Assembly: GCF_016758175.1 (NCBI RefSeq)
Contig: NZ_QYAB01000004.1
Coordinates: 248,001 to 312,000 of the forward strand
From: Leucobacter zeae
Lineage (GTDB): Bacteria > Actinomycetota > Actinomycetes > Actinomycetales > Microbacteriaceae
Reading direction: 5' to 3'
DNA: 64,000 nucleotides
Part shown: piece by piece, positions 1-64,000 of the stretch
Layout of the letters: each line of letters begins with the position of its first letter
Position numbering within the stretch: the first letter of the stretch is position 1
Notes under the pieces: generated by a model
What the model saw: only the letters and a program-made list of their open reading frames with translations
The model's database searches: none
What the model was told of the DNA's origin: nothing
Made by a program: the position numbers and the translations under genes

Positions 1-6
1 CCCGAG

Positions 7-1290
7 ATGATCTCGGCGCTCGGCCGCCTCGAGCGGCCCGGGGTCGCCGAGAAGATCGACGCGGCCAACCAGGTCGCGCTCGAGCGCATCCTCTCGTCCC
101 AGCCGTTCCTCGAGGGTTTCGGACAGGCGATCGACACCGTGCCGGGCATGACCGCGAAGACGATCCTGCACGCCGGCCCCCCGATCGAGTTCACCCGCAT
201 GTCGGGCCCGATGCAGGGCGCTGTCACGGGCGCGCTCGTCTTCGAGGGCCTCGCGGGGGACCTCGACGAGGCCTTCGAGCTCGCCGCATCGGGCGAGATC
301 GACTTCTCGCCCTGCCACGAGCACCAGTCGGTCGGCTCGATGGCGGGCGTCACGAGCGCGAGCATGTGGGTGCACCGGGTCGTGAACCGCACGCACGGCA
401 ACACCGCGTACACGAACCTCTCCGAGCAGCTGTCGAAGATCCTCCGGTTCGGCGCGAACGATCAGTCGGTCATCGACCGCCTGAACTGGATGCGCGACGT
501 GTTCGGCCCCGTGCTCGCGGGCGCGATGGAGCTGAACGCCGACGGCATCGACCTGCGTCTCATGCTGTCCCAGGCGCTGCACATGGGCGACGAGGCGCAC
601 AACCGCAATGTGGCAGGCACCACCCTGCTCATTCAGGCGCTCGCCCCCTACATCCTCGAGACCGACTTCACCACGAAGGAGAAGCGCGAGGTCTTCGACT
701 TCGTCGCATCGTCCGACTACTTCTCCGGCCCGACCTGGATGGTCGCGGCGAAGGCCTCGATGGACGCCGCGAACGGCATCGAGCACTCGACCGTGGTCAC
801 GACGATGGCGCGCAACGGCGTGGACTTCGGGATCCGGGTCTCGGGCACCGGCGACCAGTGGTTCACCGGGCCGGCGCAGCAGGTGGTCGGTCCGATGTTC
901 GCCGGCTACACCCCCGCGGACTCAGGTCTCGACATGGGCGACTCCGCGATCACCGAGACCTTCGGCATCGGCGGCTTCGCGATGGCCGCGGCCCCCGCGA
1001 TCGTCGCCCTCGTCGGCGGCACGGTCGAGGAGGCCATGGGCTACTCGCGCACCATGAACGCGATCACCACGGGCAACAACCCGAACATCACGATCCCCGC
1101 GCTCGACTTCATGGGCGTCCCTTCGGGCATCGACGTGCGCAAGGTCATGGAGACCGGCATCCTGCCGATCATCAACACCGCGATCGCGCACAAGGATCCG
1201 GGAATCGGCATGATCGGCGCCGGCATCACCCACCCGCCCGTCGGGGCCTTCCGCGACGCGCTCACCGCGCTCGCGGATCGGATCGCATAG
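7..1290 (+). CDS. DUF1116 protein, AllG-like oxamate carbamoyltransferase subunit (5' end uncertain)
   Basis: The 427-residue product matches the DUF1116 family of E. coli YlbE (AllG) and YahG. AllG, with AllF (FdrA) and AllH, forms the carbamoyltransferase that converts oxalurate to oxamate and carbamoyl phosphate in anaerobic allantoin use. Recognisable conserved stretches are LLHAGPP-like TILHAGPPIEF near residue 52, FSPCHEHQSVG near 100, LMLSQALHMGDEAHNRN near 185, GDSAITETFGIGG near 307 and a C-terminal IAHKDPGIGMIGAG. The length is close to that of E. coli YlbE (about 419 aa), so the ATG at position 7 may be the true start, but only six bases lie upstream and no ribosome-binding site can be seen, so a start outside the window is possible. 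The partner genes (fdrA, allH, carbamate kinase) are not in view and would be expected just upstream. A permease follows after 97 bp. Confidence 0.85.
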   Translation: MISALGRLERPGVAEKIDAANQVALERILSSQPFLEGFGQAIDTVPGMTAKTILHAGPPIEFTRMSGPMQGAVTGALVFEGLAGDLDEAFELAASGEIDFSPCHEHQSVGSMAGVTSASMWVHRVVNRTHGNTAYTNLSEQLSKILRFGANDQSVIDRLNWMRDVFGPVLAGAMELNADGIDLRLMLSQALHMGDEAHNRNVAGTTLLIQALAPYILETDFTTKEKREVFDFVASSDYFSGPTWMVAAKASMDAANGIEHSTVVTTMARNGVDFGIRVSGTGDQWFTGPAQQVVGPMFAGYTPADSGLDMGDSAITETFGIGGFAMAAAPAIVALVGGTVEEAMGYSRTMNAITTGNNPNITIPALDFMGVPSGIDVRKVMETGILPIINTAIAHKDPGIGMIGAGITHPPVGAFRDALTALADRIA

Positions 1291-1387
1291 GCCGCGCCGC
1301 CGCACCTCCCCGTCATTCCGCGCCAGCGGGGCGGCTCGCTGGAACCGCCCCGTCCGCCCCCTCCCGCATCACCGAAGAAGGTCCCCC

Positions 1388-2803
1388 ATGCCCGCAGCAA
1401 CCACCGAAGACGCGCCGACAGGCGCCCCAGCCGCATCCGATTCCGCCGAGCGGCCCCGCACGCTGAAGCGGCAGCTCGGCCTCCCGTCGCTCGTAGCCTA
1501 CGGCCTGACGTCGATGGGCGTGCTCTCCGTCGTCTCGGTCTACGGCCCCGGCACCCAGATCAGCGACGGGCACCTGCCCGCGGCCTACGTCCTCGCGGTC
1601 GTCATCATGCTCTTCACGGCGCACAGCTACGGACGCATGGCCGTGCACGTCCCCATCACGGGCGGCGCGTACGCCTACGCGACCCGTGGCTTCGGGCAGT
1701 TCACGGGCTTCCTCACCGGCTGGGTGATGATGCTCGACTACCTCTTCCTGCCGATGGTCAACTTCCTGTTGTTCGGCCTGTACTTCAACAGCCTGTTCAC
1801 CGGGGTCGCCCCGTGGGCGGGCACCCTCGTCTGCCTGCTGATCGTCGCGGTGCTCAGCGTCATCGGCGTGGGCTGGATCAAGCGCATGAACACGGTGGTC
1901 GTCCTCGCGTCGGTGCTGGTGATCCTGGCGTTCCTCGTGCTCGCCGTGCTCAACGCGCCCGGGCTGAGCCTCGAAGCCGTCATGCGCCCGCTCTCCGTCG
2001 GCGAGGGCGGGCTCGGCCCCATCTTCGCCGCCGCGGCGATCGTGGCGTTCGCCTTCCTCGGCTTCGACGGGGTGTCGACCCTCGCGGAGGAGACGAAGCA
2101 TCCCCGCCGCAACATCCCGCGCGGGATCATCCTGTCCACCCTGTTCGCCGGCCTCGGATACATCGCCTTCACCATCGCGGGCAGCCTCATCGTGCCCGAT
2201 TGGACGACGCTCGAGAACCTCGACGCCGCGGGCACGGAGCTCATGCAGCAGGCCGGCGGAGACGTGCTCATGGTCGTCTTCGTCATCGTCAACGTCACGG
2301 GCATCGTGCTCTGCGGCGCGGCCGCGCAGATGAGCGTGAGCCGCGTCATCTTCGCGATGGGTCGAGACGGGATCCTGCCCCCGGCCCTCGCCCGGCTGCA
2401 CCCGAGGTTCCGGACGCCGTTCGTCGCCTCGGCGGTCGTGTCGGCGGTCGCTCTGGTCGCGCTGTTCATCACGCTGGATCAGGCCGTCTACATGATCAAC
2501 TTCGGCGCGCTGCTCGCGTTCGCGATGGTCAACCTGGCCACGATCAAGGTGCTCTTCTTCGACCTCCGCCTGCGCAGCGGCTGGGGTCTCGTGCGGCACC
2601 TCGCGATGCCGGCGGTCGGGTTCGCCTCGATCGTCTGGCTGTGGACCTCGCTCGCGTGGTTCACCTACGTGCTCGGCGCGGCCTGGCTGGCGATCGGCAT
2701 CGTCGTGTACCTCGTGCGCCGCAACCAGCACGGCGGCCCGCTCGCCCTGGCACTCGATGGCGTGGAGACCGAGCAGATGCCGCTGGCTGGCGTCCGCGAC
2801 TGA
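1388..2803 (+). CDS. APC superfamily amino acid/polyamine permease
   Basis: A 471-residue integral membrane protein with about twelve hydrophobic segments, beginning after a polar 30-residue N-terminus (LKRQLGLPSLVAYGLTSMG starts the first helix). The first-helix region, the GAYAYATRGFG segment of helix 3 and the FLGFDGVSTLAEETKHPRRN loop around residue 220 are typical of APC-family cation/amino acid symporters, closest by eye to PuuP-like putrescine/amino acid importers. The substrate cannot be read from the sequence. The start ATG is preceded by GAAGAAGG. It lies 97 bp after the AllG-like gene on the same strand, so the two may share a transcript and the permease may import the nitrogen compound that feeds that enzyme (inference). 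Confidence 0.85.
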   Translation: MPAATTEDAPTGAPAASDSAERPRTLKRQLGLPSLVAYGLTSMGVLSVVSVYGPGTQISDGHLPAAYVLAVVIMLFTAHSYGRMAVHVPITGGAYAYATRGFGQFTGFLTGWVMMLDYLFLPMVNFLLFGLYFNSLFTGVAPWAGTLVCLLIVAVLSVIGVGWIKRMNTVVVLASVLVILAFLVLAVLNAPGLSLEAVMRPLSVGEGGLGPIFAAAAIVAFAFLGFDGVSTLAEETKHPRRNIPRGIILSTLFAGLGYIAFTIAGSLIVPDWTTLENLDAAGTELMQQAGGDVLMVVFVIVNVTGIVLCGAAAQMSVSRVIFAMGRDGILPPALARLHPRFRTPFVASAVVSAVALVALFITLDQAVYMINFGALLAFAMVNLATIKVLFFDLRLRSGWGLVRHLAMPAVGFASIVWLWTSLAWFTYVLGAAWLAIGIVVYLVRRNQHGGPLALALDGVETEQMPLAGVRD

Positions 2804-2967
2804 GGCCGCCAGCGGGTCGGCCCGGGGCGCGCTTGCCCGCGGGTCGGCCCGTCCGCGGGTCGCCGGTTCGCGGGCACGAGTTCTCCCGGTCCCCCGGCGC
2901 GGACCTCACGGATCCCGACCCTCGCCCTTCCTTTCCTTCCCTCGCCCCTCGCCCCTCTCTGCTCACG

Positions 2968-3021
2968 CGGAACTCGATTCGGCCCCCTTCACGGTCGCAA
3001 AGGGGGCCGAATCGAGTTCCG
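2968..3021. terminator. Perfect 22-bp inverted repeat between convergent genes
   Basis: Left arm 2968-2989 and right arm 3000-3021 are exact reverse complements around a 10-base loop. The element sits between a permease on the + strand and a GntR gene on the - strand, so it could end transcription from both sides. No long T-run follows on either strand, so it is not a textbook intrinsic terminator. It belongs to the group of long intergenic palindromes in this window. Confidence 0.6.
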
Positions 3022-3026
3022 TCAGA

Positions 3027-3175
3027 GTATTTCGGGGCGCGCGGATCCGGGTACGGGGTATTTCGGGGCGCGAGGCGCGCGGCGTCGAGGATCGGAGCGC
3101 GCGGCGTCGCGGATCGAAGTGCGCGGCATCGCGGATCCGGGCACGGGGCGCGCGGATCGGAGCGCAGGGCGTCTG
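3027..3175. repeat. Degenerate GC-rich direct repeats downstream of the hairpin
   Basis: The 15-mer GTATTTCGGGGCGCG occurs at 3027-3041 and again at 3058-3072. It is followed to about 3175 by four degenerate copies of a unit resembling GCGCGGCGTCGCGGATCG. No gene is supported here. The stretch fills the 392-bp gap between the permease and the GntR gene together with the hairpin. Confidence 0.5.
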
Positions 3176-3195
3176 CGAAGCACGCCCGACGCGGG

Positions 3196-3879
3196 TCAGC
3201 TGCCGCCGAGCTTCCGCTCCACGATCGGCATCGTCTCGTGCCGGCTGTGCTCGACGTGCGCCAGCGCGAGCGCCGACGCGCGCTCGACCTCGCCGTTCAC
3301 GATCGCCGAGCAGAGGTCACGATGCTCCTGCTGCAGGTGGCGCTCGTCGCGCTCCGTCACGATGTGGAAGAGGCGCTGGATCCGCCCGCGCACCGGCACC
3401 ATGAGCGTCTGCAGCAGGGCGTTGCCCGAGAGCTCGACGATCTCGTCGTGGAGCGCGGCCGTCGCCTCGGCGATGCGGTCCTGATCGCCCGTGCCGATCG
3501 CGGACTCGGTACGCTCGAGGCTGAGTCGCAGTGCGTCGCCCGATTCCCCCGCCGCGCAACGCTCTGCGGCGAGCCGCGCAGCGAGCACCTCGAGCGAGCG
3601 TCGGACCTCGAAGAGCTCGACGATGTCGCACAGCTCCATGGGGGCGACGACGACGCCGCGGCGGTGGAGGCTCCTGATGTACCCCTCCGACTCGAGCCGC
3701 GGGAACGCCTCGCGGATCGGGATCCGCGAGACTTGGAGGGTCTCCGCAAGCTCGCGCTCCCGCAGGCGACTGCCCGTGGGCAGCGTGCCGTCGATGATGC
3801 GGTCCCGCACCCACTCGTACACGACCTGGTCGAGCGCGACGCCGGGCTGCGGAGACGCCGGCCTCTCGGATTCCGACAT
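3196..3879 (-). CDS. GntR family regulator, FCD subfamily
   Basis: A 227-residue regulator. Residues 15-80 form the GntR winged helix (VYEWVRDRIIDGTLPTGSRL followed by RERELAETLQVSRIPIREA, the recognition helix). Residues 90-215 are a helical FCD effector domain with the expected acidic/histidine metal-ligand pattern (the D/H of LHDEIVEL, the H of LFHIVTERDERH, the H of LALAHVEH). The start is supported by a GAGAGGG motif seven bases upstream. It lies downstream of, and in the same orientation as, the amidohydrolase/ABC importer genes, separated by about 270 bp with a palindrome, so it is probably its own unit and a local regulator of the nearby uptake and catabolic genes. The ligand is unknown. 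Confidence 0.85.
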   Translation of the reverse strand: MSESERPASPQPGVALDQVVYEWVRDRIIDGTLPTGSRLRERELAETLQVSRIPIREAFPRLESEGYIRSLHRRGVVVAPMELCDIVELFEVRRSLEVLAARLAAERCAAGESGDALRLSLERTESAIGTGDQDRIAEATAALHDEIVELSGNALLQTLMVPVRGRIQRLFHIVTERDERHLQQEHRDLCSAIVNGEVERASALALAHVEHSRHETMPIVERKLGGS

Positions 3880-3970
3880 GCGTTCCGCCCTCTCGAATCA
3901 TCGCCGGGCGGGGCCCGGCGTCGGTCACGTCAGTCTATCTTTCGACTCCGCCGGCCGCCGGTCGTACGGG

Positions 3971-4022
3971 ATCTGCACTCCGTATGCCGTTCGGGTGCCG
4001 CCCCGGCATACGAAGTGCAGAT
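3971..4022. repeat. 19-bp near-perfect palindrome upstream of the GntR gene
   Basis: Arms 3971-3989 and 4004-4022 pair with a single mismatch around a 14-base loop. It lies between the stop of the amidohydrolase (4148) and the start of the GntR gene (3879), both on the - strand. It may end the importer operon or act as an operator; the sequence alone does not decide. Confidence 0.55.
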
Positions 4023-4092
4023 CTCATACGGATGCGCCCCGCAGGGATCCTGCCGCGAGCGCACCGGCGGGCCGGCCGGCCCGGGCGGACAC

Positions 4093-4172
4093 CCCCGGCC
4101 GGAACACCGCCGGAAGACCGCAGGCTCCCCGGCCGGAACACCGCCGGCTACCCCAGCGGGAACACCGGCGGG
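4093..4172. repeat. 21-bp direct repeat at the 3' end of the amidohydrolase
   Basis: A 21-base sequence is present exactly at 4093-4113 and 4127-4147. The second copy abuts the stop codon at 4148, and a degenerate third copy, GGGAACACCGGCGGG, lies inside the last codons of the gene at 4158-4172. It looks like short local duplication of the gene's 3' end. Confidence 0.55.
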
Positions 4173-5692
4173 AAGAGCTCCGCCTCGGTCGATCCGCCCG
4201 GCCCCGCGAGCGCATCGCGCTCGGGGTAGGCGGCGCGCAGCTTCTCGAAGATCCGCTGGCCCTCGGCCCGCAGCGCCTCGGCGTCGAGGCCGGGGATCGC
4301 GCCGTCGCGCATCACGACGCGGCCCGCGACCATGCTGAAGTGCGCGTCGCGGCCGGTGCCCGAAAGGGTCAGCGTGCGGATCGGGTCGTCGATCGCGCCC
4401 ATGCGCAGATCCGCCAGCGAGAACGCGACGAGGTCGGCCGCGGCGCCCGCCTCGATGCGTCCGAGGTCGGGCCGGTGCAGGGCCCGGGCTCCCCCGAGCG
4501 TGGCGGCTTCGACGTACTCCGCGAGCAGGCCGGCCCCCAGGTCCCCGTGCTGCGCCTTCGCGAGCTGCACCCCCGTGTCGATCGCGCGCACGAGATCGGG
4601 CGGGAATGAGTCGGTGCCGAGGCCGACGTTCACGCCCGCCTCGAGATACTGCGAGAGGCGTTCGAGCAGCATCGCGTACCGGGCGTTCGTGACCGGGCAG
4701 TGCGCGATCGAGACGCCCGCGGCCGCGAGACGCGCGAGGTCGCCGCGATCCTCGCCGTGGACGTCGGGGTGCACGTCGATGTAGACGCCGTGCGCGAGCA
4801 CGAGTCGCTCGGTGAGCAGCCCGCTGCGATCGAGGAGGTCGAGCGGGGTCGTGCCCCGCTCCCGCTCGAGGATCCCGAGCTCGCTGTCGAGCCCCTGGGT
4901 CGCGTGCGCGCGCACGAGCACACCGCGCTCGGCGGACACCCGCCCGGTCTCGGCGAGGATCGCGTCGCTCACCGTCTCGATGCGGCACGGCACGAGCACC
5001 CCCGTGACCAGGGGATCGGCGAGCTCCGCGACCGAGTCGAGGAAGCGCACGGCCCCGGCGAACGCGGCTTCGCCCTTCGCCTCGTCCCAGTGGATGCCCC
5101 GGCTGCCGTCGGCGCGCACGACGTGCACCCCCGAGCGGTACGACGGGCCGAGGAACACGCGGATGCCGAGTTCGCTCGCGGTGCGGGCGGTGTCGAGCAG
5201 GTCGTCGTGCGTCTCGGCCCACGCCCCGTGGATCTCGGTCGAGATCGGCATCGCGCTCGTGATCCCGTGGAGGATCAGCTGCGCGAGCCCGTAGCGTCGC
5301 AGCGTGCTGCGCTCGGCGTCGGTGAGCACCTCCCTGGGGTCGGAGGCGTACGACTCCGACCACTCGAGGCGCGCCTCGTGCGCGTCGCTCCAGAACGAGT
5401 CGAGCTGCAGGTGGTCGATGTCCACGAGCCCCTCGAGGTCGATCAGGCCCGGCATGAGCAGGCTCTCGCCGAGGTCGATCGTCTCATCCGCGAGCGCGGC
5501 GATCGCGTCGCCGTCGACGCCCGGTGCGACGGCCTCGACCCGGTCCCCCCGCACGAGCACCACGGCGTCGCGCAGCAGCGCGAAGCCGCCGAGGCGCTCG
5601 TCGTGCGCGAGCACGAAGGCGGAGCGGAGGGCCGTGCCGCGCGATGCGCCCGGCTGGCGCACGGCACCGCCGCTCACGGCGCCGCCGCTCAC
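4148..5692 (-). CDS. Amidohydrolase superfamily protein (ATZ/TRZ-like, HxH motif missing)
   Basis: A 514-residue protein starting at a GTG that overlaps the stop of the upstream ABC ATPase by four bases (GTGA). The same frame stays open far upstream, but that region is the ATPase gene read out of frame. The fold signature of metal-dependent amidohydrolases is clear: LLMPGLIDL near residue 70, VLVRAHATQG near 265, LVLAHGVYID near 300, AHCPVTNARYAM near 335 and LGTDSFPPD near 365. The usual HxH metal-binding pair that should follow PGLID is absent, replaced by LEGLVDIDHLQLDS, so metal coordination differs from AtzA/TrzN/CodA enzymes. The substrate is unknown. Its place as last gene of an oligopeptide-type ABC operon suggests it acts on the imported compound. 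Confidence 0.75.
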   Translation of the reverse strand: MSGGAVSGGAVRQPGASRGTALRSAFVLAHDERLGGFALLRDAVVLVRGDRVEAVAPGVDGDAIAALADETIDLGESLLMPGLIDLEGLVDIDHLQLDSFWSDAHEARLEWSESYASDPREVLTDAERSTLRRYGLAQLILHGITSAMPISTEIHGAWAETHDDLLDTARTASELGIRVFLGPSYRSGVHVVRADGSRGIHWDEAKGEAAFAGAVRFLDSVAELADPLVTGVLVPCRIETVSDAILAETGRVSAERGVLVRAHATQGLDSELGILERERGTTPLDLLDRSGLLTERLVLAHGVYIDVHPDVHGEDRGDLARLAAAGVSIAHCPVTNARYAMLLERLSQYLEAGVNVGLGTDSFPPDLVRAIDTGVQLAKAQHGDLGAGLLAEYVEAATLGGARALHRPDLGRIEAGAAADLVAFSLADLRMGAIDDPIRTLTLSGTGRDAHFSMVAGRVVMRDGAIPGLDAEALRAEGQRIFEKLRAAYPERDALAGPGGSTEAELFPPVFPLG

Positions 5693-6525
5693 GATGCCAG
5701 TTTCTCGCGCCGCACGGGCTTCCACCCCGGCCCGGGCACCGCGGCGCGCAGCGAGCGCGTGTACGGGTGCGTCGGGTTCGCGAGCAGTTCGGCCGTGGCG
5801 CCCTGGTCGACGACGAGGCCGTTCTCCATGACGATCATGCGGTCCGAGATCTGGTTGACCACCGCGAGATCGTGCGAGATGAACAGGTAGCTCACCTTCC
5901 GCTCGGCCTTGATGTCGGCGAGCAGGTTGAGGATCTGCGCCTGGATCGAGACGTCGAGCGCCGCGACCGCCTCGTCGAGCACGATGACCTTCGGGTCGGC
6001 GGCGAGCGCCCGCGCGATCGCGACGCGCTGCCGCTGCCCGCCCGAGAGCTCCTTCGGGAAGCGGTCGAAGAACTTCTGCGGCAGCCCGACCGAGTCGAGG
6101 ATCTCCTGTGCCCTGGCCCGGGCCCCGGATCCGCCGACGCCGTGCAGCTTCAGGTTCGACGCGATCACCTCGCCGATGCGCTGGCGCCCGTTGAGCGACG
6201 AGTACGGGTCCTGGAACACGTACTGCACCTCGCGGGCGCGGGCGCGCCGGGCCGCGAGGCTGCGGGGCGCCGCCGTGCGATCCTTCCCGAGCACCTCGAC
6301 GGTGCCGTCGGTCACGGTCTCGAGCCCGACGATCATGCGCGCGACGGTGGTCTTGCCCGATCCCGACTCGCCCACGATGGCGAGGCACTCGTCGGGCAGC
6401 AGCTCGAAGGAGACACCGTCGACCGCGACGACGTCCTCGGCGCGGGTGCCGCGCGGGGCGGGGAAGACCTTGCGCAGGTCGGTGACCCGGATCAGCGGAT
6501 CGGTGGGTGCGGGTGAGCCGTTCAT
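5689..6525 (-). CDS. Oligopeptide/dipeptide-type ABC transporter ATPase (DppF/OppF-like)
   Basis: A 278-residue ATPase with Walker A GESGSGKTT near residue 54, the signature LSGGQRQR near 164 and Walker B VIVLDEAVAALD near 185, followed by the switch histidine in FISHDLAV. The C-terminal ATAELLANPTHPYTRSL segment is diagnostic of the oligopeptide/nickel subfamily. The usual E-P-T after Walker B is E-A-V here, a small departure. It overlaps the preceding ATPase gene and the following amidohydrolase gene by four bases each, so translation is coupled. It powers import through the two permeases encoded upstream. Confidence 0.92.
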   Translation of the reverse strand: MNGSPAPTDPLIRVTDLRKVFPAPRGTRAEDVVAVDGVSFELLPDECLAIVGESGSGKTTVARMIVGLETVTDGTVEVLGKDRTAAPRSLAARRARAREVQYVFQDPYSSLNGRQRIGEVIASNLKLHGVGGSGARARAQEILDSVGLPQKFFDRFPKELSGGQRQRVAIARALAADPKVIVLDEAVAALDVSIQAQILNLLADIKAERKVSYLFISHDLAVVNQISDRMIVMENGLVVDQGATAELLANPTHPYTRSLRAAVPGPGWKPVRREKLAS

Positions 6526-7394
6526 GCCTGTGCCCTCGCCTTCTGCTCGCGTGCCTTCAGCTCGGTGTGGAGCTCCAGGTTGTACTCGAGCACGGGCAGG
6601 CGGTCGAGCCGCTCGTCGATGCTCGGGCGGGCGCCCAGCAGCTCCTTCGTGTACGGGTGCGTCGGCGCGTCGTACACGTGCGCCCCCTGCTCGACGATCT
6701 CGCCCGCGTACATCACCGCGAGGCGGTCGCAGCAGGCGTTGGCGAGCTCGAGGTCGTGCGTGATGAAGAGCAGCGAGAGCCCGCGGGCCTTGCGCTGCTC
6801 GTCGAGGATCGCCATCACGTCGGACTGGGCCGTGACGTCGAGGGCGGTGGTCGGCTCGTCTGCGAGGATCAGCTTCGGCTCGGCGAGCAGCACGCTCGCG
6901 ATCATGACACGCTGCAGCAGCCCGCCCGAGAGCTCGTGCGGGTACTGCCGCAGCCGCCGCTCGGCGTGCCGCACCCCGACCTCGTCGAGCAGCTGCACGG
7001 CGCGGCGCTCGGCCTCGTCGGGCGTGACGCCGCGATCGCGCACGAGCGCTTCGGTGAGGAAGTCGCCGACGGTGTGCACGGGGTTCACGTGGGCGCGGGG
7101 ATCCTGGAAGATCATGCCGACCTCCTTCGCCCGGTACTGCCGCAGGCGCTCGCGGCCCATGCCCAGCACGGACTCCCCGTCGAAGCGGATGTCGCCCGAG
7201 ACCCGGAAGCCCTTCGCGAGCATGCGCATGACCGCGCGCGTGGTGAGGGATTTGCCCGATCCCGACTCGCCGACGAGGCCGAGCGCCTCGCCGCGGTCGA
7301 GCGTCAGGCTGACCCCGTTCAGCAGGTCGAGCCTGCGGTACTTCGTGACGAGGCTGGCGTGCAGGTCCTCGATCTCGAGCAGCGGCGCGCTCAT
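6522..7394 (-). CDS. Oligopeptide/dipeptide-type ABC transporter ATPase (DppD/OppD-like)
   Basis: A 290-residue ATPase: Walker A GESGSGKSL, Q-loop MIFQDPRAHVNPVHTVGDFL, signature LSGGLLQRVMI (LSGG-Q is varied to LSGG-L), Walker B LILADEPTTALD and switch FITHDLEL. The C-terminal YDAPTHPYTKELL is the oligopeptide-family marker. The ATG at 7394 overlaps the upstream permease stop by four bases; the longer open frame upstream is the permease gene out of frame. It pairs with the second ATPase to form the nucleotide-binding heterodimer of a five-part importer. Confidence 0.92.
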   Translation of the reverse strand: MSAPLLEIEDLHASLVTKYRRLDLLNGVSLTLDRGEALGLVGESGSGKSLTTRAVMRMLAKGFRVSGDIRFDGESVLGMGRERLRQYRAKEVGMIFQDPRAHVNPVHTVGDFLTEALVRDRGVTPDEAERRAVQLLDEVGVRHAERRLRQYPHELSGGLLQRVMIASVLLAEPKLILADEPTTALDVTAQSDVMAILDEQRKARGLSLLFITHDLELANACCDRLAVMYAGEIVEQGAHVYDAPTHPYTKELLGARPSIDERLDRLPVLEYNLELHTELKAREQKARAQA

Positions 7395-8293
7395 CGGATG
7401 CTCCTTGCGTTCGAGGCGAGCCGGTCGCCGATCACGGTGATGCTCCACACGATGAGCACGATGGCGAGGCCGGCCGAGACGGCCTCCAGCGCCTGCCCGC
7501 GCAGCATGGAGTCGAAGCCGCTCTTGACCATGAGGCCGAGGTCGGCGGTGGGCGGCTGCACGCCGAGGCCCAGGAACGAGACTGCGGCGAGGTCGATCAC
7601 CGCGAAGCCGAGGGACGAGACGGCCTGCGCCACCACGATCGGCTGCACGTTGGGGAGGATCTGCTTCAGGCTGATGCCGAAACCGGATTGCCCCTGCAGC
7701 CAGGCGGCCTGCACGTACGGCATCCCGCGCTCGCGAAGCGCCGCGCCGCGCACGACGCGCGCCACGTAGGGGATGTACCCGATCGAGAGGCCGACGACCA
7801 CCGTGGGGAGGTTCGGGCCGAAGATGGCGACGGCGATGAGCGCGAACACGATGCCGGGCACCGCGAACAGCACGTCGAGCACCCATGAGATGACCGTGTC
7901 GACCTTGCCCCGGTTCCACGCCGCGATCAGCGCGAGCAGGGTGCCGACGACGGTCGCGATGAGGATCACCAGCGTGGGGCCGAGGAGCGTGATGCGCGCG
8001 CCGTACATCAGGCGCGACAGGAGGTCGCGGCCCAGGGCGTCCGCGCCGAGGAGGTGCTGCGCCGACGGGCCGGACAGCGCGGAGAGCAGGTCGGGGAAGT
8101 CCGGGTCGTAGGGCGCGATCCACGGCGCGAGCGCCGCGGAGAGCACGAAGACGGCGAGAACGGCCGACGCGATGAAGCCGGAGACGCCGAGTCTGCGGCC
8201 GAGCAGGGTGAGGCGGCCCGGATCCTGGACCGCGGCGCGCCGGAGGGCGATCGCCGTGGTGTCCGGGGTTGCGGTGGTGCCCGATGCGGTCAT
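7391..8293 (-). CDS. ABC transporter permease, DppC/OppC type
   Basis: A 300-residue inner-membrane permease. After a polar N-terminus there is one helix (FIASAVLAVFVLSAALAPWI) and the family motif LLGADALGRDLLSRLMYGAR, the hallmark of the DppC N-terminal OppC_N domain. The BPD transport core with about five further helices follows, with the EAA-type loop near residue 190 (AALRERGMPYVQAAWLQG). It overlaps the partner permease by four bases. The subunit forms half of the translocation channel; the substrate class (peptide, nickel chelate or other small molecule) is not decided by this sequence. Confidence 0.92.
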   Translation of the reverse strand: MTASGTTATPDTTAIALRRAAVQDPGRLTLLGRRLGVSGFIASAVLAVFVLSAALAPWIAPYDPDFPDLLSALSGPSAQHLLGADALGRDLLSRLMYGARITLLGPTLVILIATVVGTLLALIAAWNRGKVDTVISWVLDVLFAVPGIVFALIAVAIFGPNLPTVVVGLSIGYIPYVARVVRGAALRERGMPYVQAAWLQGQSGFGISLKQILPNVQPIVVAQAVSSLGFAVIDLAAVSFLGLGVQPPTADLGLMVKSGFDSMLRGQALEAVSAGLAIVLIVWSITVIGDRLASNARSIR

Positions 8294-9240
8294 TGCTTGC
8301 TCCCCAGCTTGATGCGCGGATCGATGATCGTGTACAGGAAGTCCACGATCGCGTTGATCACGACGAAGGCCACGACGAGGATCAGGATCACGGCCTGTAC
8401 GACGGCGAAGTCGCGCTGCAGGATCGCGCGGACCAGGAGGGAGCCGAGCCCGTCGAGGGCGAACACGTTCTCCACGACGACGGCGCCCGCGATGAGCGTG
8501 GCGACCGTGAGGCCGAGCACCGTGGTGATCGGGATCAGCGCGTTGCGGAGGATGTGCCGCCGCACGACGATGCCGGATCGCAGACCGCGCGCGACGGCGG
8601 TCTGCACGTGCTCGCGGCCCTCCTCCTCGAGCACCGAGGCCCGGGTGATCCTGGCCTGATAGGCCGCGCTCGCGACGGCGAGCGCGATCGCCGGCAGGAT
8701 CAGGTGGAACAGGGTGTCCAGTCCGCCGCTCCCGCTGCCGTTCGTGGGGAACCAGCCGAGGCCGACCGCGAAGACGCTGATGAGCGCGACGCCGATGACG
8801 AACGCCGGCGTGGCGAGCCCGAGGGTCGCGATGGTCGTGACGATCTGGTCGGCCCAGCCGCCCTTCAGCGAGGCGACGAGGCCGAGGCCGATCCCGACGA
8901 CGGCGATGATGAGCGTCGCGATGGCGATCAGGGCGACGGTGGTGCCGATGCGGCCGCTGACGAGGTCGGCGACCGGCTGGCGGTAGACCACGGAATCGCC
9001 GAGGTCGCCGCGCAGGAGGTCTCCGATCCAGGCGAAGTACCGCAGGAAGAACGGGTCGTCGAGGTGGTACTGCGCCGACACCCGAGCGATCTGCTCGGGC
9101 GTCCCGCCCCGGGGCCCGAGCACGAAGCTCAGCGGGCTCCCGGGGGCGAGATACAGCATGCCGAAGACCACGAATGACGTGACGACGAGCACGAGCAGCA
9201 GGCTGCCCGTTCGTCTCAGCAGGAATGCGGGGATGGACAC
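8290..9240 (-). CDS. ABC transporter permease, DppB/OppB type
   Basis: A 316-residue permease beginning with the DppB signature: a single N-terminal helix (SLLLVLVVTSFVVFGMLYLA) followed by PGSP and a periplasmic segment containing YHLDDPFFLRYFAWIGDLLRG, DLGDSVVYRQPV. Five further helices make up the transport core, with the EAA-like loop TRASVLEEEGREHVQTAVARG near residue 190. It is encoded just after the binding protein (five bases) and overlaps the second permease gene by four bases, so the order of the operon is binding protein, B, C, D, F, amidohydrolase. Confidence 0.92.
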   Translation of the reverse strand: MSIPAFLLRRTGSLLLVLVVTSFVVFGMLYLAPGSPLSFVLGPRGGTPEQIARVSAQYHLDDPFFLRYFAWIGDLLRGDLGDSVVYRQPVADLVSGRIGTTVALIAIATLIIAVVGIGLGLVASLKGGWADQIVTTIATLGLATPAFVIGVALISVFAVGLGWFPTNGSGSGGLDTLFHLILPAIALAVASAAYQARITRASVLEEEGREHVQTAVARGLRSGIVVRRHILRNALIPITTVLGLTVATLIAGAVVVENVFALDGLGSLLVRAILQRDFAVVQAVILILVVAFVVINAIVDFLYTIIDPRIKLGSKQ

Positions 9241-9244
9241 GGGA

Positions 9245-10900
9245 CTACTTCACGCCTCCGATGGTGGCCGCCCACGGGTACCCGAGGTAGGCGGAGGATG
9301 CGGTCGCGCCCGAGATGCGATCGTTCTGCACGAGGATGACCGGCAGGTCTCCCATCGGCAGCCAGGGCAGGTCGCGCATGATCTTGTCCTGCGCGGCGAT
9401 CGTGTACTCGGCGCGCTTGACCGGGTCGAGGGTCTTGCGGGCGTCGTCGAGCTCCTGGGCCGCGCCGTCGTACTTGATGAAGTTGTTCGTGCTGTCCGGG
9501 GTGAACGTCGTGTACACGTCGAGCGGATCGGTGACGTTGCCGTAGTAGGTCGTGAAGAAGCCGTCGAGGCCCTCGCGCGCCTTCGGGTCGAAGTAGAGGT
9601 TGCCGAACTGCTCGACCGGGATCACCTTGGTCTCGATCTTCAGCCCGATCGCCTCGCCCGCGGCCTGGACCAGGTTCGCGGTCTGCTCGTGCACGGCAGA
9701 GGAGCCCTGCACGCCGAGCACGATGGGGGCGGAGACGTCGCCGGCCTCCGCGATCAACTGCTTCGCCCGCTCGATGTCGGGCTTGACCTCGTACTGGTCG
9801 AAGGCCTTCTGGAACAGCTCGCCCGCCTCGCCGTCGCCGAAGTAGGCGGGCCCCGCGATCACCGCCGACGGCACCGATGCTCCCTGGAAGACGACGTCCG
9901 AGATGGCCCGGCTGTCGATGACGGAGAGCAGCGCCTCGCGCACCTTCGGGTTCGAGAAGGTGCCCGTCTCCTGGATCGCGCGGAGCGACCAGAAGATGTA
10001 GGACTTGCCGAAGGTGATGGTCGCGTCGCTGTCGTTGAGCTGGCTGAGCCCCGACGGCGGCAGGTAGAAGAACTGGCCGTCGACATCGCCCGAGCGGAGC
10101 GCGTTGATGGCGGTCGATTCATCGGCGATGAAGCCGAAGCTCAGCTTCTCCACCTTCGGGATCAGCTGGTCGTCCCAGTACTTCGCGTTCTTCGTCAGGG
10201 TGATGGACTTGCCCGGCGCCCAGGTGTCGAGCTGGAAGGGACCCGTGCACATGAGGCCGCCCTTGGGGGTGCCGAACTGCTCGCCCGCCTGCTCGGCGGC
10301 GGCCTTCGAGACGATCGCGCCCGCCGCGCTCGACATGCCCTGCGCGAACAGCGCATCGGGCTTCGAGAGCTTCACGGTGACCTGGTCGTCACCAGTCTTC
10401 TCGACCGAGGCGACGTTCTTGAAGTAGTCGCTCCAGTAGGTCGACGATTCGGTTCCGACCTGACGTCCCAGCGAGTACACGACGTCGTCGGCGGTCAGGG
10501 GCGTGCCGTCCCAGAACGTGACGCCGGAGCGGAGCGTGTAGACGTACGTCGTATCGTCGGGGTTCTCGACCTTGTCGGCGAGCGCGTTCTCGGTGCCGAG
10601 GTCGGGGGTGATGCGGGTGAGGCTCTCGCAGAGGTTCGAGGTGACCGTGTTCTCGGCGTAATTGAAGCCCAGCATCGGGTCGAGCGACAGCGGCTCGTAG
10701 GGCAGGTTCCACGTGACCTCGTCGACGGGCTCGGTTCCCGGCTCGGTGGTCGTCGCGAGCTTCGCCGGATCGACGTCGAACTTTGCGCCTGCTGCGGCAT
10801 CGCCGCCGCCGGCGGCGCCGCCTCCGCCGCCCGAGCAGGCGGTGAGGGTGAGTGCTGCGGCAGCGACGGCGCCGACCAGCATCAGGGATCGTTTGGACAC
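9245..10900 (-). CDS. ABC transporter substrate-binding lipoprotein, family 5
   Basis: A 551-residue extracellular solute-binding protein of the oligopeptide/nickel family 5. The N-terminus is a lipoprotein signal peptide with lipobox LTACS (cysteine at about residue 22), followed by a glycine-rich linker. The family signature occurs as VTWNLPYEPLSLDPMLGFNY followed by ENALADKVENPDDTTYVYTL, and FWDGTPLTADDVVYSL near residue 130. It captures the substrate outside the membrane for the downstream permeases. A good GAAAGGAGT-like ribosome site lies just upstream of the ATG. It is separated by 58 bp from the next amidohydrolase upstream, which probably heads the same operon. Confidence 0.92.
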   Translation of the reverse strand: MSKRSLMLVGAVAAAALTLTACSGGGGGAAGGGDAAAGAKFDVDPAKLATTTEPGTEPVDEVTWNLPYEPLSLDPMLGFNYAENTVTSNLCESLTRITPDLGTENALADKVENPDDTTYVYTLRSGVTFWDGTPLTADDVVYSLGRQVGTESSTYWSDYFKNVASVEKTGDDQVTVKLSKPDALFAQGMSSAAGAIVSKAAAEQAGEQFGTPKGGLMCTGPFQLDTWAPGKSITLTKNAKYWDDQLIPKVEKLSFGFIADESTAINALRSGDVDGQFFYLPPSGLSQLNDSDATITFGKSYIFWSLRAIQETGTFSNPKVREALLSVIDSRAISDVVFQGASVPSAVIAGPAYFGDGEAGELFQKAFDQYEVKPDIERAKQLIAEAGDVSAPIVLGVQGSSAVHEQTANLVQAAGEAIGLKIETKVIPVEQFGNLYFDPKAREGLDGFFTTYYGNVTDPLDVYTTFTPDSTNNFIKYDGAAQELDDARKTLDPVKRAEYTIAAQDKIMRDLPWLPMGDLPVILVQNDRISGATASSAYLGYPWAATIGGVK

Positions 10901-10958
10901 GGAGACTCCTTTGTATCTGTGGTGCGAGTGGTGCGTGAGTGGGTCGATGGTGCGGAGG

Positions 10959-12023
10959 TTAGGGGAGCGTCAGCTGCGCGCCGTCGCGGAGCACCCGGAT
11001 CGGGGCCGGGCGGTCGACGACGAGCTGGGCGATGCTCTCGGCAGCGAACTCGAGGCGCGTGCCGCTCTCGGGTCCGGCCCAGTCCGACAGCTCGGCCAGC
11101 CCGAGCATCTCGCCGCCGGCGGAGGACGCGAGGCGGAAGGCGCGCTCGAGCTCGCCGTCGGTGATCGCCCCCGTTCGGTATGCCAGAAGGTGTGCGCGGT
11201 CGACCATGCTGCCCGTGCCAAAGGGGCTCCAGGAGTCCCTGACGCCGTCCGAGCCCAGTGCGAGGCGCACGCCGTGCCGCTCGAGCAGGTCGATGTCTGG
11301 CACGGGATCGGGGCCGAGGGCGCACGTCGCGATCCAGATCCCGGCCTCGGCCACGCGGTCGAGGGTCTCGCCGAGGCTCGGCAGCGATGCGTCGCACAGT
11401 GCGAAGGCGTGGCCGATGGTCACGCGGCCCTGGCGGCCGCCCGCGACCGTGCGGCGTGCGATCTCCCGGATCTGCGCGAGCCCGTCCTCCCCGCCGTCGT
11501 GCAGGTGGATGTCGACGTAGCGGCCCGCGCGGTCGGCGAGGCCGAACACGGCGTCGAGGTGGCCGTGGAGGTCGCCCTCGATCCCGCCGGGATCGATGCC
11601 GCCGACGAGGTCGGCTCCGGCGTCGAGCGAGGCGGCCATGACCTCGAGCGTTCCGGGGTTCCGCAGCAGCCCGAACTGGGGGAAGGCGACGATCTCGACG
11701 GTCAGCCACGGGGCGAGGCGCTCGGCCGCGGCCCGCACGTCCTCGACGTTGCGGATGCCGAGCTCGCTCGAGACGTCGACCTGGGCGCGCATCGCCATCG
11801 TGCCGTTCTCGACCGCATTGCGCAGCAGCGCGTAGGCGCGATCCTCGACCGTCATCGCGAAGGTGTGCTGCGTCGCGCGGTCGTTCTCGATGAGATCGGT
11901 CAGCGTGGCCGCGGGGCGGCGGGAGAGCCAGGCGTCGCCCCAGGAGGTCTTGTCGGGGTGGATGTGCGCGTCGACGAGCCCCGGCGTTCGCAGCACGGGC
12001 GTCTCGGATGCGGGTGTCGTCAC
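10959..12023 (-). CDS. CodA/AtzC-like amidohydrolase (cytosine deaminase family)
   Basis: A 354-residue cytoplasmic metal hydrolase. The GTG start at 12023 is chosen because GAAGGAGAG lies six bases upstream; an in-frame ATG at 12101 has no such site. Metal ligands are visible: HxH in PGLVDAHIHPDKTSW, histidines in VDIHLHDGG and TIGHAFAL, and aspartate in LGSDGVRDSWSPFGTGSM, which matches the D-x-x-x-D-x-W-x-P-x-G pattern of cytosine deaminase and of N-isopropylammelide hydrolase AtzC. The substrate is probably an N-rich ring or amide; it cannot be named. It is divergent from a GntR gene and likely heads the ABC operon that follows it. Confidence 0.82.
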   Translation of the reverse strand: MTTPASETPVLRTPGLVDAHIHPDKTSWGDAWLSRRPAATLTDLIENDRATQHTFAMTVEDRAYALLRNAVENGTMAMRAQVDVSSELGIRNVEDVRAAAERLAPWLTVEIVAFPQFGLLRNPGTLEVMAASLDAGADLVGGIDPGGIEGDLHGHLDAVFGLADRAGRYVDIHLHDGGEDGLAQIREIARRTVAGGRQGRVTIGHAFALCDASLPSLGETLDRVAEAGIWIATCALGPDPVPDIDLLERHGVRLALGSDGVRDSWSPFGTGSMVDRAHLLAYRTGAITDGELERAFRLASSAGGEMLGLAELSDWAGPESGTRLEFAAESIAQLVVDRPAPIRVLRDGAQLTLP

Positions 12024-12054
12024 GGATCTCTCCTTCGGGATCATCGATGCGCTC

Positions 12055-12111
12055 GGTATACCAAATGACCTGCGCGGCTCCATCATAGTCACAAACATCA
12101 AGTCATCTGAC
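12055..12111. promoter_or_regulatory. Candidate GntR operators in divergent promoter region
   Basis: The 130-bp region between the amidohydrolase and the GntR gene is unusually AT-rich. It contains a perfect 8-bp palindrome GGTATACC (12055-12062), the kind of core bound by FadR-type GntR proteins, and a second palindrome GTCATCTGAC (12102-12111). These are reasonable binding sites for the adjacent regulator. The assignment is an inference. Confidence 0.4.
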
Positions 12112-12152
12112 GTGTAATATGCTGAATTGTTATCAGAGCGAAGGAGCCCGAG

Positions 12153-12836
12153 GTGCAGCAGATCCAGCGCCGGTCACTCGTCGACACCGCGGTCGAGCAG
12201 ATGAGGCTCCAGGTCACAGGGGGCGCGTGGGCCGTCGGCGCGCGCATCCCCTCGGAGTCCGAGCTCACGACGATGCTCGGCGTCAGCCGCCCGTCGGTGC
12301 GCGAGGCCGTGCGCTCCCTCGTGCAGCTCGGCCTGCTCGAGACCCGGCAGGGCGACGGCACCTACGTCGTCGCCGACGACGCGACCCAGGTCGCGCTGCG
12401 CCGCGCGATCGGCGCGGCCGATACGCGCGAGGTGATCCGCGTGCGACGCGCGCTCGATGTGCTCGCGGGGCGGGAAGCCGCCGAGAACCGCAGCGCGGCC
12501 GACCTCCAGGAACTCGCCGACCTGCTCGCACTGCGCCGCGAGGCGATCGCCGCGGTCGATATCGAGGCGTTCACCGAGGCCGACGTCGAGTTCCACCTCG
12601 CGGTCGCCCGCGCGTCGGGGAACCAGCTGCTCTCGAGCCTCTACGCGAGCTTCGACACGTCGCTGCGCGAGTCGATCACCGACGCATCGCAGCTCGCGAA
12701 GGGCGCCGACCCCGATCGCGCCGATATGCACGAGGCGCTCTTCCGCGCGATCTCGGAGGGCGACGTCGAGCTCGCGATGTCGGCATCGCTCGGCGTGCTC
12801 GACCAGCAGGAACGCTTGCTCGATGAATCCTCCTGA
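12153..12836 (+). CDS. GntR family regulator, FadR/FCD subfamily
   Basis: A 227-residue regulator with GTG start and AAGGAG seven bases upstream. Residues 8-75 are the winged helix (RIPSESELTTMLGVSRPSVREA is the helix-turn-helix, split here as RIPSESELTTMLG and VSRPSVREAVRSL), and residues 90-220 the FCD ligand-binding domain, with RRALDVLAGREAAEN, FTEADVEFHLAVARASGN and MHEALFRAISEGDVE showing the family's acid/histidine positions. It is divergent from the CodA-like gene and overlaps the MFS gene by 14 bases, so it probably controls both the importer operon and the MFS permease in response to a small acid. Confidence 0.88.
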   Translation: MQQIQRRSLVDTAVEQMRLQVTGGAWAVGARIPSESELTTMLGVSRPSVREAVRSLVQLGLLETRQGDGTYVVADDATQVALRRAIGAADTREVIRVRRALDVLAGREAAENRSAADLQELADLLALRREAIAAVDIEAFTEADVEFHLAVARASGNQLLSSLYASFDTSLRESITDASQLAKGADPDRADMHEALFRAISEGDVELAMSASLGVLDQQERLLDESS

Positions 12837-14046
12837 GCCCGGCCTGCGGCCAGGGCCGTCCCCCGAACGTCGGCAGGGGATCGCCGCGGGCATCCTCATC
12901 CTGGCCATCGGGCTGAGCGCGCGCTTCCCCATCACCATCGTCTCGTCGCTCCTCGGCGAGATCGGCGGGGCGTACGCACTGTCACCCTCCGGCCTGGCCG
13001 CGCTCAGCGCGATCCCGGTGCTGCTCTTCGGGCTCTCGGCGCCGCTCGCGCCGCCGCTCGTGGCGCGGCTCGGCCTCTCGCGCTCCGTCTCGGGCCTGCT
13101 CGGGGCCGTGGCGATCGCGACGCTCGTGCGACCGCTCGGCACTCCGGCGCTGTTCGCGGGCACCGTGGTCGTCGGCATCGGCATCGCGCTGCTCAGCATC
13201 CTCGCCCCGCAGATCATCCGGGTCGCCCTCGCGAAGCGCGGCGGGTTCTGGACGGGCGTCTACACGTCGTCGTTCGGCGCGAGCGCCGCGATCGGCGCCG
13301 CGCTGGCCGTGCCGATCCTCCACATGCTCGGCGACGACGTCGCCGGGGCGCTCATGGCATGGACGATCCCCCTGCTGATCGCGACCGGGCTCGCGCTGGC
13401 CTTCGGACCGCGTCTCGGGCTCGCGGGAACGCAGCGCGGGGCGACCTCGGACGGGCCGCGCGAGTCGATCCTGCGCGCGCACGGGCTCTGGGCGGTGACC
13501 GGGTTCTTCGGCTGTCAGGCCCTGCTCTACTTCTCGTTGACCGCCTGGCTGCCCACGATCGCGATCGACCGCGGCATGCCACCGGATCAAGCGGGCCTGC
13601 TGCTCGCATGGATGAGCATCGCGGGGCTCCCCGGCGCCCTGCTCGCACCGACCCTCGCCACCCGCGCGAGCCTGCGCACGATGCTCACCGTCATCGTGAG
13701 CGTGCTCGCCGGAGCGGGCCTCATCGGCCTCGCGCACGGCCCGATCGCGCTCGCCCCGCTCATGGTGGCGATGCTCGGCGTCGCGCTGAGCTCGTCATTC
13801 GGGCTCGGCGTCGCGCTCATCGTCTTCACGGCCCCGAGCACCGCGCGGACCGCGTCGTTCTCGGCCGTCGGACAGGGCGCCGGCTTCGCCTTCGCCGCGC
13901 TCGGCCCGTTGCTGCTCGGCCCCATCGCGCACGCGGGGGTGCCGTGGTCGACGATCCTCACGGCGCTCGTCGCGATCGCCGTCGCCGAGCTGCTGTTCGG
14001 GATCGCCGGATCACGGGCGTCACTGCGCGTGCAGGGGCGCCGATAG
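12823..14046 (+). CDS. MFS transporter, CynX/NimT-like
   Basis: A 407-residue MFS permease with twelve predicted helices. The start region GILILAIGLSARFPITIVSSLLGEI and the low-charge, glycine/alanine-rich helices resemble the CynX (cyanate) branch of the major facilitator superfamily. Loop 2-3 is short (PPLVARLGLSRSV) and helix 7 contains GFFGCQALLYFSLTAWLPT, characteristic of CynX. Its start codon lies inside the end of the GntR gene, so both are translated from one message. Given the surrounding amidohydrolases and the AllG-like gene it may move a carbamoyl- or cyanate-like compound (inference; the family also exports drugs). Confidence 0.78.
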   Translation: MNPPEPGLRPGPSPERRQGIAAGILILAIGLSARFPITIVSSLLGEIGGAYALSPSGLAALSAIPVLLFGLSAPLAPPLVARLGLSRSVSGLLGAVAIATLVRPLGTPALFAGTVVVGIGIALLSILAPQIIRVALAKRGGFWTGVYTSSFGASAAIGAALAVPILHMLGDDVAGALMAWTIPLLIATGLALAFGPRLGLAGTQRGATSDGPRESILRAHGLWAVTGFFGCQALLYFSLTAWLPTIAIDRGMPPDQAGLLLAWMSIAGLPGALLAPTLATRASLRTMLTVIVSVLAGAGLIGLAHGPIALAPLMVAMLGVALSSSFGLGVALIVFTAPSTARTASFSAVGQGAGFAFAALGPLLLGPIAHAGVPWSTILTALVAIAVAELLFGIAGSRASLRVQGRR

Positions 14047-14129
14047 CGGGCCGATCCGCGGGATCCGCGGACCCGCGGATCCCGCGCCGGATCCGGCCCG
14101 CCGTCGGGCTGATCCCCGCCTGAGAGGAG

Positions 14130-14309
14130 CTACTCCGCCGGCGCCTCGTCGTCGTCGCGCTCCTCCCCGTGCGCATGGCCCGACTCGAGATGCGTCGCGG
14201 GGCCCAGGTGGGATGCGCCGCCCTCGTCGGTCCACTCGTGCCCGAGTTCGGTGTTGTGCGCGGGATCCGATTCGTGGTCGGTCCCGTTCCGCCCGTGTGC
14301 GATGGCCAT
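14130..14309 (-). CDS. Small acidic/histidine-rich protein, 59 aa
   Basis: A 59-codon frame starting with ATG at 14309 behind a strong GGAGGGAG site and ending in TAG at 14130. The product starts MAIAHGRNGTDHESDP and has the core HNTELGHEWTDEGGASHLGP followed by a very acidic end (EERDDDEAPAE). The H-E-W-T-D-E-G-G-A core is of a kind I associate with short hypothetical proteins of Micrococcales, but no function is known to me. It has nine histidines and no hydrophobic segment, so it is soluble and could bind metal. The composition is unlike the arginine-rich shadow frames around it, and the strong ribosome site supports a real gene. Confidence 0.65.
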   Translation of the reverse strand: MAIAHGRNGTDHESDPAHNTELGHEWTDEGGASHLGPATHLESGHAHGEERDDDEAPAE

Positions 14310-14430
14310 GACGCGCTCCCTCCGACGGCGAGCGTGCGGCGCCCGCTTCCTCCCAGGCTACGCCCGAAGGCGCTCGGCCGGAAGAGACGCCCGCGCCGCC
14401 CCCGCCCGCTGCTCCCTTCCTTTCCCTTCC

Positions 14431-14472
14431 CGCTCCCGCTTCCGCTCCCGCTCCCGCTTCCGCTTCCGCTTC
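14431..14472. repeat. Hexanucleotide tract (CGCTYC)7
   Basis: Seven consecutive hexamers of the form CGCTCC or CGCTTC run from 14431 to 14472 in the 457-bp gap between the 59-aa gene and tagD. On the other strand it reads as a purine-rich GARGCG tract. A second, weaker hexamer-like run (CGACCG/CGAGCG) lies at about 14585-14612. No gene is supported in this gap. Confidence 0.7.
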
Positions 14473-14489
14473 CGCACTGTCACCCACCG

Positions 14490-14553
14490 GCACCGATTCA
14501 CCGTCCAGCACCCCAATTCACCCGAAACCGATATGCCTTCGGTGAATCGGTGC
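14490..14553. repeat. 14-bp perfect inverted repeat with long loop
   Basis: Arms 14490-14503 (GCACCGATTCACCG) and 14540-14553 are exact reverse complements around a 36-base loop. It lies between divergent genes (59-aa protein and tagD), so it is more likely an operator or a mobile palindrome than a terminator. Confidence 0.5.
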
Positions 14554-14766
14554 TGCAAGGATCACACCTCCGATCCCGCGCGACTGCGACCGCGACCGCG
14601 AGCGCGAGCGCGCCGGCACGGCAGGTGCCCCAGCCACCCCACCCGGCTCCCGCCGCCGGCCGCAACCGGCCGCCGCCCCGCACTGCATCGGCACCTCACG
14701 CCGCAAGCCGACCCCCTCGCGCGATCATCACGTACCCCGCACCGAGCCCCCGCATAGGATGGGGGC

Positions 14767-15165
14767 ATGAAGCGGATCCTCACCTACGGCACCTTCGACC
14801 TCCTGCACTGGGGCCACATCCGCCTGCTGCGCCGCGCACGGGCGCTCGGGGACTACCTCGTCGTCGCGGCGTCGACCGAGGAGTTCAACGCGGGCAAGGG
14901 CAAGAAGACGTACCACGACTTCGAGACGCGCAAGAACATGCTCGAGGCGGTGCGCTACGTCGACCTCGTGATCCCGGAGGAGGCCTGGGACCAGAAGATC
15001 CGAGACGTGCAGAAGTACGAGATCGACGCGGTGGTCATGGGCGGCGACTGGGAGGGCGACGAGCGCTTCGAGGTGCTGCGCCCCTACTGCGAGGTCATCT
15101 ACCTCGACCGCACCGAGGGCGTTTCGACCACGAAGATCAAGAACGACCTCGGCGAGGGCGCGTAG
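14767..15165 (+). CDS. tagD: Glycerol-3-phosphate cytidylyltransferase
   Basis: A 132-residue cytidylyltransferase, the normal length of TagD. It carries the nucleotide-binding motif TYGTFDLLHWGHIRLL (the GTFDxxHxGH signature) at residues 5-20, the KKTYHDFETRKNML segment that contacts the ribose, and the conserved end segment RTEGVSTTKIKNDL with the RTxGxSTT motif. It makes CDP-glycerol from CTP and glycerol 3-phosphate for wall or membrane glycerol polymers. The ATG at 14767 is preceded only by a weak GGATGGGGGC. No other teichoic-acid genes are adjacent, so it stands alone here. Confidence 0.93.
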   Translation: MKRILTYGTFDLLHWGHIRLLRRARALGDYLVVAASTEEFNAGKGKKTYHDFETRKNMLEAVRYVDLVIPEEAWDQKIRDVQKYEIDAVVMGGDWEGDERFEVLRPYCEVIYLDRTEGVSTTKIKNDLGEGA

Positions 15166-15265
15166 CCGACCGCTGCGAGCAGTCCCCGCAACGCTGCAGT
15201 CTCCGCGGGACGGCGATCGCGATCCGAGGATGGCCGAGCACGCGAGTCTCGACATAGCATGAAGC

Positions 15266-15925
15266 ATGACCAGGCGCATCCGACCCGCAGCGCTCGGGGC
15301 GGTTGCGCTCACCGTGCTCGCACTCGCCGCTTGCTCGTCGCATGCGAGTCCGACGCGATCGCCATCATCCGACCCACCGTCGGCAACGGGCGGACCGACT
15401 CCGACGACGGAGCCGACCCCCGCAGAACCCGTCACATCGGAGCCCCCGCAGCACTCCTCCGCGCCCGGGCAATCGGCGCTTCCCGAATGCGAGGGAATCG
15501 TCTCGACGGCTCGCGTCAACGAGCTGTACGCCGCCGAGGGGACGATCGAGGCCTTTCACGGGTCGACCGGCCTGCACGACTACGCCAAGGAGCACGGATT
15601 CGGCCCGGTCGCTCGAGACGCGCTCCTGCGAGCGACGGAACTCCGCGAGTGCGCTTGGGGGTTCCCGCAGAGCGACGGCGCAGTCCAGCTCTTCGTCGCG
15701 CGCTTGGACGGCGACGTGCGGGATGAGCTCGTAGCGGCGCTGGAGGACTCAGTCTTCGTGCGCTCAGAAGAGGCGGGAGCGATCGTGTTCACCGATGATT
15801 CGGAGACCGGCGTCGCGCCCCTGCACAAGACCTATCTCTTCTCGGACGACCTCTGGATCGCCGAGCTGGGAAATCTCATGGACGGCGCGCTGGGCCGCGA
15901 AGCCCGCGCATCGCTCCTCGGCTGA
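15266..15925 (+). CDS. Hypothetical lipoprotein
   Basis: A 219-residue protein with a lipoprotein signal peptide (AALGAVALTVLALAACSS, lipid cysteine at about residue 23) and a proline/threonine-rich linker to residue 70 (PTPTTEPTPAEPVTSEPP). The globular part (75-219) contains three or four cysteines (ALPECEGIVS, LRECAWGF), so one or two disulfides are possible. I do not recognise the domain. It is probably exposed on the outer face of the membrane. It follows tagD after 100 bp but shows no functional link. Arginine-rich frames in the other phases are shadows. Confidence 0.7.
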   Translation: MTRRIRPAALGAVALTVLALAACSSHASPTRSPSSDPPSATGGPTPTTEPTPAEPVTSEPPQHSSAPGQSALPECEGIVSTARVNELYAAEGTIEAFHGSTGLHDYAKEHGFGPVARDALLRATELRECAWGFPQSDGAVQLFVARLDGDVRDELVAALEDSVFVRSEEAGAIVFTDDSETGVAPLHKTYLFSDDLWIAELGNLMDGALGREARASLLG

Positions 15926-15990
15926 TCGACCGAGCGCACGACCGGTCTCGCAGTACCGCGAAGGCGCGCCCGTCCAGGGCGCCGCACCGC

Positions 15991-16782
15991 TCAGTGCACG
16001 GAGAATCCGCCGTCGACGGCGATCGACTGGCCCGTGACGTAGGCAGCCGACGGTGACGCGAGGAACACGGCGGCGCCCGCGAAGTCCTCCGCCTCGCCGT
16101 TGCGGCCGACGAGCGTGCGCCGCGCCAGCGCCGCGACCGCCGCGGGGTCGGAGCTCAGCCTCCGGTTGAGCGGCGTCTGCACGAATCCGGGCACGAGCGC
16201 GTTCACCGTGACGCCCCTGCCCGACCACGCCTCCGCCTGCGTGCGCGCGAGCCCCTCGATCGCCGCCTTCGAGACGCCGTAGGCGCCGCTGTTCGCGAAC
16301 GGCCGGTGGGCCTGCTGCGAGCTGATGTGGATCACCCGGCCGTAGCCGCGCTCCGCCATACCGGGAATGAGACGCTGTCCGAGCACGAACGGCGCCTCGA
16401 GGTTGACGGCCATCGTCGCGTCCCACGTGTCCTCGTCGAGCTCCGAGAGATGCGGGCGGAGGTTGACGCCGGCCGAGTTCACGAGGACGTCGATCCCTCC
16501 CGCGGCATCGCTCGCGGCGTCGAGCGCGGCATCGGCGAGGGCGTGCGCGCCGGCGCGGTCGCCGAGGTCGGCGCGGATCCCGTCTGCGGCCCCGCCCGCC
16601 GAGCGGATCTCGGCGACGGTCGCGTCGATCGCGTCCGCGGTGCGGGCCGCGACGAGCACGCGCGCCCCTGCCGCTGCGAGCGCGCGGGCGATGGCCCGCC
16701 CGATCCCGGAGCTGCCGCCGGTCACGAGCGCCGTGCGCTCCGAGAGACCGAACAGGTGGTCGAGGGTCGTGGCCGCACGCAT
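15991..16782 (-). CDS. Short-chain dehydrogenase/reductase
   Basis: A 263-residue classical SDR. The NAD(P)-binding TGGSSGIGRAIA lies at residues 21-32, the NSAGV adenine-binding loop (VLVNSAGVNL) near 105, and the catalytic Ser-Tyr-Lys triad as IHISSQQ then YGVSK near 165-170. The start LFGLSERTALVTGG and ending YVTGQSIAVDGGFSVH are of the gluconate 5-dehydrogenase/3-oxoacyl-reductase subgroup. The substrate is probably a sugar acid or other secondary alcohol; it cannot be fixed. It lies just downstream of the amino-acid ABC operon, separated by 85 bp and in the same direction. Confidence 0.88.
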   Translation of the reverse strand: MRAATTLDHLFGLSERTALVTGGSSGIGRAIARALAAAGARVLVAARTADAIDATVAEIRSAGGAADGIRADLGDRAGAHALADAALDAASDAAGGIDVLVNSAGVNLRPHLSELDEDTWDATMAVNLEAPFVLGQRLIPGMAERGYGRVIHISSQQAHRPFANSGAYGVSKAAIEGLARTQAEAWSGRGVTVNALVPGFVQTPLNRRLSSDPAAVAALARRTLVGRNGEAEDFAGAAVFLASPSAAYVTGQSIAVDGGFSVH

Positions 16783-16867
16783 GCGCTCACCCTATCGAAC
16801 GCGCCGATGCCCCCTCGTGCTGCGGCACGGAGGGGGCATCGGCGGGCGGGCGCGGGCGCAGGGTGCG

Positions 16868-17647
16868 CTACAGCACCTTCGAGAGGAAGGCCTTGGTGCG
16901 CTCGCGCTGCGGGTTCGTGAGCACCTCGGTGGGGTCTCCCGCCTCGACGACGACGCCGCCGTCCATGAAGACGAGCTTGTCGGCCACCTCGCGGGCGAAG
17001 CCCATCTCATGCGTCACGACGACCATCGTCATGCCGCTCTCGGCCAGGCCCTTCATCACGTCGAGCACCTCACCGACGAGCTCGGGATCGAGCGCCGACG
17101 TGGGCTCGTCGAACAGCATCAGCTTCGGCTCCATCGCGAGCGCACGCGCGATGGCGACGCGCTGCTGCTGCCCGCCCGAGAGATGGGCCGGGTAGTAGTC
17201 GTGCCGCTCGGCGAGGCCGACCCGGGCGAGCAGCTCCATGGCGCGGGTCTGCAGAGCCGCCTTGTTGCCCTTCTTCAGGAGCGTCGGGGCGAGCATCACG
17301 TTCTCGAGCGCCGTCTTGTGCGGGAAGAGGTTGAAGCGCTGGAACACCATGCCGATGTCGCGCCGCTGCTTCGCCGCCTCCTTGGCGTGCATCTCGTAGA
17401 TCTTGTCGCCGCTCTGGCGATAGCCGACGAGCTCGCCGTCGACCCAGAGCCGGCCGGCGTTGATCGTCTCGAGATGATTGATGCAGCGGAGGAAGGTCGA
17501 CTTTCCCGACCCCGACGGCCCGACGAGGCAGAGCACCTCGCCGCGCTGGACCTCGAGCGAGATCGATTTCAGCACCTCGTTGGAGCCGTATGACTTCGAG
17601 AGCGCCTCGGCCTTGACCATGGGCGTCCCGGTTGCGTGGGTGTTCAT
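16868..17647 (-). CDS. Polar amino acid ABC transporter ATPase (GlnQ/HisP type)
   Basis: A 259-residue ATPase with Walker [10 protein letters not shown] near residue 48, signature LSGGQQQR near 155, Walker [21 protein letters not shown] and switch [14 protein letters not shown], all typical of the polar amino-acid uptake family. The ATG at 17647 overlaps the permease stop by four bases, so the long open frame upstream is not part of it. The insert [20 protein letters not shown] after the first subdomain is as in the EhuA/HisP group. It energises the permease and the two binding proteins encoded upstream. Confidence 0.93.
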
Positions 17648-18636
17648 GCGTGTTCCCCTCCCGGGCGGACGGTCGGCGGGACATCTCCTGCTGCGCCATC
17701 GATCCCGACGACGCCGATGGCGCTCGTCTCGACGGTCGGCTTCTGCACGTCGGGCCGCTGCGCGATGCCCTTCGCGAAGTGCCGCTCGAGGTAGTACTGG
17801 CCGACCATGAGGATCGAGGTGACCGCGAGGTACCAGATCGACGCCACGATGAGCATGGGCACCGGCTGGTAGGTCACCGCGGAGATGTCGCGCGAGCGCC
17901 CGTAGAGGTCGAGCGTGAACGGCACCGCCGTGACGAGCGAGGTCGTCTTGAGCATCGAGATGAACTCGTTGCCGGTCGGCGGGATGATGACGCGCATCGC
18001 CTGCGGCAGGATCACCCGGGTCATCGTGTGCCACCAGCCGAGGCCGAGTGCGATGGCCGCCTCGTCCTGGCCCTTGTCGACGGCGAGCAGGCCGGCGCGC
18101 ACGATCTCGGCCATGTAGGCGGCCTCGTTGAGCGCAAGGCCGATCACGGCGAGCGTGAAGTACGGCAGCAGGTCCTTCGTCGTGAACGTGGTCACGGCCT
18201 CGGTGAACGGGATCCCGAGGGTGATCGTCTTGTAGATCGTGGGGACCATGCCCCAGAACACGAGCTGCACGTACACCGGGGTGCCGCGGAAGAGCCAGAG
18301 GAACACCCAGGCGACCGCTTTGACGACCGGGTTGGGCGACATGCGCATGACGGCGATGGTGACGCCCAGGATCACGGCGATGATCATGGAATAGATCGTG
18401 AGCTGCAGGGTGTAGCCCGCGCCGGTCACGATGCGCGTGTCGAAGAGGTACTTGCCGACCTCGCCCCAGTTGAAGACGGGGCGGTTGAACGCGGTGTCGT
18501 AGAGGAACAGCGCCGCGATGAGGATGAGCACCACGGCGAATGCCGTTCGGCCGGGGTGCCTGAGCTTGATCGCCTGGATCGCCTCGGGCCGCGCGTGGCC
18601 CTCGGGCTCCCCGGCGCCGCTGGGATTGTCTGTCAT
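17644..18636 (-). CDS. Polar amino acid ABC transporter permease
   Basis: A 330-residue permease of the HisM/GlnP family. The His/Glu/Gln/Arg/opine family core starts at about residue 70 ([20 protein letters not shown]), followed by [15 protein letters not shown], the EAA loop [20 protein letters not shown] and [21 protein letters not shown]. One extra N-terminal helix and a polar tail are present. It probably works as a homodimer since only one permease gene is present. The start at 18636 lies 11 bp after the binding-protein stop and 4-bp overlap couples it to the ATPase. Confidence 0.92.
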
Positions 18637-18647
18637 CAGAATTCTTC

Positions 18648-19541
18648 CTAGTTCTCGCCGGCGTTGATGGTCGCGGTGGTCAGGGCACCGCTCTCCACGC
18701 CGGCACTCTTGAGGATTTCGAGGTAGGTGCCGTCGTCCATGAGGGACTGGACGGCGGCCTGCACCGCCAGGGTGAGCTCGCTGTCCTTGGGGGTCACGAG
18801 GCCGTAGGGTGCCGCGTCGAACATCTCGCCGACCAGCTCGATCTGGTCGGGCAGCTGCAGCGCGGCGTCGCCCGCGATGGGCGAGTCCGCCGAGAAGGCG
18901 ACGGCGCGGCCGTCGACGACGGCCTGGGTGACCTCGGGCTGCTGGTCGAGCACGAGGATGTCGATCGGCTCCTTGCCGTCCGCGACGCACTGCTCGCTGC
19001 GGGCCGGCAGTTCGGTCTGCTCCTGCACCGTGGTCGCCTTCACGGCCACCGTCAGGCCGCACGCGTTCTCGGGATCGACGTCCTCGCCCACCGCTGCGGC
19101 CCACTGCGATCCGGCGTTCAGGTAGTTGACGAAGTCGACGGACTTCTGTCGCTCGACCGTGTCGGTGAACGAGGAGGAGCTCATGTCGAGCGCCCCCTCC
19201 TGCACCCGCGGGATGATGCTGTCGAAGCTCATCGTCTCCCACTCGGGCTCGAGCCCGAGCTTCGCCGCCACCGCATCGCCGAGGTCGACGCCCCAGCCGA
19301 CGGGCTCCCCGTTCTCGTCCTTGTACTCGTTCGGCGGGTAGTTCGGGTTGATGCCCATGCGCAGCACGCCCGACTCCGCGACCTCCGCCGGCAGCAGCTC
19401 GGCCGCCGCGGCGTCGGTCTCGATACCGGCGATCAGGTCGGCGTCGACCGTCTCCCGCTCGGCTCCATCGGTGTTCGTGCAGCCGACGAGCGCGAGGGCC
19501 GCGGCCGCAGCGAGCGCCGGGACGGCGATTCGGATCTTCAT
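18648..19541 (-). CDS. Polar amino acid ABC substrate-binding lipoprotein, copy 2
   Basis: A 297-residue family-3 binding protein. The signal peptide is [20 protein letters not shown] with lipobox VGCT, and the mature part has the typical SBP_bac_3 start [36 protein letters not shown], and the segment [19 protein letters not shown]. An in-frame ATG further upstream (19631) is rejected because MKIR matches the neighbour and is preceded by GGAGAG. It shares length and more than half its residues with the gene immediately upstream (19645-20538). Both would feed the single permease/ATPase pair, perhaps with different amino acid preferences. Confidence 0.92.
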
Positions 19542-19644
19542 CGATCTCTCCTTCGGGTCGGATTCCCGCGCGGCCGAGACGGCGCGGGGGCGGTGCGGGC
19601 AGGATCCCCGCATCGCCCCCGCAGCGCGCATCGTGCGGGCCGGA

Positions 19645-20538
19645 TCAGCTCTTTGCCGCGTTGATGGTGGCCTCGGTGAGCGCTCCGCTCTCGATGCCCG
19701 CCTTCTTCAGGATGTCGAGGTAGGTGCCGTCGTCGATCAGCGACTGCAGAGCCGCCTGAACGGCCTTGGTCGTGTCGCTGTCCTTCTGGGTGGCGAAGCC
19801 GTAGGGGGCCGCGTCGAACACATCGCCGACGGACTCGAGCTGGTCCTTCAGCTTGTTGACGGCGTCGCCGGTCACGGGGAGGTCGGCCGAGAAGGCGTCG
19901 GCGCGGCCGTCGATGACCGCCTGGGTCACCTCGGGCTGACCGTCGAAGCGCAGCACCTCGATGCCCTTCTTGCCTGCGTCCTTGCACTCCTTGTCGCGGC
20001 GCGGCATCTCGTCGGTGTCCTGCACGGTGGTCGCCTGCACGGCGACAGTGAGGCCGCACGCGTCATCGGGATCGACGTCGGAGCCGACGGGCGCCGCCCA
20101 CAGGCTGCCTGCGTTCAGGAAGTTCACGAAGTCGACCGACTTCTGACGCTCGACGGTGTCGGTGAACGAGGACGAGCCCATGTCGAGGGTGCTCTCCTGG
20201 ATGCGCGGGATGATGCTGTCGAACCCGAGGATCTCCCACTTCGGCTCGAGGCCGAGCTTCGCGGAGACCGCCTCCGCCAGTTCGACGCCCCAGCCGACGG
20301 GGTTGCCGTCGGCGTCCTTGTACTCGTTCGGCGGGTACTCGGCATCGGTGCCGATGCGCAGCTCGCCGGAGTCCTTCAGCTCCGCGGGCAGGAGCGCGAC
20401 GGCCGCGTCGTCCGCGGTGATCGCGTCGGAGGCGGGCGCCTTCGTCTCCTCCGTGGAGGCGCCGTCGGTGTTGGTGCACCCGGTCAGGGTGAGCACGGCG
20501 GCGGCGGCGAGCGCGGGGATCGCGTAGCGAATCTTCAT
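19645..20538 (-). CDS. Polar amino acid ABC substrate-binding lipoprotein, copy 1
   Basis: A 297-residue lipoprotein binding protein (lipobox LTGCT), first gene of the four-gene importer operon. Identical stretches shared with the next gene include [23 protein letters not shown], the CGLTVAV segment and QPEVTQAV, while ligand-contacting segments differ. The two cysteines after position 175 (DACGLTV and RRDKECKDAG) are conserved in both copies and may form a disulfide. The 103-bp gap to copy 2 contains no obvious terminator. Expression probably starts in the region upstream where an inverted repeat occurs. Confidence 0.92.
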   Translation of the reverse strand: MKIRYAIPALAAAAVLTLTGCTNTDGASTEETKAPASDAITADDAAVALLPAELKDSGELRIGTDAEYPPNEYKDADGNPVGWGVELAEAVSAKLGLEPKWEILGFDSIIPRIQESTLDMGSSSFTDTVERQKSVDFVNFLNAGSLWAAPVGSDVDPDDACGLTVAVQATTVQDTDEMPRRDKECKDAGKKGIEVLRFDGQPEVTQAVIDGRADAFSADLPVTGDAVNKLKDQLESVGDVFDAAPYGFATQKDSDTTKAVQAALQSLIDDGTYLDILKKAGIESGALTEATINAAKS

Positions 20539-20603
20539 TGATTACTCCTGGTCGACGGTGCCGGGCGGATGCCCCGGCGAATCATCCCCGAGTGTAGTGG
20601 CCC

Positions 20604-20638
20604 CGGGTAGCGGGACCACGTCAGGGTATCTACCCGGA
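20604..20638. promoter_or_regulatory. Candidate operator upstream of the amino-acid importer
   Basis: An inverted repeat CCGGGTAG (20604-20611) / CTACCCGG (20631-20638) with a 19-base spacer lies 65-100 bp upstream of the first binding-protein gene. It overlaps a further palindrome GTGGCCCCG/CGGGACCAC at 20598-20620. A regulator-binding role is an inference; no regulator gene is adjacent. Confidence 0.35.
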
Positions 20639-20815
20639 TCAATACTCAGGCTGGTACGAGTGCCCACTTCCGCAGAATCACGCGAGACGCGGGCGGTCCG
20701 GCTCCAGATAACGTTTCGATGAAGACCGCGATGGCTGCGGTCTGGCGCGCTCCGGCGATGTCGGCGGCGGCCCCTACAGTGGGCGCAACGGGCGGCAGGC
20801 ACGAACGGAGACGAC

Positions 20816-21433
20816 ATGGTGGATCGCAGGGACGGGGCCTCGGCGCCCGCGTACGACACGACGGTCTCGCGCGAGGACTGGTACGGGCGCGAGCTCGGCG
20901 AGGAGCGGTTCGAGCGCACGCGCTTCCTCGGGCTCGACCTGACGGAGGCGACGACGGTCGGCACGGTCTTCTCGGAGTGCACGTTCGTCGACGTCAAGTT
21001 CAACGCGAGCCGGCACGAGCGCGCCGCGTTCCTCAACTGCACGTTCGTCGGGTGCAACTTCTTCGACGCGCGCTTCACCGGCGCGAAGTTCACGGGCAGC
21101 CTGTTCGACTCCTGCGAGTTCGCGCTGCTGCAGGTCGAGGGCGGCGACTGGTCCTTCACCGGCTTCCCTGGGGCGGCGCTGCAGAAGGTCGTCTTCACGG
21201 ACGTGCGGATGCGCGAGACCGACCTCACCCACGCCCGATGCGCCGGCGCCACGTTCTCGGGGTGCGACCTCTCGGGCACGTGGTTCCAGGGCGCCGACCT
21301 GAGCGGGGCCGCGCTCGTCGGCAGCGACCTGACGGGGCTGGATCCGCGCACCGTGCGGCTCGACGGCGCCTACGTCGACGATCGGCAGGCGGTCGCGTTC
21401 ATCGAGACGATGGGGCTGAACGTGATCCGCTGA
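20816..21433 (+). CDS. Pentapeptide repeat protein
   Basis: A 205-residue protein made largely of A(D/N)LXX-type pentapeptides, readable from residue 25 onward as FERTRFLGLDLTEATTVG, CTFVDVKFNASRHER, CTFVGCNFFDARFTGAKFTG and later CDLSGTWFQGADLSGAALVG. Such proteins fold as a right-handed four-sided beta helix; members like Qnr and McbG protect DNA gyrase by mimicking DNA. Whether this one does so is not known. The ATG is preceded by ACGGAG. Length is close to the 210-220 of Qnr proteins. It is a single gene, divergent from the amino-acid importer. Confidence 0.85.
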   Translation: MVDRRDGASAPAYDTTVSREDWYGRELGEERFERTRFLGLDLTEATTVGTVFSECTFVDVKFNASRHERAAFLNCTFVGCNFFDARFTGAKFTGSLFDSCEFALLQVEGGDWSFTGFPGAALQKVVFTDVRMRETDLTHARCAGATFSGCDLSGTWFQGADLSGAALVGSDLTGLDPRTVRLDGAYVDDRQAVAFIETMGLNVIR

Positions 21434-21544
21434 ATCGCCGGGTGCGCCGACCTTCGGCTACCGAATGCGGAGCGCCGAGTCAATCCCCTGACCCGTTACG
21501 CATTCGTTACCTATGGTGGAATCACCCGCCGGAGGCGATTCCTG

Positions 21545-23731
21545 ATGAGACCCATGAGCACGACCGACGCACCCCTGCCTCAGGCGGCGCGGACCGCGCC
21601 GCCTGCGCAGCGCGGCGTGCGCCGCGACATCCAGGGCCTTCGCGCGATCGCCGTCGCCATCGTGCTCGTCTACCATCTCTCGCCCGCGGCGCTGCCCGGC
21701 GGCTACGTCGGCGTCGACGTCTTCTTCGTCATCTCGGGCTTCCTCATCACCGGCCAGCTGCTGCGCGAGGTCGCGACGTCGGGGCGCGTCGACCTGCCAC
21801 GATTCTGGGCCCGACGGGCACGGCGCCTGCTCCCGGCCGCCCTCGTCGTGCTCGCCGTGACGCTCGTGGCGGTCTGGGTGCTGTCTCCTCGAGGATTCCT
21901 GCCCTCCTTCCTCGTGCAGGTCGCCGCTTCCGCCGGCTACGCGCAGAACTGGGTTCTCGCGGCGCAGTCGGTCGACTACATGGCGGCGGAGGCCCAGGCC
22001 TCGCCCGTGCAGCACTACTGGTCGCTCTCGGTCGAGGAGCAGTTCTACATCGTCTGGCCGCTCGCCGCAGCCGGTGCCGCCCTCATCGCGGCCAAACTGG
22101 CGGCCCGATCCGCGCGCCGCCCCTCCGCGACGGGAGACCGCGCGCGCACCCCGACCTTCCCCACGGTGTTCGCCGTCGGGATCGCGCTGATCGCGGCGGC
22201 CTCGCTCGCGCTCTCCATCGCCATGACGGCGACCGACCCCTCGCGCGCCTACTTCGTGACGACCACCCGCGCATGGGAGTTCGCCGCCGGAGGCCTGCTC
22301 GCCTGGCTCGCCGCGATCCCGAACGATCCGCTCGCGCGCATCCCCCGGCCGCTGCGAGCCGCAATGGCGTGGGCGGGACTCGCCGGGATCGCCGCCGCGG
22401 CGGTCCTCTACACCGACGGGACTCCGTTCCCCGGATCCGCTGCGGCTCTCCCGGTGCTCGCGACCGCGCTCGTGATCGCCGCGGGAGAGCCGGGAGGCGC
22501 GGCGTCGCCCCAGCCGCTGCTCGCCGCCGGGCCGATGCAGTGGCTCGGCGACGTCTCGTACGGCGTCTACCTGTGGCACTTCCCGCTCATCGTGCTCGCC
22601 CCGTTCGCACTCGGGCGCGGTCTCGGGTTCGGCGGAGCGCTCGCGGTCACCGCGCTCACGCTCGTGCTCGCCGCGGCCTCCCTGCGGTGGATCGAGGACC
22701 CGTTCCGCACCGGGGTCTCGCGCGGATGGCCGAACGGCCGCACCCTCGTGCTGACGACCGCGGCGATGGCCGCGGTGCTCGGGTTCGCGCTCGCCGGGGT
22801 GCACGCGGCCGACCAGCAGGTCGCCGCGGAACGCGCCCGCGTCGCCGCGGAGCTCCGGGACCCCGAGCCGTGCCTCGGCGCGACGGCTCTCGAGAAGGGC
22901 TCCGGATGCGAGCCGCTCCCGGAGCGCGTGCCGATCCCCGAACCGGCGCTCGCCGACAAGGCCCCCGAGCGCTGCCTCGGCGAGACCGACGAGGACGGCC
23001 TGATGGTCTGCGAGTACGGAGCCGATGCCGACGAGGCCGTGCGCACGGTCGCGCTCGTCGGCGACTCGCACGCGGAGCAGTGGCTCGTGCCGCTGCGCGA
23101 GGTCGCCGAGCGGCAGCGCTGGCGCCTCGTGGTGATGGCCAGGGCCTCGTGCCCGTTCACGACCGCCGAACGCGATTTCGTCTCGTCGCCCGACGCCGAG
23201 AACGATCGGCTGAGCGATGCGTGCGCGGAGTGGAACGACGAGGTGCGCGATCGGATCGAGCAGGATCCCGAGATCGACACGGTGATCACGTCGGCCAAGT
23301 CGGGCACGCGCTACGTCGCCGAACCGGGCGAGGACGAGCGCGAGACCGCCGCGCGGGGGTACGCGCAGAGCTGGGCCGGACTGCCCGAGTCGGTGGAGCG
23401 CGTGATCGCCATCCGCGACACCCCGCAGTTCTCGGACGACGTGCTGCGCTGCGTCACCGAGCAGGGCGCGCTCGCGGCCGAGAAGTGCGCGGTCCCCGAG
23501 CGCACGGGGATGGGCGCCGACCCGATCGCCGACGCGGCCGCGGGTGCGGACCGAGCCGTGCTCGTGGACATGAGCGACTACTTCGTCGTGGGCTCCGAGA
23601 CCCCGCCCGTCATCGGCGGCGTGCTCGCCTTCCGCGATTCGCACCACCTGAGCTGGGCCTACGCCGAGATGCTGACCGACCCGCTCGGGAAGCGCGTCGA
23701 GCGCGCCCTCGGAGAGCGCACGTCGGCATAG
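21545..23731 (+). CDS. OafA/YrhL-type acyltransferase with C-terminal SGNH domain
   Basis: A 728-residue membrane enzyme. Residues 25-410 are an acyltransferase-3 domain with about ten helices; the active-site region RDIQGLRAIAVAIVLVYHLS contains the conserved arginine and histidine, followed by GVDVFFVISGFLITGQLL. Residues 480-725 form an extracytoplasmic SGNH hydrolase-like domain with the nucleophile block VALVGDSHAEQW and the Asp/His block FRDSHHLSWAYAEM. This architecture transfers acyl groups from inside to extracellular glycans (O-acetylation of peptidoglycan or wall polysaccharide). The ATG at 21545 is chosen for a GGAGG nine bases upstream; MSTTD three codons later is an alternative. 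Confidence 0.9.
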   Translation: MRPMSTTDAPLPQAARTAPPAQRGVRRDIQGLRAIAVAIVLVYHLSPAALPGGYVGVDVFFVISGFLITGQLLREVATSGRVDLPRFWARRARRLLPAALVVLAVTLVAVWVLSPRGFLPSFLVQVAASAGYAQNWVLAAQSVDYMAAEAQASPVQHYWSLSVEEQFYIVWPLAAAGAALIAAKLAARSARRPSATGDRARTPTFPTVFAVGIALIAAASLALSIAMTATDPSRAYFVTTTRAWEFAAGGLLAWLAAIPNDPLARIPRPLRAAMAWAGLAGIAAAAVLYTDGTPFPGSAAALPVLATALVIAAGEPGGAASPQPLLAAGPMQWLGDVSYGVYLWHFPLIVLAPFALGRGLGFGGALAVTALTLVLAAASLRWIEDPFRTGVSRGWPNGRTLVLTTAAMAAVLGFALAGVHAADQQVAAERARVAAELRDPEPCLGATALEKGSGCEPLPERVPIPEPALADKAPERCLGETDEDGLMVCEYGADADEAVRTVALVGDSHAEQWLVPLREVAERQRWRLVVMARASCPFTTAERDFVSSPDAENDRLSDACAEWNDEVRDRIEQDPEIDTVITSAKSGTRYVAEPGEDERETAARGYAQSWAGLPESVERVIAIRDTPQFSDDVLRCVTEQGALAAEKCAVPERTGMGADPIADAAAGADRAVLVDMSDYFVVGSETPPVIGGVLAFRDSHHLSWAYAEMLTDPLGKRVERALGERTSA

Positions 23732-23752
23732 CGACGGCCGAACCGGCGCGAC

Positions 23753-23793
23753 CGGGCGGGATCGATCGGGCGGGATCGATCGGGCGGGATCGG
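23753..23793. repeat. Tandem 14-bp repeat, three copies
   Basis: The unit CGGGCGGGATCGAT is repeated head-to-tail at 23753-23766 and 23767-23780, with a 13-base third copy to 23793. It fills the 112-bp gap between the acyltransferase stop and the next start. It has no hairpin-terminator look. It may be a simple slippage product. Confidence 0.75.
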
Positions 23794-23843
23794 CCGTGCG
23801 ATGGCCGCCGACCCGCCCGCAGGGCCGCGGATAGACTCGGGGG

Positions 23844-24761
23844 ATGCTGAGCGGCGGACTGGGGCGACTCTACTTCGCGCTCCAGGCTGCCGCGGGGGCG
23901 GCGTGGTGGATCACCGTGTTCACCGTCCCGACGATCCGCACCGCGACGCTCGGCCGCATCGACCCGGTCGCGATGGCGGCGCTCGACGTCCCGCTCTTCG
24001 TGCTCGCGTCGGCCGCCGCGGCACTGGGACTGCGGCCCGCCGTCTGGATCGCCGCGACGTGGACCGCGCTCATCTCGGCCGGCATGGCGGCCTATGCGAC
24101 GGCGACGGGAGAGGCCGGCTTGGGCGCGCTGCTCATGGTCGCGGCGACGATCGGCAGCGCGGGCGCCGCACTGCTCGTGCTGCTCGGACGGCTGCCGTCC
24201 GAGCGGATCCTCGTCGGGCCGCTCGGCTTCGGCGTCGCACGCCCCGCGCGGCGCATCGGGCACGGCGGACGAACGACGATCCAGATCATCGTGTTCTGGG
24301 GCCTCTTCCTCGCCGCCATCCCGGTCGCCATCGTGCTCGTCGAGCGCCGCTGGGGACTGGCCGCGGACCTCCCCGCCGCGATCCCGGCCGCTGGGGTGGT
24401 GATCCTCGTCGCGGCGAGCGCGCTCGGCATCTGGGCCGCGGCGGTCATGTCCTCGCGCGGCGACGGCACCCCGCTCCCCTCCGATGCCGCGAATCGGCTC
24501 GTGATCGCCGGGCCGTACCGGTTCGTGCGCAACCCGATGGCGCTCGCGGGGATCACCCAGGGCGTCGCGGTCGGCATGATCGCGGAGTCATGGCTCGTGG
24601 TCGTCTACGCGCTCTGCGGCTCCCTCGTCTGGAACCGGATGGTCCGTCCGCTCGAGGAGGCCGACCTCGAAGCGCGATTCGGCGACGAGTTCACCGCATA
24701 CCGCGATCGCGTGCGCTGCTGGGTCCCGGGCAGGCCCGTCGCCCCGCGCGCAGCGCCCTGA
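23844..24761 (+). CDS. Membrane protein with ICMT-like methyltransferase C-terminus
   Basis: A 305-residue protein with about eight hydrophobic segments. The last 90 residues carry the pattern of isoprenylcysteine carboxyl methyltransferase/phospholipid methyltransferase family proteins: GPYRFVRNPMALAG (the R-H/R-N-P-x-Y-like cofactor motif, with Met in place of Tyr), then RPLEEADLEARFGDEFTAYR and RVRCWVPG. The first 140 residues are four helices without recognised homology (PTIRTATLGRIDPVAMAALD begins a loop). The substrate is unknown. It ends 7 bp before the convergent TetR gene. Confidence 0.75.
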   Translation: MLSGGLGRLYFALQAAAGAAWWITVFTVPTIRTATLGRIDPVAMAALDVPLFVLASAAAALGLRPAVWIAATWTALISAGMAAYATATGEAGLGALLMVAATIGSAGAALLVLLGRLPSERILVGPLGFGVARPARRIGHGGRTTIQIIVFWGLFLAAIPVAIVLVERRWGLAADLPAAIPAAGVVILVAASALGIWAAAVMSSRGDGTPLPSDAANRLVIAGPYRFVRNPMALAGITQGVAVGMIAESWLVVVYALCGSLVWNRMVRPLEEADLEARFGDEFTAYRDRVRCWVPGRPVAPRAAP

Positions 24762-24768
24762 CCCGGAT

Positions 24769-25419
24769 TCAGGCCGATGCGGCCGCGGCACGGCGGCGGC
24801 TCTCCCCCTTCGCGGCGATCATCTCGCGCAGCTGCGGGCGGGCGCGCTCGATGCGCTCGGGCAGGGACGCCCACTGGTCGAACATCCCCGAAAGGTGCTG
24901 CGCTCCCACGTAGACCTCATTGACCAGTTCCGCGAGCAGCTCGACGGACATCTCGGTCGTGACCGATCCCTCGCGCACGCCGTCGCGGAGCATGTCCTCC
25001 GTGATGCTCTGCCAGACGGCATAGGCCCCGAAACCGGTGTTCTGGAGCTCCTCGGGCAGCGAGTTCACGAGGCGGATGCCGCCCTGCACCAGCGTGTCGC
25101 GCGCCATCAGCTCAGAGATCCGGTCGAGGAGCATCAGTAGGCGATCGACCTCGCTCTCGACGGTCGCGGCGCGCACCTCCTCGAGCACCGCGGTCATGCG
25201 CGCCTGCTGGGTCTCGAGCACCGCCGCCGCGACGTCGTCCTTGTTGCCGAAATGGAAGTAGAGCGAGCCCAGGCTGATGCCCGCCTCGTCGGAGATGTCC
25301 TTCAGCTTGGCCTTGTCGTACTCCATCTTCGCGAACACCCGGCCGGCCGCGTCGAGCAGCGCCGCCTGCGTTTCGATACCGCGTTGCTGCTTGCCACGCG
25401 CAATACCCGCACGATTCAT
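24769..25419 (-). CDS. TetR family regulator, ArpA/ScbR-like
   Basis: A 216-residue TetR-type repressor. The helix-turn-helix is residues 13-60, with KLKDISDEAGISLGSLYFHF, where SLYFHFGNKDDVAAAVLETQ matches the G-x-LYFHF-x-x-KE/DD of gamma-butyrolactone receptor proteins rather than the more common YHYF. The C-terminal half (RDTLVQGGIRLVNSLPEE, ELVNEVYVGAQHLSGMFDQW) also has the A-G-I/V-R-L and Y-V-G-A-Q positions of that branch. The start at 25419 is preceded by GGAG. Ligand and targets are unknown; no butyrolactone synthase gene (AfsA) is in view. Confidence 0.75.
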   Translation of the reverse strand: MNRAGIARGKQQRGIETQAALLDAAGRVFAKMEYDKAKLKDISDEAGISLGSLYFHFGNKDDVAAAVLETQQARMTAVLEEVRAATVESEVDRLLMLLDRISELMARDTLVQGGIRLVNSLPEELQNTGFGAYAVWQSITEDMLRDGVREGSVTTEMSVELLAELVNEVYVGAQHLSGMFDQWASLPERIERARPQLREMIAAKGESRRRAAAASA

Positions 25420-25523
25420 TTCCCTGCTCCACCCCATGTGCAATTGCCCGCCGAAATCGGATTCGGTGATCAGAATTGTTGCATACGGAAGCAGTGGATG
25501 CCACGGCCTCAGCCATGCCACGA

Positions 25524-25546
25524 GGGTGCGCTGCTCAGGCGCACCC
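25524..25546. terminator. Short perfect hairpin in the TetR-msrA gap
   Basis: GGGTGCGC (25524-25531) and its reverse complement (25539-25546) flank a 7-base loop in the 329-bp gap between the divergent TetR and msrA genes. Nothing else in this gap supports a gene. The position between divergent promoters makes a terminator role doubtful; attenuation of msrA or a fortuitous stem is possible. Confidence 0.35.
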
Positions 25547-25748
25547 TATGCGGACTCGTTGCGGTATTGAGAACGCTCGAAATCTCCCAGGCCATTCCCA
25601 GCCCCGCGGGACCAAATACGAGTGCTGCGGCGTTGTCTCCGATGATGCCGCAGCCGGCGGCGTCGCGCCGGAGACCGGACGGGGAGCGCGCATGCGCCGC
25701 GATTCGATCCCGTCGCCCCCCCCCCACGAACCCGGAGGAGCACGCATC

Positions 25749-26291
25749 ATGACCAGTGGAATCCACGACACCGGAGCGATCACCCGCACGCCGGGCACCG
25801 AGACGGCCGTGCTGGCCGGCGGGTGCTTCTGGGGCGTCGACGACCTCATCCGCGCGCAGCCCGGAGTGCTCGGCACGCGCGCCGGGTACACCGGCGGGCA
25901 GAACGACCACGCCACCTACCGCAACCACCCCGGCCACGCCGAAGCGGTCGAGGTCGTGTTCGATCCCGAGCGGACGAGCTACCGCGACATCCTCGCGTTC
26001 TTCTTCCAGATCCACGATCCGAGCACGCTGAACCGCCAGGGCAACGACGTCGGGACCAGCTACCGGTCCGCCATCTTCCCGCTGACCCCGGAGCAGGAGC
26101 GCGTGGCCCGCGAGACGATCGCGGACGTGGACGCCTCGGGCCTTTGGCCGGGACCGGCCGTCACCACGATCGAGCCCGCCGGCCCCTTCTGGGAGGCGGA
26201 GCCGGAGCACCAGGACTACCTGCAGCGGATCCCGAACGGGTACACCTGCCACTTCCCGCGCCCCGGATGGGTGCTCCCCGCCTCGGCCTGA
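25749..26291 (+). CDS. msrA: Peptide methionine sulfoxide reductase MsrA
   Basis: A 180-residue reductase of methionine S-sulfoxide. The catalytic motif GGCFWG is at residues 24-29 ([12 protein letters not shown]), followed by the family blocks [49 protein letters not shown] (split here by eye) and [19 protein letters not shown]. The ATG at 25749 has GGAGGAG ten bases upstream. The same frame is open for another 90 codons upstream, but that part is not MsrA-like and contains a ten-C run. Thioredoxin would regenerate the enzyme; the resolving cysteine may be the one in [10 protein letters not shown] near the end. Confidence 0.95.
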
Positions 26292-26383
26292 GCGCCGGCC
26301 CCGCGCGGGCCTCATCCGCAGGCGACCCGCTCGACGCACTCGACGCGCGCCGCACTCGAGTCGCACCGAACTCGAGTCGCCAA

Positions 26384-26444
26384 GGATCCGGGTCGCTTTG
26401 GGGGCGTGTTTCGCCGGAACACGCCCCCAAAGCGACCCGGATCC
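26384..26444. terminator. Perfect 27-bp palindrome between convergent genes
   Basis: Arms 26384-26410 and 26418-26444 are perfect reverse complements around a 7-base loop, between msrA (+) and the ArsR gene (-). The core TCCGGGTCGCTTTGGGGGCG recurs at 30089 with one base changed. It is well placed to stop transcription from both sides, though a U-tract is lacking. Confidence 0.65.
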
Positions 26445-26454
26445 GCGAGGAGCG

Positions 26455-26805
26455 CTACGCGCGGGCGTCGACCTCGTCGAGCAGCGCGCGGGCGCCGGCG
26501 AGTGTGTCGCGCAGGAACACGCGGGCGATCGCGAGCAGCTCGGCGATCTTCGGGTGCGCGAGGGAGTAGGTGACGGCGCTGCCGGTCCGCTCACTCGTCA
26601 CCACACGGTGCCGGCGCAGCGTCGCGAGATGCTGGGAGAGGTGCGACGCCTCGATCCCGATCTCGCCGAGCAGCTCCCCCACGGTGCACGAGTGATCGGG
26701 CGAGGCCGACAGGATCTCGAGCACGCGAATGCGCACGGGATGGGCGAGCCCCTTGAACAGGTCGGCCTTGATCTCGTAGAGCGGACCCTCGATCTCGCTG
26801 AGCAC
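26455..26805 (-). CDS. ArsR/SmtB family regulator
   Basis: A 116-residue winged-helix repressor. KADLFKGLAHPVRIRVLEIL starts the fold and the recognition region is IGIEASHLSQHLATLRRHRV at about residues 50-70; TSERTGSAVTYSLAHPKIAE is the wing. The metal-site cysteines of ArsR (CVC) are not at the usual place; there is one cysteine, HSCTVGELL, so a metal-independent or different sensing mode is likely. It is divergent from the PhnA-like gene with a palindrome between them. Confidence 0.87.
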   Translation of the reverse strand: MLSEIEGPLYEIKADLFKGLAHPVRIRVLEILSASPDHSCTVGELLGEIGIEASHLSQHLATLRRHRVVTSERTGSAVTYSLAHPKIAELLAIARVFLRDTLAGARALLDEVDARA

Positions 26806-26827
26806 GGCGCCTCCTCGAAATTATGAG

Positions 26828-26843
26828 ATGATGAAACCATCAT
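26828..26843. promoter_or_regulatory. Candidate operator between arsR-type gene and phnA
   Basis: ATGATG (26828-26833) and CATCAT (26838-26843) form a short inverted repeat inside the AT-rich 91-bp divergent promoter region, immediately before the ArsR-family start. It is a plausible binding site for that protein. Confidence 0.4.
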
Positions 26844-26896
26844 ATGGTCCGGCGGCCCCCGAGCCGGAGCGAGCGCACCCGAGGAGAGAACCGGAC

Positions 26897-27268
26897 ATGA
26901 CGGAGACGAACGAGACCCCGCTCCCGCCGTGCCCCGAATGCGGGAGCGAGTACGCCTACGCCTCCGGTGCGCTCCTGACCTGCCCCATGTGCGGCCACGA
27001 GTGGGCGCCCGTCGACGCGTCGACGGATGCCGGGACCGGCCCATCGGTGCGCGACGCCGTCGGCAACGTCCTCTCGGACGGCGACACCGTCACGCTCGCG
27101 AAGAGCGTCAAGATCTCCGGCGGGGGCGGAGGCACGATCAAGGCCGGCACGAAGGTGTCGGGCATCCGCCTCGATCCCGGCGGCGCCGACGGGCACGACA
27201 TCGACGCGAAGGTTCCCGGATTCGGCAAGCTCCGCCTCAAGTCGAGCGTCGTGAAGCGCGTCTCGTAA
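26897..27268 (+). CDS. phnA: PhnA/YjdM-type zinc ribbon protein
   Basis: A 123-residue protein of the PhnA (YjdM) family; E. coli PhnA has 111 residues. The N-terminal zinc ribbon has two Cys pairs: PPCPECGSEYAY and LTCPMCGHEW. The second half is the PhnA SH3-like domain with RDAVGNVLSDGDTVTL, KISGGGGGTIKAGTKV and the ending RLKSSVVKRV. The in-frame ATG at 26828 is rejected because GAGGAGAG lies just before 26897. Despite the old name, a role in phosphonate breakdown is not established for the family. It follows its divergent ArsR neighbour. Confidence 0.9.
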   Translation: MTETNETPLPPCPECGSEYAYASGALLTCPMCGHEWAPVDASTDAGTGPSVRDAVGNVLSDGDTVTLAKSVKISGGGGGTIKAGTKVSGIRLDPGGADGHDIDAKVPGFGKLRLKSSVVKRVS

Positions 27269-27326
27269 CACCCGCGGACTCCGCAGCGACGCATCCCGCC
27301 CGGGGAGGATCCGGCCCGGCTCGCCG

Positions 27327-27782
27327 CTACGCTCCCGCGAGCACCTGCGAGCCCTGCAGAGCGTGCACGACGGGCGCCAGCTCCGGGCGGCCCCCGGCCT
27401 CGGCGAGTACGCGCGCGAGCGCTTCGTCGTGGATCGGGTGGGCGCGCTCGAAGAGCTCGCGCCCCGATGGGGTGAGCTCGGTGTAGATGCCGCGCCGGTC
27501 GTCGGCGCACAGGATCCGCGTCAGCAGTCCCCGATCCTCGAGGCGCGTGACGAGACGCGTCGTCGCGCTCGGGCTCAGCGCCGTCGCCCGCGCCAGTTGC
27601 TGCATGCGCATGTGCCAGCCGTCCTGCCGGCTGAGCGCGTCGAGCACCGTGTACTCCACGACCGACAGCTGCACCGATTCCGCGAGCGCGCGCTCGAGCT
27701 CGGCCTCGATGAGCGCGTGCAGGGCGGCGAGCGTGCGCCATCCGCGGGCGCGGATCTCGACGGCGTCGTCTGCGATACCCAT
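27327..27782 (-). CDS. MarR family regulator
   Basis: A 151-residue MarR-type winged-helix protein. Helix-turn-helix residues are about 50-80 (MRMQQLARATALSPSATTRL) and the wing is DRGLLTRILCADDRRGIYTE, with the conserved D-x-R-G pattern. The start has AGGAGG four bases upstream. It is divergent from an MFS efflux gene, the usual layout for a MarR repressor that controls drug or acid efflux and itself. One cysteine (ILCADDRR) lies in the wing and could be a redox switch. Confidence 0.9.
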   Translation of the reverse strand: MGIADDAVEIRARGWRTLAALHALIEAELERALAESVQLSVVEYTVLDALSRQDGWHMRMQQLARATALSPSATTRLVTRLEDRGLLTRILCADDRRGIYTELTPSGRELFERAHPIHDEALARVLAEAGGRPELAPVVHALQGSQVLAGA

Positions 27783-27840
27783 GGCCTCCTGCTTCCCGGG
27801 CCCGCAGAGCGGGCACCTCAATTACTTGCTTGCGCGGACT

Positions 27841-27893
27841 AGTTGCGTGTGCAATGATTATGTACGGCGACGCAATATCCCGCGTTCGCAACT
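27841..27893. promoter_or_regulatory. Candidate MarR operator half-sites
   Basis: The 139-bp region between marR and the MFS gene is AT-rich. It contains AGTTGCG (27841-27847) and its inverse CGCAACT (27887-27893), and a degenerate direct copy ACTTGCTTGCGC just upstream (about 27824-27835). Repeats of this kind between a MarR gene and its divergent target are usual operator candidates. Confidence 0.4.
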
Positions 27894-27921
27894 ACTTTAC
27901 CAGAGGAAACGGGAACATCAC

Positions 27922-29115
27922 ATGCCACTGGGACTCATCGCCCTCGCACTCGGGGCGTTCGGGATCGGCCTCACCGAGTTCGTCATCATGGGCCTGCTGC
28001 CCGAGGTCGCGACCGACCTCGGCGTCACGGAATCGGCCGCGGGCTGGCTCATCTCGGGCTATGCGCTCGGCGTCGTCGTCGGGGCCCTCGGCCTGACTGC
28101 CGCGACGACGCGACTGCCGCGCAAGCCCGTGCTGCTCGGGCTCGTCGTCCTCTTCATCATCGGCAATCTGCTCACCGCCACCGCCACGGGGTACGAGCTC
28201 GCGATGGTCGGCCGCGTGGTCGCCGCACTCAGTCACGGCGCGTTCTTCGGGATCGGCTCCGTCGTCGCTGCGGGGCTCGTCGCCCCCGAGAAGCAGGCCG
28301 GCGCGATCGCCATCATGTTCACCGGGCTCACCGCTGCGAACGTATTCGGCGTGCCGTTCGGCACCTTCCTCGGGCAGCAGTTCGGGTGGCGCGCGACGTT
28401 CTGGGTCATCTCGGGCATCGGAGTCCTGGCCTTCGCCGGCATCGCGGCGCTCGTCACCGCCCCGCGAACCGCCGGCGACCAGGTCAGCCTGCGCAGCGAG
28501 CTCCGGGCGTTCCGCTCGGGCCAGGTGTGGCTCTCTCTCACCGTCACGGTCCTCGCCTACGGCGGGATGTTCGGAGCGTTCACGTACATCGCGTACACGC
28601 TCACCGGCGTCACCGGGTTCGCGAGCTCGGCCGTGCCGTGGCTGCTCGTGCTCTTCGGCGCCGGGCTCGTCGTGGGCAACTGGGCCGGCGGCAAGCTCGC
28701 GGACCGCTCGATCGACGGAACGCTCATCGGCTTCATCGCGGCGCTCGTCGTCGTGCTCGCCGCGTTCGGCCTGTTCGCCGGGTCCCAGCCCGCGGTCATC
28801 GCGATCCTCGTGCTCATGGGCGGCTTCGGATTCGGCACGGTTCCCGGACTGCAGAGCCGCATCATGCAGTACGCCGGCGGGGCTCCGACCCTCGCCTCCG
28901 GCGCGAACATCGGCGCCTTCAACGTCGGCAACGCGCTCGGCGCCTGGGCGGGCGGCCTCGGCATCGCCGCGGGCCTCGGCTACACCTCCCCCATCTGGAT
29001 CGGAACCGCCATCACGGCAACCGCCCTGGTCGTCATGGTGATCGCGGCCGCTTCGGCCCGCACGCGCGCGTCGGGTGCCGCCGCAGTGCGCGAGCCCGCG
29101 CTCGTCGCCGCCTGA
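27922..29115 (+). CDS. MFS transporter, DHA1 family (AraJ/YdhP-like)
   Basis: A 397-residue twelve-helix MFS protein. Helix 1 is LALGAFGIGLTEFVIMGLLP, the typical start of the AraJ/YdhP/PbuE branch, followed by LISGYALGVVVGALGLTAAT and the motif-A-like loop TTRLPRKPVLLG. Motif C-like sequence is GGAFFGIG-type SHGAFFGIGSVVAAGLV in helix 4. The family exports drugs, sugars or purines. The divergent MarR gene strongly suggests efflux of a toxic compound. The frame is open upstream, but MPLGLIALALG with its GAGGAAACGGG leader is the natural start. Confidence 0.87.
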   Translation: MPLGLIALALGAFGIGLTEFVIMGLLPEVATDLGVTESAAGWLISGYALGVVVGALGLTAATTRLPRKPVLLGLVVLFIIGNLLTATATGYELAMVGRVVAALSHGAFFGIGSVVAAGLVAPEKQAGAIAIMFTGLTAANVFGVPFGTFLGQQFGWRATFWVISGIGVLAFAGIAALVTAPRTAGDQVSLRSELRAFRSGQVWLSLTVTVLAYGGMFGAFTYIAYTLTGVTGFASSAVPWLLVLFGAGLVVGNWAGGKLADRSIDGTLIGFIAALVVVLAAFGLFAGSQPAVIAILVLMGGFGFGTVPGLQSRIMQYAGGAPTLASGANIGAFNVGNALGAWAGGLGIAAGLGYTSPIWIGTAITATALVVMVIAAASARTRASGAAAVREPALVAA

Positions 29116-29133
29116 TCCGCACTCCGGCGACCG

Positions 29134-29209
29134 CGCCGCCCGACCCTCCGTCATCCTGCGCGCCGCCCGACCCTCCGTCATCCTGCGCGAGCGAAGCGAG
29201 TCGCAGGAT
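29134..29209. repeat. 27-bp tandem duplication joined to a REP-like stem
   Basis: A 27-base sequence at 29134-29160 is repeated exactly at 29161-29187. The end of the second copy starts a stem, ATCCTGCG (29180-29187) with CGCAGGAT (29202-29209), enclosing CGAGCGAAGCGAGT. The stem resembles the widespread TCATCCTGCGC...GCGCAGGAT class of palindromic repeats in bacteria. It occupies the gap between the MFS gene and the aldo/keto reductase. Confidence 0.7.
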
Positions 29210-29237
29210 CCACCACCACCCCACAGAAGGAGCCCCC

Positions 29238-30062
29238 ATGGCCATCCCCACCGTCACCCTCAACAACGGCCTCGAGATGCCGCAGCTCGGATTCGGCGTC
29301 TTCCAGGTGCCCGACGCCGAGACGACCGCGGCGGTCTCCACGGCGCTCGAGGCCGGCTATCGCAGCATCGACACCGCCGCCATCTACGGCAACGAGGCGG
29401 GCGTCGGCCGCGCGATCGCCGAATCGGGCATCGCCCGGGACGAGTTGTTCGTCACCTCGAAGCTCTGGATCGACGCGCTCGGCTACGACGACGCGATGCG
29501 CGGCTATGAGGCCTCGCTCGAACGGCTCGGCCTCGAACGGCTCGACCTCTTCCTCATCCACTGGCCGGCACCGGCGACCGACGGCTACCTCGACGCGTGG
29601 CGGGCGCTCGCGCAGCTCGCCGCCGACGGCCGCGTGGGAGCGGTCGGCGTCTCGAATTTCCTTCCCGAGCACCTCGACCGGCTCGCGACGGTGAGCGATC
29701 TCGTACCAGCGGTGAACCAGGTGGAGTTGCACCCGGCGCTGCAGAACCGCGAGACCGCGGCCGCGAACACCGCCCGCGGCATCGTGACCGAGGCCTGGAG
29801 CCCGCTCGCGCAGGGCGCTGTGCTGCGCGACCCGGCTGTCACCGAGATCGCGGATCGCCACGGCGTCTCGGCGGCCCAGGTCGTGCTGCGCTGGCACCTG
29901 CAGCAGGGCCGCGTCGTGATCCCGAAGTCGGTCACGCCCGCCCGCATCGCCGCCAATCTCGACGTGTTCGGCTTCGAGCTGACGTCAGACGAGCTCGCCG
30001 CGGTCGACGGGCTCGAGCGCGACGGCCGCACCGGCCCGCACCCGGCCGACTTCACCGGCTGA
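29238..30062 (+). CDS. Aldo/keto reductase
   Basis: A 274-residue (alpha/beta)8 NADPH-dependent reductase. The catalytic tetrad is visible: Asp and Tyr in SIDTAAIYGNEAGVGRAI, Lys in FVTSKLWIDAL and His in LFLIHWPAP. The family signatures GFGVFQVPD, VGAVGVSNFLPEHLDRL, VNQVELHPALQ and VVIPKSVTPARIAAN (cofactor site) are all present. It reduces carbonyls such as 2,5-diketo-gluconate or methylglyoxal; the actual substrate is open. AGAAGGAG precedes the ATG. It ends just before a long palindrome. Confidence 0.93.
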   Translation: MAIPTVTLNNGLEMPQLGFGVFQVPDAETTAAVSTALEAGYRSIDTAAIYGNEAGVGRAIAESGIARDELFVTSKLWIDALGYDDAMRGYEASLERLGLERLDLFLIHWPAPATDGYLDAWRALAQLAADGRVGAVGVSNFLPEHLDRLATVSDLVPAVNQVELHPALQNRETAAANTARGIVTEAWSPLAQGAVLRDPAVTEIADRHGVSAAQVVLRWHLQQGRVVIPKSVTPARIAANLDVFGFELTSDELAAVDGLERDGRTGPHPADFTG

Positions 30063-30083
30063 TCGCCACCGCAGCCGCATCAT

Positions 30084-30148
30084 CCGAATCCGGGTCACTT
30101 TGGGGGCGTGTTTCGCGTACGCACACCCCCAAAGTGACCCCGATTCGG
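30084..30148. terminator. 27-bp palindrome between convergent genes (two mismatches)
   Basis: Arms 30084-30110 and 30122-30148 pair at 25 of 27 positions around an 11-base loop, between the aldo/keto reductase (+) and the amino acid permease (-). Its core is that of the palindrome at 26384, with pair G26395-C26433 changed to A30097-T30135, a compensatory change. Confidence 0.65.
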
Positions 30149-30159
30149 CAGGTGCCCGC

Positions 30160-31587
30160 TCAGCGCACGCCGGTCGGCACCTCGACCGTCCCGGTCGGCG
30201 GCGCGACGTCGGTGAGCACGAGCTTCGAGACCAGCGCGAGCACGGCCGTCAGGCCGAAGGTCGCGAGCAGCTGCGCGCGGGCGGCGGGGTCGAACATGGC
30301 GAGCACGACGACGCAGGCGAGCAGCGCGAGCGTCAGCCACGACAGCCAGGGGAAGCCCGGGAGCCGCATCGGCAGGTGCCTGCCCATGCGCTCCGCGCGG
30401 CGGCGCAGCACGATCTGCGAGACCGCGATCGAGCTCCAGACCACGAGCAGCGTCGAGCCGACGACGTTGAGCAGCGCGGGCAGGACCGCCTCTGGCCAGG
30501 CCCAGTTGAGCGCGACCGTCACGAAGCTGAAGAGCACTGACCCCGTGACCGCGGCCCACGGCACCCCGTTCTGCGTGATCGACCGCAGGAAGCGCGGAGC
30601 CATGCGGCGCTCGGCGAGCGAGAACGCCATGCGCGACGCCCCGTAGATGTTCGCGTTCATCGCCGACAGCAGCGCGATCACCACGACCACCGACATCGCC
30701 ATGTCGACGCCGGGCACGCCGAGCACCGCGAGCACCGCCGAGAACGGGCCGGCGGCGACCGCGGGGTCGTTCCAGGGCAGCACGGTGACGATCACCAGGA
30801 TCGAACCGATGTAGAAGACCAGGATGCGCACCATCACCGAGCGCATCGTGCGCTTGATGTTGCCGCTCGGATCGTCGGACTCCGCTGCCGCGATCGCCAC
30901 GACCTCGGTGCCGCCGAACGCGAACATCACGATGAGCAGGGCCCCGGCGATCCCGACGAAGCCGGTCGGCGCGAAGCCGCCCTGACCGAGCAGGTTGCTG
31001 AACCCGACGGGCTCGACCCCTGGCACGAGGCCCGCGATCGCGAGCACGCCCACGACGAGGAAGAGCACGATCGCCGCCACCTTGATGAACGCGAACCAGT
31101 ACTCGAAGCGTCCGTAGTTCGCCACGCCGAGCAGGTTGACGACCGTGAGCACGACGATGAACACGAGCACCCAGACCCACTGCGGGATCGCGGGCGTCCA
31201 GGTCGCCACGATCGCGCCGGCCCCCGTGGCCTCGGCGGCGATCACGACGACGAGCTGGATCCAGTAGAGCCAGCCGACGGTCGACCCGGCCGTGCGCCCC
31301 ATGGCGCGGTGCGCGAAGGTGCTGAACGCGCCGGAGCTCGGGTAGGCGGCGACGAGCTCCGCGAGCATGAGCATCACGAGCACGACCATGATGCCCGCGA
31401 CGATGTAGCTGACGAGCACGGCGGGTCCGGCGATGCCGACGGCCGCCCCGGATCCCACGAAGAGCCCGGCGCCGATCGCCCCGCCGAGCCCCATCATCGA
31501 GACCTGACGGGTGGTGAGGATCGTCTTGAGCGCGCCCGTGTCGATGAACTGGTCCTCCGCGGTGCGTGGCGGCTCAGGGCGCGTCAT
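30160..31587 (-). CDS. APC-family amino acid permease (AAT type)
   Basis: A 475-residue permease with twelve helices. The helix-1 motif SMMGLGGAIGAGLFVGSG is characteristic of the AAT/GabP branch, with PAVLVSYIVAGIMVVLVMLM, LAELVAAYPSSGAFSTFAHR and FAFGGTEVVAIAAAESDDPS. It takes up an amino acid with protons; by family these include GABA, aromatic amino acids and proline. It overlaps the aminotransferase by four bases and is translationally coupled to it, so its substrate may be an aromatic amino acid used by that enzyme (inference). Confidence 0.9.
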   Translation of the reverse strand: MTRPEPPRTAEDQFIDTGALKTILTTRQVSMMGLGGAIGAGLFVGSGAAVGIAGPAVLVSYIVAGIMVVLVMLMLAELVAAYPSSGAFSTFAHRAMGRTAGSTVGWLYWIQLVVVIAAEATGAGAIVATWTPAIPQWVWVLVFIVVLTVVNLLGVANYGRFEYWFAFIKVAAIVLFLVVGVLAIAGLVPGVEPVGFSNLLGQGGFAPTGFVGIAGALLIVMFAFGGTEVVAIAAAESDDPSGNIKRTMRSVMVRILVFYIGSILVIVTVLPWNDPAVAAGPFSAVLAVLGVPGVDMAMSVVVVIALLSAMNANIYGASRMAFSLAERRMAPRFLRSITQNGVPWAAVTGSVLFSFVTVALNWAWPEAVLPALLNVVGSTLLVVWSSIAVSQIVLRRRAERMGRHLPMRLPGFPWLSWLTLALLACVVVLAMFDPAARAQLLATFGLTAVLALVSKLVLTDVAPPTGTVEVPTGVR

Positions 31588-32714
31588 GCCGCGCCCCCGT
31601 TCCCGACGAGGATCCCTGTGTCTGCGGCGAGGGAGGCGTCGAACAAGCCGGCGCCCTCCAGGGCGGCGACGACCCGATCAGTGTCCGCGGCCGTGCCGCA
31701 CGAGATCCGCACGCCCTCACCGGGGAACACCCGGGCGATCACGCCGCCGGCCTCGAGCGCAGCGCCGAGATCCGCCGCGGTCACCGGCTCGACGCCCGTC
31801 GACCCCTCCGGCACCCAGACGAAGTTCGCCTCGGAGCGCACGGGCCCGAGGCCGAGCGCGTCGAGCGCCGCGAACATCCGTTCGCGCTCCGCGACGACCT
31901 CGTCGATGCGGATCGCCAGCTCGTCCTCGGCGCGCAGCGAAGCGGCGGCGGCGGTCTGCGCGAGGTTCGTGACGCCGAACGGCACGGCGACCTTGCGCAG
32001 CTCCTCGGCGACCTCGAGGGGGGCGATCGCGTAGCCGATGCGCAACCCGGCGAGCCCGTAGGCCTTCGAGAACGTGTGCAGCACCGCGACGTGCGGGAAG
32101 CGGCGGAACAGGTCGAGGCCGTCGGCGCGCTCGGGCGTGCGGTCGAAGTGCACGTAGGCCTCGTCGATCACGACGAGCACGTCGCGCGGCACCGCGTCGA
32201 CGAAGCGCTCCAGCGCCTCGGCGGCGACCACGGTGCCGGTCGGGTTGTTCGGGTTGCACACGAACACCAGCCGGGTGCGCGGGGTGATGGCCGCGAGCAT
32301 CGCGTCGAGGTCGTGCCGCGCGTCGGCGTCGAGGGGCACCTCGACCGGGGTCGCCCCTGCGATGCGCACGAGCGAGGGGTAGGCCTCGAAGGAGCGCCAG
32401 GCGAACACGACCTCGTCGCCGTCCCCTGCTCGGGAGTGGATCAGCTGCGAGGCGACCTCGACCGATCCCGCACCCAGCGAGATGGACTCTGCTGCCACGC
32501 CGTGGCGCTCCGCGAGCAGCTCGCGCACACGGGCTCCGCTCATGTCGGGATACACCTGAACGCTGCCGAGCTCTGCGGCGAGCGCGTCGCGCACCGAGGC
32601 GAGCGGCGGGTGGGGCGACTCGTTCGAGGAGAGCTTCACGGCCCCCTCGGGTGCGGGGCGCCCCTGCCGGTAGGCGGGGACGAGACTGAGGCTGGTACGA
32701 CGCTGTAGCGGCAT
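31584..32714 (-). CDS. HisC/aromatic aminotransferase (fold type I PLP)
   Basis: A 376-residue aminotransferase of the histidinol-phosphate branch. The PLP lysine is in LHTFSKAYGLAGLRIGYA near residue 225, with FVCNPNNPTGT near 170, VVIDEAYVHF near 200 and the arginine in GVRISCGTAADTDRV at the C-terminus. The start MPLQRRTS is chosen because an AGGAG site lies six bases before it; an earlier in-frame ATG adds unrelated residues. A hisC gene outside a his operon, cotranscribed with an amino acid permease and near an Lrp regulator, is more likely an aromatic aminotransferase (Pat) than a histidine enzyme (inference). Confidence 0.88.
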   Translation of the reverse strand: MPLQRRTSLSLVPAYRQGRPAPEGAVKLSSNESPHPPLASVRDALAAELGSVQVYPDMSGARVRELLAERHGVAAESISLGAGSVEVASQLIHSRAGDGDEVVFAWRSFEAYPSLVRIAGATPVEVPLDADARHDLDAMLAAITPRTRLVFVCNPNNPTGTVVAAEALERFVDAVPRDVLVVIDEAYVHFDRTPERADGLDLFRRFPHVAVLHTFSKAYGLAGLRIGYAIAPLEVAEELRKVAVPFGVTNLAQTAAAASLRAEDELAIRIDEVVAERERMFAALDALGLGPVRSEANFVWVPEGSTGVEPVTAADLGAALEAGGVIARVFPGEGVRISCGTAADTDRVVAALEGAGLFDASLAADTGILVGNGGAA

Positions 32715-32805
32715 GATTCTCCTGTGAACAACGTGCGGTCTGCACGACTGCACACAGCATAGGATTCCCGCGAAGAGTAGACAATCGGCTCGCGATCTCC
32801 TCGAC

Positions 32806-32819
32806 TATCTGCGCAGATA
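32806..32819. promoter_or_regulatory. Perfect 14-bp palindrome, candidate Lrp operator
   Basis: TATCTGCGCAGATA at 32806-32819 is a perfect palindrome. It lies in the 156-bp gap between the Lrp-type gene and the hisC-permease unit, about 90 bp upstream of the hisC start, so it is a candidate site for the Lrp-type protein. Confidence 0.45.
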
Positions 32820-32870
32820 CGGCCCGGAGAGTCGGGATCAGCTATGCAGACGGGCTAGTTGCCACGCTGC

Positions 32871-33371
32871 TCACTCGACGCGCGGCGCTCGGCCGGCCGA
32901 GTCATCGGCGGCGTGCTCCACGAGCGGCAGCACGCGATCCTGGAAGTGGGTGCGCAGCGCGATCGACGACGAGGTGCGCATGATGCCGGGCACCTGGGAG
33001 ATGCGGTCGAAGACGCCCTGCAGCTCGCTCGGCCCCGGGGCCGCCACCCGCAGCTGCAGGTCGGCCCCACCGGTCACGGTGTACATGTCGAGGATCTCCG
33101 GCACCGATGCGGCCAGGCTCTCGGCGACAGCCTCGTGCCCGAGCCCCTGATGGATCTCGACCGAGCAGAACGCGACCACCCGGTAGTCGAAGCCCTCGTG
33201 CCGGATCTTGGGCACGATCCCCTCCACGACCCCCTGCGCATGCAGCCGCTCGAGCCGGCTCGCGACGGTGGCGCGCGCGACGTTCAACCGCCGCGCGCAC
33301 TCCGCCGCTGGCAGTTGCGGGTGGTCGGTGAGCAGGCGCAGCAGTCGGGCGTCGAGCCGGTCGAGCTTCAT
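32871..33371 (-). CDS. Lrp/AsnC family regulator
   Basis: A 166-residue feast/famine regulator. Residues 1-55 hold the helix-turn-helix (LDARLLRLLTDHPQLPAAEC, VARATVASRLERLHAQGVV), and residues 70-150 the RAM effector domain with the GADLQLRVAAPGPSELQGVF and ISQVPGIMRTSSSIALRTHF sequences. It probably senses an amino acid and controls the hisC and permease genes that follow it in the same direction. Start MKLDRLDA is without alternatives. Confidence 0.92.
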   Translation of the reverse strand: MKLDRLDARLLRLLTDHPQLPAAECARRLNVARATVASRLERLHAQGVVEGIVPKIRHEGFDYRVVAFCSVEIHQGLGHEAVAESLAASVPEILDMYTVTGGADLQLRVAAPGPSELQGVFDRISQVPGIMRTSSSIALRTHFQDRVLPLVEHAADDSAGRAPRVE

Positions 33372-33407
33372 GCGCTCAGCATACGGGCCGCGCTCCCCCT
33401 CCCCCGC

Positions 33408-34028
33408 TCAGATGAGCCCGGTCTCCTGCGCGACACGGATCGCACGCGAGCGCCCGTCGACGCCGAGCTTCGTGTAGATGTGCGCGACGTGGCTCTTCAC
33501 CGTCGCCTCGGCCACGAACAACTCGCGCGCGATCTGCCGGTTCGTCGCGCCGGTCGCGAGCTGCCTGAGCACCTCGACCTCGCGTGCCGTGAGCCGCGGC
33601 AGGGGGTTGCGCATGCCCCCGATCACGCGGGCCGCCAGCCCGGGGGAGAGCACCGTCTCACCGGCCGCCGCGCGGCGGATGCCCGTGACGATCGCGTCGG
33701 GGTCGACCTCTTTGAGCAGGTAGCCGGCGGCCCCCGCCTCGAGCGCGCCGAGGATCTCGGCGTCGCGATCGAACGTCGTCAGGATCAGCACTGCGGGCGG
33801 GCGCTCGAGCGCTCGGAGCGCGACCGTCGTAGCGATGCCGTCCATGCCGTCCCCGAGCCTCAGGTCGCAGAGCACCACATCCGGGTGGAGCTCAGCGGCG
33901 AGCGCCACGGCGGCCGCTCCCGTCGAGGCCTCGCCCGCCACGCGGATCGCGCCGCCCGCCTCGATGACGGCGCGCAGCCCGCTGCGCACGACCGGGTGGT
34001 CGTCGACGATCAGTACGGAGAGGGTCAT
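33408..34028 (-). CDS. NarL/LuxR family response regulator
   Basis: A 206-residue response regulator. The receiver has the acidic pair in SVLIVDDHPVVRSG, the phospho-acceptor aspartate in VVLCDLRLGDGMDG (residue about 56), Thr in ILTTFDRDAEI and Lys in YLLKEVDP. The C-terminal LuxR helix-turn-helix is LTAREVEVLRQLATGATNRQ and LFVAEATVKSHVAHIYTKLG. It overlaps the histidine kinase by four bases, so the pair is a two-component system; the gene is last in the order MMPL, kinase, regulator. Confidence 0.95.
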   Translation of the reverse strand: MTLSVLIVDDHPVVRSGLRAVIEAGGAIRVAGEASTGAAAVALAAELHPDVVLCDLRLGDGMDGIATTVALRALERPPAVLILTTFDRDAEILGALEAGAAGYLLKEVDPDAIVTGIRRAAAGETVLSPGLAARVIGGMRNPLPRLTAREVEVLRQLATGATNRQIARELFVAEATVKSHVAHIYTKLGVDGRSRAIRVAQETGLI

Positions 34029-35383
34029 GATGCCTCCTCTGGGCGGCTCGGTGTCAGGATCGGCAGGTGCACGGAGACGACGGTCCCCTCGCCCGGGGCG
34101 CTCTCGATGTCGATCCCGCCGCCGAGCTCGCGCAGCCGCGATCGCATGAATCGCAGTCCGTATCCCGCGGATCCCGGCGCGGCTTCCGCGGCGGGATCCG
34201 CTGTCACGAAGCCGGCACCGGCGACCGCAAAGCCCACACCGTCGTCGGCCCCGGCACCGGCGGCCGCAAAGCCCACACCGTCGTCGGCGATGTCGAGCCG
34301 CACGGAGCGGTCGGCGCCGGTGAGGCTCATCACGACGCGCGAGGCCCGCGCGTGCAGCCGCACGTTCGCGAGCGCCGACTGGGCGGTGCGCAGCAGCGCG
34401 ACCTCGGTCTCGGTGGCGAGGGCGGGCAGCGCCTCGTCGACGTGCAGCTCGCCGCGCAGCCCCGCCTCGTCGTGCGCGCGGTCGAGCATGCGCCGCAGTG
34501 CGGCCGCGAGCGCGCCGCCCTCGAGCTCCGCCGGCGCGAGCGCCGCGATGATCCGGCGCACGTCGACGAGGCTGTCGCCGGCGAGCGCCTCGACCTGTCC
34601 GAGCGCGCGCCCGGCCTCGGGGTCCGCCGTACGCCCGGCGCCGGCGTGGGCGAGCAGGCGGATCGACGAGAGCCCCTGCGCGACGGTGTCGTGGATGTCG
34701 CGCGAGATGCGCGTGCGCTCGGCGACCGCGCCCGCCGCCCGCTGGGCGAGGGCGAGCTCGTCCTGCAGCTCGGCCATCTCGCGCTGCGCCCGGGTCAGCG
34801 AGGCGACGAGGCGCTCGCGCTCGACGGCGTCCCGCAGCAGCTGCAGGTAGCCGCGGGAGATCCCGAACGCGAAGACCCCGCCGATCAACGGCCCGAACAC
34901 GTTCGCGTAGCTCGTGCCGCCGTGGTGCGCCACGGGTGCCGCGATGACGACGACGAGCACGCACGCCGAGCAGAGCAGCCCCCAGCCGAGGGGGAGCAGA
35001 TGCCCTGCGAGCAGCCAGAGGAGAAAGGCGACCCAGACGAACTCGGGCGAGACGATGACGGCGCCGATCCAGACCAGGGCAAGGCCCAGGAGCCAGCCGA
35101 TGACCGCGCGCCGCGCACCACGTCGGCGCAGCAGCAGCGAGCCAGAGACGTGCCAGGCGAGGATCGCCGCCGCCGCGAGCACCGCGGCGGCGACCGGCGT
35201 GCCGTCTCCGATGGCGCGGATCGCGCCGATCGTCGTGAGCAGCGCCGCGATCGCGATCTGCCCGATTTCCATCGCACGCGCGGTGCCCGCCGCCGAGCCG
35301 GCGAGCGGACCGGCGACGGGATCGGCACCGGCGACGTCGATGCCGGAGCGCCGGCCGTGCAGCGGCGAGTTCACGAGGCCCAT
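34025..35383 (-). CDS. NarL-type sensor histidine kinase with duplicated G1 box
   Basis: A 452-residue kinase with about six N-terminal helices (residues 35-175), a coiled coil (RAQREMAELQDELALAQRAA), the HisKA_3 phospho-acceptor in ERTRISRDIHDTVAQGLSSI and a HATPase domain with N-box SALANVRLHARAS, and G2 box GYGLRFMRSRLRELGG. The G1 box DDGVGFA occurs twice in a row with 13-residue spacing (DDGVGFAAAGAGA then DDGVGFAVAGAGF). The ATG at 35383 overlaps the MMPL stop by 13 bases; MEIGQIAIAAL at 35272 is an alternative. It is presumed to control the MMPL transporter. Stimulus unknown. Confidence 0.88.
   Translation of the reverse strand: MGLVNSPLHGRRSGIDVAGADPVAGPLAGSAAGTARAMEIGQIAIAALLTTIGAIRAIGDGTPVAAAVLAAAAILAWHVSGSLLLRRRGARRAVIGWLLGLALVWIGAVIVSPEFVWVAFLLWLLAGHLLPLGWGLLCSACVLVVVIAAPVAHHGGTSYANVFGPLIGGVFAFGISRGYLQLLRDAVERERLVASLTRAQREMAELQDELALAQRAAGAVAERTRISRDIHDTVAQGLSSIRLLAHAGAGRTADPEAGRALGQVEALAGDSLVDVRRIIAALAPAELEGGALAAALRRMLDRAHDEAGLRGELHVDEALPALATETEVALLRTAQSALANVRLHARASRVVMSLTGADRSVRLDIADDGVGFAAAGAGADDGVGFAVAGAGFVTADPAAEAAPGSAGYGLRFMRSRLRELGGGIDIESAPGEGTVVSVHLPILTPSRPEEAS
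34212..34289. repeat. 39-bp tandem duplication inside the histidine kinase gene
   Basis: Positions 34212-34250 and 34251-34289 are tandem copies of a 39-base unit that differ at two positions. The unit encodes 13 residues and keeps the reading frame. It duplicates the glycine-rich ATP-binding G1 box of the kinase. Confidence 0.9.
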
Positions 35384-37509
35384 GCGTCGATTCTGCCCCC
35401 TGCGGCCCGAACGCGCCCGGGCCACCAGATGCGATCGCCCAGGAGAGCGAAGATCGCGGGCACCACGACCGTGCGCACGACGAGGGTGTCGACCACGACG
35501 CCGACCCCCACGATGAGCCCCAGCTGCCCGAGGGTGACGAGCGGCAGTACGCCGAGCGCCGCGAAGACCGCGGCGAGCACGATGCCCGCGCTCGTGATGA
35601 CCCCGCCGGTGCGCGCCACCGCCTCGACCATGCCGGCGCGCGTGCCGCGCGTCGCGGCCTCCGCCCTGGCCCGGTGCACGAGGAAGATCGTGTAGTCGAT
35701 GCCGAGCGCGACGAGGAAGAGGAAGGCCAGGATCGGCACCTGCAGGTCGAGCGCCGGCTGCCCGAGGAGGACGCGGCTGAGCCACGATCCCGCCCCGATG
35801 GCCGCGACGGCGCTGACGGCGTTGACGAGCAGCAGCAGGGTCGGCGCGACGAGGGAGCGCAGCAGCACGAGCAGCACGATGAAGCTCACCGCGAGCACCA
35901 GCGGAGCGATGAGCAGCAGGTCGTGCAGGTTGCCCGCGCGGGCGTCGACGTCGGTCGCGACCGCTCCCCCGACGACCGCGTCGGCGCCGGGCACCGCGTG
36001 CACCGCGTCGCGCAGCTCCGAGATCTGCGCGAGGCTCGCGGCGCCGCTCGGCGCATAGTCGCTCGTCACCATGATCTTCGTGAGCGCGCCGTCCTCGGAC
36101 GCGCCGATCGGGTGCGCCCGCACGACTCCCTCGACCCCGCGCGCCGCGGCGACGACCGCGTCGGCGTCCGCGCTCCGGGCGACGACCAGGATCGGCTGGG
36201 CCTCGCCGGGCGCGAAGTGCTGCGAGAGCACCTCGAGCCCTGCCGCGGACTCCGACGGCACGCGGAACTTCTGCACCTGGTCGAGGCCGACCGACGTGCC
36301 GAGCAGCCCGGCCGACATCACCGCGAGCACCGCGAGTCCGGCGGCGAGGCTCACTGCGGGGCGCGCGACCACGCGCTCGGCGATCCCCCGCCAGAAGCCG
36401 CCGCCCCGGCCCCCTCCCGGTGCAGCGCTGTCGCGCGCTGCGCCGTCGGCGCGCGTGCCGTCGAGCGCCGCGGCGCCGGCGGGCCGCGGGACGAGCGGCC
36501 AGAAGACCCGGCGTCCGCACACCGCGAGCAGCGGCGGCAGGAGGAGCAGCACGGATCCGAGCGCGATCAGCAGCCCGAGGGCCGACGAGACGCCGAGCCC
36601 GCGGGTGCCCGGGATCACGGCCAGCACGAGCGTCAGGAGCGCGAGCACCACGGTCGCGTTGGACGCGACGATCGCCGGCGCCGCCCCGCGCCAGGCCGCC
36701 GCCAGGGCTCGCCGATGGTCGGCGTCCCGCAGCAGCTCCTCGCGATAGCGGGAGATGAGCAGGAGGGCATAGTTCGTGCCGGCCCCGAACACGAGCACGC
36801 TGATGATCCCCGCATCGAACTGCAGGTCCCAGGCCGCTCCGGCCGCCGCGGTGATGCGGCCGGCGAGCCCGTCCGCGAGTGCGACCACGGCGAGCGGGAT
36901 CAGCCACAGCACGGGCGAGCGGTAGGTGACGATGAGCAGGATCGCCACGATGAGGATGGTCACCGCGAGCAGCGTGAAATCGGCGCCCTCGAATGCAGCG
37001 GCGACGTCGGCCCCGAACGCCGGGCCTCCCGTGACGAGCAGATCCACGCCCGCGGGTCCGCGATCCGCGAGCGCCGCCCTGAGCGCCTCGACCGTCGTCG
37101 CCGTCTCCGTGTTCGTCTCCCCGACCGCGATGGGCGCGACGATCACCGCGGCGCGCCCGTCCTCGCTCGGCAGCGGGCCGGAGGGCTGCTCGGCGGCGTG
37201 CTCCCCGATCACGGGGAGCAGTCCCTCGAGCTCCGCGACCTGCGCGCGCGACAGCTCTGCGCCGTCCTCGCGCGCGGCGACGACGATGACCGACTGGCGG
37301 TCCGCGTCGGGGAACTCGTCGAGCAGCTCCGCCGCGCGGGCCGACTCGGAGTCGGCGGGCGCCTGGGCGTTGCCCGCCGGCGCCTCCGCCGACCCGAACG
37401 CGCCGAAGAGCGCGGTCATCACGAGGAGCACGAGACCGAGCGAGATCCAGGCGCCGCGGCGCGAGGAGAGTCGTTCGGAGAGAGGTCTGCGAGCGCGTGT
37501 TTCTGCCAT
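35371..37509 (-). CDS. MMPL-family RND transporter
   Basis: A 712-residue RND-type membrane protein. Helix 1 (GAWISLGLVLLVMTALFGAF) is followed by an extracytoplasmic domain (about 40-170), a block of helices ILIVAILLIVTYRSPVLWLIP, FGAGTNYALLLISRYREEL (conserved Tyr/Asn), then a second domain and second helix block ending with FLFLVALGIDYTIFLVHRAR, the second D-Y motif. Such transporters export lipids, siderophores or drugs using the proton gradient. It precedes a two-component system in one operon, so expression is probably stimulus-controlled. The length is typical for MMPL proteins of actinobacteria outside the mycobacterial MmpL3 group. Confidence 0.92.
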   Translation of the reverse strand: MAETRARRPLSERLSSRRGAWISLGLVLLVMTALFGAFGSAEAPAGNAQAPADSESARAAELLDEFPDADRQSVIVVAAREDGAELSRAQVAELEGLLPVIGEHAAEQPSGPLPSEDGRAAVIVAPIAVGETNTETATTVEALRAALADRGPAGVDLLVTGGPAFGADVAAAFEGADFTLLAVTILIVAILLIVTYRSPVLWLIPLAVVALADGLAGRITAAAGAAWDLQFDAGIISVLVFGAGTNYALLLISRYREELLRDADHRRALAAAWRGAAPAIVASNATVVLALLTLVLAVIPGTRGLGVSSALGLLIALGSVLLLLPPLLAVCGRRVFWPLVPRPAGAAALDGTRADGAARDSAAPGGGRGGGFWRGIAERVVARPAVSLAAGLAVLAVMSAGLLGTSVGLDQVQKFRVPSESAAGLEVLSQHFAPGEAQPILVVARSADADAVVAAARGVEGVVRAHPIGASEDGALTKIMVTSDYAPSGAASLAQISELRDAVHAVPGADAVVGGAVATDVDARAGNLHDLLLIAPLVLAVSFIVLLVLLRSLVAPTLLLLVNAVSAVAAIGAGSWLSRVLLGQPALDLQVPILAFLFLVALGIDYTIFLVHRARAEAATRGTRAGMVEAVARTGGVITSAGIVLAAVFAALGVLPLVTLGQLGLIVGVGVVVDTLVVRTVVVPAIFALLGDRIWWPGRVRAAGGRIDAWAS

Positions 37510-37663
37510 GGTTCCACTCCACCAACGAAGCGCACTCGGATCATCGCGCAGCCGGGTGAAAGAAACATCATCCGAACGGACGATGCGGATCGGACGCGCG
37601 GCCTGCCCCTGAGTGTCGGCTGCACCGGCCCACTCCCGGCCCGATCCCGACCCACTCCCGACT

Positions 37664-37721
37664 CACTACCGGCCCGTCGAGATGGCATCGGCGCCGATGC
37701 CGTCTCGACGGGTCGGTAGTG
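37664..37721. repeat. 28-bp palindrome in a divergent promoter region
   Basis: Arms 37664-37691 and 37694-37721 pair at all 28 positions if two G-T wobbles are allowed, with a 2-base centre. It lies in the 375-bp gap between the divergent MMPL and PncC genes, so it cannot serve as a simple terminator. The rest of this gap (37510-37663 and 37722-37884) shows no gene. Confidence 0.65.
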
Positions 37722-37884
37722 GCTCGAGGCGCCGGGGCCGGTAGCGGAGTCGATGGATGCGTGCGGGTCTACACGATCCGGCGAGACTTCTCCAGTGCGT
37801 CGCGCGCGGGGCGCGCACCGGACTAGCGTCTAGAAGCAACTCCCACGACCGCACGACCGCACAACCGCAGAACAGGAGACGCTC

Positions 37885-38379
37885 ATGGCCAGCTCGGCAC
37901 TCACCGAGGACGTGGATCGCCTCGTCGCCCGCGTCGCCGCCCGAGCACAGGCATCGGCGCGCAGCGTCGCCGTCGCCGAGTCGCTGACCGGGGGCCAGCT
38001 GGCGACCGCGCTCTCGTCGGGCGATGGCTCGGGCGAGTGGTTCCGGGGCGGGATCGTCGCCTACCACCCCGAGGTGAAGTACGACCTGCTCCGAGCCCCG
38101 CACGGCCCGGTCGTCACGCCCGAGACCGCGACGGCGATGGCGCACGCCTGCCGACGCCTGCTCGGGGCCGACTGCGCCGTCGCGCTCACGGGCGTCGGCG
38201 GTCCCGGCCCCGAGGAGGGTCGGCCTGCGGGCACCGTATTCCTCGCCTCGGCGGGGACGGACGGCGACGGATCGGTCGCGGGATTCCGCTTCGACGGCGA
38301 TCCGATCGCCGTGATCGAGCAGTCGATCATCGCGGCGCTCACCGCCCTCGTCGCCGAGCTGGAGCAGCCGGACGCCTGA
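37885..38379 (+). CDS. pncC: CinA C-terminal domain protein, nicotinamide-nucleotide amidase
   Basis: A 164-residue stand-alone CinA-C domain (PncC). The active-site region is VAVAESLTGGQLATAL near residue 30, GSGEWFRGGIVAYHPEVK near 50 and ALTGVGGPGPEEGRPAGTVF near 110. The E. coli homologue of the same length deamidates nicotinamide mononucleotide to nicotinate mononucleotide for NAD recycling. A good GAACAGGAGACG leader precedes the ATG. The gene is single; its downstream neighbour is convergent. Confidence 0.92.
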   Translation: MASSALTEDVDRLVARVAARAQASARSVAVAESLTGGQLATALSSGDGSGEWFRGGIVAYHPEVKYDLLRAPHGPVVTPETATAMAHACRRLLGADCAVALTGVGGPGPEEGRPAGTVFLASAGTDGDGSVAGFRFDGDPIAVIEQSIIAALTALVAELEQPDA

Positions 38380-38395
38380 GACCCGCGGTTCCGCG

Positions 38396-38842
38396 CTACT
38401 CGGCGAACTTCGGCGCCCGCGCCTCGCACCGCACCGGTGCGCCGGCCTCTCCGGTCTCCGAGGCGATCTCGCGAGTGCCGTCGATCAGGATGCGGCAGGT
38501 CGCGCGGGTGCCCGCGGGCGGCTCCGCACTGACCCTCGCCAGGTCGCCCACTCGAACGATCGACTCGACCGACCAGGGCGACGCCCCGTCGCCCGAGGCG
38601 GGTGCGCCCATCGAAGCCTGCTCGGTCGTCTGGGCATCGGATCGCGTCCGCGTGTCGAGATAGGTGATGCCGGTCGGGAGGTCGGAGTCGCCGCCCTCGA
38701 GGGACACCTCGTAGGTGATGGCCCAGGCGTCTCCTGAGCCCAGCATCTCCGTGACCGCGCTGCAGCCCGCGAGCGGGCCGGCGAGGAGGGCGATGGCTCC
38801 GGCCAAGGGAATGAGTCGCAGTTTCGATCGAGACGAGTTCAT
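38396..38842 (-). CDS. Hypothetical lipoprotein, 148 aa
   Basis: A 148-residue protein starting MNSSRSKLRLIPLAGAIALL with lipobox LAGCS (cysteine at about residue 27). The mature part begins AVTEMLGSGDAWAITYEVSL and has two cysteines (RATCRILID and PVRCEARAP) that could form a disulfide. It has a repeated beta-strand look and no recognised domain. It overlaps the MurG gene upstream by four bases, so it is translated with it and may assist envelope assembly (inference). Start MAPRAQRG 13 codons upstream lies in murG and is less likely. Confidence 0.72.
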   Translation of the reverse strand: MNSSRSKLRLIPLAGAIALLAGPLAGCSAVTEMLGSGDAWAITYEVSLEGGDSDLPTGITYLDTRTRSDAQTTEQASMGAPASGDGASPWSVESIVRVGDLARVSAEPPAGTRATCRILIDGTREIASETGEAGAPVRCEARAPKFAE

Positions 38843-40020
38843 GCCTTCGATCCTGCCGCGCTGCGCCCTCGGCGCCATCGGCCCCCGGTTCCATCCGGGC
38901 GTCCCGCGGTGCCGGGTCCTGCTCCTCCCCCGGTACGAGACGCGCTCGCAAGCGCACGGTCCGCCAGCGCGATGAGACGATCCGACCCGTCGCGCGCTCC
39001 GAGCGCGCCCGCCGCTCCGCCCATCCGAGCACGCGCTTCGGCATCGCGCAGCAGCGGCGCGATGCGGTCGAGCAGGCGGTCGGCCGTGAGGTCGGCATCA
39101 TCGATGCGCAGCGCCCCGCCCGCCCGCACCACGGGTTCGGCGTTGCGGGCCTGCTCGCCGTTGCCGACCGCATAGGGGACGTAGACCGCCGGGATCCCGA
39201 GCGCGCTGAGCTCGGCGACGGTGGCCGCCCCGGAACGGCACACGACCAGGTCCGCGAGCGCGTAGGCGAGATCCATGCGGTCGACGTAGGGGACGACCGC
39301 GCGCCCCGGCGCCCCCTCGGGATCGACCTCACCGGCCTTGTCTCCACCGGTGGCGTGGAGCACCTGCCAACCCGCCGCGAGGACACCGGGCCAGGCAGCG
39401 GCGAGCGCGTGATTGATGCGGCGCGCGCCGGTCGAGCCGCCGAACACGAGCAGCACCGGGCGATCGGCGTCGAGCCCGAAATGCGCGGCGGCCTCGGCTC
39501 GCAGCACCGGCCGGTCGAGGCGCGCGAGCTCGGCGCGCAGCGGCATGCCGACGACCTCGCCCCGGCGCAGCGGCGTGCCGGGGAACGCGACGCCGACGGC
39601 AGCCGCACGCCCGGCCGCCCGTGCGTTCGCGAGCCCCGGCCTGACGTTGGCCTCGTGCACGACGTACGGCACCCCTTCGCGCCGCGCGGCGGCGTACCCG
39701 GGGGCTGCCGCATATCCGCCGAACCCGATCACGACGTCGATGCCGCGCTCCCGGATGAGTCCGCGCGCACGGCGCACGGCGGCGCGATAGCGCGCGGGGA
39801 AGCGCAGCGCCCGCAGGTCGGGCTTCCGCGGGAACGGCGCCTTCGGAATCGTCTCGAGCGCGTAGCCGCGCGCGGGCACGAGCCGCGCCTCGAGCCCCTC
39901 GGCGGTGCCGAGCACGACGACCCCGTCCGCGGCCGAGCGTTCGCGCAGACGGTCGGCGACGGCGAGCAGCGGATTGACGTGGCCGGCGGTGCCGCCCCCG
40001 GCGAGCAGGTACGTGGTCAT
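38839..40020 (-). CDS. murG: MurG-like UDP-GlcNAc:lipid I GlcNAc transferase
   Basis: A 393-residue GT-B glycosyltransferase. N-terminal loop LLAGGGTAGHVNPLLAVADR, FGGYAAAPGYAAARREGVP, VVHEANVRPGLANARAAGR, the linker VFGGSTGARRINHALA and the UDP-binding VVCRSGAATVAELSALGIPA are all MurG signatures. It adds GlcNAc to lipid I on the inner face of the membrane. It is outside the dcw cluster (no ftsW, murC or murD around) and is divergent from alr and ddl genes, so it may be a second copy with a special role (inference). The C-terminal 30 residues are a Gly/Arg-rich tail. The long open frame upstream is antisense to alr. Confidence 0.88.
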   Translation of the reverse strand: MTTYLLAGGGTAGHVNPLLAVADRLRERSAADGVVVLGTAEGLEARLVPARGYALETIPKAPFPRKPDLRALRFPARYRAAVRRARGLIRERGIDVVIGFGGYAAAPGYAAARREGVPYVVHEANVRPGLANARAAGRAAAVGVAFPGTPLRRGEVVGMPLRAELARLDRPVLRAEAAAHFGLDADRPVLLVFGGSTGARRINHALAAAWPGVLAAGWQVLHATGGDKAGEVDPEGAPGRAVVPYVDRMDLAYALADLVVCRSGAATVAELSALGIPAVYVPYAVGNGEQARNAEPVVRAGGALRIDDADLTADRLLDRIAPLLRDAEARARMGGAAGALGARDGSDRLIALADRALASASRTGGGAGPGTAGRPDGTGGRWRRGRSAAGSKA

Positions 40021-40107
40021 CCGACCAGGATGCCCCGGGGCGCATATCGCCGCCGTATCGATCGGGGCATACGCCGCCGCAACACCCGGGGCGCTTGGCT
40101 CTGAGGC

Positions 40108-41373
40108 ATGCACTCGAACGCTTCGGAACTCATCGTCCACGACGACGCGATCCGCCGGAACACCGCCTTCTTCCGGGCGGTGACCGGCGGGCGCCTCATG
40201 GCCGTGCTCAAGGCCGACGCGTTCGGACACGGCGATGTCGCGCACACGGTGCTCGATGCGGGCGCACGCTCGATCGGGGTGACCGGCATCGACGAGGCCC
40301 TCGCCCTGCGCACCGACGGGGTGGCCGCGCCGATCCTGAGCTGGCTGAACGCGCCCGATGCCGAGTTCGAGTCCGCGCTGCTCGGGCGCATCGAGCTCTC
40401 CGTGCCGAGTCCCGAGCTGCTGCACGCGATCGCGGGGGCCGCACGCCGCGTCGGGGTCGCCGCGCGCGTGCACCTGCACGTCGACGCGGGGATCGGGCGC
40501 GACGGCTGCCCGGCGCGCGACTGGGCGGCGCTCTGCGCGCTCGCTCGCGAGCACGAGGCCGCGGGCACAATCCGCGTCGTCGGGGTGATGGGTCACCTGT
40601 CGTGCGCCGAGACCCCGGGGCACCCGCAGACCGCGCGCGAGCGGCTCGTCTTCGCGAACGCGGTCCGCACCGCCCGCAGGCGCGGGCTGGACCCGCGCCT
40701 CATCCACCTCGCGGCGACCGCGGCGACGCTGAACGGGGAGGGCGGCGGGTTCGGCCCGCACCGCGTCGGCGCCGGCCTGTTCGGGATCGACCCGAGCGGT
40801 ACGACCGATGCCCTGCGCCCGGCGCTCACCCTGCGATCGACCGTCGTGTCCGCGCGGGAGGCGCCGGCGGGCACCGGAGTGGGCTACGGCCACGACTTCG
40901 TCACCGCGGAACGCGGCAGCCTCGCGCTCGTGCCCCTCGGCTACGGCGACGGGCTTCCCCGCGCGGCCGCAGGGCGGGCCGAGGTGCTCGTGCGCGGACG
41001 ACGACGACCCGTGGTCGGCCGGATCTCGATGGACATGATCGTGGTCGACACGGGCGACGATCTCGTCCGCGCGGGCGAGCCCGTCACGGTCTTCGGGCCG
41101 GGAGACGCCGGGGAGCCCACGGTCGCCGAGTGGGCGGACTGGGCCGGCACGATCGCGCACGAGATCGTCACCGGCGTCGGAGCCCGCGGCGCACGCGCGC
41201 GGCGGATCCACGACCGGATCCCTGCCGACCGCACCGGCACCGCTCGCACCGGCATACTCCCCGCCGACCTCGGTCCCACCGATTCCGCCGCCCCCGTCCA
41301 CCACCTGCAAGGAGACCCATCATGCCGATTCCCCCGACCGCACCCGCACCCGCTCCCGCGATCGGCCGCGTAG
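40108..41373 (+). CDS. alr: Alanine racemase (Alr family)
   Basis: A 421-residue fold-type III PLP racemase. The PLP lysine is in MAVLKADAFGHGDVAH near residue 35, the catalytic tyrosine in GTGVGYGHDF near 260, and family blocks RVHLHVDAGIGRDGC, LVPLGYGDGLPRAAAGR and VGRISMDMIVVDTG occur. It makes D-Ala (or another D-amino acid) for wall precursors. Typical Alr proteins end near residue 375; here 45-50 extra residues (from about RTGILPADLG) run into the ligase gene, giving a 52-base overlap. No membrane domain, so it is not a VanT-type enzyme. Confidence 0.88.
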   Translation: MHSNASELIVHDDAIRRNTAFFRAVTGGRLMAVLKADAFGHGDVAHTVLDAGARSIGVTGIDEALALRTDGVAAPILSWLNAPDAEFESALLGRIELSVPSPELLHAIAGAARRVGVAARVHLHVDAGIGRDGCPARDWAALCALAREHEAAGTIRVVGVMGHLSCAETPGHPQTARERLVFANAVRTARRRGLDPRLIHLAATAATLNGEGGGFGPHRVGAGLFGIDPSGTTDALRPALTLRSTVVSAREAPAGTGVGYGHDFVTAERGSLALVPLGYGDGLPRAAAGRAEVLVRGRRRPVVGRISMDMIVVDTGDDLVRAGEPVTVFGPGDAGEPTVAEWADWAGTIAHEIVTGVGARGARARRIHDRIPADRTGTARTGILPADLGPTDSAAPVHHLQGDPSCRFPRPHPHPLPRSAA

Positions 41374-42302
41374 CGGTCATCGGGGGCGGAGCGAACGACG
41401 AGCACAGCGTCTCGCTCGCTTCGGCCGCCGCCGTGGTGCGCGCGGTCCATGAGCTCGGCCTGACCGCGGTCCCCCTGACGATCGCCGAGGACGGTTCGTG
41501 GCGCGATGCGCACGGCGCCCCGCTGCCCGCGCACGACGCCGTCGCCCTCCTCACGGGGTGCGACGCCGCGTTCCCCGCGCTGCATGGCGTCCGCGGCGAG
41601 GACGGCTCGATCGCGGGCCTGCTCGACCTCTGCGGGGTGCCGTGCGCGGGATCGCCGGTGCGAGCGGGCGCGCTGGGGATGGACAAGCACGCGACGAAGC
41701 TGCTCGCCGAGTCGCTCGGGATCGCGACCGCGCGATCCCGAGTCGTGCTGCCGAGGCAGCACGTCACCGAGATCGGCTGCGGCGTCCCGCTCGTGGTGAA
41801 GCCCACGACCGGCGGGTCGAGCAACGGCGTGTTCGTGGTCACCGATCCCGACGCGCTCGTCGACACCGTCGAGCAGGCCAGACGCTTCGGCGACAGCGTG
41901 CTGATCGAGGAGTACGTGGTCGGGCGCGAAGTCGACGTCGCCGTGTTCCGCGACCGCGCCGGCGCGCTCCGGATCGGGGCGCCGCTCGAGATCGGGGTCG
42001 CTGCCGGCGGCGTCTTCGGCGTCGCCGAGAAGTACGACGGCACCGCGGAGTTCACCGTGCCCGCCGCCATCGCAGACGACGATGCCGCGGCGATCCGGGA
42101 GGCCGCGGCGCGGCTGTACGTTGCGCTCGGGTGCGCCGGGGTCGCCCGCTTCGACTTCTTCCTCACCGATTCGGGGCCGATCCTGAACGAGGTGAACACG
42201 GCACCGGGGATGACCGAGCAGTCTCAGGTGCCGCGCATGTACGCGGCCGTCGGCCTCGGCTATGCGGCGTTGATCCGGGAGCTCCTCTACGCCGCCGTCT
42301 GA
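41322..42302 (+). CDS. ddl: D-alanine--D-alanine (or D-Ala-D-X) ligase
   Basis: A 326-residue ATP-grasp ligase. It has VAVIGGGANDEHSVSLASAA at the start, HGVRGEDGSIAGLLDLCGVP, GMDKHATKLLAESLGIATA, VVKPTTGGSSNGVFVV (ATP-binding), FGVAEKYDG (the E-K-Y motif that in Ddl and VanC/VanG holds the second amino acid) and LNEVNTAPGMTEQS. VanA-type D-lactate ligases have a different omega loop with histidine, so D-lactate is unlikely. The N-terminal EHSVSL and HGxxGEDGS blocks look more like Van-type ligases than E. coli DdlB. AAGGAG lies nine bases before the ATG. With alr it is one unit. Confidence 0.87.
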   Translation: MPIPPTAPAPAPAIGRVAVIGGGANDEHSVSLASAAAVVRAVHELGLTAVPLTIAEDGSWRDAHGAPLPAHDAVALLTGCDAAFPALHGVRGEDGSIAGLLDLCGVPCAGSPVRAGALGMDKHATKLLAESLGIATARSRVVLPRQHVTEIGCGVPLVVKPTTGGSSNGVFVVTDPDALVDTVEQARRFGDSVLIEEYVVGREVDVAVFRDRAGALRIGAPLEIGVAAGGVFGVAEKYDGTAEFTVPAAIADDDAAAIREAAARLYVALGCAGVARFDFFLTDSGPILNEVNTAPGMTEQSQVPRMYAAVGLGYAALIRELLYAAV

Positions 42303-42318
42303 ACCGCGGCAGCAGAGC

Positions 42319-43035
42319 TCACGCGCCCAGCGCGCCGACCGCGTGCGCGATCACGAGGGCGACGAGCACGAACGACGTGAGGCTCTGCACCGTGAGCAGC
42401 AGTTTGGCGCGCGGGCGGACGGGCACGCCCGCGCCCGGGCTGAACGCCATCGACGCCACAGCGGCCTCGTAGAAGTAGTCGATGTAGCTCGGGCGCCAGT
42501 CGCTGCGCGGCGCCGACTGCTCGGAGACCTCCTCGCTCGTCTCCTCGTCCTCGTCCTGCGGGAAGCGGAAATCCGCGGGCGGCAGGTCGTCGCGGTCGCG
42601 CTGGCGTCTGCGCACCGGGCCGCCGCGATCCAGCTCCCACATGAGCAGGCTGAACGCGATGAGGTTGGTCGCCCAGACCTGCGCCGCCGCAGCCAGGATC
42701 TCGGGGCCGTCGCCCGGCTTCGTGGTGACGAGCTGGACGACCGTGTGGACGAGCGCCGCGAGGTTCATCACGACCAGCACGACGACGAGCGCGAGCGAGG
42801 CGAACCGGAACAGGCGGGCGCGACGCTCGCGCCCCGTCGGCTTGATGATCGAGATCGCCACCAGGAGCGCCGCCGCCACGACGACGACGGGCAGGCGCAG
42901 CCAGAGCGGCTGGATGTCACTGGGGAGGAAGCCGTAGAGCAGGATCGCCGTGACCGTTGCGGCCGCAGCCGGGAGCCGGTGCTCGCCGCGAGCATTCCGG
43001 CGGATCTGTCTCCTGTCGTCGTCCGAGAGCGCCAT
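42319..43035 (-). CDS. DUF1345 family membrane protein
   Basis: A 238-residue membrane protein with about five hydrophobic helices (AATVTAILLYGFLP, LPVVVVAAALLVAISII, LFRFASLALVVVLVVMNLAA, VWATNLIAFSLLMWELDRGG, LTSFVLVALVIAHAVGALGA). An acidic loop after MWELDRGGPVRRRQR (DFRFPQDEDEETSEEVSEQ) and the conserved WRPSYIDYFYEAAVASMAFS, SPGAGVPVRPRAK segments are typical of DUF1345-like proteins. Function unknown. It is convergent with the D-Ala ligase and codirectional with the VanZ-like gene upstream. Confidence 0.75.
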   Translation of the reverse strand: MALSDDDRRQIRRNARGEHRLPAAAATVTAILLYGFLPSDIQPLWLRLPVVVVAAALLVAISIIKPTGRERRARLFRFASLALVVVLVVMNLAALVHTVVQLVTTKPGDGPEILAAAAQVWATNLIAFSLLMWELDRGGPVRRRQRDRDDLPPADFRFPQDEDEETSEEVSEQSAPRSDWRPSYIDYFYEAAVASMAFSPGAGVPVRPRAKLLLTVQSLTSFVLVALVIAHAVGALGA

Positions 43036-43082
43036 GCCCGTCACTGTCGCACGCCTCCCGCTCCACCGGTAGGGGCTTGATT

Positions 43083-43646
43083 TCAGGCCGTCGGCACTGC
43101 TTCCGACCACCGGAATCGGTCGACGAGGCGCGCGAGCACTGGCACGCGCGCGAGCAGCACGAACACCCCGTAGCCGAGCATGCCGCCCGCGGTGTTGCAG
43201 ATGAAGTCGCTGACATCGGCGATGTGCCCGCCGCCGAGCGGGAGCTGCACCGCCAGTTGCGTCAGCTCGATCGCGAGGCTCGTGGCGGCGACCGCAGCGA
43301 GCGCCCGCCCCCAGCTCGGCCGCGCGAGCAGCAGCGGGACGAGGATGCCGATGGGCACGAACACGAGGACGTTCATGAGCGCATCCGCGATCTCGTAGTC
43401 GGCGAACGGCACGAGCACGACGCCCGGAACCCAGGATTCCTCGCGGGCCGGCGGGTTGCGGTAGATCGGGAACACCGTGTTGGCCAGGATCCCGGCGGCG
43501 TAGACCGCGACCGCTCCGGCGACGGCGGCGCGCGCGACCGAGAACCGCCGGCTCGCGGTCAGACGCCACAGCAGCAGCGCGAAGACCACGAGTCCGAACG
43601 GGATCGCGACGGGCAGCACGGGGATCTCATCGAAGGGATTGCTCAT
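43083..43646 (-). CDS. VanZ-like family membrane protein
   Basis: A 187-residue protein with five predicted helices and the VanZ-like domain pattern: FADYEIADALMNVLVFVPIG in the middle, then LPLLLARPSW-type loop, SLAIELTQLAVQLPLGGGHI, ADVSDFICNTAGGMLGYGVF. VanZ itself raises teicoplanin resistance by an unknown mechanism, while most members of the family are of unknown role. The location 1 kb from alr, ddl and a murG copy hints at a cell-wall role (inference). MSNPFDEIP is the start. Confidence 0.85.
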   Translation of the reverse strand: MSNPFDEIPVLPVAIPFGLVVFALLLWRLTASRRFSVARAAVAGAVAVYAAGILANTVFPIYRNPPAREESWVPGVVLVPFADYEIADALMNVLVFVPIGILVPLLLARPSWGRALAAVAATSLAIELTQLAVQLPLGGGHIADVSDFICNTAGGMLGYGVFVLLARVPVLARLVDRFRWSEAVPTA

Positions 43647-43716
43647 CGCCGCCGATGCTATCGGTTCCGCGCACCGACGCCCTGAAAGGGGCGCCGACTC
43701 AGGTCGCCCCGGAGGC

Positions 43717-44121
43717 TCAGCGCACGAGGTCGACGATGAGCGCTCTGACCTTTCGGCCGATCTCGTCCCGGATCGGGCGCACTGCCTCGATGCCCTGCCC
43801 GGCGGGATCCTCGAGTTTCCAGTCCTCGTAGCGCTTGCCCGGGAAGAATGGGCAGGCGTCGCCGCAGCCCATCGTGATCACGACGTCGGAGTCCTGGACG
43901 GCCTCGATGGTAAGCACTTTGGGCTGTTCAGCGGTGATGTCGATGCCCTCCTCGCGCATCGCCTCGACGGCGACGGGGTTGATCTGGTCGGCGGGCATGG
44001 ACCCGGCAGAGCGGACCTCGACGCGGTCGCCCGCGAGCTCGCGGAGCCAGCCGGCGGCCATCTGGGAGCGGCCGGCGTTGTGGACGCAGACGAAGAGGAC
44101 GGAGGGCTTCTGGTCAGTCAT
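43717..44121 (-). CDS. arsC: Arsenate reductase, low-molecular-weight phosphatase type
   Basis: A 134-residue arsenate reductase. The P-loop is VLFVCVHNAGRSQMAAGWL (C-x5-R, nucleophile cysteine near residue 12), followed by VRSAGSMPADQINPVAVEAM and the C-terminal redox pair in VVITMGCGDACPFFPG and KRYEDWKLEDPAGQG. It reduces arsenate to arsenite, which the Acr3 pump encoded upstream exports. It is third in the order acr3, arsR-arsC fusion, arsC and lies 15 bp after the fusion gene. Confidence 0.95.
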   Translation of the reverse strand: MTDQKPSVLFVCVHNAGRSQMAAGWLRELAGDRVEVRSAGSMPADQINPVAVEAMREEGIDITAEQPKVLTIEAVQDSDVVITMGCGDACPFFPGKRYEDWKLEDPAGQGIEAVRPIRDEIGRKVRALIVDLVR

Positions 44122-44136
44122 GGTCGTTCGCTTCTT

Positions 44137-45141
44137 TCAGTCGGTGAGCGTGGCGAGGAGCCCCCGGACGCGGCCCTCGATGTCGTGGCGGATCGCGGCC
44201 ACGCCCTCTGGCGAGGCCAGCGCGGGGTCTCCGACGGCCCAGTCCTCGTAGCGGGCGCCGGGAATGATCGGGCACACGTCCCCGCAGCCCATGGTGACCA
44301 CCACGTCGGCCGCACGCACGGCGTCGTCGGTGAGGGGCTTCGGGAACGCCGTCTCAGGCTCCTGCGCGCCCTCGATCTCGGTGAGCAGGGAGCGCACGTG
44401 CGGGTGCACGTCCGACGCGGGGGTGGAGCCTGCGGAGCGGGCGATGACACGGCCTTCGGCGAGCCGGTTGACGATCGCGGCGGCGAGCTGGGAGCGGCCC
44501 GCGTTCTGCACGCACACGAACAGCACCTGCGGAACGCCGGCAGTCCGATCCCGGGTCAGGTCCGCGAGTCGCTGCCGGGCGAACCGTTCGGTCAACGGGA
44601 TCAGGTGCGCCGTCAGCTTCGCAGAACACGCCAGGCCGGCGTAGGACTCGCGCACGATCGCGATCACGAGTTCCCGGTGCAGCCCGGTCAGCTCGTCCGC
44701 GAGCTCATCGGCGAGCCGGGTCACGCGGGCGTCCATCTGCTGCAGCGCCTCGGCCCGCACTGCGGTGTCCTCGGGCTCGTCGGTGACGACCGCGGCGGGA
44801 GCGAACGCGTCGAGGAGGGACGCGACGGCGCGCTGCTTGCCCGGGGCGATGCGGTAGTACACCCATGTGCCGCGCCGCTCCGACAGCAGCATCCCGGTCT
44901 CCTTCAGCACTTTCAGGTGATGGGAGACGGTCGGCTGCGAGACCTCGGCGAGGTCGGCGAGGTCGCACACGCAGGACTCGCCGCGCGGGTCGGTCGCGAT
45001 CGCCGAGAGCATCCGCAGCCGCAGCGGGTCGGCGAGCGCTTTCAGAGCCCCGGCCACGGTAGTCGCGGCCTCGGTCCCGATGGCATGCGCCGTGGACGGC
45101 GCGCACGCGTCGGCGTCGGAGGTGACGGCGGTGTGGTTCAT
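44137..45141 (-). CDS. ArsR repressor fused to ArsC arsenate reductase
   Basis: A 334-residue three-part protein. Residues 25-115 are an ArsR winged helix (LKALADPLRLRMLSAIATDP, ESCVCDLADLAEVSQPTVSHH: the CVCDL metal-binding and recognition region). Residues 120-200 form a helical segment (AEALQQMDARVTRLADELAD). Residues 205-334 are a low-molecular-weight-phosphatase ArsC (LFVCVQNAGRSQLAAAIVNR, VVVTMGCGDVCPIIPGARYE, RYEDWAVGDPALAS). Both domains keep their key cysteines, so the protein could sense arsenite and reduce arsenate. It overlaps acr3 by four bases. Start at 45141 is MNHTAVTSD; the longer frame upstream is acr3. Confidence 0.92.
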   Translation of the reverse strand: MNHTAVTSDADACAPSTAHAIGTEAATTVAGALKALADPLRLRMLSAIATDPRGESCVCDLADLAEVSQPTVSHHLKVLKETGMLLSERRGTWVYYRIAPGKQRAVASLLDAFAPAAVVTDEPEDTAVRAEALQQMDARVTRLADELADELTGLHRELVIAIVRESYAGLACSAKLTAHLIPLTERFARQRLADLTRDRTAGVPQVLFVCVQNAGRSQLAAAIVNRLAEGRVIARSAGSTPASDVHPHVRSLLTEIEGAQEPETAFPKPLTDDAVRAADVVVTMGCGDVCPIIPGARYEDWAVGDPALASPEGVAAIRHDIEGRVRGLLATLTD

Positions 45142-46235
45142 GACGTCCTCGATTCGGTGGCGTAGGGGTCGGTGTGGAACCAGGTCTTCGCGGCCCAGAG
45201 CGAGACGTAGACGAGACCCACGAGCACGGGCACCTCGATGAGCGGGCCGACGACCCCCGCGAGGGCCTGGCCGGATGCCGCGCCGAAGGTGCCGATCGCG
45301 ACCGCGATCGCGAGCTCGAAGTTGTTGCCCGCCGCGGTGAACGCGAGCGTCGCCGACCGTGCGTAGCCCAGGCCGAGTGCCTTGCCGAGCAGGATGCCGG
45401 CGAACCACATCAGCGCGAAGTAGACCAGCAGTGGCAGCGCGATGCGGGCGACGTCCATCGGGTGGGAGGTGACCTGCTTGCCCTGCAGGGCGAACAGCAG
45501 CACGATCGTGAACAGCAACCCGTAGAGCGCCCACGGCCCGATCCTCGGGAGGAACCTCTCCTCGTACCAGTCGCGACCACGGCGCTTCTCACCGGCGAAA
45601 CGGGACGCGAAGCCCGCGATGAGCGGGACGCCGAGGAACACGAGCACGTTCATCGCGATCTGCCAGACCGAGACCTCCAGTCCCTGCGCGTCCAGGCCCA
45701 GCCAGCCCGGCAGCACGGTCAGGTAGAACCAGCCCAGTAGCGCGAACGCGACCACCTGAAATGCCGAGTTGATCGCGACCAGCACCGCGGTCGCCTCGCG
45801 GTCGCCGCAGGCGAGGTCGTTCCAGATCACCACCATCGCGATGCAGCGGGCGAGTCCGACGATGATCAGTCCGGTCCGGTACTCCGGCAGGTCCGGCAGG
45901 AAGATCCACGCGAGCGCGAACATCACCGCGGGCCCCACGAGCCAGTTCAACACGAGCGAGGAGAGGAGCAGCTTCTTGTCCCCGGTGACCGCGGCGACCC
46001 TGTCGTAGCGGACCTTCGCGAGCACCGGATACATCATCACCAGCAGGCCCAGCCCGATGGGGATCGAGATCCCGCCGACCTCCATCGCAGACAGCGCGTC
46101 GGAGAGCGCGGGCACGAAGCGTCCGAGCAGGAGGCCCGCGATCATGGCGAGGCCGATCCACAACGGCAGCCACTTGTCGAGTGTAGAGAGCCGTTTCGGT
46201 GCGGTGCGGGCGCTCCCCAGCGCGATAGCGTTCAT
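45138..46235 (-). CDS. acr3: Acr3-family arsenite efflux pump
   Basis: A 365-residue ten-helix permease of the ACR3 class (bile acid/Na symporter superfamily). Marker segments are GLGLLVMMYPVLAKVRYD, LVLNWLVGPAVMFALAWIFL, LIIVGLARCIAMVVIWNDLA (the conserved cysteine of Acr3 proteins in helix 4) and TLAFTAAGNNFELAIAVAIG. It exports arsenite at the membrane using proton-motive force and heads the ars operon. The upstream 70 bp contain direct repeats likely bound by ArsR. Confidence 0.95.
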   Translation of the reverse strand: MNAIALGSARTAPKRLSTLDKWLPLWIGLAMIAGLLLGRFVPALSDALSAMEVGGISIPIGLGLLVMMYPVLAKVRYDRVAAVTGDKKLLLSSLVLNWLVGPAVMFALAWIFLPDLPEYRTGLIIVGLARCIAMVVIWNDLACGDREATAVLVAINSAFQVVAFALLGWFYLTVLPGWLGLDAQGLEVSVWQIAMNVLVFLGVPLIAGFASRFAGEKRRGRDWYEERFLPRIGPWALYGLLFTIVLLFALQGKQVTSHPMDVARIALPLLVYFALMWFAGILLGKALGLGYARSATLAFTAAGNNFELAIAVAIGTFGAASGQALAGVVGPLIEVPVLVGLVYVSLWAAKTWFHTDPYATESRTS

Positions 46236-46250
46236 CAGTGCAGGCTCGCA

Positions 46251-46275
46251 ATCTATATCGATGCTGATCTATATC
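46251..46275. promoter_or_regulatory. Candidate ArsR operator
   Basis: ATCTATATC occurs at 46251-46259 and again at 46267-46275, 16 bases apart (GATATAGAT read on the gene strand), within an AT-rich patch just 16 bp upstream of the acr3 start. This spacing and composition fit a repressor-binding site for the ArsR-ArsC fusion. Confidence 0.5.
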
Positions 46276-46651
46276 AACGCATGTCGATGTTACACGGTCG
46301 ACACCTCGGCCTACGAGATCGACGCCTCACGATCGGTCTCGGCTTCGGGAATGTCGCCTTGAGCGAACACCCCGAGAAGCATGGCAAGGCGAAGACCGCA
46401 CCCGCGACGAGGATCGCATTGGCGATCCCGCCCGTGCTCGCGGCATCGCTCGATGTCAGCCTCTCCAGGACAGGCTGCAGAGGGTCGTCGCCGGGGAGTG
46501 ACCTCCAGGATCACGCAGGCACCCAGCATCTCGCAGCACCAGTTTGTGACGATCCGCGCGTCCGGCTCGTCTCACTGGTAGAGCGATCCGATTCGCTCAT
46601 CGGAGGGCGCGACCGACCCGGTGGCGCCCGAGACCCCCAGGAGGAAGTTCC
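46276..46651. other. Intergenic stretch between acr3 and the Asp23 locus
   Basis: About 375 bp between divergent acr3 and the first Asp23 gene. One long open frame crosses it into the next gene, but its residues are arginine/proline-rich shadow sequence and have no start signal. The last 90 bp must hold the Asp23 promoter; a good AGGAGGAAG ribosome site is at 46638-46646. No repeat or RNA gene was recognised. Confidence 0.5.
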
Positions 46652-47158
46652 ATGGCTGCGAATGAGACGACCACGACCGCCGTTCCCGAGGACGCCTCGG
46701 CCCCGCGATCCGCGAAGGCGCACGCTTCCGCCTCACGCGTGGATCGGGCGGCATCGGCCCCGGCCGCCGCGGAGGCCGGCGCCTCGAGCGGCCGCACGAC
46801 CATCGCAGAGGGCGTGGTCGCGAAGATCGCCGGAATCGCGGCGCGCGACGTCTCCGGCGTGTACGCCCTCGGCGGCGGCGGAGCCCGGGCGCTCGGTGCG
46901 ATCCGCGACGCGGTCAACGCGACGGACCTCACGCAGGGCGTGAAGGTCGAGGTGGGCGAGACCCAGGTCGCCGCCGACCTCACGATCGTGGTCGATTACC
47001 CGGCCCCGATCCAGGAGGTCGCCGAGAATGTGCGCAGCGCTGTCACCGGGGCGATCACCCGTCTCGTCGGGCTGCAGGTCGTCGAGGTGAACGTCGATGT
47101 CAACGACGTCCATCTGCCGAGCGACGAGGACTCCGACGACGAGTCCCGCGTCTCATGA
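46652..47158 (+). CDS. Asp23/Gls24 family envelope stress protein
   Basis: A 168-residue Asp23 protein. The first 45 residues are Ala/Ser/Thr-rich and disordered. The Asp23 domain begins GRTTIAEGVVAKIAGIAARD and continues VSGVYALGGGGARALGAIRD, VKVEVGETQVAADLTIVVDY, IQEVAENVRSAVTGAITRLV and VVEVNVDVNDVHLPSDED. Asp23 proteins line the membrane through anchors such as AmaP and respond to wall or alkaline stress. It has a strong AGGAGGAAG site and overlaps the next gene by four bases, so it heads an eight-gene locus. Confidence 0.92.
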   Translation: MAANETTTTAVPEDASAPRSAKAHASASRVDRAASAPAAAEAGASSGRTTIAEGVVAKIAGIAARDVSGVYALGGGGARALGAIRDAVNATDLTQGVKVEVGETQVAADLTIVVDYPAPIQEVAENVRSAVTGAITRLVGLQVVEVNVDVNDVHLPSDEDSDDESRVS

Positions 47159-47346
47159 GCGCGACGCTGACCGGGGCGCTCGTCGGCGCGGTGCTGGCGT
47201 TCGCGGCACTCGTCTTCGGCTTCTGGGGGTTCCTGCTGGTCGCCCTGCTCATGGCGATCGGCGCCCTCGCGGGGCGCGTCGCATCCGGACGACTCGATCT
47301 CCGCGCCCTCGCCGGGGCGTTCACCGGCCGGCGCACCTCGTCATGA
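47155..47346 (+). CDS. Small membrane protein of Asp23 locus (DUF2273-like)
   Basis: A 63-residue protein with two close hydrophobic segments (LVGAVLAFAALVFGFWGFLL and LVALLMAIGALAGRVASGR) and a short basic tail (LRALAGAFTGRRTSS). The size, place between two asp23 genes and G-x-L-x-G-x-x-x-G pattern match the small DUF2273-type protein of Asp23 operons. It overlaps both neighbours by four bases. A role as membrane anchor or modulator is a family-based inference. Confidence 0.75.
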   Translation: MSATLTGALVGAVLAFAALVFGFWGFLLVALLMAIGALAGRVASGRLDLRALAGAFTGRRTSS

Positions 47347-47720
47347 GCGCATCGGCCGTCGCGCCGGCGGACCGTGTAGACGCACCGCGGCTGCCGGGGG
47401 TCGTGCGCGTGCGCGAGCGCGTGATCGACAAGGTCGTGCGCGAGGCCTCCGCGAACGCGATCGGCGTGCCGCGCGACGTCGTAGGCGTCGAAGTGGCCGA
47501 GTGGGGCGGCGGACTGTCCGTGCGGCTCGCCGCGAAGCTGCCCGTGCCGGATCTCGACGACGCAGCGGCGGTCGCCGCGGCGAAGCCGGTGCTCGAGCGG
47601 ATCCGCACGCTGCAGACCGGCCTGGCCGAAGAGCTCGCCCGGCTCACGGGCCGCAGCATCCATCGCGTCTCGGTCACGGTCACCGGGGCGATCATTCCGA
47701 AGCGGAAGCGGGTGAGGTAG
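47343..47720 (+). CDS. Asp23-related protein, second copy
   Basis: A 125-residue protein with an Asp23-like fold: residues 20-60 VVRVRERVIDKVVREASANA, IGVPRDVVGVEVAEWGGGLS, then LSVRLAAKLPVPDLDDAAAV, and VLERIRTLQTGLAEELARLTG with RSIHRVSVTVTGAIIPKRKR. It lacks the extended N-terminus of the first copy. The final residues are highly basic (PKRKRVR), which may contact nucleic acid or phospholipid heads. It is immediately followed by the next start codon. Confidence 0.8.
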   Translation: MSASAVAPADRVDAPRLPGVVRVRERVIDKVVREASANAIGVPRDVVGVEVAEWGGGLSVRLAAKLPVPDLDDAAAVAAAKPVLERIRTLQTGLAEELARLTGRSIHRVSVTVTGAIIPKRKRVR

Positions 47721-48302
47721 ATGACGAGTGCGGTACTGAGACGCGCTGTGCGACGCGAGACCCACTCCCCGCGCACCAGCGCCGCAGTGATCGTCCTCGT
47801 GGTCGTCGCGGCGGTCGCCGTCGCGGCGGGCATCGAGGTCGTGCTGCACCTGCTGGGGGCAGCACCGCTGCTCGTATCGCCCGAGGCCGCTGCAGGCCAG
47901 GTGCAGGAGCTTCCCGGCCTCCCGCAGGGCGCGGTCGTCGCCGGAGGGGCGCTCACGGCGGTTGCCGGCGCGGCGCTCGTCTGGCTCGCTGTCGGGCCGG
48001 GTCGGCGTCCGCGGCACGAGCTGCGGGGTTTCCCCTCCGCGGTCGTCGCCGACAACGGCGTGATCGCCTCCGCCGTGGCCGAGCGCGTGCGACGCGAGCT
48101 CGACCTCGCGCGGGGCGCCGTGGTCGTCGGGGTGGGGCACCGCAGCGCCGACGTGTCCGCGAAGCCGGAACCGGGGCAGACCATCGACCGCGTCCGGATG
48201 CGCTCAGCCGCCGAGGCGGCGCTCACCGAATTCGACCTGGCTCCACGTGTGCGGGTGCGGGCCCGCGTGCTGCGGGTCGCCGAGAGAGAGGTGCAGGAAT
48301 GA
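47721..48302 (+). CDS. DUF6286-type membrane protein of the Asp23 locus
   Basis: A 193-residue protein with two N-terminal helices (TSAAVIVLVVVAAVAVAAGI, VVAGGALTAVAGAALVWLAV), then a cytoplasmic domain with SAVVADNGVIASAVAERVRR, DLARGAVVVGVGHRSADVSA and FDLAPRVRVRARVLRVAERE. DUF6286-like proteins accompany Asp23 and AmaP genes in actinobacteria; their role is unknown. The start ATG directly follows the previous stop, and the end overlaps the AmaP-like gene by four bases. Confidence 0.72.
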   Translation: MTSAVLRRAVRRETHSPRTSAAVIVLVVVAAVAVAAGIEVVLHLLGAAPLLVSPEAAAGQVQELPGLPQGAVVAGGALTAVAGAALVWLAVGPGRRPRHELRGFPSAVVADNGVIASAVAERVRRELDLARGAVVVGVGHRSADVSAKPEPGQTIDRVRMRSAAEAALTEFDLAPRVRVRARVLRVAEREVQE

Positions 48303-48916
48303 ACGCGACGAACCGCGGCGCGAACCGCGCCGTGCTGCTCATCGTCGGGATCGGGCTTCTGGCGATCGGCGCAGCCGCGATGGCATCCGCGCTCGTCCCT
48401 GATGCCGGAGAGACCTGGCGGCGCAGGGCCGCGGCCGGGACGGCCTGGCTGGTCGGAGCGCACCGCGATACCCGGATCTCGGAGGCGACGACCGCGAGCT
48501 GGCTCGCCGTCGGCGTCCTGGCCGCGCTCGCGCTGGTCGTGGTCGTCGTGGTGATCCTCATCGCCCGGCTCGGCGGCGGGCGCAGCGCCACGGTGATCCG
48601 CGAGGAGCCGGGCGAGGGCGCCAGGGGATCCGTGACGATCCGCCCCGGGTTCGCGTCGGATGCCCTGACTCGCTCGCTCGCGTCCCGCGATGAGATCCTC
48701 GCGGTGCGCGTGCAGACCCGTCGGGTACAGGGCGCCGACGTGCTCCACGTGAGCGTGACGCCGCGCCAGAACGTCTCGCCCGGCGAGGTCGCCGAGACGA
48801 CCACTCGGGCGATCGACCGCCTGTCGACGCTGCTCGGCCGGGAGACGCCGGCGCTCGTGAGCATCCGTTCGGGGCTGCGCTCGCGGATCGCCGCAGACCG
48901 CTCCCGGGTGGACTGA
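48299..48916 (+). CDS. AmaP-like Asp23 membrane anchor protein
   Basis: A 205-residue protein with the AmaP layout: helix 1 (AVLLIVGIGLLAIGAAAMAS), a short outer loop with RDTRISEATTASWLAVGVLA, helix 2 (LAALALVVVVVVILIARLGG) and a cytoplasmic Asp23-like domain (VTIRPGFASDALTRSLASRD, ILAVRVQTRRVQGADVLHVS, VSPGEVAETTTRAIDRLSTL). AmaP recruits Asp23 to the membrane in staphylococci. It overlaps the DUF6286 gene and ends 186 bp before the sigma factor gene. Confidence 0.8.
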   Translation: MNATNRGANRAVLLIVGIGLLAIGAAAMASALVPDAGETWRRRAAAGTAWLVGAHRDTRISEATTASWLAVGVLAALALVVVVVVILIARLGGGRSATVIREEPGEGARGSVTIRPGFASDALTRSLASRDEILAVRVQTRRVQGADVLHVSVTPRQNVSPGEVAETTTRAIDRLSTLLGRETPALVSIRSGLRSRIAADRSRVD

Positions 48917-49102
48917 GTGCGTGTCGGCGCGCGCGGCCGCAGCCGCCCGGGGAGGCATCTCCGGTCGGCTGCGCATGGCAGATCTTCTCTCACCGGGAGG
49001 CGCGGCCGCCCCGCACGGCAGAGAATGGCATCGACGGGCCCCATGACCTGCGACCCGTCGATCCACGTCCAGATCAGACCCGACACCCACGGGGGACTGC
49101 AG

Positions 49103-49672
49103 ATGAGCGGTGAAGACTCACTCCACACGGCGCTGCAGCGCGCCGACGATCGCATCGTCGCCGGTCGCGCCGCCGACGGCGACGCCGAAGCGTTCGCGGT
49201 GCTCGTGCGCCGGTACGCGCCGCTGATGCGCGGCTACGCCCGACGGCTGCTGCCCGGCAACGCCGACGTCGACGACGTCGTGCAGGAGTCGTTCCTGACG
49301 GCGTGGGAGCAGTTGCCCGGCCTCGAGGACCCGGGCAGGGCGAAGAGCTGGTTGATGCGGATCACCGGCCGCAAAGCGATCGACCGGATCCGCGCCGTGC
49401 GACCGCACGCCGACGTCACCGAGCTCGAGATCCCGGCGCCCGCCCACGACGCGCCTCCGGTTCTCGCCGAGTCGCGCGCGCAGGTCGCCGCGCTCGGGGA
49501 GGCGCTGCAGCATCTCCCGGACGCGCAGCGCGAGTGCTGGGTGCTGCGCGAGCTCGGCGAGTACAGCTACGACGAGATCGCGACCGAGCTCGAGATCCCG
49601 GTCTCCACCGTGCGCGGCCTGCTGGCTCGCGCACGGAAGAACATTATTCTGCGAATGGAGCAGTGGCGATGA
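49103..49672 (+). CDS. ECF-type RNA polymerase sigma factor
   Basis: A 189-residue sigma-70 family factor with region 2 (FAVLVRRYAPLMRGYARRLL, DVDDVVQESFLTAWEQLPGL, AKSWLMRITGRKAIDRIRAV) and region 4 (LGEALQHLPDAQRECWVLRE, YSYDEIATELEIPVSTVRGL). Regions 1 and 3 are missing, as is usual for ECF factors. A GGGGGA motif precedes the ATG. It overlaps the next gene by four bases, which suggests that the next gene product acts on it (like an anti-sigma partner). Likely drives this envelope-stress locus (inference). Confidence 0.9.
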   Translation: MSGEDSLHTALQRADDRIVAGRAADGDAEAFAVLVRRYAPLMRGYARRLLPGNADVDDVVQESFLTAWEQLPGLEDPGRAKSWLMRITGRKAIDRIRAVRPHADVTELEIPAPAHDAPPVLAESRAQVAALGEALQHLPDAQRECWVLRELGEYSYDEIATELEIPVSTVRGLLARARKNIILRMEQWR

Positions 49673-50283
49673 ACGCGCAGGACTCCGCCGGCATTCCCGG
49701 CGCCCCGATGGATCCCGGAAGTCTCGACGGCCACACGATCGAAGAGCTCTCCGATTACCTCGAAGCCGGCTGCTCGCCGCCCGACCCGTCGATCGACGCG
49801 TCACCCGGATGCCGGATCGCCCTCGACTCGCTCCGGCGCCTCCGAGCGCTCTCCCCGCGGCTGCTCGCAGCCGACACGGCGGCCGAGCCCGCCCCCGATG
49901 AGGGGTGGGTGCAAGGCATTCTCGCCGGCATCTCCCTCGACGCGCGCGCCGGGCGACGGATCCCGATCGGCGCGCCCGTGCCCGAGGCCGACCTCGGGGT
50001 GACCGAGGGGGCCGTCCGCGGTATCGTCCGGGCCGCCGAGCACGCCGTCCCCGGCGTGCTCGTGGGGGCGTGCCGGCTCCACGGCGACGTGACGGTGCCG
50101 GATGCACCGGTCAGGATCGACGTGGAGGTGAGCGTGCTCTTCGGCACGCCGATCCCCGAGCTCGTCGACCGCCTCAGGGCGGAGGTCTTCGCCCGGCTCG
50201 CGCGGAACACCACGCTCAGGGTGACCGGGATCGATATCACCGTGGACGATGTGCGCCCGCCGATGACCGAGGAGTACGCATGA
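49669..50283 (+). CDS. Asp23-like protein with N-terminal extension, possible sigma partner
   Basis: A 204-residue cytosolic protein. The first 95 residues contain LDGHTIEELSDYLEAGCSPP and CRIALDSLRRLRALSPRLLA, a helical module. The rest has an Asp23-related pattern (EGAVRGIVRAAEHAVPGVLV, RIDVEVSVLFGTPIPELVDR, LRVTGIDITVDDVRPPMTEE). The position straight after the ECF sigma, with coupled translation, resembles an anti-sigma factor, but no zinc or membrane motif is visible. I do not know the function. Confidence 0.65.
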   Translation: MNAQDSAGIPGAPMDPGSLDGHTIEELSDYLEAGCSPPDPSIDASPGCRIALDSLRRLRALSPRLLAADTAAEPAPDEGWVQGILAGISLDARAGRRIPIGAPVPEADLGVTEGAVRGIVRAAEHAVPGVLVGACRLHGDVTVPDAPVRIDVEVSVLFGTPIPELVDRLRAEVFARLARNTTLRVTGIDITVDDVRPPMTEEYA

Positions 50284-50675
50284 CCGAGGAGAGCAGCGAT
50301 GAGCAGGGAGCAGCGATGATCGAATCGTCCGACCGTGATCTGGCGCGCGCCGTCGAAGCCGTCGTGCGTGACGTCGAGGGCGTCACGGGGGTGTTCCGTT
50401 CGGGCGGCTTCGCGGCGAAGGCCGTCGACGCCGGGGCGCGCCTCATCGGCATCAGAGCGGGCGACGAGACGCTCGTAGCAGTGGACCGCGAAGCCGCCGG
50501 GATCCGGGTCGATGTCGCCGTGGGGATCGACGGAGCCGCGGGCGCGGTTGCCACCACCCGACGGGTGCACGAAGCGATCGGCCGGCTCGGGACGGCCCTG
50601 GGGTCGCCCTTCGTCGAGATCCGCGTCACCGTCGCGCACATCGAGGAGCCGGCTCCCGGGGCGGCCCTGACCTGA
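50280..50675 (+). CDS. Asp23-related protein, third copy
   Basis: A 131-residue protein whose residues 15-131 form an Asp23-like domain: [80 protein letters not shown] and VEIRVTVAHIEEPAPG. It overlaps the previous gene by four bases and ends the locus, 32 bp before a convergent gene. Together with the copies at 46652, 47343 and 49669 it makes four Asp23-type proteins in one 4-kb locus. Confidence 0.78.
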   Translation: MTEESSDEQGAAMIESSDRDLARAVEAVVRDVEGVTGVFRSGGFAAKAVDAGARLIGIRAGDETLVAVDREAAGIRVDVAVGIDGAAGAVATTRRVHEAIGRLGTALGSPFVEIRVTVAHIEEPAPGAALT

Positions 50676-50707
50676 GGCGCCGGGTCGGCCGCGCGCGACC
50701 AGGCGCC

Positions 50708-52285
50708 TCAGCCCCGCTCGGCCGCCGCGACAATGCGATGCACCATGCCGCTGAAGATGAGACCGTGGAAGGGCAGCATCGCGAGCCAGTAGAGCCGGCC
50801 GGCGAGCCCGCGCGGGAAGAAGACCGCGCGCTGGGAGTACCGGCTGCCGCTCCCCTCGGGCGCCACGCGGAACTCGAGCCAGGCCTCGCCGGGCACGCGC
50901 ATCTCGGCCCGCAGGCGGAGGAGGCGCTCGGGCACGATTCGCTCGACCCGCCAGACGTCGACGGCGTCGCCGACGCCGAGCCGGGTGCGGGATCGGCGGC
51001 CGCGCTGCATGCCGACGCCTCCGGCGAGCCGGTCGAGGATCCCGCGCAACGCCCAGAGCACCGAAGCCGAGTACCAGCCCGTGGCCCCTCCGATCTCGGA
51101 GACGACCCGCCAGACGTCGGCCGGCGCCGCCGCGGAGACGCGCGTGCGCGCATCCGTGAAGACCGTGCGGCCGGCCCAGTCGGGGTCGCTCGGCATCGGA
51201 TCGCTCGGCGCCCGCTCGAAGCGCGCGTCGACCCAGCTCGTCTCGATGGCGTCGAGCTCGATCCGGCCGAGCGCGAGTCGCACCGCGCGCCGGTAGGGCG
51301 TGAGGCCGCCGGCCGGGGGCGGGATGCACGCGTCGACCGCCCGATCGCGCACCACGCAGTCGTGCTGCAGCGACTCGACGAGGGGTCGTGCGATCGCGCG
51401 GGGCACCGGCGTCACGAGGCCGACCCAGTGCGAGGCGAGGCGAGGGGTGAACACCGGGAGGGACGCGATCCCCCGCTGCGCGAGCCCCGCCTCGACCGCG
51501 TAGCCGTTCATCATCTGCCCGTAGCGCAGCACATCGGGCCCGCCGATGTCGAGCACCCGGTCCGCATCACCGGGGAGCCGCACGGCGGCGAGCAGGTAGT
51601 AGAGCACGTCGCGGATCGCGATGGGCTGGATCCGGTTGCGCACCCAGCGCGGGGCGGGCATGTACGGGAGCACCTCGGTGAGGTGCCTGACCATCTCGAA
51701 CGAGGCGGATCCCGAGCCGATGATCACGCCGGCCTGCAGCACGACAGCCGGCACGGGAGACCGCAGCAGCACCTCGCCGACCTCGCGGCGGGACTCCAGG
51801 TGCGGGGACAGGCGCACGCCGTCGGGATGCAGCCCGCCGAGGTAGACGATACGGCGCACTCCGGCGCGAGCGGCCGCCGCAGCCGTGCTCGCCGCGATCG
51901 AGCGGTCGCGCTCCGCGAAGTCCCGCCCCGCGGCCATGGAGTGCAGCAGGTAGACGACGATATCGGCGTCCGCCATCGCGTCGCGCAGCGCGCCCGCATC
52001 GGCGGCGTCGCCCGCGACGATCTCCGCGTCGCCGGCCCACGGTGCTGCCGCGACGCGCTCGGGCGAGCGCGTGAGCACCCTGACCCGGTAGCCGCCCGTC
52101 AGGAGCCGCGGCACCAGGCGACCGCCGACGTACCCGGTCGCGCCGAGGACGAGCACTCGCGGCGCGATCCCCTCCGCGCCGACGACCGCGCGCAGCTCCG
52201 GCTCGTCGCCCGCCGGGAAGCTCAGGGAGCCGCGCTCCCGCGGCTCGTTCGACGGCTCGCCCGCCGGCGGCGGCCCCGCGGTCAT
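50708..52285 (-). CDS. SDR-type NAD(P)-binding protein with DUF2867 domain
   Basis: A 525-residue two-domain protein. Residues 40-340 are an atypical extended SDR (VLVLGATGYVGGRLVPRLLT, RSIAASTAAAAARAGVRRIV, LGGLHPDGVRLSPHLESRRE; the G-x-x-G-x-x-G motif is complete). Residues 360-525 are DUF2867 (GWYSASVLWALRGILDRLAG, DAVDVWRVERIVPERLLRLR, FFPRGLAGRLYWLAMLPFHG). It resembles YbjT-type proteins fused to a C-terminal domain of unknown use. It overlaps the CrtR-like gene by four bases, so it is in the same transcript; link to carotenoids is not shown. Confidence 0.82.
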   Translation of the reverse strand: MTAGPPPAGEPSNEPRERGSLSFPAGDEPELRAVVGAEGIAPRVLVLGATGYVGGRLVPRLLTGGYRVRVLTRSPERVAAAPWAGDAEIVAGDAADAGALRDAMADADIVVYLLHSMAAGRDFAERDRSIAASTAAAAARAGVRRIVYLGGLHPDGVRLSPHLESRREVGEVLLRSPVPAVVLQAGVIIGSGSASFEMVRHLTEVLPYMPAPRWVRNRIQPIAIRDVLYYLLAAVRLPGDADRVLDIGGPDVLRYGQMMNGYAVEAGLAQRGIASLPVFTPRLASHWVGLVTPVPRAIARPLVESLQHDCVVRDRAVDACIPPPAGGLTPYRRAVRLALGRIELDAIETSWVDARFERAPSDPMPSDPDWAGRTVFTDARTRVSAAAPADVWRVVSEIGGATGWYSASVLWALRGILDRLAGGVGMQRGRRSRTRLGVGDAVDVWRVERIVPERLLRLRAEMRVPGEAWLEFRVAPEGSGSRYSQRAVFFPRGLAGRLYWLAMLPFHGLIFSGMVHRIVAAAERG

Positions 52286-52833
52286 GATCGCTCCGCGTCC
52301 CGGGCGAGGCCGCCGAGGAACGCCACGACGGCGCGACGATCGCGGCTCGACAGGCCGGCCGCGGCGGTGAATCGACGCGCTTCCTCCCGACCGACCGCCC
52401 GCAGCATGAGCGCCTGCGTCGTCGCGGTGACGTCGATGCGCAGCGCCCTGCGGTCGTGCGGGTGCATGCTGCGCACGACGTGGCCGCCCGACTCGAGGCG
52501 ATTGAGCAGCTTGGTCGTCGAGGCCGCAGAGATGCCCAGGTGCCCCGCCAGTCGGCTCGGGGTCATGACCTCTCCGCGGCGCTGACCGGCTTCGAGGAAC
52601 TGGAGCGCGCGCAGGTCGCCCTCGGAGACGCCGACGGCACCCCGGTACGTCTCGGACAGACGACGCTCCGCGACGCGGAGCCGCTCGAGCGCGTCCATGA
52701 CCTCGACGATCTCCGCGGTCTCGGCCTCCGAGAGGTCCGGGGCATCGACGTCGAGCCCGTGCGCGTCATCGGCTGCCCCGCGCTCCGCGGCGCCGTGTCG
52801 ATGCGCGACGTCGAGCGCGATGCGTTCCTCCAT
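52282..52833 (-). CDS. MarR family regulator, CrtR-like
   Basis: A 183-residue MarR-type repressor. Helix-turn-helix VMTPSRLAGHLGISAASTTK and LLNRLESGGHVVRSMHPHDR, with the conserved wing DRRALRIDVTATTQAL. It is divergent from the isoprenoid/carotenoid operon, the same layout as crtR and crtE in Corynebacterium glutamicum, where CrtR represses crt genes and is released by GGPP. The start MEERIALD at 52833 is used so that ATAGTA repeats stay upstream; an in-frame ATG at 52857 (MRQLLLSA) gives 191 residues and neither has a strong ribosome site. CrtR function is an inference from layout. Confidence 0.85.
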   Translation of the reverse strand: MEERIALDVAHRHGAAERGAADDAHGLDVDAPDLSEAETAEIVEVMDALERLRVAERRLSETYRGAVGVSEGDLRALQFLEAGQRRGEVMTPSRLAGHLGISAASTTKLLNRLESGGHVVRSMHPHDRRALRIDVTATTQALMLRAVGREEARRFTAAAGLSSRDRRAVVAFLGGLARDAERS

Positions 52834-52890
52834 TGCACTCAATAGTAGTTGCCTCATGCATTCCGGGATTCGGCGGCGAAGCTGCCCGCA

Positions 52891-52913
52891 TTTACTATCC
52901 TGTGGTTTACTAT
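52891..52913. promoter_or_regulatory. Candidate CrtR operator / crt promoter
   Basis: TTTACTAT occurs at 52891-52898 and 52906-52913, 15 bases apart, and the inverse ATAGTA is at 52842-52847. This AT-rich block of 134 bp lies between the MarR gene and idi and differs strongly from the GC-rich surroundings. It probably holds divergent promoters and the MarR binding sites. An exact -35/-10 pair cannot be fixed. Confidence 0.45.
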
Positions 52914-52967
52914 AACTCCTGAGACACTAAAACGCAGCACCGGATGCGACTCACGCGAGGAGGCGAG

Positions 52968-53519
52968 ATGCGAACCCATCCCGAGATGGTGGTGCTCCTC
53001 ACCCCGGAGGGCGCACCGTGCGGCACCGCGGCGAAGGCCGACGTGCACACCGAGGCGACACCGTTCCACCTCGCGTTCTCGTGCTACCTCGTCGACTCGA
53101 CCGGCCGTCTGCTCGTCACCCGCCGCGCGCTGGCGAAGCGGACCTGGCCCGGGGTGTGGACGAACAGTTTCTGCGGCCACCCGGCACCGGGCGAGACCGG
53201 AGCGGACGCCGTGGTCAGGCGCGCACGGGAGGAGCTCGGCGCTCGAGTCGTCGACGTCACCTGCGTCCTGCCCGACTTCACCTACCGCGCGGTCGACGCC
53301 TCGGGCATCGTCGAGCACGAACTGTGCCCGGTGTACATCGCGCGGCTGGAGGGCGAGCTGCTGCCCGAGCCGAGCGAGATCTCGGAGTGGGCGTGGATCG
53401 ATCCGGGCCCCCTGCAAGGAGCCCTCTCGGACGCTCCGTTCGCCTTCAGCCCGTGGATCCGCGAGCAGCTCCCCCGGCTCACCGCTGCGGGCGCCTGGGA
53501 CCGGCGAGGTGCGGCATGA
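52968..53519 (+). CDS. idi: Isopentenyl-diphosphate delta-isomerase, type 1
   Basis: A 183-residue Nudix-fold isomerase that interconverts IPP and DMAPP. The active-site cysteine is in WTNSFCGHPAPGE near residue 67, the Nudix-like helix in AVVRRAREELGARV, and the second active-site region DFTYRAVDASGIVEHELCPV near 110 with conserved Glu. The GTG/ATG choice: the ATG at 52968 has AGGAGG five bases upstream; an in-frame ATG at 52944 has none. First gene of the carotenoid operon; overlaps crtE by four bases. Confidence 0.93.
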   Translation: MRTHPEMVVLLTPEGAPCGTAAKADVHTEATPFHLAFSCYLVDSTGRLLVTRRALAKRTWPGVWTNSFCGHPAPGETGADAVVRRAREELGARVVDVTCVLPDFTYRAVDASGIVEHELCPVYIARLEGELLPEPSEISEWAWIDPGPLQGALSDAPFAFSPWIREQLPRLTAAGAWDRRGAA

Positions 53520-54634
53520 CGCTGACGCAGCTGCGCGAACCGCGCACCTCCGACCCGATCGCGAGCGAGATCTCCGACGCCATCGCGCGCGTGCTCGAGC
53601 CCCGGGCGCACCGCGCAGCCGCCCAGGGGACGCATGTCCTCGAGCTCTGGCGGCTCGCGGTACAGTGCCTCCGCGGCGGGAAGATGCTCCGCCCGCGGCT
53701 GCTCATGGGCGCCTTCGACGCGATCGCGGGGGCGCGCGACGGGCTCGCCCTCCGGCGGCACGCCGCGCTCGACCTCGCCGCCGCGCTCGAGGTGCTCCAC
53801 TTCTCGTTCCTCCTCCACGACGACCTCATCGACGAGGACCTGCTGCGCCGGGGGTCGCCGAACCTCATCGGCCACCTCGCATCGGGCCGCGGCCCCCGTA
53901 CGGCGTTCGCGGACGCCGATCCGCGCGAGACCCGCAGGCTGCACTGGGCGCGCAGCAGCGCACTGCTCGTGGGCGACCTCATGCTGACGATCGCGCATCA
54001 GGTCTTCGCGCGGGTGCATCTGCCCGAGCACGCCCGCATCCGCGTGCTCGACCTGCTCGACACCGCGGTCTCCGAGACGGTCGCGGGCGAGTACTCCGAC
54101 GTGGGGCTCGCGGACGGCGCCCTCGCCTCCGATGTGGAGCTCGTCCTCGAGATGACGCGGATGAAGACGGCGACCTACACGTTCGAGCTGCCGCTGCGCA
54201 TCGCCGCCGTGCTCGCCGATGCGCCCCCGCGCCTCGGCATGCTCCTGGGCGACGCCGGCAGGCATCTCGGCATCGCCTTCCAGCTGCAGGACGACCTGCT
54301 CTCGGCCTTCGGACGCCCCGAAGCCCACGGCAAGGACGAGTTCTCCGATTTCCGCGAGGGGAAGGAGACGGCGCTCATCGCGCACGCGCGCACGACCGCC
54401 GCGTGGCCGACGATCGAGGAGCTGCTGGGGCGCCCCGAGTTCACCGCCGAGAACGGGCGCACGATCCAGCGCCTGCTCGAGTCGAGCGGATCGCGCGCCT
54501 GCATCGAGTCGATGGTCCGCGACCGCATCTCCGCCGCGCTCACGATCCTCGCCCCCGAGGGCGATCCGGTGCCGCCCGCGGTGTCCAGCTTCATCCTCGG
54601 CCTCGTGGACTCGATCGACGGGAGGCGGGCATGA
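53516..54634 (+). CDS. crtE: Geranylgeranyl diphosphate synthase
   Basis: A 372-residue trans-polyprenyl diphosphate synthase. The first aspartate-rich motif is LLHDDLIDEDLLRRG near residue 100, and the second FQLQDDLLSAFG near 258 (DDLLS in place of DDxxD, as in many actinobacterial GGPP synthases). EGKETALIAHARTTAAWPTI follows. It condenses IPP with allylic diphosphates to C20 GGPP, the substrate of phytoene synthase. Overlaps idi and crtB by four bases each. Confidence 0.93.
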   Translation: MTLTQLREPRTSDPIASEISDAIARVLEPRAHRAAAQGTHVLELWRLAVQCLRGGKMLRPRLLMGAFDAIAGARDGLALRRHAALDLAAALEVLHFSFLLHDDLIDEDLLRRGSPNLIGHLASGRGPRTAFADADPRETRRLHWARSSALLVGDLMLTIAHQVFARVHLPEHARIRVLDLLDTAVSETVAGEYSDVGLADGALASDVELVLEMTRMKTATYTFELPLRIAAVLADAPPRLGMLLGDAGRHLGIAFQLQDDLLSAFGRPEAHGKDEFSDFREGKETALIAHARTTAAWPTIEELLGRPEFTAENGRTIQRLLESSGSRACIESMVRDRISAALTILAPEGDPVPPAVSSFILGLVDSIDGRRA

Positions 54635-55572
54635 GCGGCGACCTTCGCAGCACCGGCGCGCACGGCGGCGCGCTCGACGGCTACCGCTCGGCGTCCGAGC
54701 GCGCCTCCGATCAGGTGATCCGCGCGTACTCCACCTCCTTCGGCGCCGCCACCCGGCTGCTCGGCGCACGCCACCGCACCCACGTGCGCAACATCTACGC
54801 CCTCGTCAGGGTCGCGGACGAGCTCGTCGACGGCGTCGCATCCGAGGCCGGGCTCTCGCGCGACGAGCAGTCGGCTCGTCTCGACGCGCTCGAGCGCGAG
54901 ACCGACGACGCCATCCGCACGGGCTACAGCAGCAACCCCATCGTCCAGGCCTTCGCCGGAACCGCGCGGGCCTCGGGCATCGACGGCGCCCTCACCGCCC
55001 CCTTCTTCGCCTCGATGCGCACGGACCTCGATTCCGCGCCTGGCGGGCCCCACGAACGCCCCGCGATGCGACGCTTCGACGCGGACGCCCACGCGGACTA
55101 CGTCTACGGCTCTGCCGAGGTCGTCGGGCTCATGTGCCTGCGCGTCTTCCTGCGCGACGAACCGGTGAGCGCCGCCGATCTGCGCACGCTCGAACGCGGC
55201 GCGAGGAGTCTCGGCGCGGCGTTCCAGAACGTGAACTTCCTGCGCGACGTCGCCGACGACACCGAACGGCTGCAGCGCGGATACCTCGGCACGGGCGAGG
55301 CGCTCACCGAGGCCGAGAAGCGGCGCTGGATCGAGACGATCCGCGCCCAGCTCGCCGACGCCAGGGGCGTACTCCCCCTGCTGCCCGCGGATGCGCGCCG
55401 CGCCGTGGCGTGCGCCTGGCTGCTGTTCGCGCGACTCACGGATCGGATCGAGCGCACGCCGCTCGACGAGCTGTTCGTCCGCAGAGTGAGCGTTCCCGTC
55501 GGGGAGAAGGCGGTGCTCGTACTGAGGGCGATCGTCGGCGCCGGCGGCCGGGTCTGGCAGGGTGCCGCATGA
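54631..55572 (+). CDS. crtB: Phytoene synthase
   Basis: A 313-residue squalene/phytoene synthase family enzyme. The N-terminal YSTSFGAATRLLGARHRTHV, the first D-rich motif YALVRVADELVDG near residue 58 and the second NVNFLRDVADDTERLQRGYL near 195 are visible, as is EVVGLMCLRVFL. It joins two GGPP head-to-head to 15-cis-phytoene at the membrane. It overlaps crtE and crtI by four bases each; downstream CrtI desaturates the product. Confidence 0.95.
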   Translation: MSGDLRSTGAHGGALDGYRSASERASDQVIRAYSTSFGAATRLLGARHRTHVRNIYALVRVADELVDGVASEAGLSRDEQSARLDALERETDDAIRTGYSSNPIVQAFAGTARASGIDGALTAPFFASMRTDLDSAPGGPHERPAMRRFDADAHADYVYGSAEVVGLMCLRVFLRDEPVSAADLRTLERGARSLGAAFQNVNFLRDVADDTERLQRGYLGTGEALTEAEKRRWIETIRAQLADARGVLPLLPADARRAVACAWLLFARLTDRIERTPLDELFVRRVSVPVGEKAVLVLRAIVGAGGRVWQGAA

Positions 55573-57242
55573 CCGCGCGCACCGTCATCGTCGGCGGCGG
55601 GATCGGCGGCCTCGCGACCGCCGCCCTGCTCGCGCGAGAGGGCCATCGGGTGCGCCTGCTCGAACGGCACTCCGACGTCGGCGGACGCGCGGGATCCGTG
55701 GAGCGCGACGGGTTCCGCTTCGACACGGGGCCCTCCTGGTACCTCATGCCGCGGGTGTTCGAGCACTTCTTCGAGCTGCTCGGCACCTCCGCCGACGAGC
55801 AGCTCGACCTGCGCACCCTCGACCCCGGCTACCGGGTGTTCCGCGAGCCGCCCTCGCAGCCCGGGAGCGTCGACGTCCCGTTCGGGGCTCAGCGCGCCGC
55901 CGCCGTATTCGACCGGCTCGAGGCCGGAAGCGCAGCGCGCCTGCACCGCTACCTCGGCTCGGCGCGCAACGCGTCGCGGATGGCCGAGCGCTTCTTCCTC
56001 TACAACCCGTTCACCCGCCGGCGCTCGCTGCTCGACCGCGAGATCCTCACCGCGCTCCCCCGCCTCGCGCGGCTGCTCCGCACCCCGCTGCAGCGGTTCG
56101 TCGAAGGCCGCTTCGCGCACCCGGTGCTCCGCCAGATCCTCGAGTACCCGGCGATCTTCCTCGGCACGGATCCGCGCCGGGCTCCGGCGATCTACCACCT
56201 CATGAGCGCGCTCGACCTCGACGACGGCGTGCGCTACCCCATCGGGGGCTTCCGGGAACTCGTCGATCGGCTCGAACGCCTCGCGCTCGACCACGGGGCG
56301 GAGATCGTGACCGACGCGGAGGTCACCGCGATCCTCACCCGCCGCACCGACGGCCGCCTCGCTGCGAGCGGCGTCCGGTGGCGCGACGCCGACGGCACCG
56401 AGCACCTCGAGCACGCGAATATCGTGGTCTCCGCGGCCGACCTCCACCACACCGAGACCGAGCTCCTCCCCGAGCAGGCGCGCAGCTACCCGGAGTCATG
56501 GTGGGCGCGTTGCGAGAGCGGGCCCGGGGCGGTGCTCGTGCTGCTCGGCGTGCGCGGCGAGCTGCCGCAGCTCCCCCACCACTCGCTCTTCTTCACGTCC
56601 GACTGGGACGCGAACTTCGACGCGATCTTCGGCCAGGAGACCGCCCTGCCGGATCCGGCATCGATCTACGTCTGCAAGCCCAGCGCGACCGACGCGGGCG
56701 TCGCGCCGCGAGGATCCGAGAACCTCTTCGTCCTGGTGCCGGTGCCCGCGGACGTCTCGATCGGCTCAGGCGGACCCGACGGCACCGGGGACCGCGCGGT
56801 CGAGGCGATCGCCGACCGGGCGATCGCGCAGATCGCATCGTGGGCCGGCATCCCCGACCTCCCCGACCGCATCGTCGTGCGGCAGACCATCGCCCCGGGC
56901 GATTTCGCCCGCGACTACTCCTCGTGGCGCGGCGGGATGCTCGGCCCGTCGCACATCCTCCGGCAGAGCGCGATGTTCCGCACCCAGAACGCGTCGAAGC
57001 GCGTCGACGGCCTCTTCTACGCGGGCGCGACGACGGCGCCCGGCGTCGGTGTGCCGATGTGCCTCATCAGCGCGGAGCTCGTGCTCAAGCGGATCCGCGG
57101 GGATCACTCGGCGGGGCCGACCGCCCCGATGCCCGCCCCCGCTCCTCGAGGCCGTTCCGGCTCCGGGCCCGCGGTCCGATCCGCGCCGGCGGTCCGACCC
57201 GATCCCGACCGCGCCCCGACCCGACTGCACGAACGGAGCTGA
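55569..57242 (+). CDS. crtI: Phytoene desaturase (lycopene-forming)
   Basis: A 557-residue FAD enzyme. The dinucleotide fold is VIVGGGIGGLATAALLAREG at the start, followed by DVGGRAGSVERDGFRFDTGP, and the C-terminal FAD site DGLFYAGATTAPGVGVPMCL ISAE-type segment near residue 490. CrtI performs the four desaturations from phytoene to lycopene. About 40 extra C-terminal residues are Pro/Arg/Ser-rich ([20 protein letters not shown]), probably disordered. It is 6 bp from crtYc. Confidence 0.95.
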   Translation: MTARTVIVGGGIGGLATAALLAREGHRVRLLERHSDVGGRAGSVERDGFRFDTGPSWYLMPRVFEHFFELLGTSADEQLDLRTLDPGYRVFREPPSQPGSVDVPFGAQRAAAVFDRLEAGSAARLHRYLGSARNASRMAERFFLYNPFTRRRSLLDREILTALPRLARLLRTPLQRFVEGRFAHPVLRQILEYPAIFLGTDPRRAPAIYHLMSALDLDDGVRYPIGGFRELVDRLERLALDHGAEIVTDAEVTAILTRRTDGRLAASGVRWRDADGTEHLEHANIVVSAADLHHTETELLPEQARSYPESWWARCESGPGAVLVLLGVRGELPQLPHHSLFFTSDWDANFDAIFGQETALPDPASIYVCKPSATDAGVAPRGSENLFVLVPVPADVSIGSGGPDGTGDRAVEAIADRAIAQIASWAGIPDLPDRIVVRQTIAPGDFARDYSSWRGGMLGPSHILRQSAMFRTQNASKRVDGLFYAGATTAPGVGVPMCLISAELVLKRIRGDHSAGPTAPMPAPAPRGRSGSGPAVRSAPAVRPDPDRAPTRLHERS

Positions 57243-57248
57243 CCGGCG

Positions 57249-57638
57249 ATGCCGATTCCCGATTCCTCCCAGTACCTCCTGCTCATGGCGGGGTGCCTGA
57301 TCATCACCCTGCCGCTCGAGTTCCTGCTCGGCGCCCGCGTGTACCGGCGCCCGCTGCGGCTCGTGCAGGCGGTGCTCGTCACGCTCATCGTGTTCTCGGT
57401 CTGGGACGCCATCGCCATCGGGGCAGGCATGTGGACGTACAGCCCGAAGTACACGAGCGGCATCGCGGGCCCGTTCGGGCTGCCCCTCGAGGAGATCGTG
57501 TTCTTCGTCGTGATCCCGATCTGCGCGCTCCTCACGTACGAGGCCGTGGGACGGGTGCTCGCATTCCTCCGGGGCAGGGCGCGGGATCGCGTCCCGGGCC
57601 CCGGGCGGTCTGACGCCGGCCGGGGAGGCGCTCGATGA
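57249..57638 (+). CDS. crtYc: Lycopene cyclase subunit, small heterodimeric type (CrtYc/CrtYe-like)
   Basis: A 129-residue membrane protein with three helices (YLLLMAGCLIITLPLEFLLG, LVQAVLVTLIVFSVWDAIAI, VFFVVIPICALLTYEAVGRV) and the cyclase motif LPLEEIVFFVVIP (P-x-E-E). It is one half of the split lycopene cyclase of actinobacteria. By sequence the beta-cyclase (CrtYc) and the C50 epsilon-cyclase (CrtYe) cannot be told apart by eye; CrtYc is preferred because crtU follows and no lycopene elongase gene is present. The last 20 residues are Gly/Arg-rich. Overlaps crtYd by four bases. Confidence 0.85.
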   Translation: MPIPDSSQYLLLMAGCLIITLPLEFLLGARVYRRPLRLVQAVLVTLIVFSVWDAIAIGAGMWTYSPKYTSGIAGPFGLPLEEIVFFVVIPICALLTYEAVGRVLAFLRGRARDRVPGPGRSDAGRGGAR

Positions 57639-57988
57639 ACCTCTGGTCCGCCTATCCGGTCGCCACCCTCCTGACGATGCTGGCGGTCGTGCTGCTCGAG
57701 CTGCTCTGGCTGCGGACCGGCATCTTCCGCACCGCGCAGTACTGGATCGCGATGGTCATCATGTTCTCCTTCCAGGTGCTCGTCGACGGTTGGCTGACGA
57801 AGCTCAGCGACCCGATCGTGATCTACACGCCCGAGACCATGCTCGGGCTCCGCTTCCCCTGGGACATCCCGGTCGAAGACTTCGGGTTCGGATTCGCCAT
57901 GATCACCCTCACGCTCATCGTCTGGAAGGCCGTCGGGCGTCGGGACGCGATGGCCGAGGAACGGCGCACCCCGGAAGCCGGGGCCTGA
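57635..57988 (+). CDS. crtYd: Lycopene cyclase subunit, small heterodimeric type (CrtYd/CrtYf-like)
   Basis: A 117-residue membrane protein with three helices (VATLLTMLAVVLLELLWLRT, WIAMVIMFSFQVLVDGWLTK, FGFAMITLTLIVWKAVGRRD) and the cyclase motif FPWDIPVEDFGFGF (P-x-E-D). It partners the previous subunit. With it, lycopene would be cyclised at both ends. It ends with TGA one base before the crtU start, so the two genes are almost certainly co-translated. Confidence 0.85.
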   Translation: MNLWSAYPVATLLTMLAVVLLELLWLRTGIFRTAQYWIAMVIMFSFQVLVDGWLTKLSDPIVIYTPETMLGLRFPWDIPVEDFGFGFAMITLTLIVWKAVGRRDAMAEERRTPEAGA

Positions 57989-57989
57989 G

Positions 57990-59600
57990 ATGGCGCGGCG
58001 AGGCTGGACGCGCGACGCGCGCGCCATCGAGATCCCCGCGCCGGCCGGCGCGCCCCGCGTCGGGTCTCCGCGTCGGGTCGTCGTGGTCGGCGGCGGGATC
58101 GCCGGCCTCGCCGCGGCGTGCGGGCTCGCCGAGCGCGGGGTCGATGTGACGCTCGTCGAGGCGGAGCCCGAGCTCGGCGGGCGGGTGCGGTCGTGGCGGA
58201 CGCGGTCCGCGGCTGGCGACGTGACGATGAGCCGCGGATTCCACGCGTTCTTCCGGCAGTACTACAACCTGCGCGCGCTCCTCTCCCGCGCGGGCGCACC
58301 CGACGAGATGCTGCGTCCGGTCGAGGACTACCCGGTGCTCAGCTCCCGCGGCGACCGCGACTCGTTCGCGCGGATCCCGCGCACGCCGCCCTGGAACTTC
58401 ATGGCCTTCGTGGCGCAGAGCCCCACCTTCCGCGCACGGGACCTCGCGCGCGTCGACGTCGACACGGCGCTCTCGCTCCTCGACGTCGACTTCCCCGAGA
58501 CGTTCCGGGAGCTCGACGGCATGAGCGCCGCCGACTTCCTCGACCGGCTGCGCTTCCCGGATCGGGCCCGCCACCTCGCGCTCGAGGTCTTCGCGCGGAG
58601 CTTCTTCGCGGATCCGCGGGAGTTCTCCGCAGGCGAGCTCGTCGCGATGTTCCACTCCTACTTCCTCGGCTCGGCGGAGGGGCTGCTGTTCGACGTGCCG
58701 CGGGACGACTTCGACACCTCGCTGTGGCGCCCGCTCGCGGACGCGCTCGCGGCGCGCGGGGTGCGCACCGTCACGGGCACGGTCACTGGCATCGAGCGGA
58801 TGCCTGCGGCTTCGGCCGAGGACCCCGGCTGGATCGTCGCGCGGGACGACGGCTCGCGCGAGCGCGCCGACGCGGTGGTGCTCGCCGCGGGGCCGCGATC
58901 CGCCCGCGAGCTCGTCGCCGCATCTCCGGGTCTCGGCCCCCTCGCCTGGCGCGAGCGAATGGCGCGGATCGAGCTCGCCCCGCCGTTCGCCGTCCTCAGG
59001 CTCTGGTTCGACGGCCGCGTCGCAGCGGACCGGCCCGCGTTCCTCGGCACAGCGGGGTTCGGCCCGCTCGACAACGTGACCGTGCTCGAGCGGTTCGAGC
59101 GGGGGGCGGCCGAGTGGTCGGACGCGCACGGAGGGAGCGTCGTCGAGCTCCACGCGTACGCGATCGATCCCGCCGCCGAGCACGATGCGGAGCTGCGCGC
59201 GGAGATCGCGGTGCGGCTGCGCGACGAGCTCTCCCGGGTCTACCCCGAGACGGTCGCGCTCGGCGTCGTCGACGAGCAGCTGCTCGTCGAGCGCGACTGC
59301 GCCCTCATCGGTACGGGCCCGTGGGAGGACCGCCCCGAGGTGGTGACCCCCGTGCCCGGTCTCGTGCTCGCGGGCGACTGGGTGCGCAGCGACCTCCCGA
59401 TCGCGCTCATGGAGCGCGCGGCGACGACCGGGTGGTCGGCGGCGAACGCCCTGCTGCAGCACTGGGGCGTCGCGGGCCACCCGCTGCGCAGCGCACCCCC
59501 GGGCAGCAGGCAGAGCTGGCCGCGTCTCGCCCGCTGGCTCATCGCCCGGGCCCCTCTCGGGCGGGCTCGTCGCGCCGCCCGCCGGCGGTCCCGAAGCTGA
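57990..59600 (+). CDS. crtU: CrtU-type carotene desaturase/methyltransferase
   Basis: A 536-residue FAD-dependent protein. The dinucleotide fold VVVVGGGIAGLAAACGLAER lies at residue 31; FHAFFRQYYNLRALLSRAGA, RIPRTPPWNFMAFVAQSP, RHLALEVFARSFFADPREFS and MFHSYFLGSAEGLLFDVPRD are the blocks of the CrtU family (isorenieratene synthases of Streptomyces and Brevibacterium). CrtU desaturates and shifts a methyl group to turn beta-rings into aromatic phi-rings. The N-terminal 30 residues are extra. Its last 62 bases overlap the convergent P450 gene. Confidence 0.87.
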   Translation: MARRGWTRDARAIEIPAPAGAPRVGSPRRVVVVGGGIAGLAAACGLAERGVDVTLVEAEPELGGRVRSWRTRSAAGDVTMSRGFHAFFRQYYNLRALLSRAGAPDEMLRPVEDYPVLSSRGDRDSFARIPRTPPWNFMAFVAQSPTFRARDLARVDVDTALSLLDVDFPETFRELDGMSAADFLDRLRFPDRARHLALEVFARSFFADPREFSAGELVAMFHSYFLGSAEGLLFDVPRDDFDTSLWRPLADALAARGVRTVTGTVTGIERMPAASAEDPGWIVARDDGSRERADAVVLAAGPRSARELVAASPGLGPLAWRERMARIELAPPFAVLRLWFDGRVAADRPAFLGTAGFGPLDNVTVLERFERGAAEWSDAHGGSVVELHAYAIDPAAEHDAELRAEIAVRLRDELSRVYPETVALGVVDEQLLVERDCALIGTGPWEDRPEVVTPVPGLVLAGDWVRSDLPIALMERAATTGWSAANALLQHWGVAGHPLRSAPPGSRQSWPRLARWLIARAPLGRARRAARRRSRS

Positions 59601-60729
59601 CGACGAAATCGCGCACGCGGTAGCCCTGCACGAGCGTGTCGAAGCCGAGATCCGGCTCGTGCTCGATGGCGGCGCCGGCGTCGATGAGCGCGGTGAGCAG
59701 CACTTCGGTCTCGAGGAGCGCCAGGTGGGAGCCCGGGCAGCGATGGGCGCCGTCGCCGAAGCTGAGCCCCGTGCGCGCGCCCGCGGGCAGACCGCGACGC
59801 GTGTCGACCGCACCGGGATCCGGTCCGAACGCCTCGGGATCGGTGTTCGCACGGCGGACGTCGACGTCGACGAGCGTGCCAGGCGCGTGGGGGCACCCGT
59901 CGGCCGTCGCGCGCACGCGGCGGTACAGGTGGGCGACCGGCGGATCCAGGCGGATGAGCTCGCTGAGCAGGGCGAGGCGCTCCGGCGGCTCGGACGAGCG
60001 GTAGTGCGCGAGGAGCTCGGGGTCGTCGAGCAGGCGCCAGAGCGCCATCCCTATGAACTCGCGCGTCGTCACCATGCCGGCGGTGCCGTAGGTGAGGCAC
60101 TCCACGAGGATTTCACGGGGACGGTAGCCCTGCGCGAGCAGGTGGCTGATGATGTCGTCCGCGGGGCGCGCGCGGCGCGCGCGAATGGCCGGACGCACGT
60201 CGCGCCAGTAGAGGGCCGCGAGGGGCCCGAGCGCGCGTCGTGCCGCTCGAGCCCAGTCGGCGCGGGTGCGCCCGTGATCCGCTCGCGTGTGGTCCACGGG
60301 GGGCTGGCGGAAGAAGGCCTCGAGGCGCCGCTCGAGCCCGCGGTCGCTTCCCGTCGCGAGCCCGACGATCTGCGCCGCGACACGCACGGAACAGGTGAGT
60401 GCGAGCTCGTCGACCCGGCAGCGCCCGGCGCGCACGGCCTCCGCGACGAGATCGGACGCGGTCCGCTCGATGAACGCCCGGTGCCGCTCCTCCAGCGTTC
60501 TCGGGCTGAAGAAGCGCACGAGCTGCTTGCGGTGCTCGAGGTGCTCGGGGCCGTCGTCGATGAGGATCGGGCGCCGCGCGAAGAGGCCCTGCGGGATGCG
60601 CTCCGCGGTGAACCCCGCCTGGGTCGTCGCGTCCTTCGCCCGCAGCACCGAGCGCGCCTCGCCGAGCCGGGCGACCCGGGCGACGCACTGCCCCTCGGGC
60701 GGCTCCGGGGGTCGGGGCTGGCGGGTCAT
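59539..60729 (-). CDS. Cytochrome P450, likely carotenoid ring hydroxylase
   Basis: A 396-residue bacterial P450. The heme-binding loop is LSFGDGAHRCPGSHLAL near residue 345 (F-x-x-G-x-x-x-C), the K-helix E-x-x-R is in LSELIRLDPPVAHLYRR and the I-helix threonine in GTAGMVTTREFIG. The ATG at 60729 is the natural start; the frame is open further but with unrelated residues. In Brevibacterium linens a P450 next to crtU makes 3,3'-dihydroxyisorenieratene; here it is convergent with crtU and part of a BLUF-P450 operon, so the same role is likely but not proven. Confidence 0.85.
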   Translation of the reverse strand: MTRQPRPPEPPEGQCVARVARLGEARSVLRAKDATTQAGFTAERIPQGLFARRPILIDDGPEHLEHRKQLVRFFSPRTLEERHRAFIERTASDLVAEAVRAGRCRVDELALTCSVRVAAQIVGLATGSDRGLERRLEAFFRQPPVDHTRADHGRTRADWARAARRALGPLAALYWRDVRPAIRARRARPADDIISHLLAQGYRPREILVECLTYGTAGMVTTREFIGMALWRLLDDPELLAHYRSSEPPERLALLSELIRLDPPVAHLYRRVRATADGCPHAPGTLVDVDVRRANTDPEAFGPDPGAVDTRRGLPAGARTGLSFGDGAHRCPGSHLALLETEVLLTALIDAGAAIEHEPDLGFDTLVQGYRVRDFVVSFGTAGGRRDEPAREGPGR

Positions 60730-60751
60730 GCGCGTGCGGCTCGGCCGTCGA

Positions 60752-61198
60752 TCAGCGGTGCAGCGACCGGACTCGGAACCAGAGTGCGAGCTCGTCCATG
60801 GCCTGCAGCACCTGTTCGACGCGGTCGGCCCGCTCGAGCGTGGCGAAGGTGTCGCGGAAGCCGGCGGGCGGCGGCGCGGCGGCCGCCCGCAACGGCTCGT
60901 AGCCCATGGTCCACGACGTGAATCGCCGCGACTCGACGGGGGAGTCCAGCAGCACACGCACGCGCTCGTGGCGAGGGTCGGCGGAGATCGAGGCGAATAC
61001 CTCGCGCACGGCCTCCGCTGGCCCCTCGAGGTACTGCACGAAGCGGCCGTCGCGGTAGAGCAGGATTCCGGTGATCCCCAGCCGTTCGTTCCGCGCGCGC
61101 GCCTGGGCGAGGATCTCCTCGAGCTCCGGCTCCCCCGCGGATCCGATCGCGTCGCTCGCGTAGATGAGCGCGCTCAGCTGCATCCCGCTAGTGCTCAT
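60752..61198 (-). CDS. BLUF domain blue-light sensor
   Basis: A 148-residue protein. Residues 5-95 are a BLUF domain: LSALIYASDAIG (with the conserved Tyr that donates to flavin), NERLGITGILLYRDGRFVQY (Asn and Gln of the flavin H-bond network) and LEGPAEAVREVFASISADPR. A C-terminal helix FATLERADRVEQVLQAMDEL follows. It binds FAD and senses blue light; no enzymatic output domain is fused. It is 22 bp upstream of the P450 on the same strand and overlaps the unknown 94-aa gene by 11 bases. Start MSTSGMQLS is used. Confidence 0.88.
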   Translation of the reverse strand: MSTSGMQLSALIYASDAIGSAGEPELEEILAQARARNERLGITGILLYRDGRFVQYLEGPAEAVREVFASISADPRHERVRVLLDSPVESRRFTSWTMGYEPLRAAAAPPPAGFRDTFATLERADRVEQVLQAMDELALWFRVRSLHR

Positions 61199-61472
61199 CG
61201 CCGTCCTCCTGTTCTGCACCCTCGGGGCGCTCGACCAGCGCCGGGCCGCCCGAGCTCACGGATTCCAGGAGGCGCATGGCCGGCTCCAGCGCGGCGAAGA
61301 AGCCGAGCGAATGCGCATCGGCGTCGCACACCTGGTAGCGAGCCGTTTCGATGCGGTCGATGTAGCCGAGCAGCACGGTCCCGCGGCTGGCGACATAGAA
61401 GCCGTCCTCGACGCACGCCCAGGTCAAGGGGCCACCGGCCACCTCAGGATCACTCCTCAAGAACGCCCCCAT
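61188..61472 (-). CDS. Unknown 94-aa protein, upstream of the BLUF gene
   Basis: A 94-residue protein with no membrane segment. It reads MGAFLRSDPEVAGGPLTWAC at the start, then VEDGFYVASRGTVLLGYIDR and ETARYQVCDADAHSLGFFAA, with an acidic C-terminus (EGAEQEDGDEH). The W-x-x-x-E-x-G-F-Y-V-A-S-R-x-G/T pattern is of small actinobacterial proteins of unknown function. Its end overlaps the BLUF gene by 11 bases, so the two are translationally coupled and it may work with the photoreceptor. Function not known to me. Confidence 0.65.
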   Translation of the reverse strand: MGAFLRSDPEVAGGPLTWACVEDGFYVASRGTVLLGYIDRIETARYQVCDADAHSLGFFAALEPAMRLLESVSSGGPALVERPEGAEQEDGDEH

Positions 61473-61610
61473 CCCCGACCCGGATCCTGCTCGCGCGGTG
61501 AGTCATGGCTTCACACTAGCAGTCCTGCGGGCGGGCTTCTCGCGCCATTCCGGGCACACCGCAGAGGATCCTGCGCGCGACGTTCAACGCTGATTCGACC
61601 CCGAGCATAC

Positions 61611-61644
61611 CGATGGCCCGGTCCAGCAGTGGACCGGGCCATCG
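61611..61644. terminator. 15-bp perfect hairpin with GCAG loop
   Basis: CGATGGCCCGGTCCA (61611-61625) pairs perfectly with 61630-61644 around a 4-base loop. It is in the 418-bp gap downstream of the surface protein gene (- strand) and upstream of the 94-aa gene, so it likely ends the surface protein transcript. A U-tract is not evident. The remainder of this gap contains no gene that I can support. Confidence 0.6.
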
Positions 61645-61685
61645 TCCCGCACGAGGGGGCATGCGGGGTATTCAGATGTACTGAA

Positions 61686-61725
61686 GTGTGGGCCACCTCA
61701 AGGGGGGGGAGACGATGGCCCACAC
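61686..61725. repeat. 10-bp inverted repeat with G8 run in the loop
   Basis: GTGTGGGCCA (61686-61695) and TGGCCCACAC (61716-61725) enclose a 20-base loop with eight consecutive G bases at 61702-61709. It lies between the surface protein gene and the previous hairpin. Role unknown. Confidence 0.45.
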
Positions 61726-61890
61726 CTCACACGACCGCGGTCCGGGGAGAACATCACGCGAAACGCAGAACTTTATCTCCGAATCTCGCAAGACGGCTGC
61801 AAGACCGCCGCGGGGTCTCGGAGAACGACGAGCGGGGTGCGAGGCCAGAACGACCCCGCACCCCGCTCACCCGTTCAGCGGCTCAGGCGA

Positions 61891-64000
61891 TCACTCGCTC
61901 CGTGCCGCGCGTCGCCGCGCGTTGAGCACGAATCCGATGCCGATCAGCAGCAGGGCCGCTCCGCCGACGCCGAGAGGCCACAGCGCATCGCCGCCCGTCG
62001 TCACCAGGTCCGGGCGCTCCGGCGCAGGCGGCGTGGTGTGCTCGGTCTCGCACGGATCCTCGGCGGTGCAGCTGCCCGGAGGCGTCACCGCATCACCCGT
62101 CACGACGTTCCGCAGGGTGCGCCCGAACGCGTCATCGTTCACCGTGACGCGGTAGGTGATGGTCCGGGTCTCCCCTGCCTGCAGCGTACCCACGCGCCAG
62201 GTGATGATCTCACCGGAGTGCGTCGCCTTTCCGCCGTCGTCGCTCACGAAGTCGTCGAACTTCGCGTCGTCCAGGATGTCATCCAGGTAGTCGGTGACGA
62301 CCACGTCGTTCACGGCCTTCTTCGAAGCATTGACCGCAGTCAGCGTGTAACTGATCGTCGACCCCGGAGCAACCACCGAACCCGAAGCCGGATCCGACGT
62401 CTTCGACAGCGACCACGTCGCCGGCGTCTCATGCTCCGTCGAGCACGGCTCATCAACCGTGCACTCCGTCGGCGGCACCTCACCCGAACCCGTGACCACG
62501 TTCTTGAGCGACACCCCGATGGCGTCCTCATTCACCGTGACCGTGTACGTCACCGTCCGAGTCTCCCCGGCAGCAAGCGTCCCCACGTTCCACGTCAGGT
62601 CATTACCCGAACGAGTCGCCTTCCCACCATCATCATTCGTGAACTCACCAAACGACGCGTTGTTCAGCACCTCGGCCAGATCATCCGAAACGACCACGTC
62701 GTTCACGGCCTTCTTCGAAGCATTGACCGCAGTCAGCGTGTAACTGATCGTCGACCCCGGAGCAACCACCGAACCCGAAGCCGGATCCGACGTCTTCGAC
62801 AGCGACCACGTCGCCGGCGTCTCATGCTCCGTCGAGCACGGCTCATCAACCGTGCACTCCGTCGGCGGCACCTCACCCGAACCCGTGACCACGTTCTTGA
62901 GCGACACCCCGATGGCGTCCTCATTCACCGTGACCGTGTACGTCACCGTCCGAGTCTCCCCGGCAGCAAGCGTCCCCACGTTCCACGTCAGGTCATTACC
63001 CGAACGAGTCGCCTTCCCACCATCATCATTCGTGAACTCACCAAACGACGCGTTGTTCAGCACCTCGGCCAGATCATCCGAAACCGTGACACCGGTCACC
63101 GGGTGGGCCGAGTCGTTGGAGGCGGTCAGCGTGTAGCTGATCGTCGATCCCGGGGCGACCGTGGATCCCGAAGCGGGGTCCGACGTCTTCGCGAGCGTCC
63201 ACTCGCCCTGGATCAGCGCGTTCTTCACCGCTCCGATGTCGAGGACCAGCGTGCCGCGGTCCACCGCGCTCGGGGCCACGTTGACCGCGATGGGCTCCGC
63301 GATGGGCTGGTACCCGTCCGGCGCAGCCGTCTCGGTCAGCGTGTACTCGCCCCACGGGACACCGACGAGGGAGAACTTCCCCGCCGCGGGATCCTGGTCG
63401 GCGCCGACGCACGGCAGACCGACGCAGTCGATGACCGCGAGCGGCAGGCTCGCGCCGACACCGACCTCTGCGGGCTCGGAGCCCGCCTTCGCCTCGAGGC
63501 GCCACTCCGAGCCGGCCAGCAGCTCCCCGGTGGTCTGGTCGGTCTTCGACCACGCCAGGTCCGGGATCATGCGCAGGCCGACGGGCGTCTGCTCGGTGGG
63601 CAGCGTCGAGCGGCCGCTCGAGTGCTCGACCGCGACGATCGCGACGTTGTTCCAGGCGACCCCGTCGAGCGCGGCATCCGTCGTCACGTTCGGCCCGGCC
63701 GCACGCACGTCAAGCATGATCTGCGCGCGCTCTCCCGCGGCGAACACGCGATCACCGAAATCGAAGCGGATCGCCGTCACGGCGCTGTAGTCGCCGAGCG
63801 GCGGAACGGCGCTCCAGTCGTTCACGCATCCCGCTGGTGCACTGCCGATGGCGCCGCCGCCCGTGCCTGCGAGATCGCCGCGGCAGGGGTTGGTAGCGAC
63901 CGAGTACTGGACCGTCGCACCCTGCGGGGCTGCGACCGCTCCGGTCAGGCGCACCGGGAACTCCGAGTTGCGCGGCGTCCCCGACGCCCCGGGGAGCGTC
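61891..64000 (-). CDS. Sortase-anchored surface protein with SpaA-like and DUF11-like repeats (5' end outside window)
   Basis: The frame is open from the right edge of the window to the stop at 61891, so at least 702 residues are encoded and the N-terminus (signal peptide) is missing. From the left edge of the visible protein: a globular part, then a SpaA/Cna-B-like domain with the isopeptide pattern (WSKTDQTTGELLAGSEW, LTETAAPDGYQPIAEPI), then three DUF11-like modules each starting with KTSDPASGS and ending with V-T-G-x-x-V-x-P-P and a CTVDEPCSTEHETP cysteine loop. The C-terminus has a sorting motif LVTTG (61993-62007), a hydrophobic helix and a basic tail, so it is attached to the wall. A GTG at 63954 should not be read as the start. 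It is probably an adhesin or wall structural protein. Confidence 0.88.
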   Translation of the reverse strand, partial: TLPGASGTPRNSEFPVRLTGAVAAPQGATVQYSVATNPCRGDLAGTGGGAIGSAPAGCVNDWSAVPPLGDYSAVTAIRFDFGDRVFAAGERAQIMLDVRAAGPNVTTDAALDGVAWNNVAIVAVEHSSGRSTLPTEQTPVGLRMIPDLAWSKTDQTTGELLAGSEWRLEAKAGSEPAEVGVGASLPLAVIDCVGLPCVGADQDPAAGKFSLVGVPWGEYTLTETAAPDGYQPIAEPIAVNVAPSAVDRGTLVLDIGAVKNALIQGEWTLAKTSDPASGSTVAPGSTISYTLTASNDSAHPVTGVTVSDDLAEVLNNASFGEFTNDDGGKATRSGNDLTWNVGTLAAGETRTVTYTVTVNEDAIGVSLKNVVTGSGEVPPTECTVDEPCSTEHETPATWSLSKTSDPASGSVVAPGSTISYTLTAVNASKKAVNDVVVSDDLAEVLNNASFGEFTNDDGGKATRSGNDLTWNVGTLAAGETRTVTYTVTVNEDAIGVSLKNVVTGSGEVPPTECTVDEPCSTEHETPATWSLSKTSDPASGSVVAPGSTISYTLTAVNASKKAVNDVVVTDYLDDILDDAKFDDFVSDDGGKATHSGEIITWRVGTLQAGETRTITYRVTVNDDAFGRTLRNVVTGDAVTPPGSCTAEDPCETEHTTPPAPERPDLVTTGGDALWPLGVGGAALLLIGIGFVLNARRRAARSE
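62297..63082. repeat. Perfect 393-bp tandem repeat (two copies) in the surface protein gene
   Basis: Positions 62297-62689 and 62690-63082 are identical by my line-by-line reading over 393 bases (131 codons). The repeat encodes one DUF11-like module each. The flanking modules on both sides are clearly diverged, so the identical pair is a recent duplication or has been homogenised by gene conversion. Confidence 0.9.

Follow-up and report, generated by a model that had tools for sequence, protein, structure and literature searches.

The main finding from the analysis of a 64,000-nucleotide stretch of Leucobacter zeae DNA (the window) is a family of small proteins encoded beside short BLUF photoreceptors, rather than the link between such a photoreceptor and a P450. 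The member of this family in the window is a 94-amino-acid protein, the gene for which (61188–61472, minus strand) is followed, head to tail, by those of a 148-amino-acid BLUF photoreceptor (60752–61198, minus strand; PF04940) and a P450 (59539–60729, minus strand; PF00067 above its cut-off), with the row converging on an aromatic-carotenoid cluster. The first two genes overlap by 11 bp (61188–61198, minus strand; ATGAGCACTAG), the BLUF gene starting with the ATG at 61198, which is preceded by a CAGGAGGA stretch. A 22-bp spacing separates the BLUF and P450 genes, and the 3' end of the latter overlaps the convergent CrtU gene by 62 bp. Coordinates and bases agree with the initial annotation, which had described the 11-base overlap, the 22-bp gap and the orientation of all three genes on the minus strand, facing the crt operon. 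The 11-bp overlap recurs in genomes G020 and G021, with short gaps of 12 and 13 bp between the BLUF and P450 genes (read by eye from the bases), and this recurrence indicates that the layout is not due to chance. The overlap is likely to couple the translation of the 94-amino-acid protein to that of BLUF. The gene layout also supports the earlier proposal that the trio is one operon, which probably forms its own transcript because terminator-like hairpins lie after the upstream adhesin gene: a strong 17-bp hairpin 3' of this gene (61815–61885, minus strand) and a second at 61590–61640 (hairpin z scores of −5.5 and −2.8). A consensus terminator scan found no terminator.

The window BLUF matched PF04940 over residues 8–99 (E = 5.4e-31; 107 bits, for a cut-off of 25), with no second domain above its cut-off, and is therefore a single-domain protein without an output domain, as described initially. 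Its PDB matches include the BlrB-type receptor 2byc, Tll0078 and AppA. Residues Y13, N37, Q55, W96 and M98 occupy what we take, from AppA numbering, to be the Tyr, Asn, Gln, Trp and Met positions of the flavin site. These residues were kept in 59–60 of 60 BLUFs paired with a partner gene (one row having a gap at the Tyr position) and in all 101 unpaired BLUFs, for which the partner was absent. The C-terminus of the window BLUF (GFRDTF...ELALWFRVR) has the motif of the partner-linked proteins, ELxxW[FY][RKN]xR, which was found in 58/60 paired sequences, versus 7/101 unpaired sequences. In the phylogenetic tree of these 161 BLUFs, the 60 paired sequences lay on one side of a single branch (SH-aLRT 97), together with one unpaired exception.

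Searches of Pfam and NCBIfam with the 94-amino-acid protein gave no match up to E = 1, and none of the 24 family members scanned could be assigned to a Pfam or NCBIfam family at E = 0.01 or better (best value 0.026). The conserved core extends from about residue 16 to residue 75 and is followed by an acidic tail. The start of the gene is unsure, as the ORF scorer favoured a GTG codon 30 bases further in, and the core begins only past the region of this alternative start. The structure model has five strands and one helix, without a helix-turn-helix. Membership of the PixE family was considered and rejected on the basis of this fold and the absence of a Pfam or NCBIfam family in the 24 members. 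No description of the partner family was found among the papers listed by the literature searches or in the text available, subscription journals being largely outside the literature covered.

The distribution of the two genes was congruent. With the 94-amino-acid protein as the query, partner and BLUF were found in the same 13 of the 54 genomes of the genus, a coincidence with a probability of 9e-13 on the assumption of independence, ignoring relatedness. The partner gene lay directly upstream of the BLUF gene in 18/18 cases in this set, and the sole decayed BLUF gene had a decayed partner in front of it. At named loci from Leucobacter, Microbacterium, Schumannella, Okibacterium and metagenome-assembled genomes, the partner was likewise located directly upstream of BLUF in 42/42 cases, 11 of which are Leucobacter loci already counted in the genus set; a 4-bp overlap was observed at 28 of the 41 named loci with both genes called. 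The single-domain BLUF of the window, with a gene for the partner present at every such locus, fits the pattern of a short receptor with a dedicated partner, as in PixD-PixE. A search of 72,556 plasmid records yielded only two matches, both weak (E = 0.007 and 0.02) and both from Dietzia, a member of another order; both adjoined a BLUF gene, with a 4-bp overlap in the one in which both genes were annotated. In one genome, the BLUF start and the partner stop have been lost, and the two proteins are naturally fused; this is a single case, with no fusion among 26 other genomes of the same genus, and the model of the fusion (pTM 0.59) does not fix the relative placement of the two domains. Partner-type proteins without BLUF accounted for 4 of the 15 matches of at least 55 bits outside the genus and for two of four such matches in three further genomes; all six came from one genus (g85). 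The suggestion in the initial annotation that the 94-amino-acid protein is a candidate BLUF partner gains strong support from the constant pairing, the fusion and the plasmid loci. The two proteins very probably constitute a functional pair, and a direct interaction between them is likely.

The carotenoid cluster facing the trio comprises, on the plus strand, idi, crtE, crtB and crtI (52944–57242; named by position and sequence as read), the genes of a two-subunit lycopene cyclase of 129 and 117 amino acids in the same operon (57249–57988; TIGR03462) and a gene for a CrtU-type desaturase/methyltransferase (57990–59600), convergent with the P450 gene. The P450 combines its family match with the sequence FGDGAHRCPG, which we take to be the heme motif with its cysteine, and is 39–42% identical to Deinococcus plasmid P450s among the matches listed. 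The CrtU protein shares 53–54% identity with proteins encoded on Streptomyces plasmids; the gene for one of these follows a lycopene cyclase gene within a crt cluster. P450 and CrtU co-occurred in the same 5 of the 54 genomes, as convergent overlapping neighbours in all five. The P450 is a probable hydroxylase of an aromatic carotenoid, and we infer hydroxylated isorenieratene as the product.

The BLUF-partner pair was found inside four of these five CrtU clusters, a frequency expected by chance with a probability of about 0.0007 (a rough estimate, for 10 independent sites and 14 kb of 3.4 Mb). The P450 gene was next to the pair in three; in Leucobacter sp. wl10, the pair immediately preceded the genes for the cyclase and CrtU. 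The pairs in carotenoid clusters derive from two BLUF lineages (AU test, p = 0.002 and 0.033). The initial annotation had named a lack of conservation of the trio in related genomes as one of the results that would count against its reading; this objection does not apply, as the trio is kept in 3/54 genomes, from three species. Nevertheless, the P450 gene adjoined just 3 of the 18 Leucobacter pairs, and two of its five orthologues lie outside any BLUF row: G026 lacks BLUF despite having CrtU and P450, and in G034 the P450 gene is located behind a MarR gene, away from the pair. Light-controlled ring hydroxylation, as initially proposed, is thus possible, but the P450 is weakened as a general target: the recurring link is that between the pair and the whole aromatic-carotenoid cluster, the P450-specific link being narrower. 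What is observed is a light sensor encoded in a row with a P450, and nothing beyond that; the sharing of this row with the presumed last pigment enzyme suggests that light may tune a protective pigment.

A MarR-type regulator gene (52282–52857, minus strand; MarR_2, 2.3e-10) is found where CrtR would be encoded, in divergent orientation to the crt operon, and its product is a candidate target of the light signal. The gap between this gene and idi contains the only three TACTAT/ATAGTA hexamers of the window (52842–52913, strand not assigned), which resemble an operator. None was found in front of the trio, so that no operator common to the two regions was detected. A MarR gene of one subfamily follows four Leucobacter pairs, at loci that look like one ancestral arrangement, and the MarR protein of G002 is 47–54% identical to that encoded beside a second partner-like gene in the genome of the window. 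Among 35 partner relatives not beside BLUF, a MarR gene adjoined seven (1.0 expected, p = 6e-5) and was absent from beside 28. At the Microbacterium pair loci, a custom MarR profile, built from nine sequences, six of them taken from beside the small partner domain, detected no MarR gene in flanks of up to eight genes each. A MarR protein as the target of the BLUF-partner pair is less likely than not.

The explanation we consider best overall is a two-protein blue-light switch on transcription formed by BLUF and its partner, perhaps acting through a MarR repressor, although its chances of being correct are only about even. The 94-amino-acid protein and BLUF would form one module, with coupled translation of a short receptor and its dedicated partner. 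Blue light would alter BLUF, the flavin residues of which are intact, and this change would be passed, via the C-terminal helices, to the partner, which would probably serve as the anti-repressor of a transcriptional repressor, a MarR-type protein being the most likely candidate. In the genome of the window, the module would open a three-gene operon that ends with the aromatic-carotenoid P450, such that sensor and last pigment enzyme would be made together, and light would increase the expression of the pigment genes and the P450. Control of the pigment genes by light is about as likely as not. More tentatively, these loci may represent bacterial light-signalling cassettes of a new class: a mobile two-gene unit, also present on Dietzia plasmids, in which a short BLUF and a small adaptor of an undescribed family link blue light to MarR-type repressors, and which has been incorporated into aromatic-carotenoid clusters on at least two occasions.

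Small genes in compact genomes often overlap their neighbours, and the three genes might be functionally unrelated. Such chance proximity is extremely improbable: it is excluded for the pair by adjacency in 18/18, 42/42 and 2/2 cases, and the counter-evidence is weaker for the P450, which is nevertheless kept in three species. It is quite possible, though less likely than the reading we favour, that the pair is a general light-stress module with a target elsewhere and that the P450 gene of three species is simply carried along downstream, making use of a convenient promoter. The neighbourhoods of most pairs vary, the P450 gene is apart from the pair in G034 (behind a MarR gene) and G026, and the trio has no TACTAT box in front of it, all of which would fit this interpretation; the occurrence of the pair in 4/5 aromatic-carotenoid clusters, from two BLUF lineages and in two positions (beside the P450 gene or before cyclase-CrtU), would not.

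Contact between the BLUF complex and the P450 enzyme itself, resulting in light-gated hydroxylation, would account for the single row of genes in three species, but the P450 orthologues of G026 and G034 lie outside a BLUF row and most pairs have no P450 neighbour, making this very unlikely. The small protein might instead be a helper in BLUF folding, flavin loading or dimer support, with BLUF itself contacting the effector, as BlsA does with Fur. The position of the small gene, first in order and overlapping BLUF, is consistent with this role, and short BLUFs are reported, in the available text of one source, to bind regulators directly (PMC5955987). However, 101 other BLUFs of the family manage without a partner, and the partner domain is also present in the absence of BLUF, in some cases next to MarR genes, where a BLUF helper would be needless. 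We consider such a role unlikely.

The proposed two-protein switch resembles the PixD-PixE system of Synechocystis in that a short BLUF, standing alone, depends on a separate partner protein. PixE is described, in the text available, as response-regulator-like and as serving phototaxis (PMC5955987), whereas the partner in the window is a small domain outside the Pfam and NCBIfam families, encoded upstream of BLUF, mostly with an overlap, and once fused to it. In YcgF-YcgE, AppA-PpsR and BlsA-Fur, relief of repression through binding of the BLUF protein to the repressor is reported in the available text of the same source (PMC5955987). Contact with the regulator is made by the BLUF protein in these systems, two of the proteins having an additional domain, whereas a separate adaptor and a candidate MarR regulator are proposed here. 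PmSB-LOV/PmlR2 likewise involves a short flavin receptor that relieves a repressor and is encoded near light-induced genes, but the receptor is a LOV protein, the role of effector falls to the LitR-type regulator encoded next to it, and the available text names no small third protein (PMC9758184). In Corynebacterium glutamicum, the MarR gene crtR is divergent from the crt operon and the pigment is light-inducible (PMC6739363, available text), with CrtR reported to respond to GGPP (PMC5401885, available text). The window has a MarR gene in the same arrangement, but the cluster also carries a BLUF module, at the end opposite that gene; in the available text, no LOV, BLUF or LitR receptor was reported for the light-responding, genome-sequenced strains of the CrtR study (PMC6739363). 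Last-step carotenoid hydroxylation by a P450 has been described for the Brevibacterium aryl-carotenoid enzyme and Deinococcus CYP287A1, with no BLUF named in the portions available (PMC12096840, PMC11306087); the window P450 is likened to these two enzymes by description, the identity values given above being for other Deinococcus plasmid P450s.

A new family of BLUF partners with a natural fusion would be of use in structural studies and would provide a compact light switch. Light-induced pigmentation in Micrococcales and Corynebacteriales is reported, in the text available, to operate via the MarR-type CrtR (PMC6739363). The location, within a pigment cluster, of a BLUF and its dedicated partner makes the question of the photoreceptor directly testable in Leucobacter and, if the proposed mechanism is true, the cassette would provide MarR/CrtR-controlled, light-induced carotenogenesis with a photoreceptor in this bacterial family.

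Re-reading of the ORFs and bases confirmed exactly the layout proposed in the initial annotation for three genes on the minus strand, encoding a 94-aa protein (61188-61472; hereafter, with its family, the partner), a BLUF protein (60752-61198) and a P450 (59539-60729). To the left of this trio, the plus strand of the 3.47 Mb genome (G000) carries idi, crtE, crtB, crtI, two cyclase subunit genes and the gene for CrtU, the desaturase/methyltransferase of the aromatic-carotenoid cluster (57990-59600). The crt operon is headed by a divergent MarR gene (52282-52857, minus strand), in the place of CrtR, the MarR-type regulator of Corynebacterium glutamicum; behind this MarR gene comes an SDR-DUF2867 gene. 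The trio is probably a separate transcript, because two hairpins, one of them of 17 bp, set it apart from the adhesin gene upstream on the same strand. This adhesin-like gene (61891-63954) contains two identical 63-aa reading frames (62340-62531 and 62733-62924, 393 bp apart) that form near-identical tandem blocks.

Judged by its sequence, the window BLUF is a normal BLUF: its flavin-site residues are complete, its solved relatives in a PDB search include 2byc, Tll0078 and AppA, and a domain search bore out the earlier proposal that it has no output domain. On a Curtobacterium plasmid (L069 4001-5053), a 350-aa protein starts with a BLUF domain; on a Frigoribacterium plasmid (L070, around 4001-5068), the BLUF match extends into a gene annotated only as a TetR C-terminal domain, so BLUF-TetR fusions may exist in the family of the window genome.

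The partner was present in 13 of 54 Leucobacter genomes, and BLUF in the same 13. All 18 partner genes ended -11 to +15 bp from a possible BLUF start (ATG, GTG or TTG), and the 19th BLUF match in the genus was a decayed copy with a decayed partner in front. A decayed pair (G024:C116:345382-345880) lies about 2 kb from an intact pair on the opposite strand. A scan of named genomes yielded 42 loci, and in every one the neighbouring gene on the partner's strand is BLUF. Of these loci, 11 are Leucobacter loci already in the genus set, and two, from Schumannella and Okibacterium, belong to the family set as well; at one (L173), the ORF caller had missed the partner, although the partner had brought the locus in. 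The overlap was 4 bp in 28 of 41 named loci. Comparison of the Leucobacter sp. wl10 partner with 72,556 plasmid records gave only two matches, both weak (E 0.007 and 0.02), on Dietzia plasmids and each beside BLUF. In a class-wide search of 394 genomes, matches at E 1e-8 or better, a limit strict enough to miss partners as divergent as those of Dietzia, were confined to the family of the window genome (11 genomes). In G363, a second pair forms a single fused frame of 210 aa that has lost the start codon of BLUF and the stop codon of the partner; no other fusion was seen.

Outside the genus, 398 genomes gave 15 partner matches at 55 bits or more, four without an adjacent BLUF, and three further genomes gave four such matches, two without; all six BLUF-less matches belong to one genus (g85). 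Weaker relatives, including a second one in G000, were mostly solitary. At L147-L150, loci of g85, partner relatives overlap a DUF7882-type gene (Pfam match from L147 only) by 4 bp and adjoin MarR-like genes, and several have a hydrophobic C-terminal stretch; this gene group is a separate cluster.

A BLUF tree was inferred with a comparison set of 101 BLUFs lacking a partner, from the same family (21 and 80 from two samplings). One branch set the 60 paired BLUFs apart from the others, save for a single unpaired BLUF that fell among them. This solitary BLUF inside the paired clade (L315) perhaps reflects recent partner loss or a long-branch effect. The paired rows were collected via the partner, and the tree therefore shows that pairing goes with kinship among the BLUFs but does not measure how frequently it breaks down. 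A C-terminal ELxxW[FY][RKN]xR motif was found in 58/60 paired BLUFs (the two failing rows being those of Dietzia) versus 7/101 unpaired ones. In short BLUFs, the C-terminal part is the expected partner-binding place. In the AlphaFold model of the partner (18 sequences), residues from about 16 to 70 form a confidently predicted core, most of them scoring over 90; it consists of five strands followed by a helix, with no helix-turn-helix. No solved fold stands out as a match, and scans of 24 members identified no Pfam or NCBIfam family at E 0.01.

CrtU (E 1e-60 or better) and an orthologue of the P450 (58-71% identity) occurred in the same five of 54 genomes, their genes adjoining convergently in all five, which supports a role for the P450 in tailoring the aromatic carotenoid. 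Aryl carotenoids of Brevibacterium are completed by a P450 step, according to an excerpt of PMC12096840. The order partner-BLUF-P450 was found in G000, G020 and G021; in Leucobacter sp. wl10 (G034), the pair directly precedes two cyclase genes and CrtU, and G026 has CrtU and P450 without BLUF. The pair was commoner in genomes with CrtU (4/5 versus 9/49; p 0.0097, relatedness ignored), and AU tests rejected a single clade for the four carotenoid-cluster BLUFs (p 0.002 with 81 rows and 0.033 with 55). In Leucobacter sp. wl10 (L078 6292-7952) and on a Deinococcus wulumuqiensis plasmid (L226 3382-5098), a MarR gene is directly followed by such a P450.

Gene neighbourhoods suggest a link between the partner and MarR regulators that is weaker than the pigment link. 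A MarR gene adjoined 7 of 35 partner relatives not beside BLUF, versus 1.0 expected, given 11 MarR genes in a background of 741. A gap of 18 bp separates the second partner-like domain of G000 (C2:396418-396597; L146 5407-5571) from the MarR gene downstream of it, which is of the same subfamily (47-54%) as one that follows BLUF in G002; three other Leucobacter loci hold close copies of that G002 gene. No MarR was found within the genes examined at Microbacterium pair loci. Operator-like TACTAT/ATAGTA hexamers (52842, 52893 and 52908) are confined to the crtR-idi gap in the window and, likewise, to the crtR head in 20-kb regions of G020, G021 and G034; there were none in the 20-kb region of G026, and the stretch ahead of the trio has no such box.

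The BLUF domain, the carotenoid cluster and the MarR gene in the CrtR place are ordinary; within the literature searched, the new elements are the partner family, the way it pairs with BLUF, and the repeated placement of the pair in aromatic-carotenoid clusters. Relief of repressors by BLUF proteins (AppA-PpsR, YcgF-YcgE and BlsA-Fur; PMC5955987) and the action of a short LOV protein on LitR (PMC9758184) make a comparable scheme plausible here. In the most likely scheme, the P450 and the sensor would come from one transcript, and light would act through BLUF on the partner, which may in turn act on a repressor and thus on the pigment genes; a separate small adaptor would distinguish this route from those systems.
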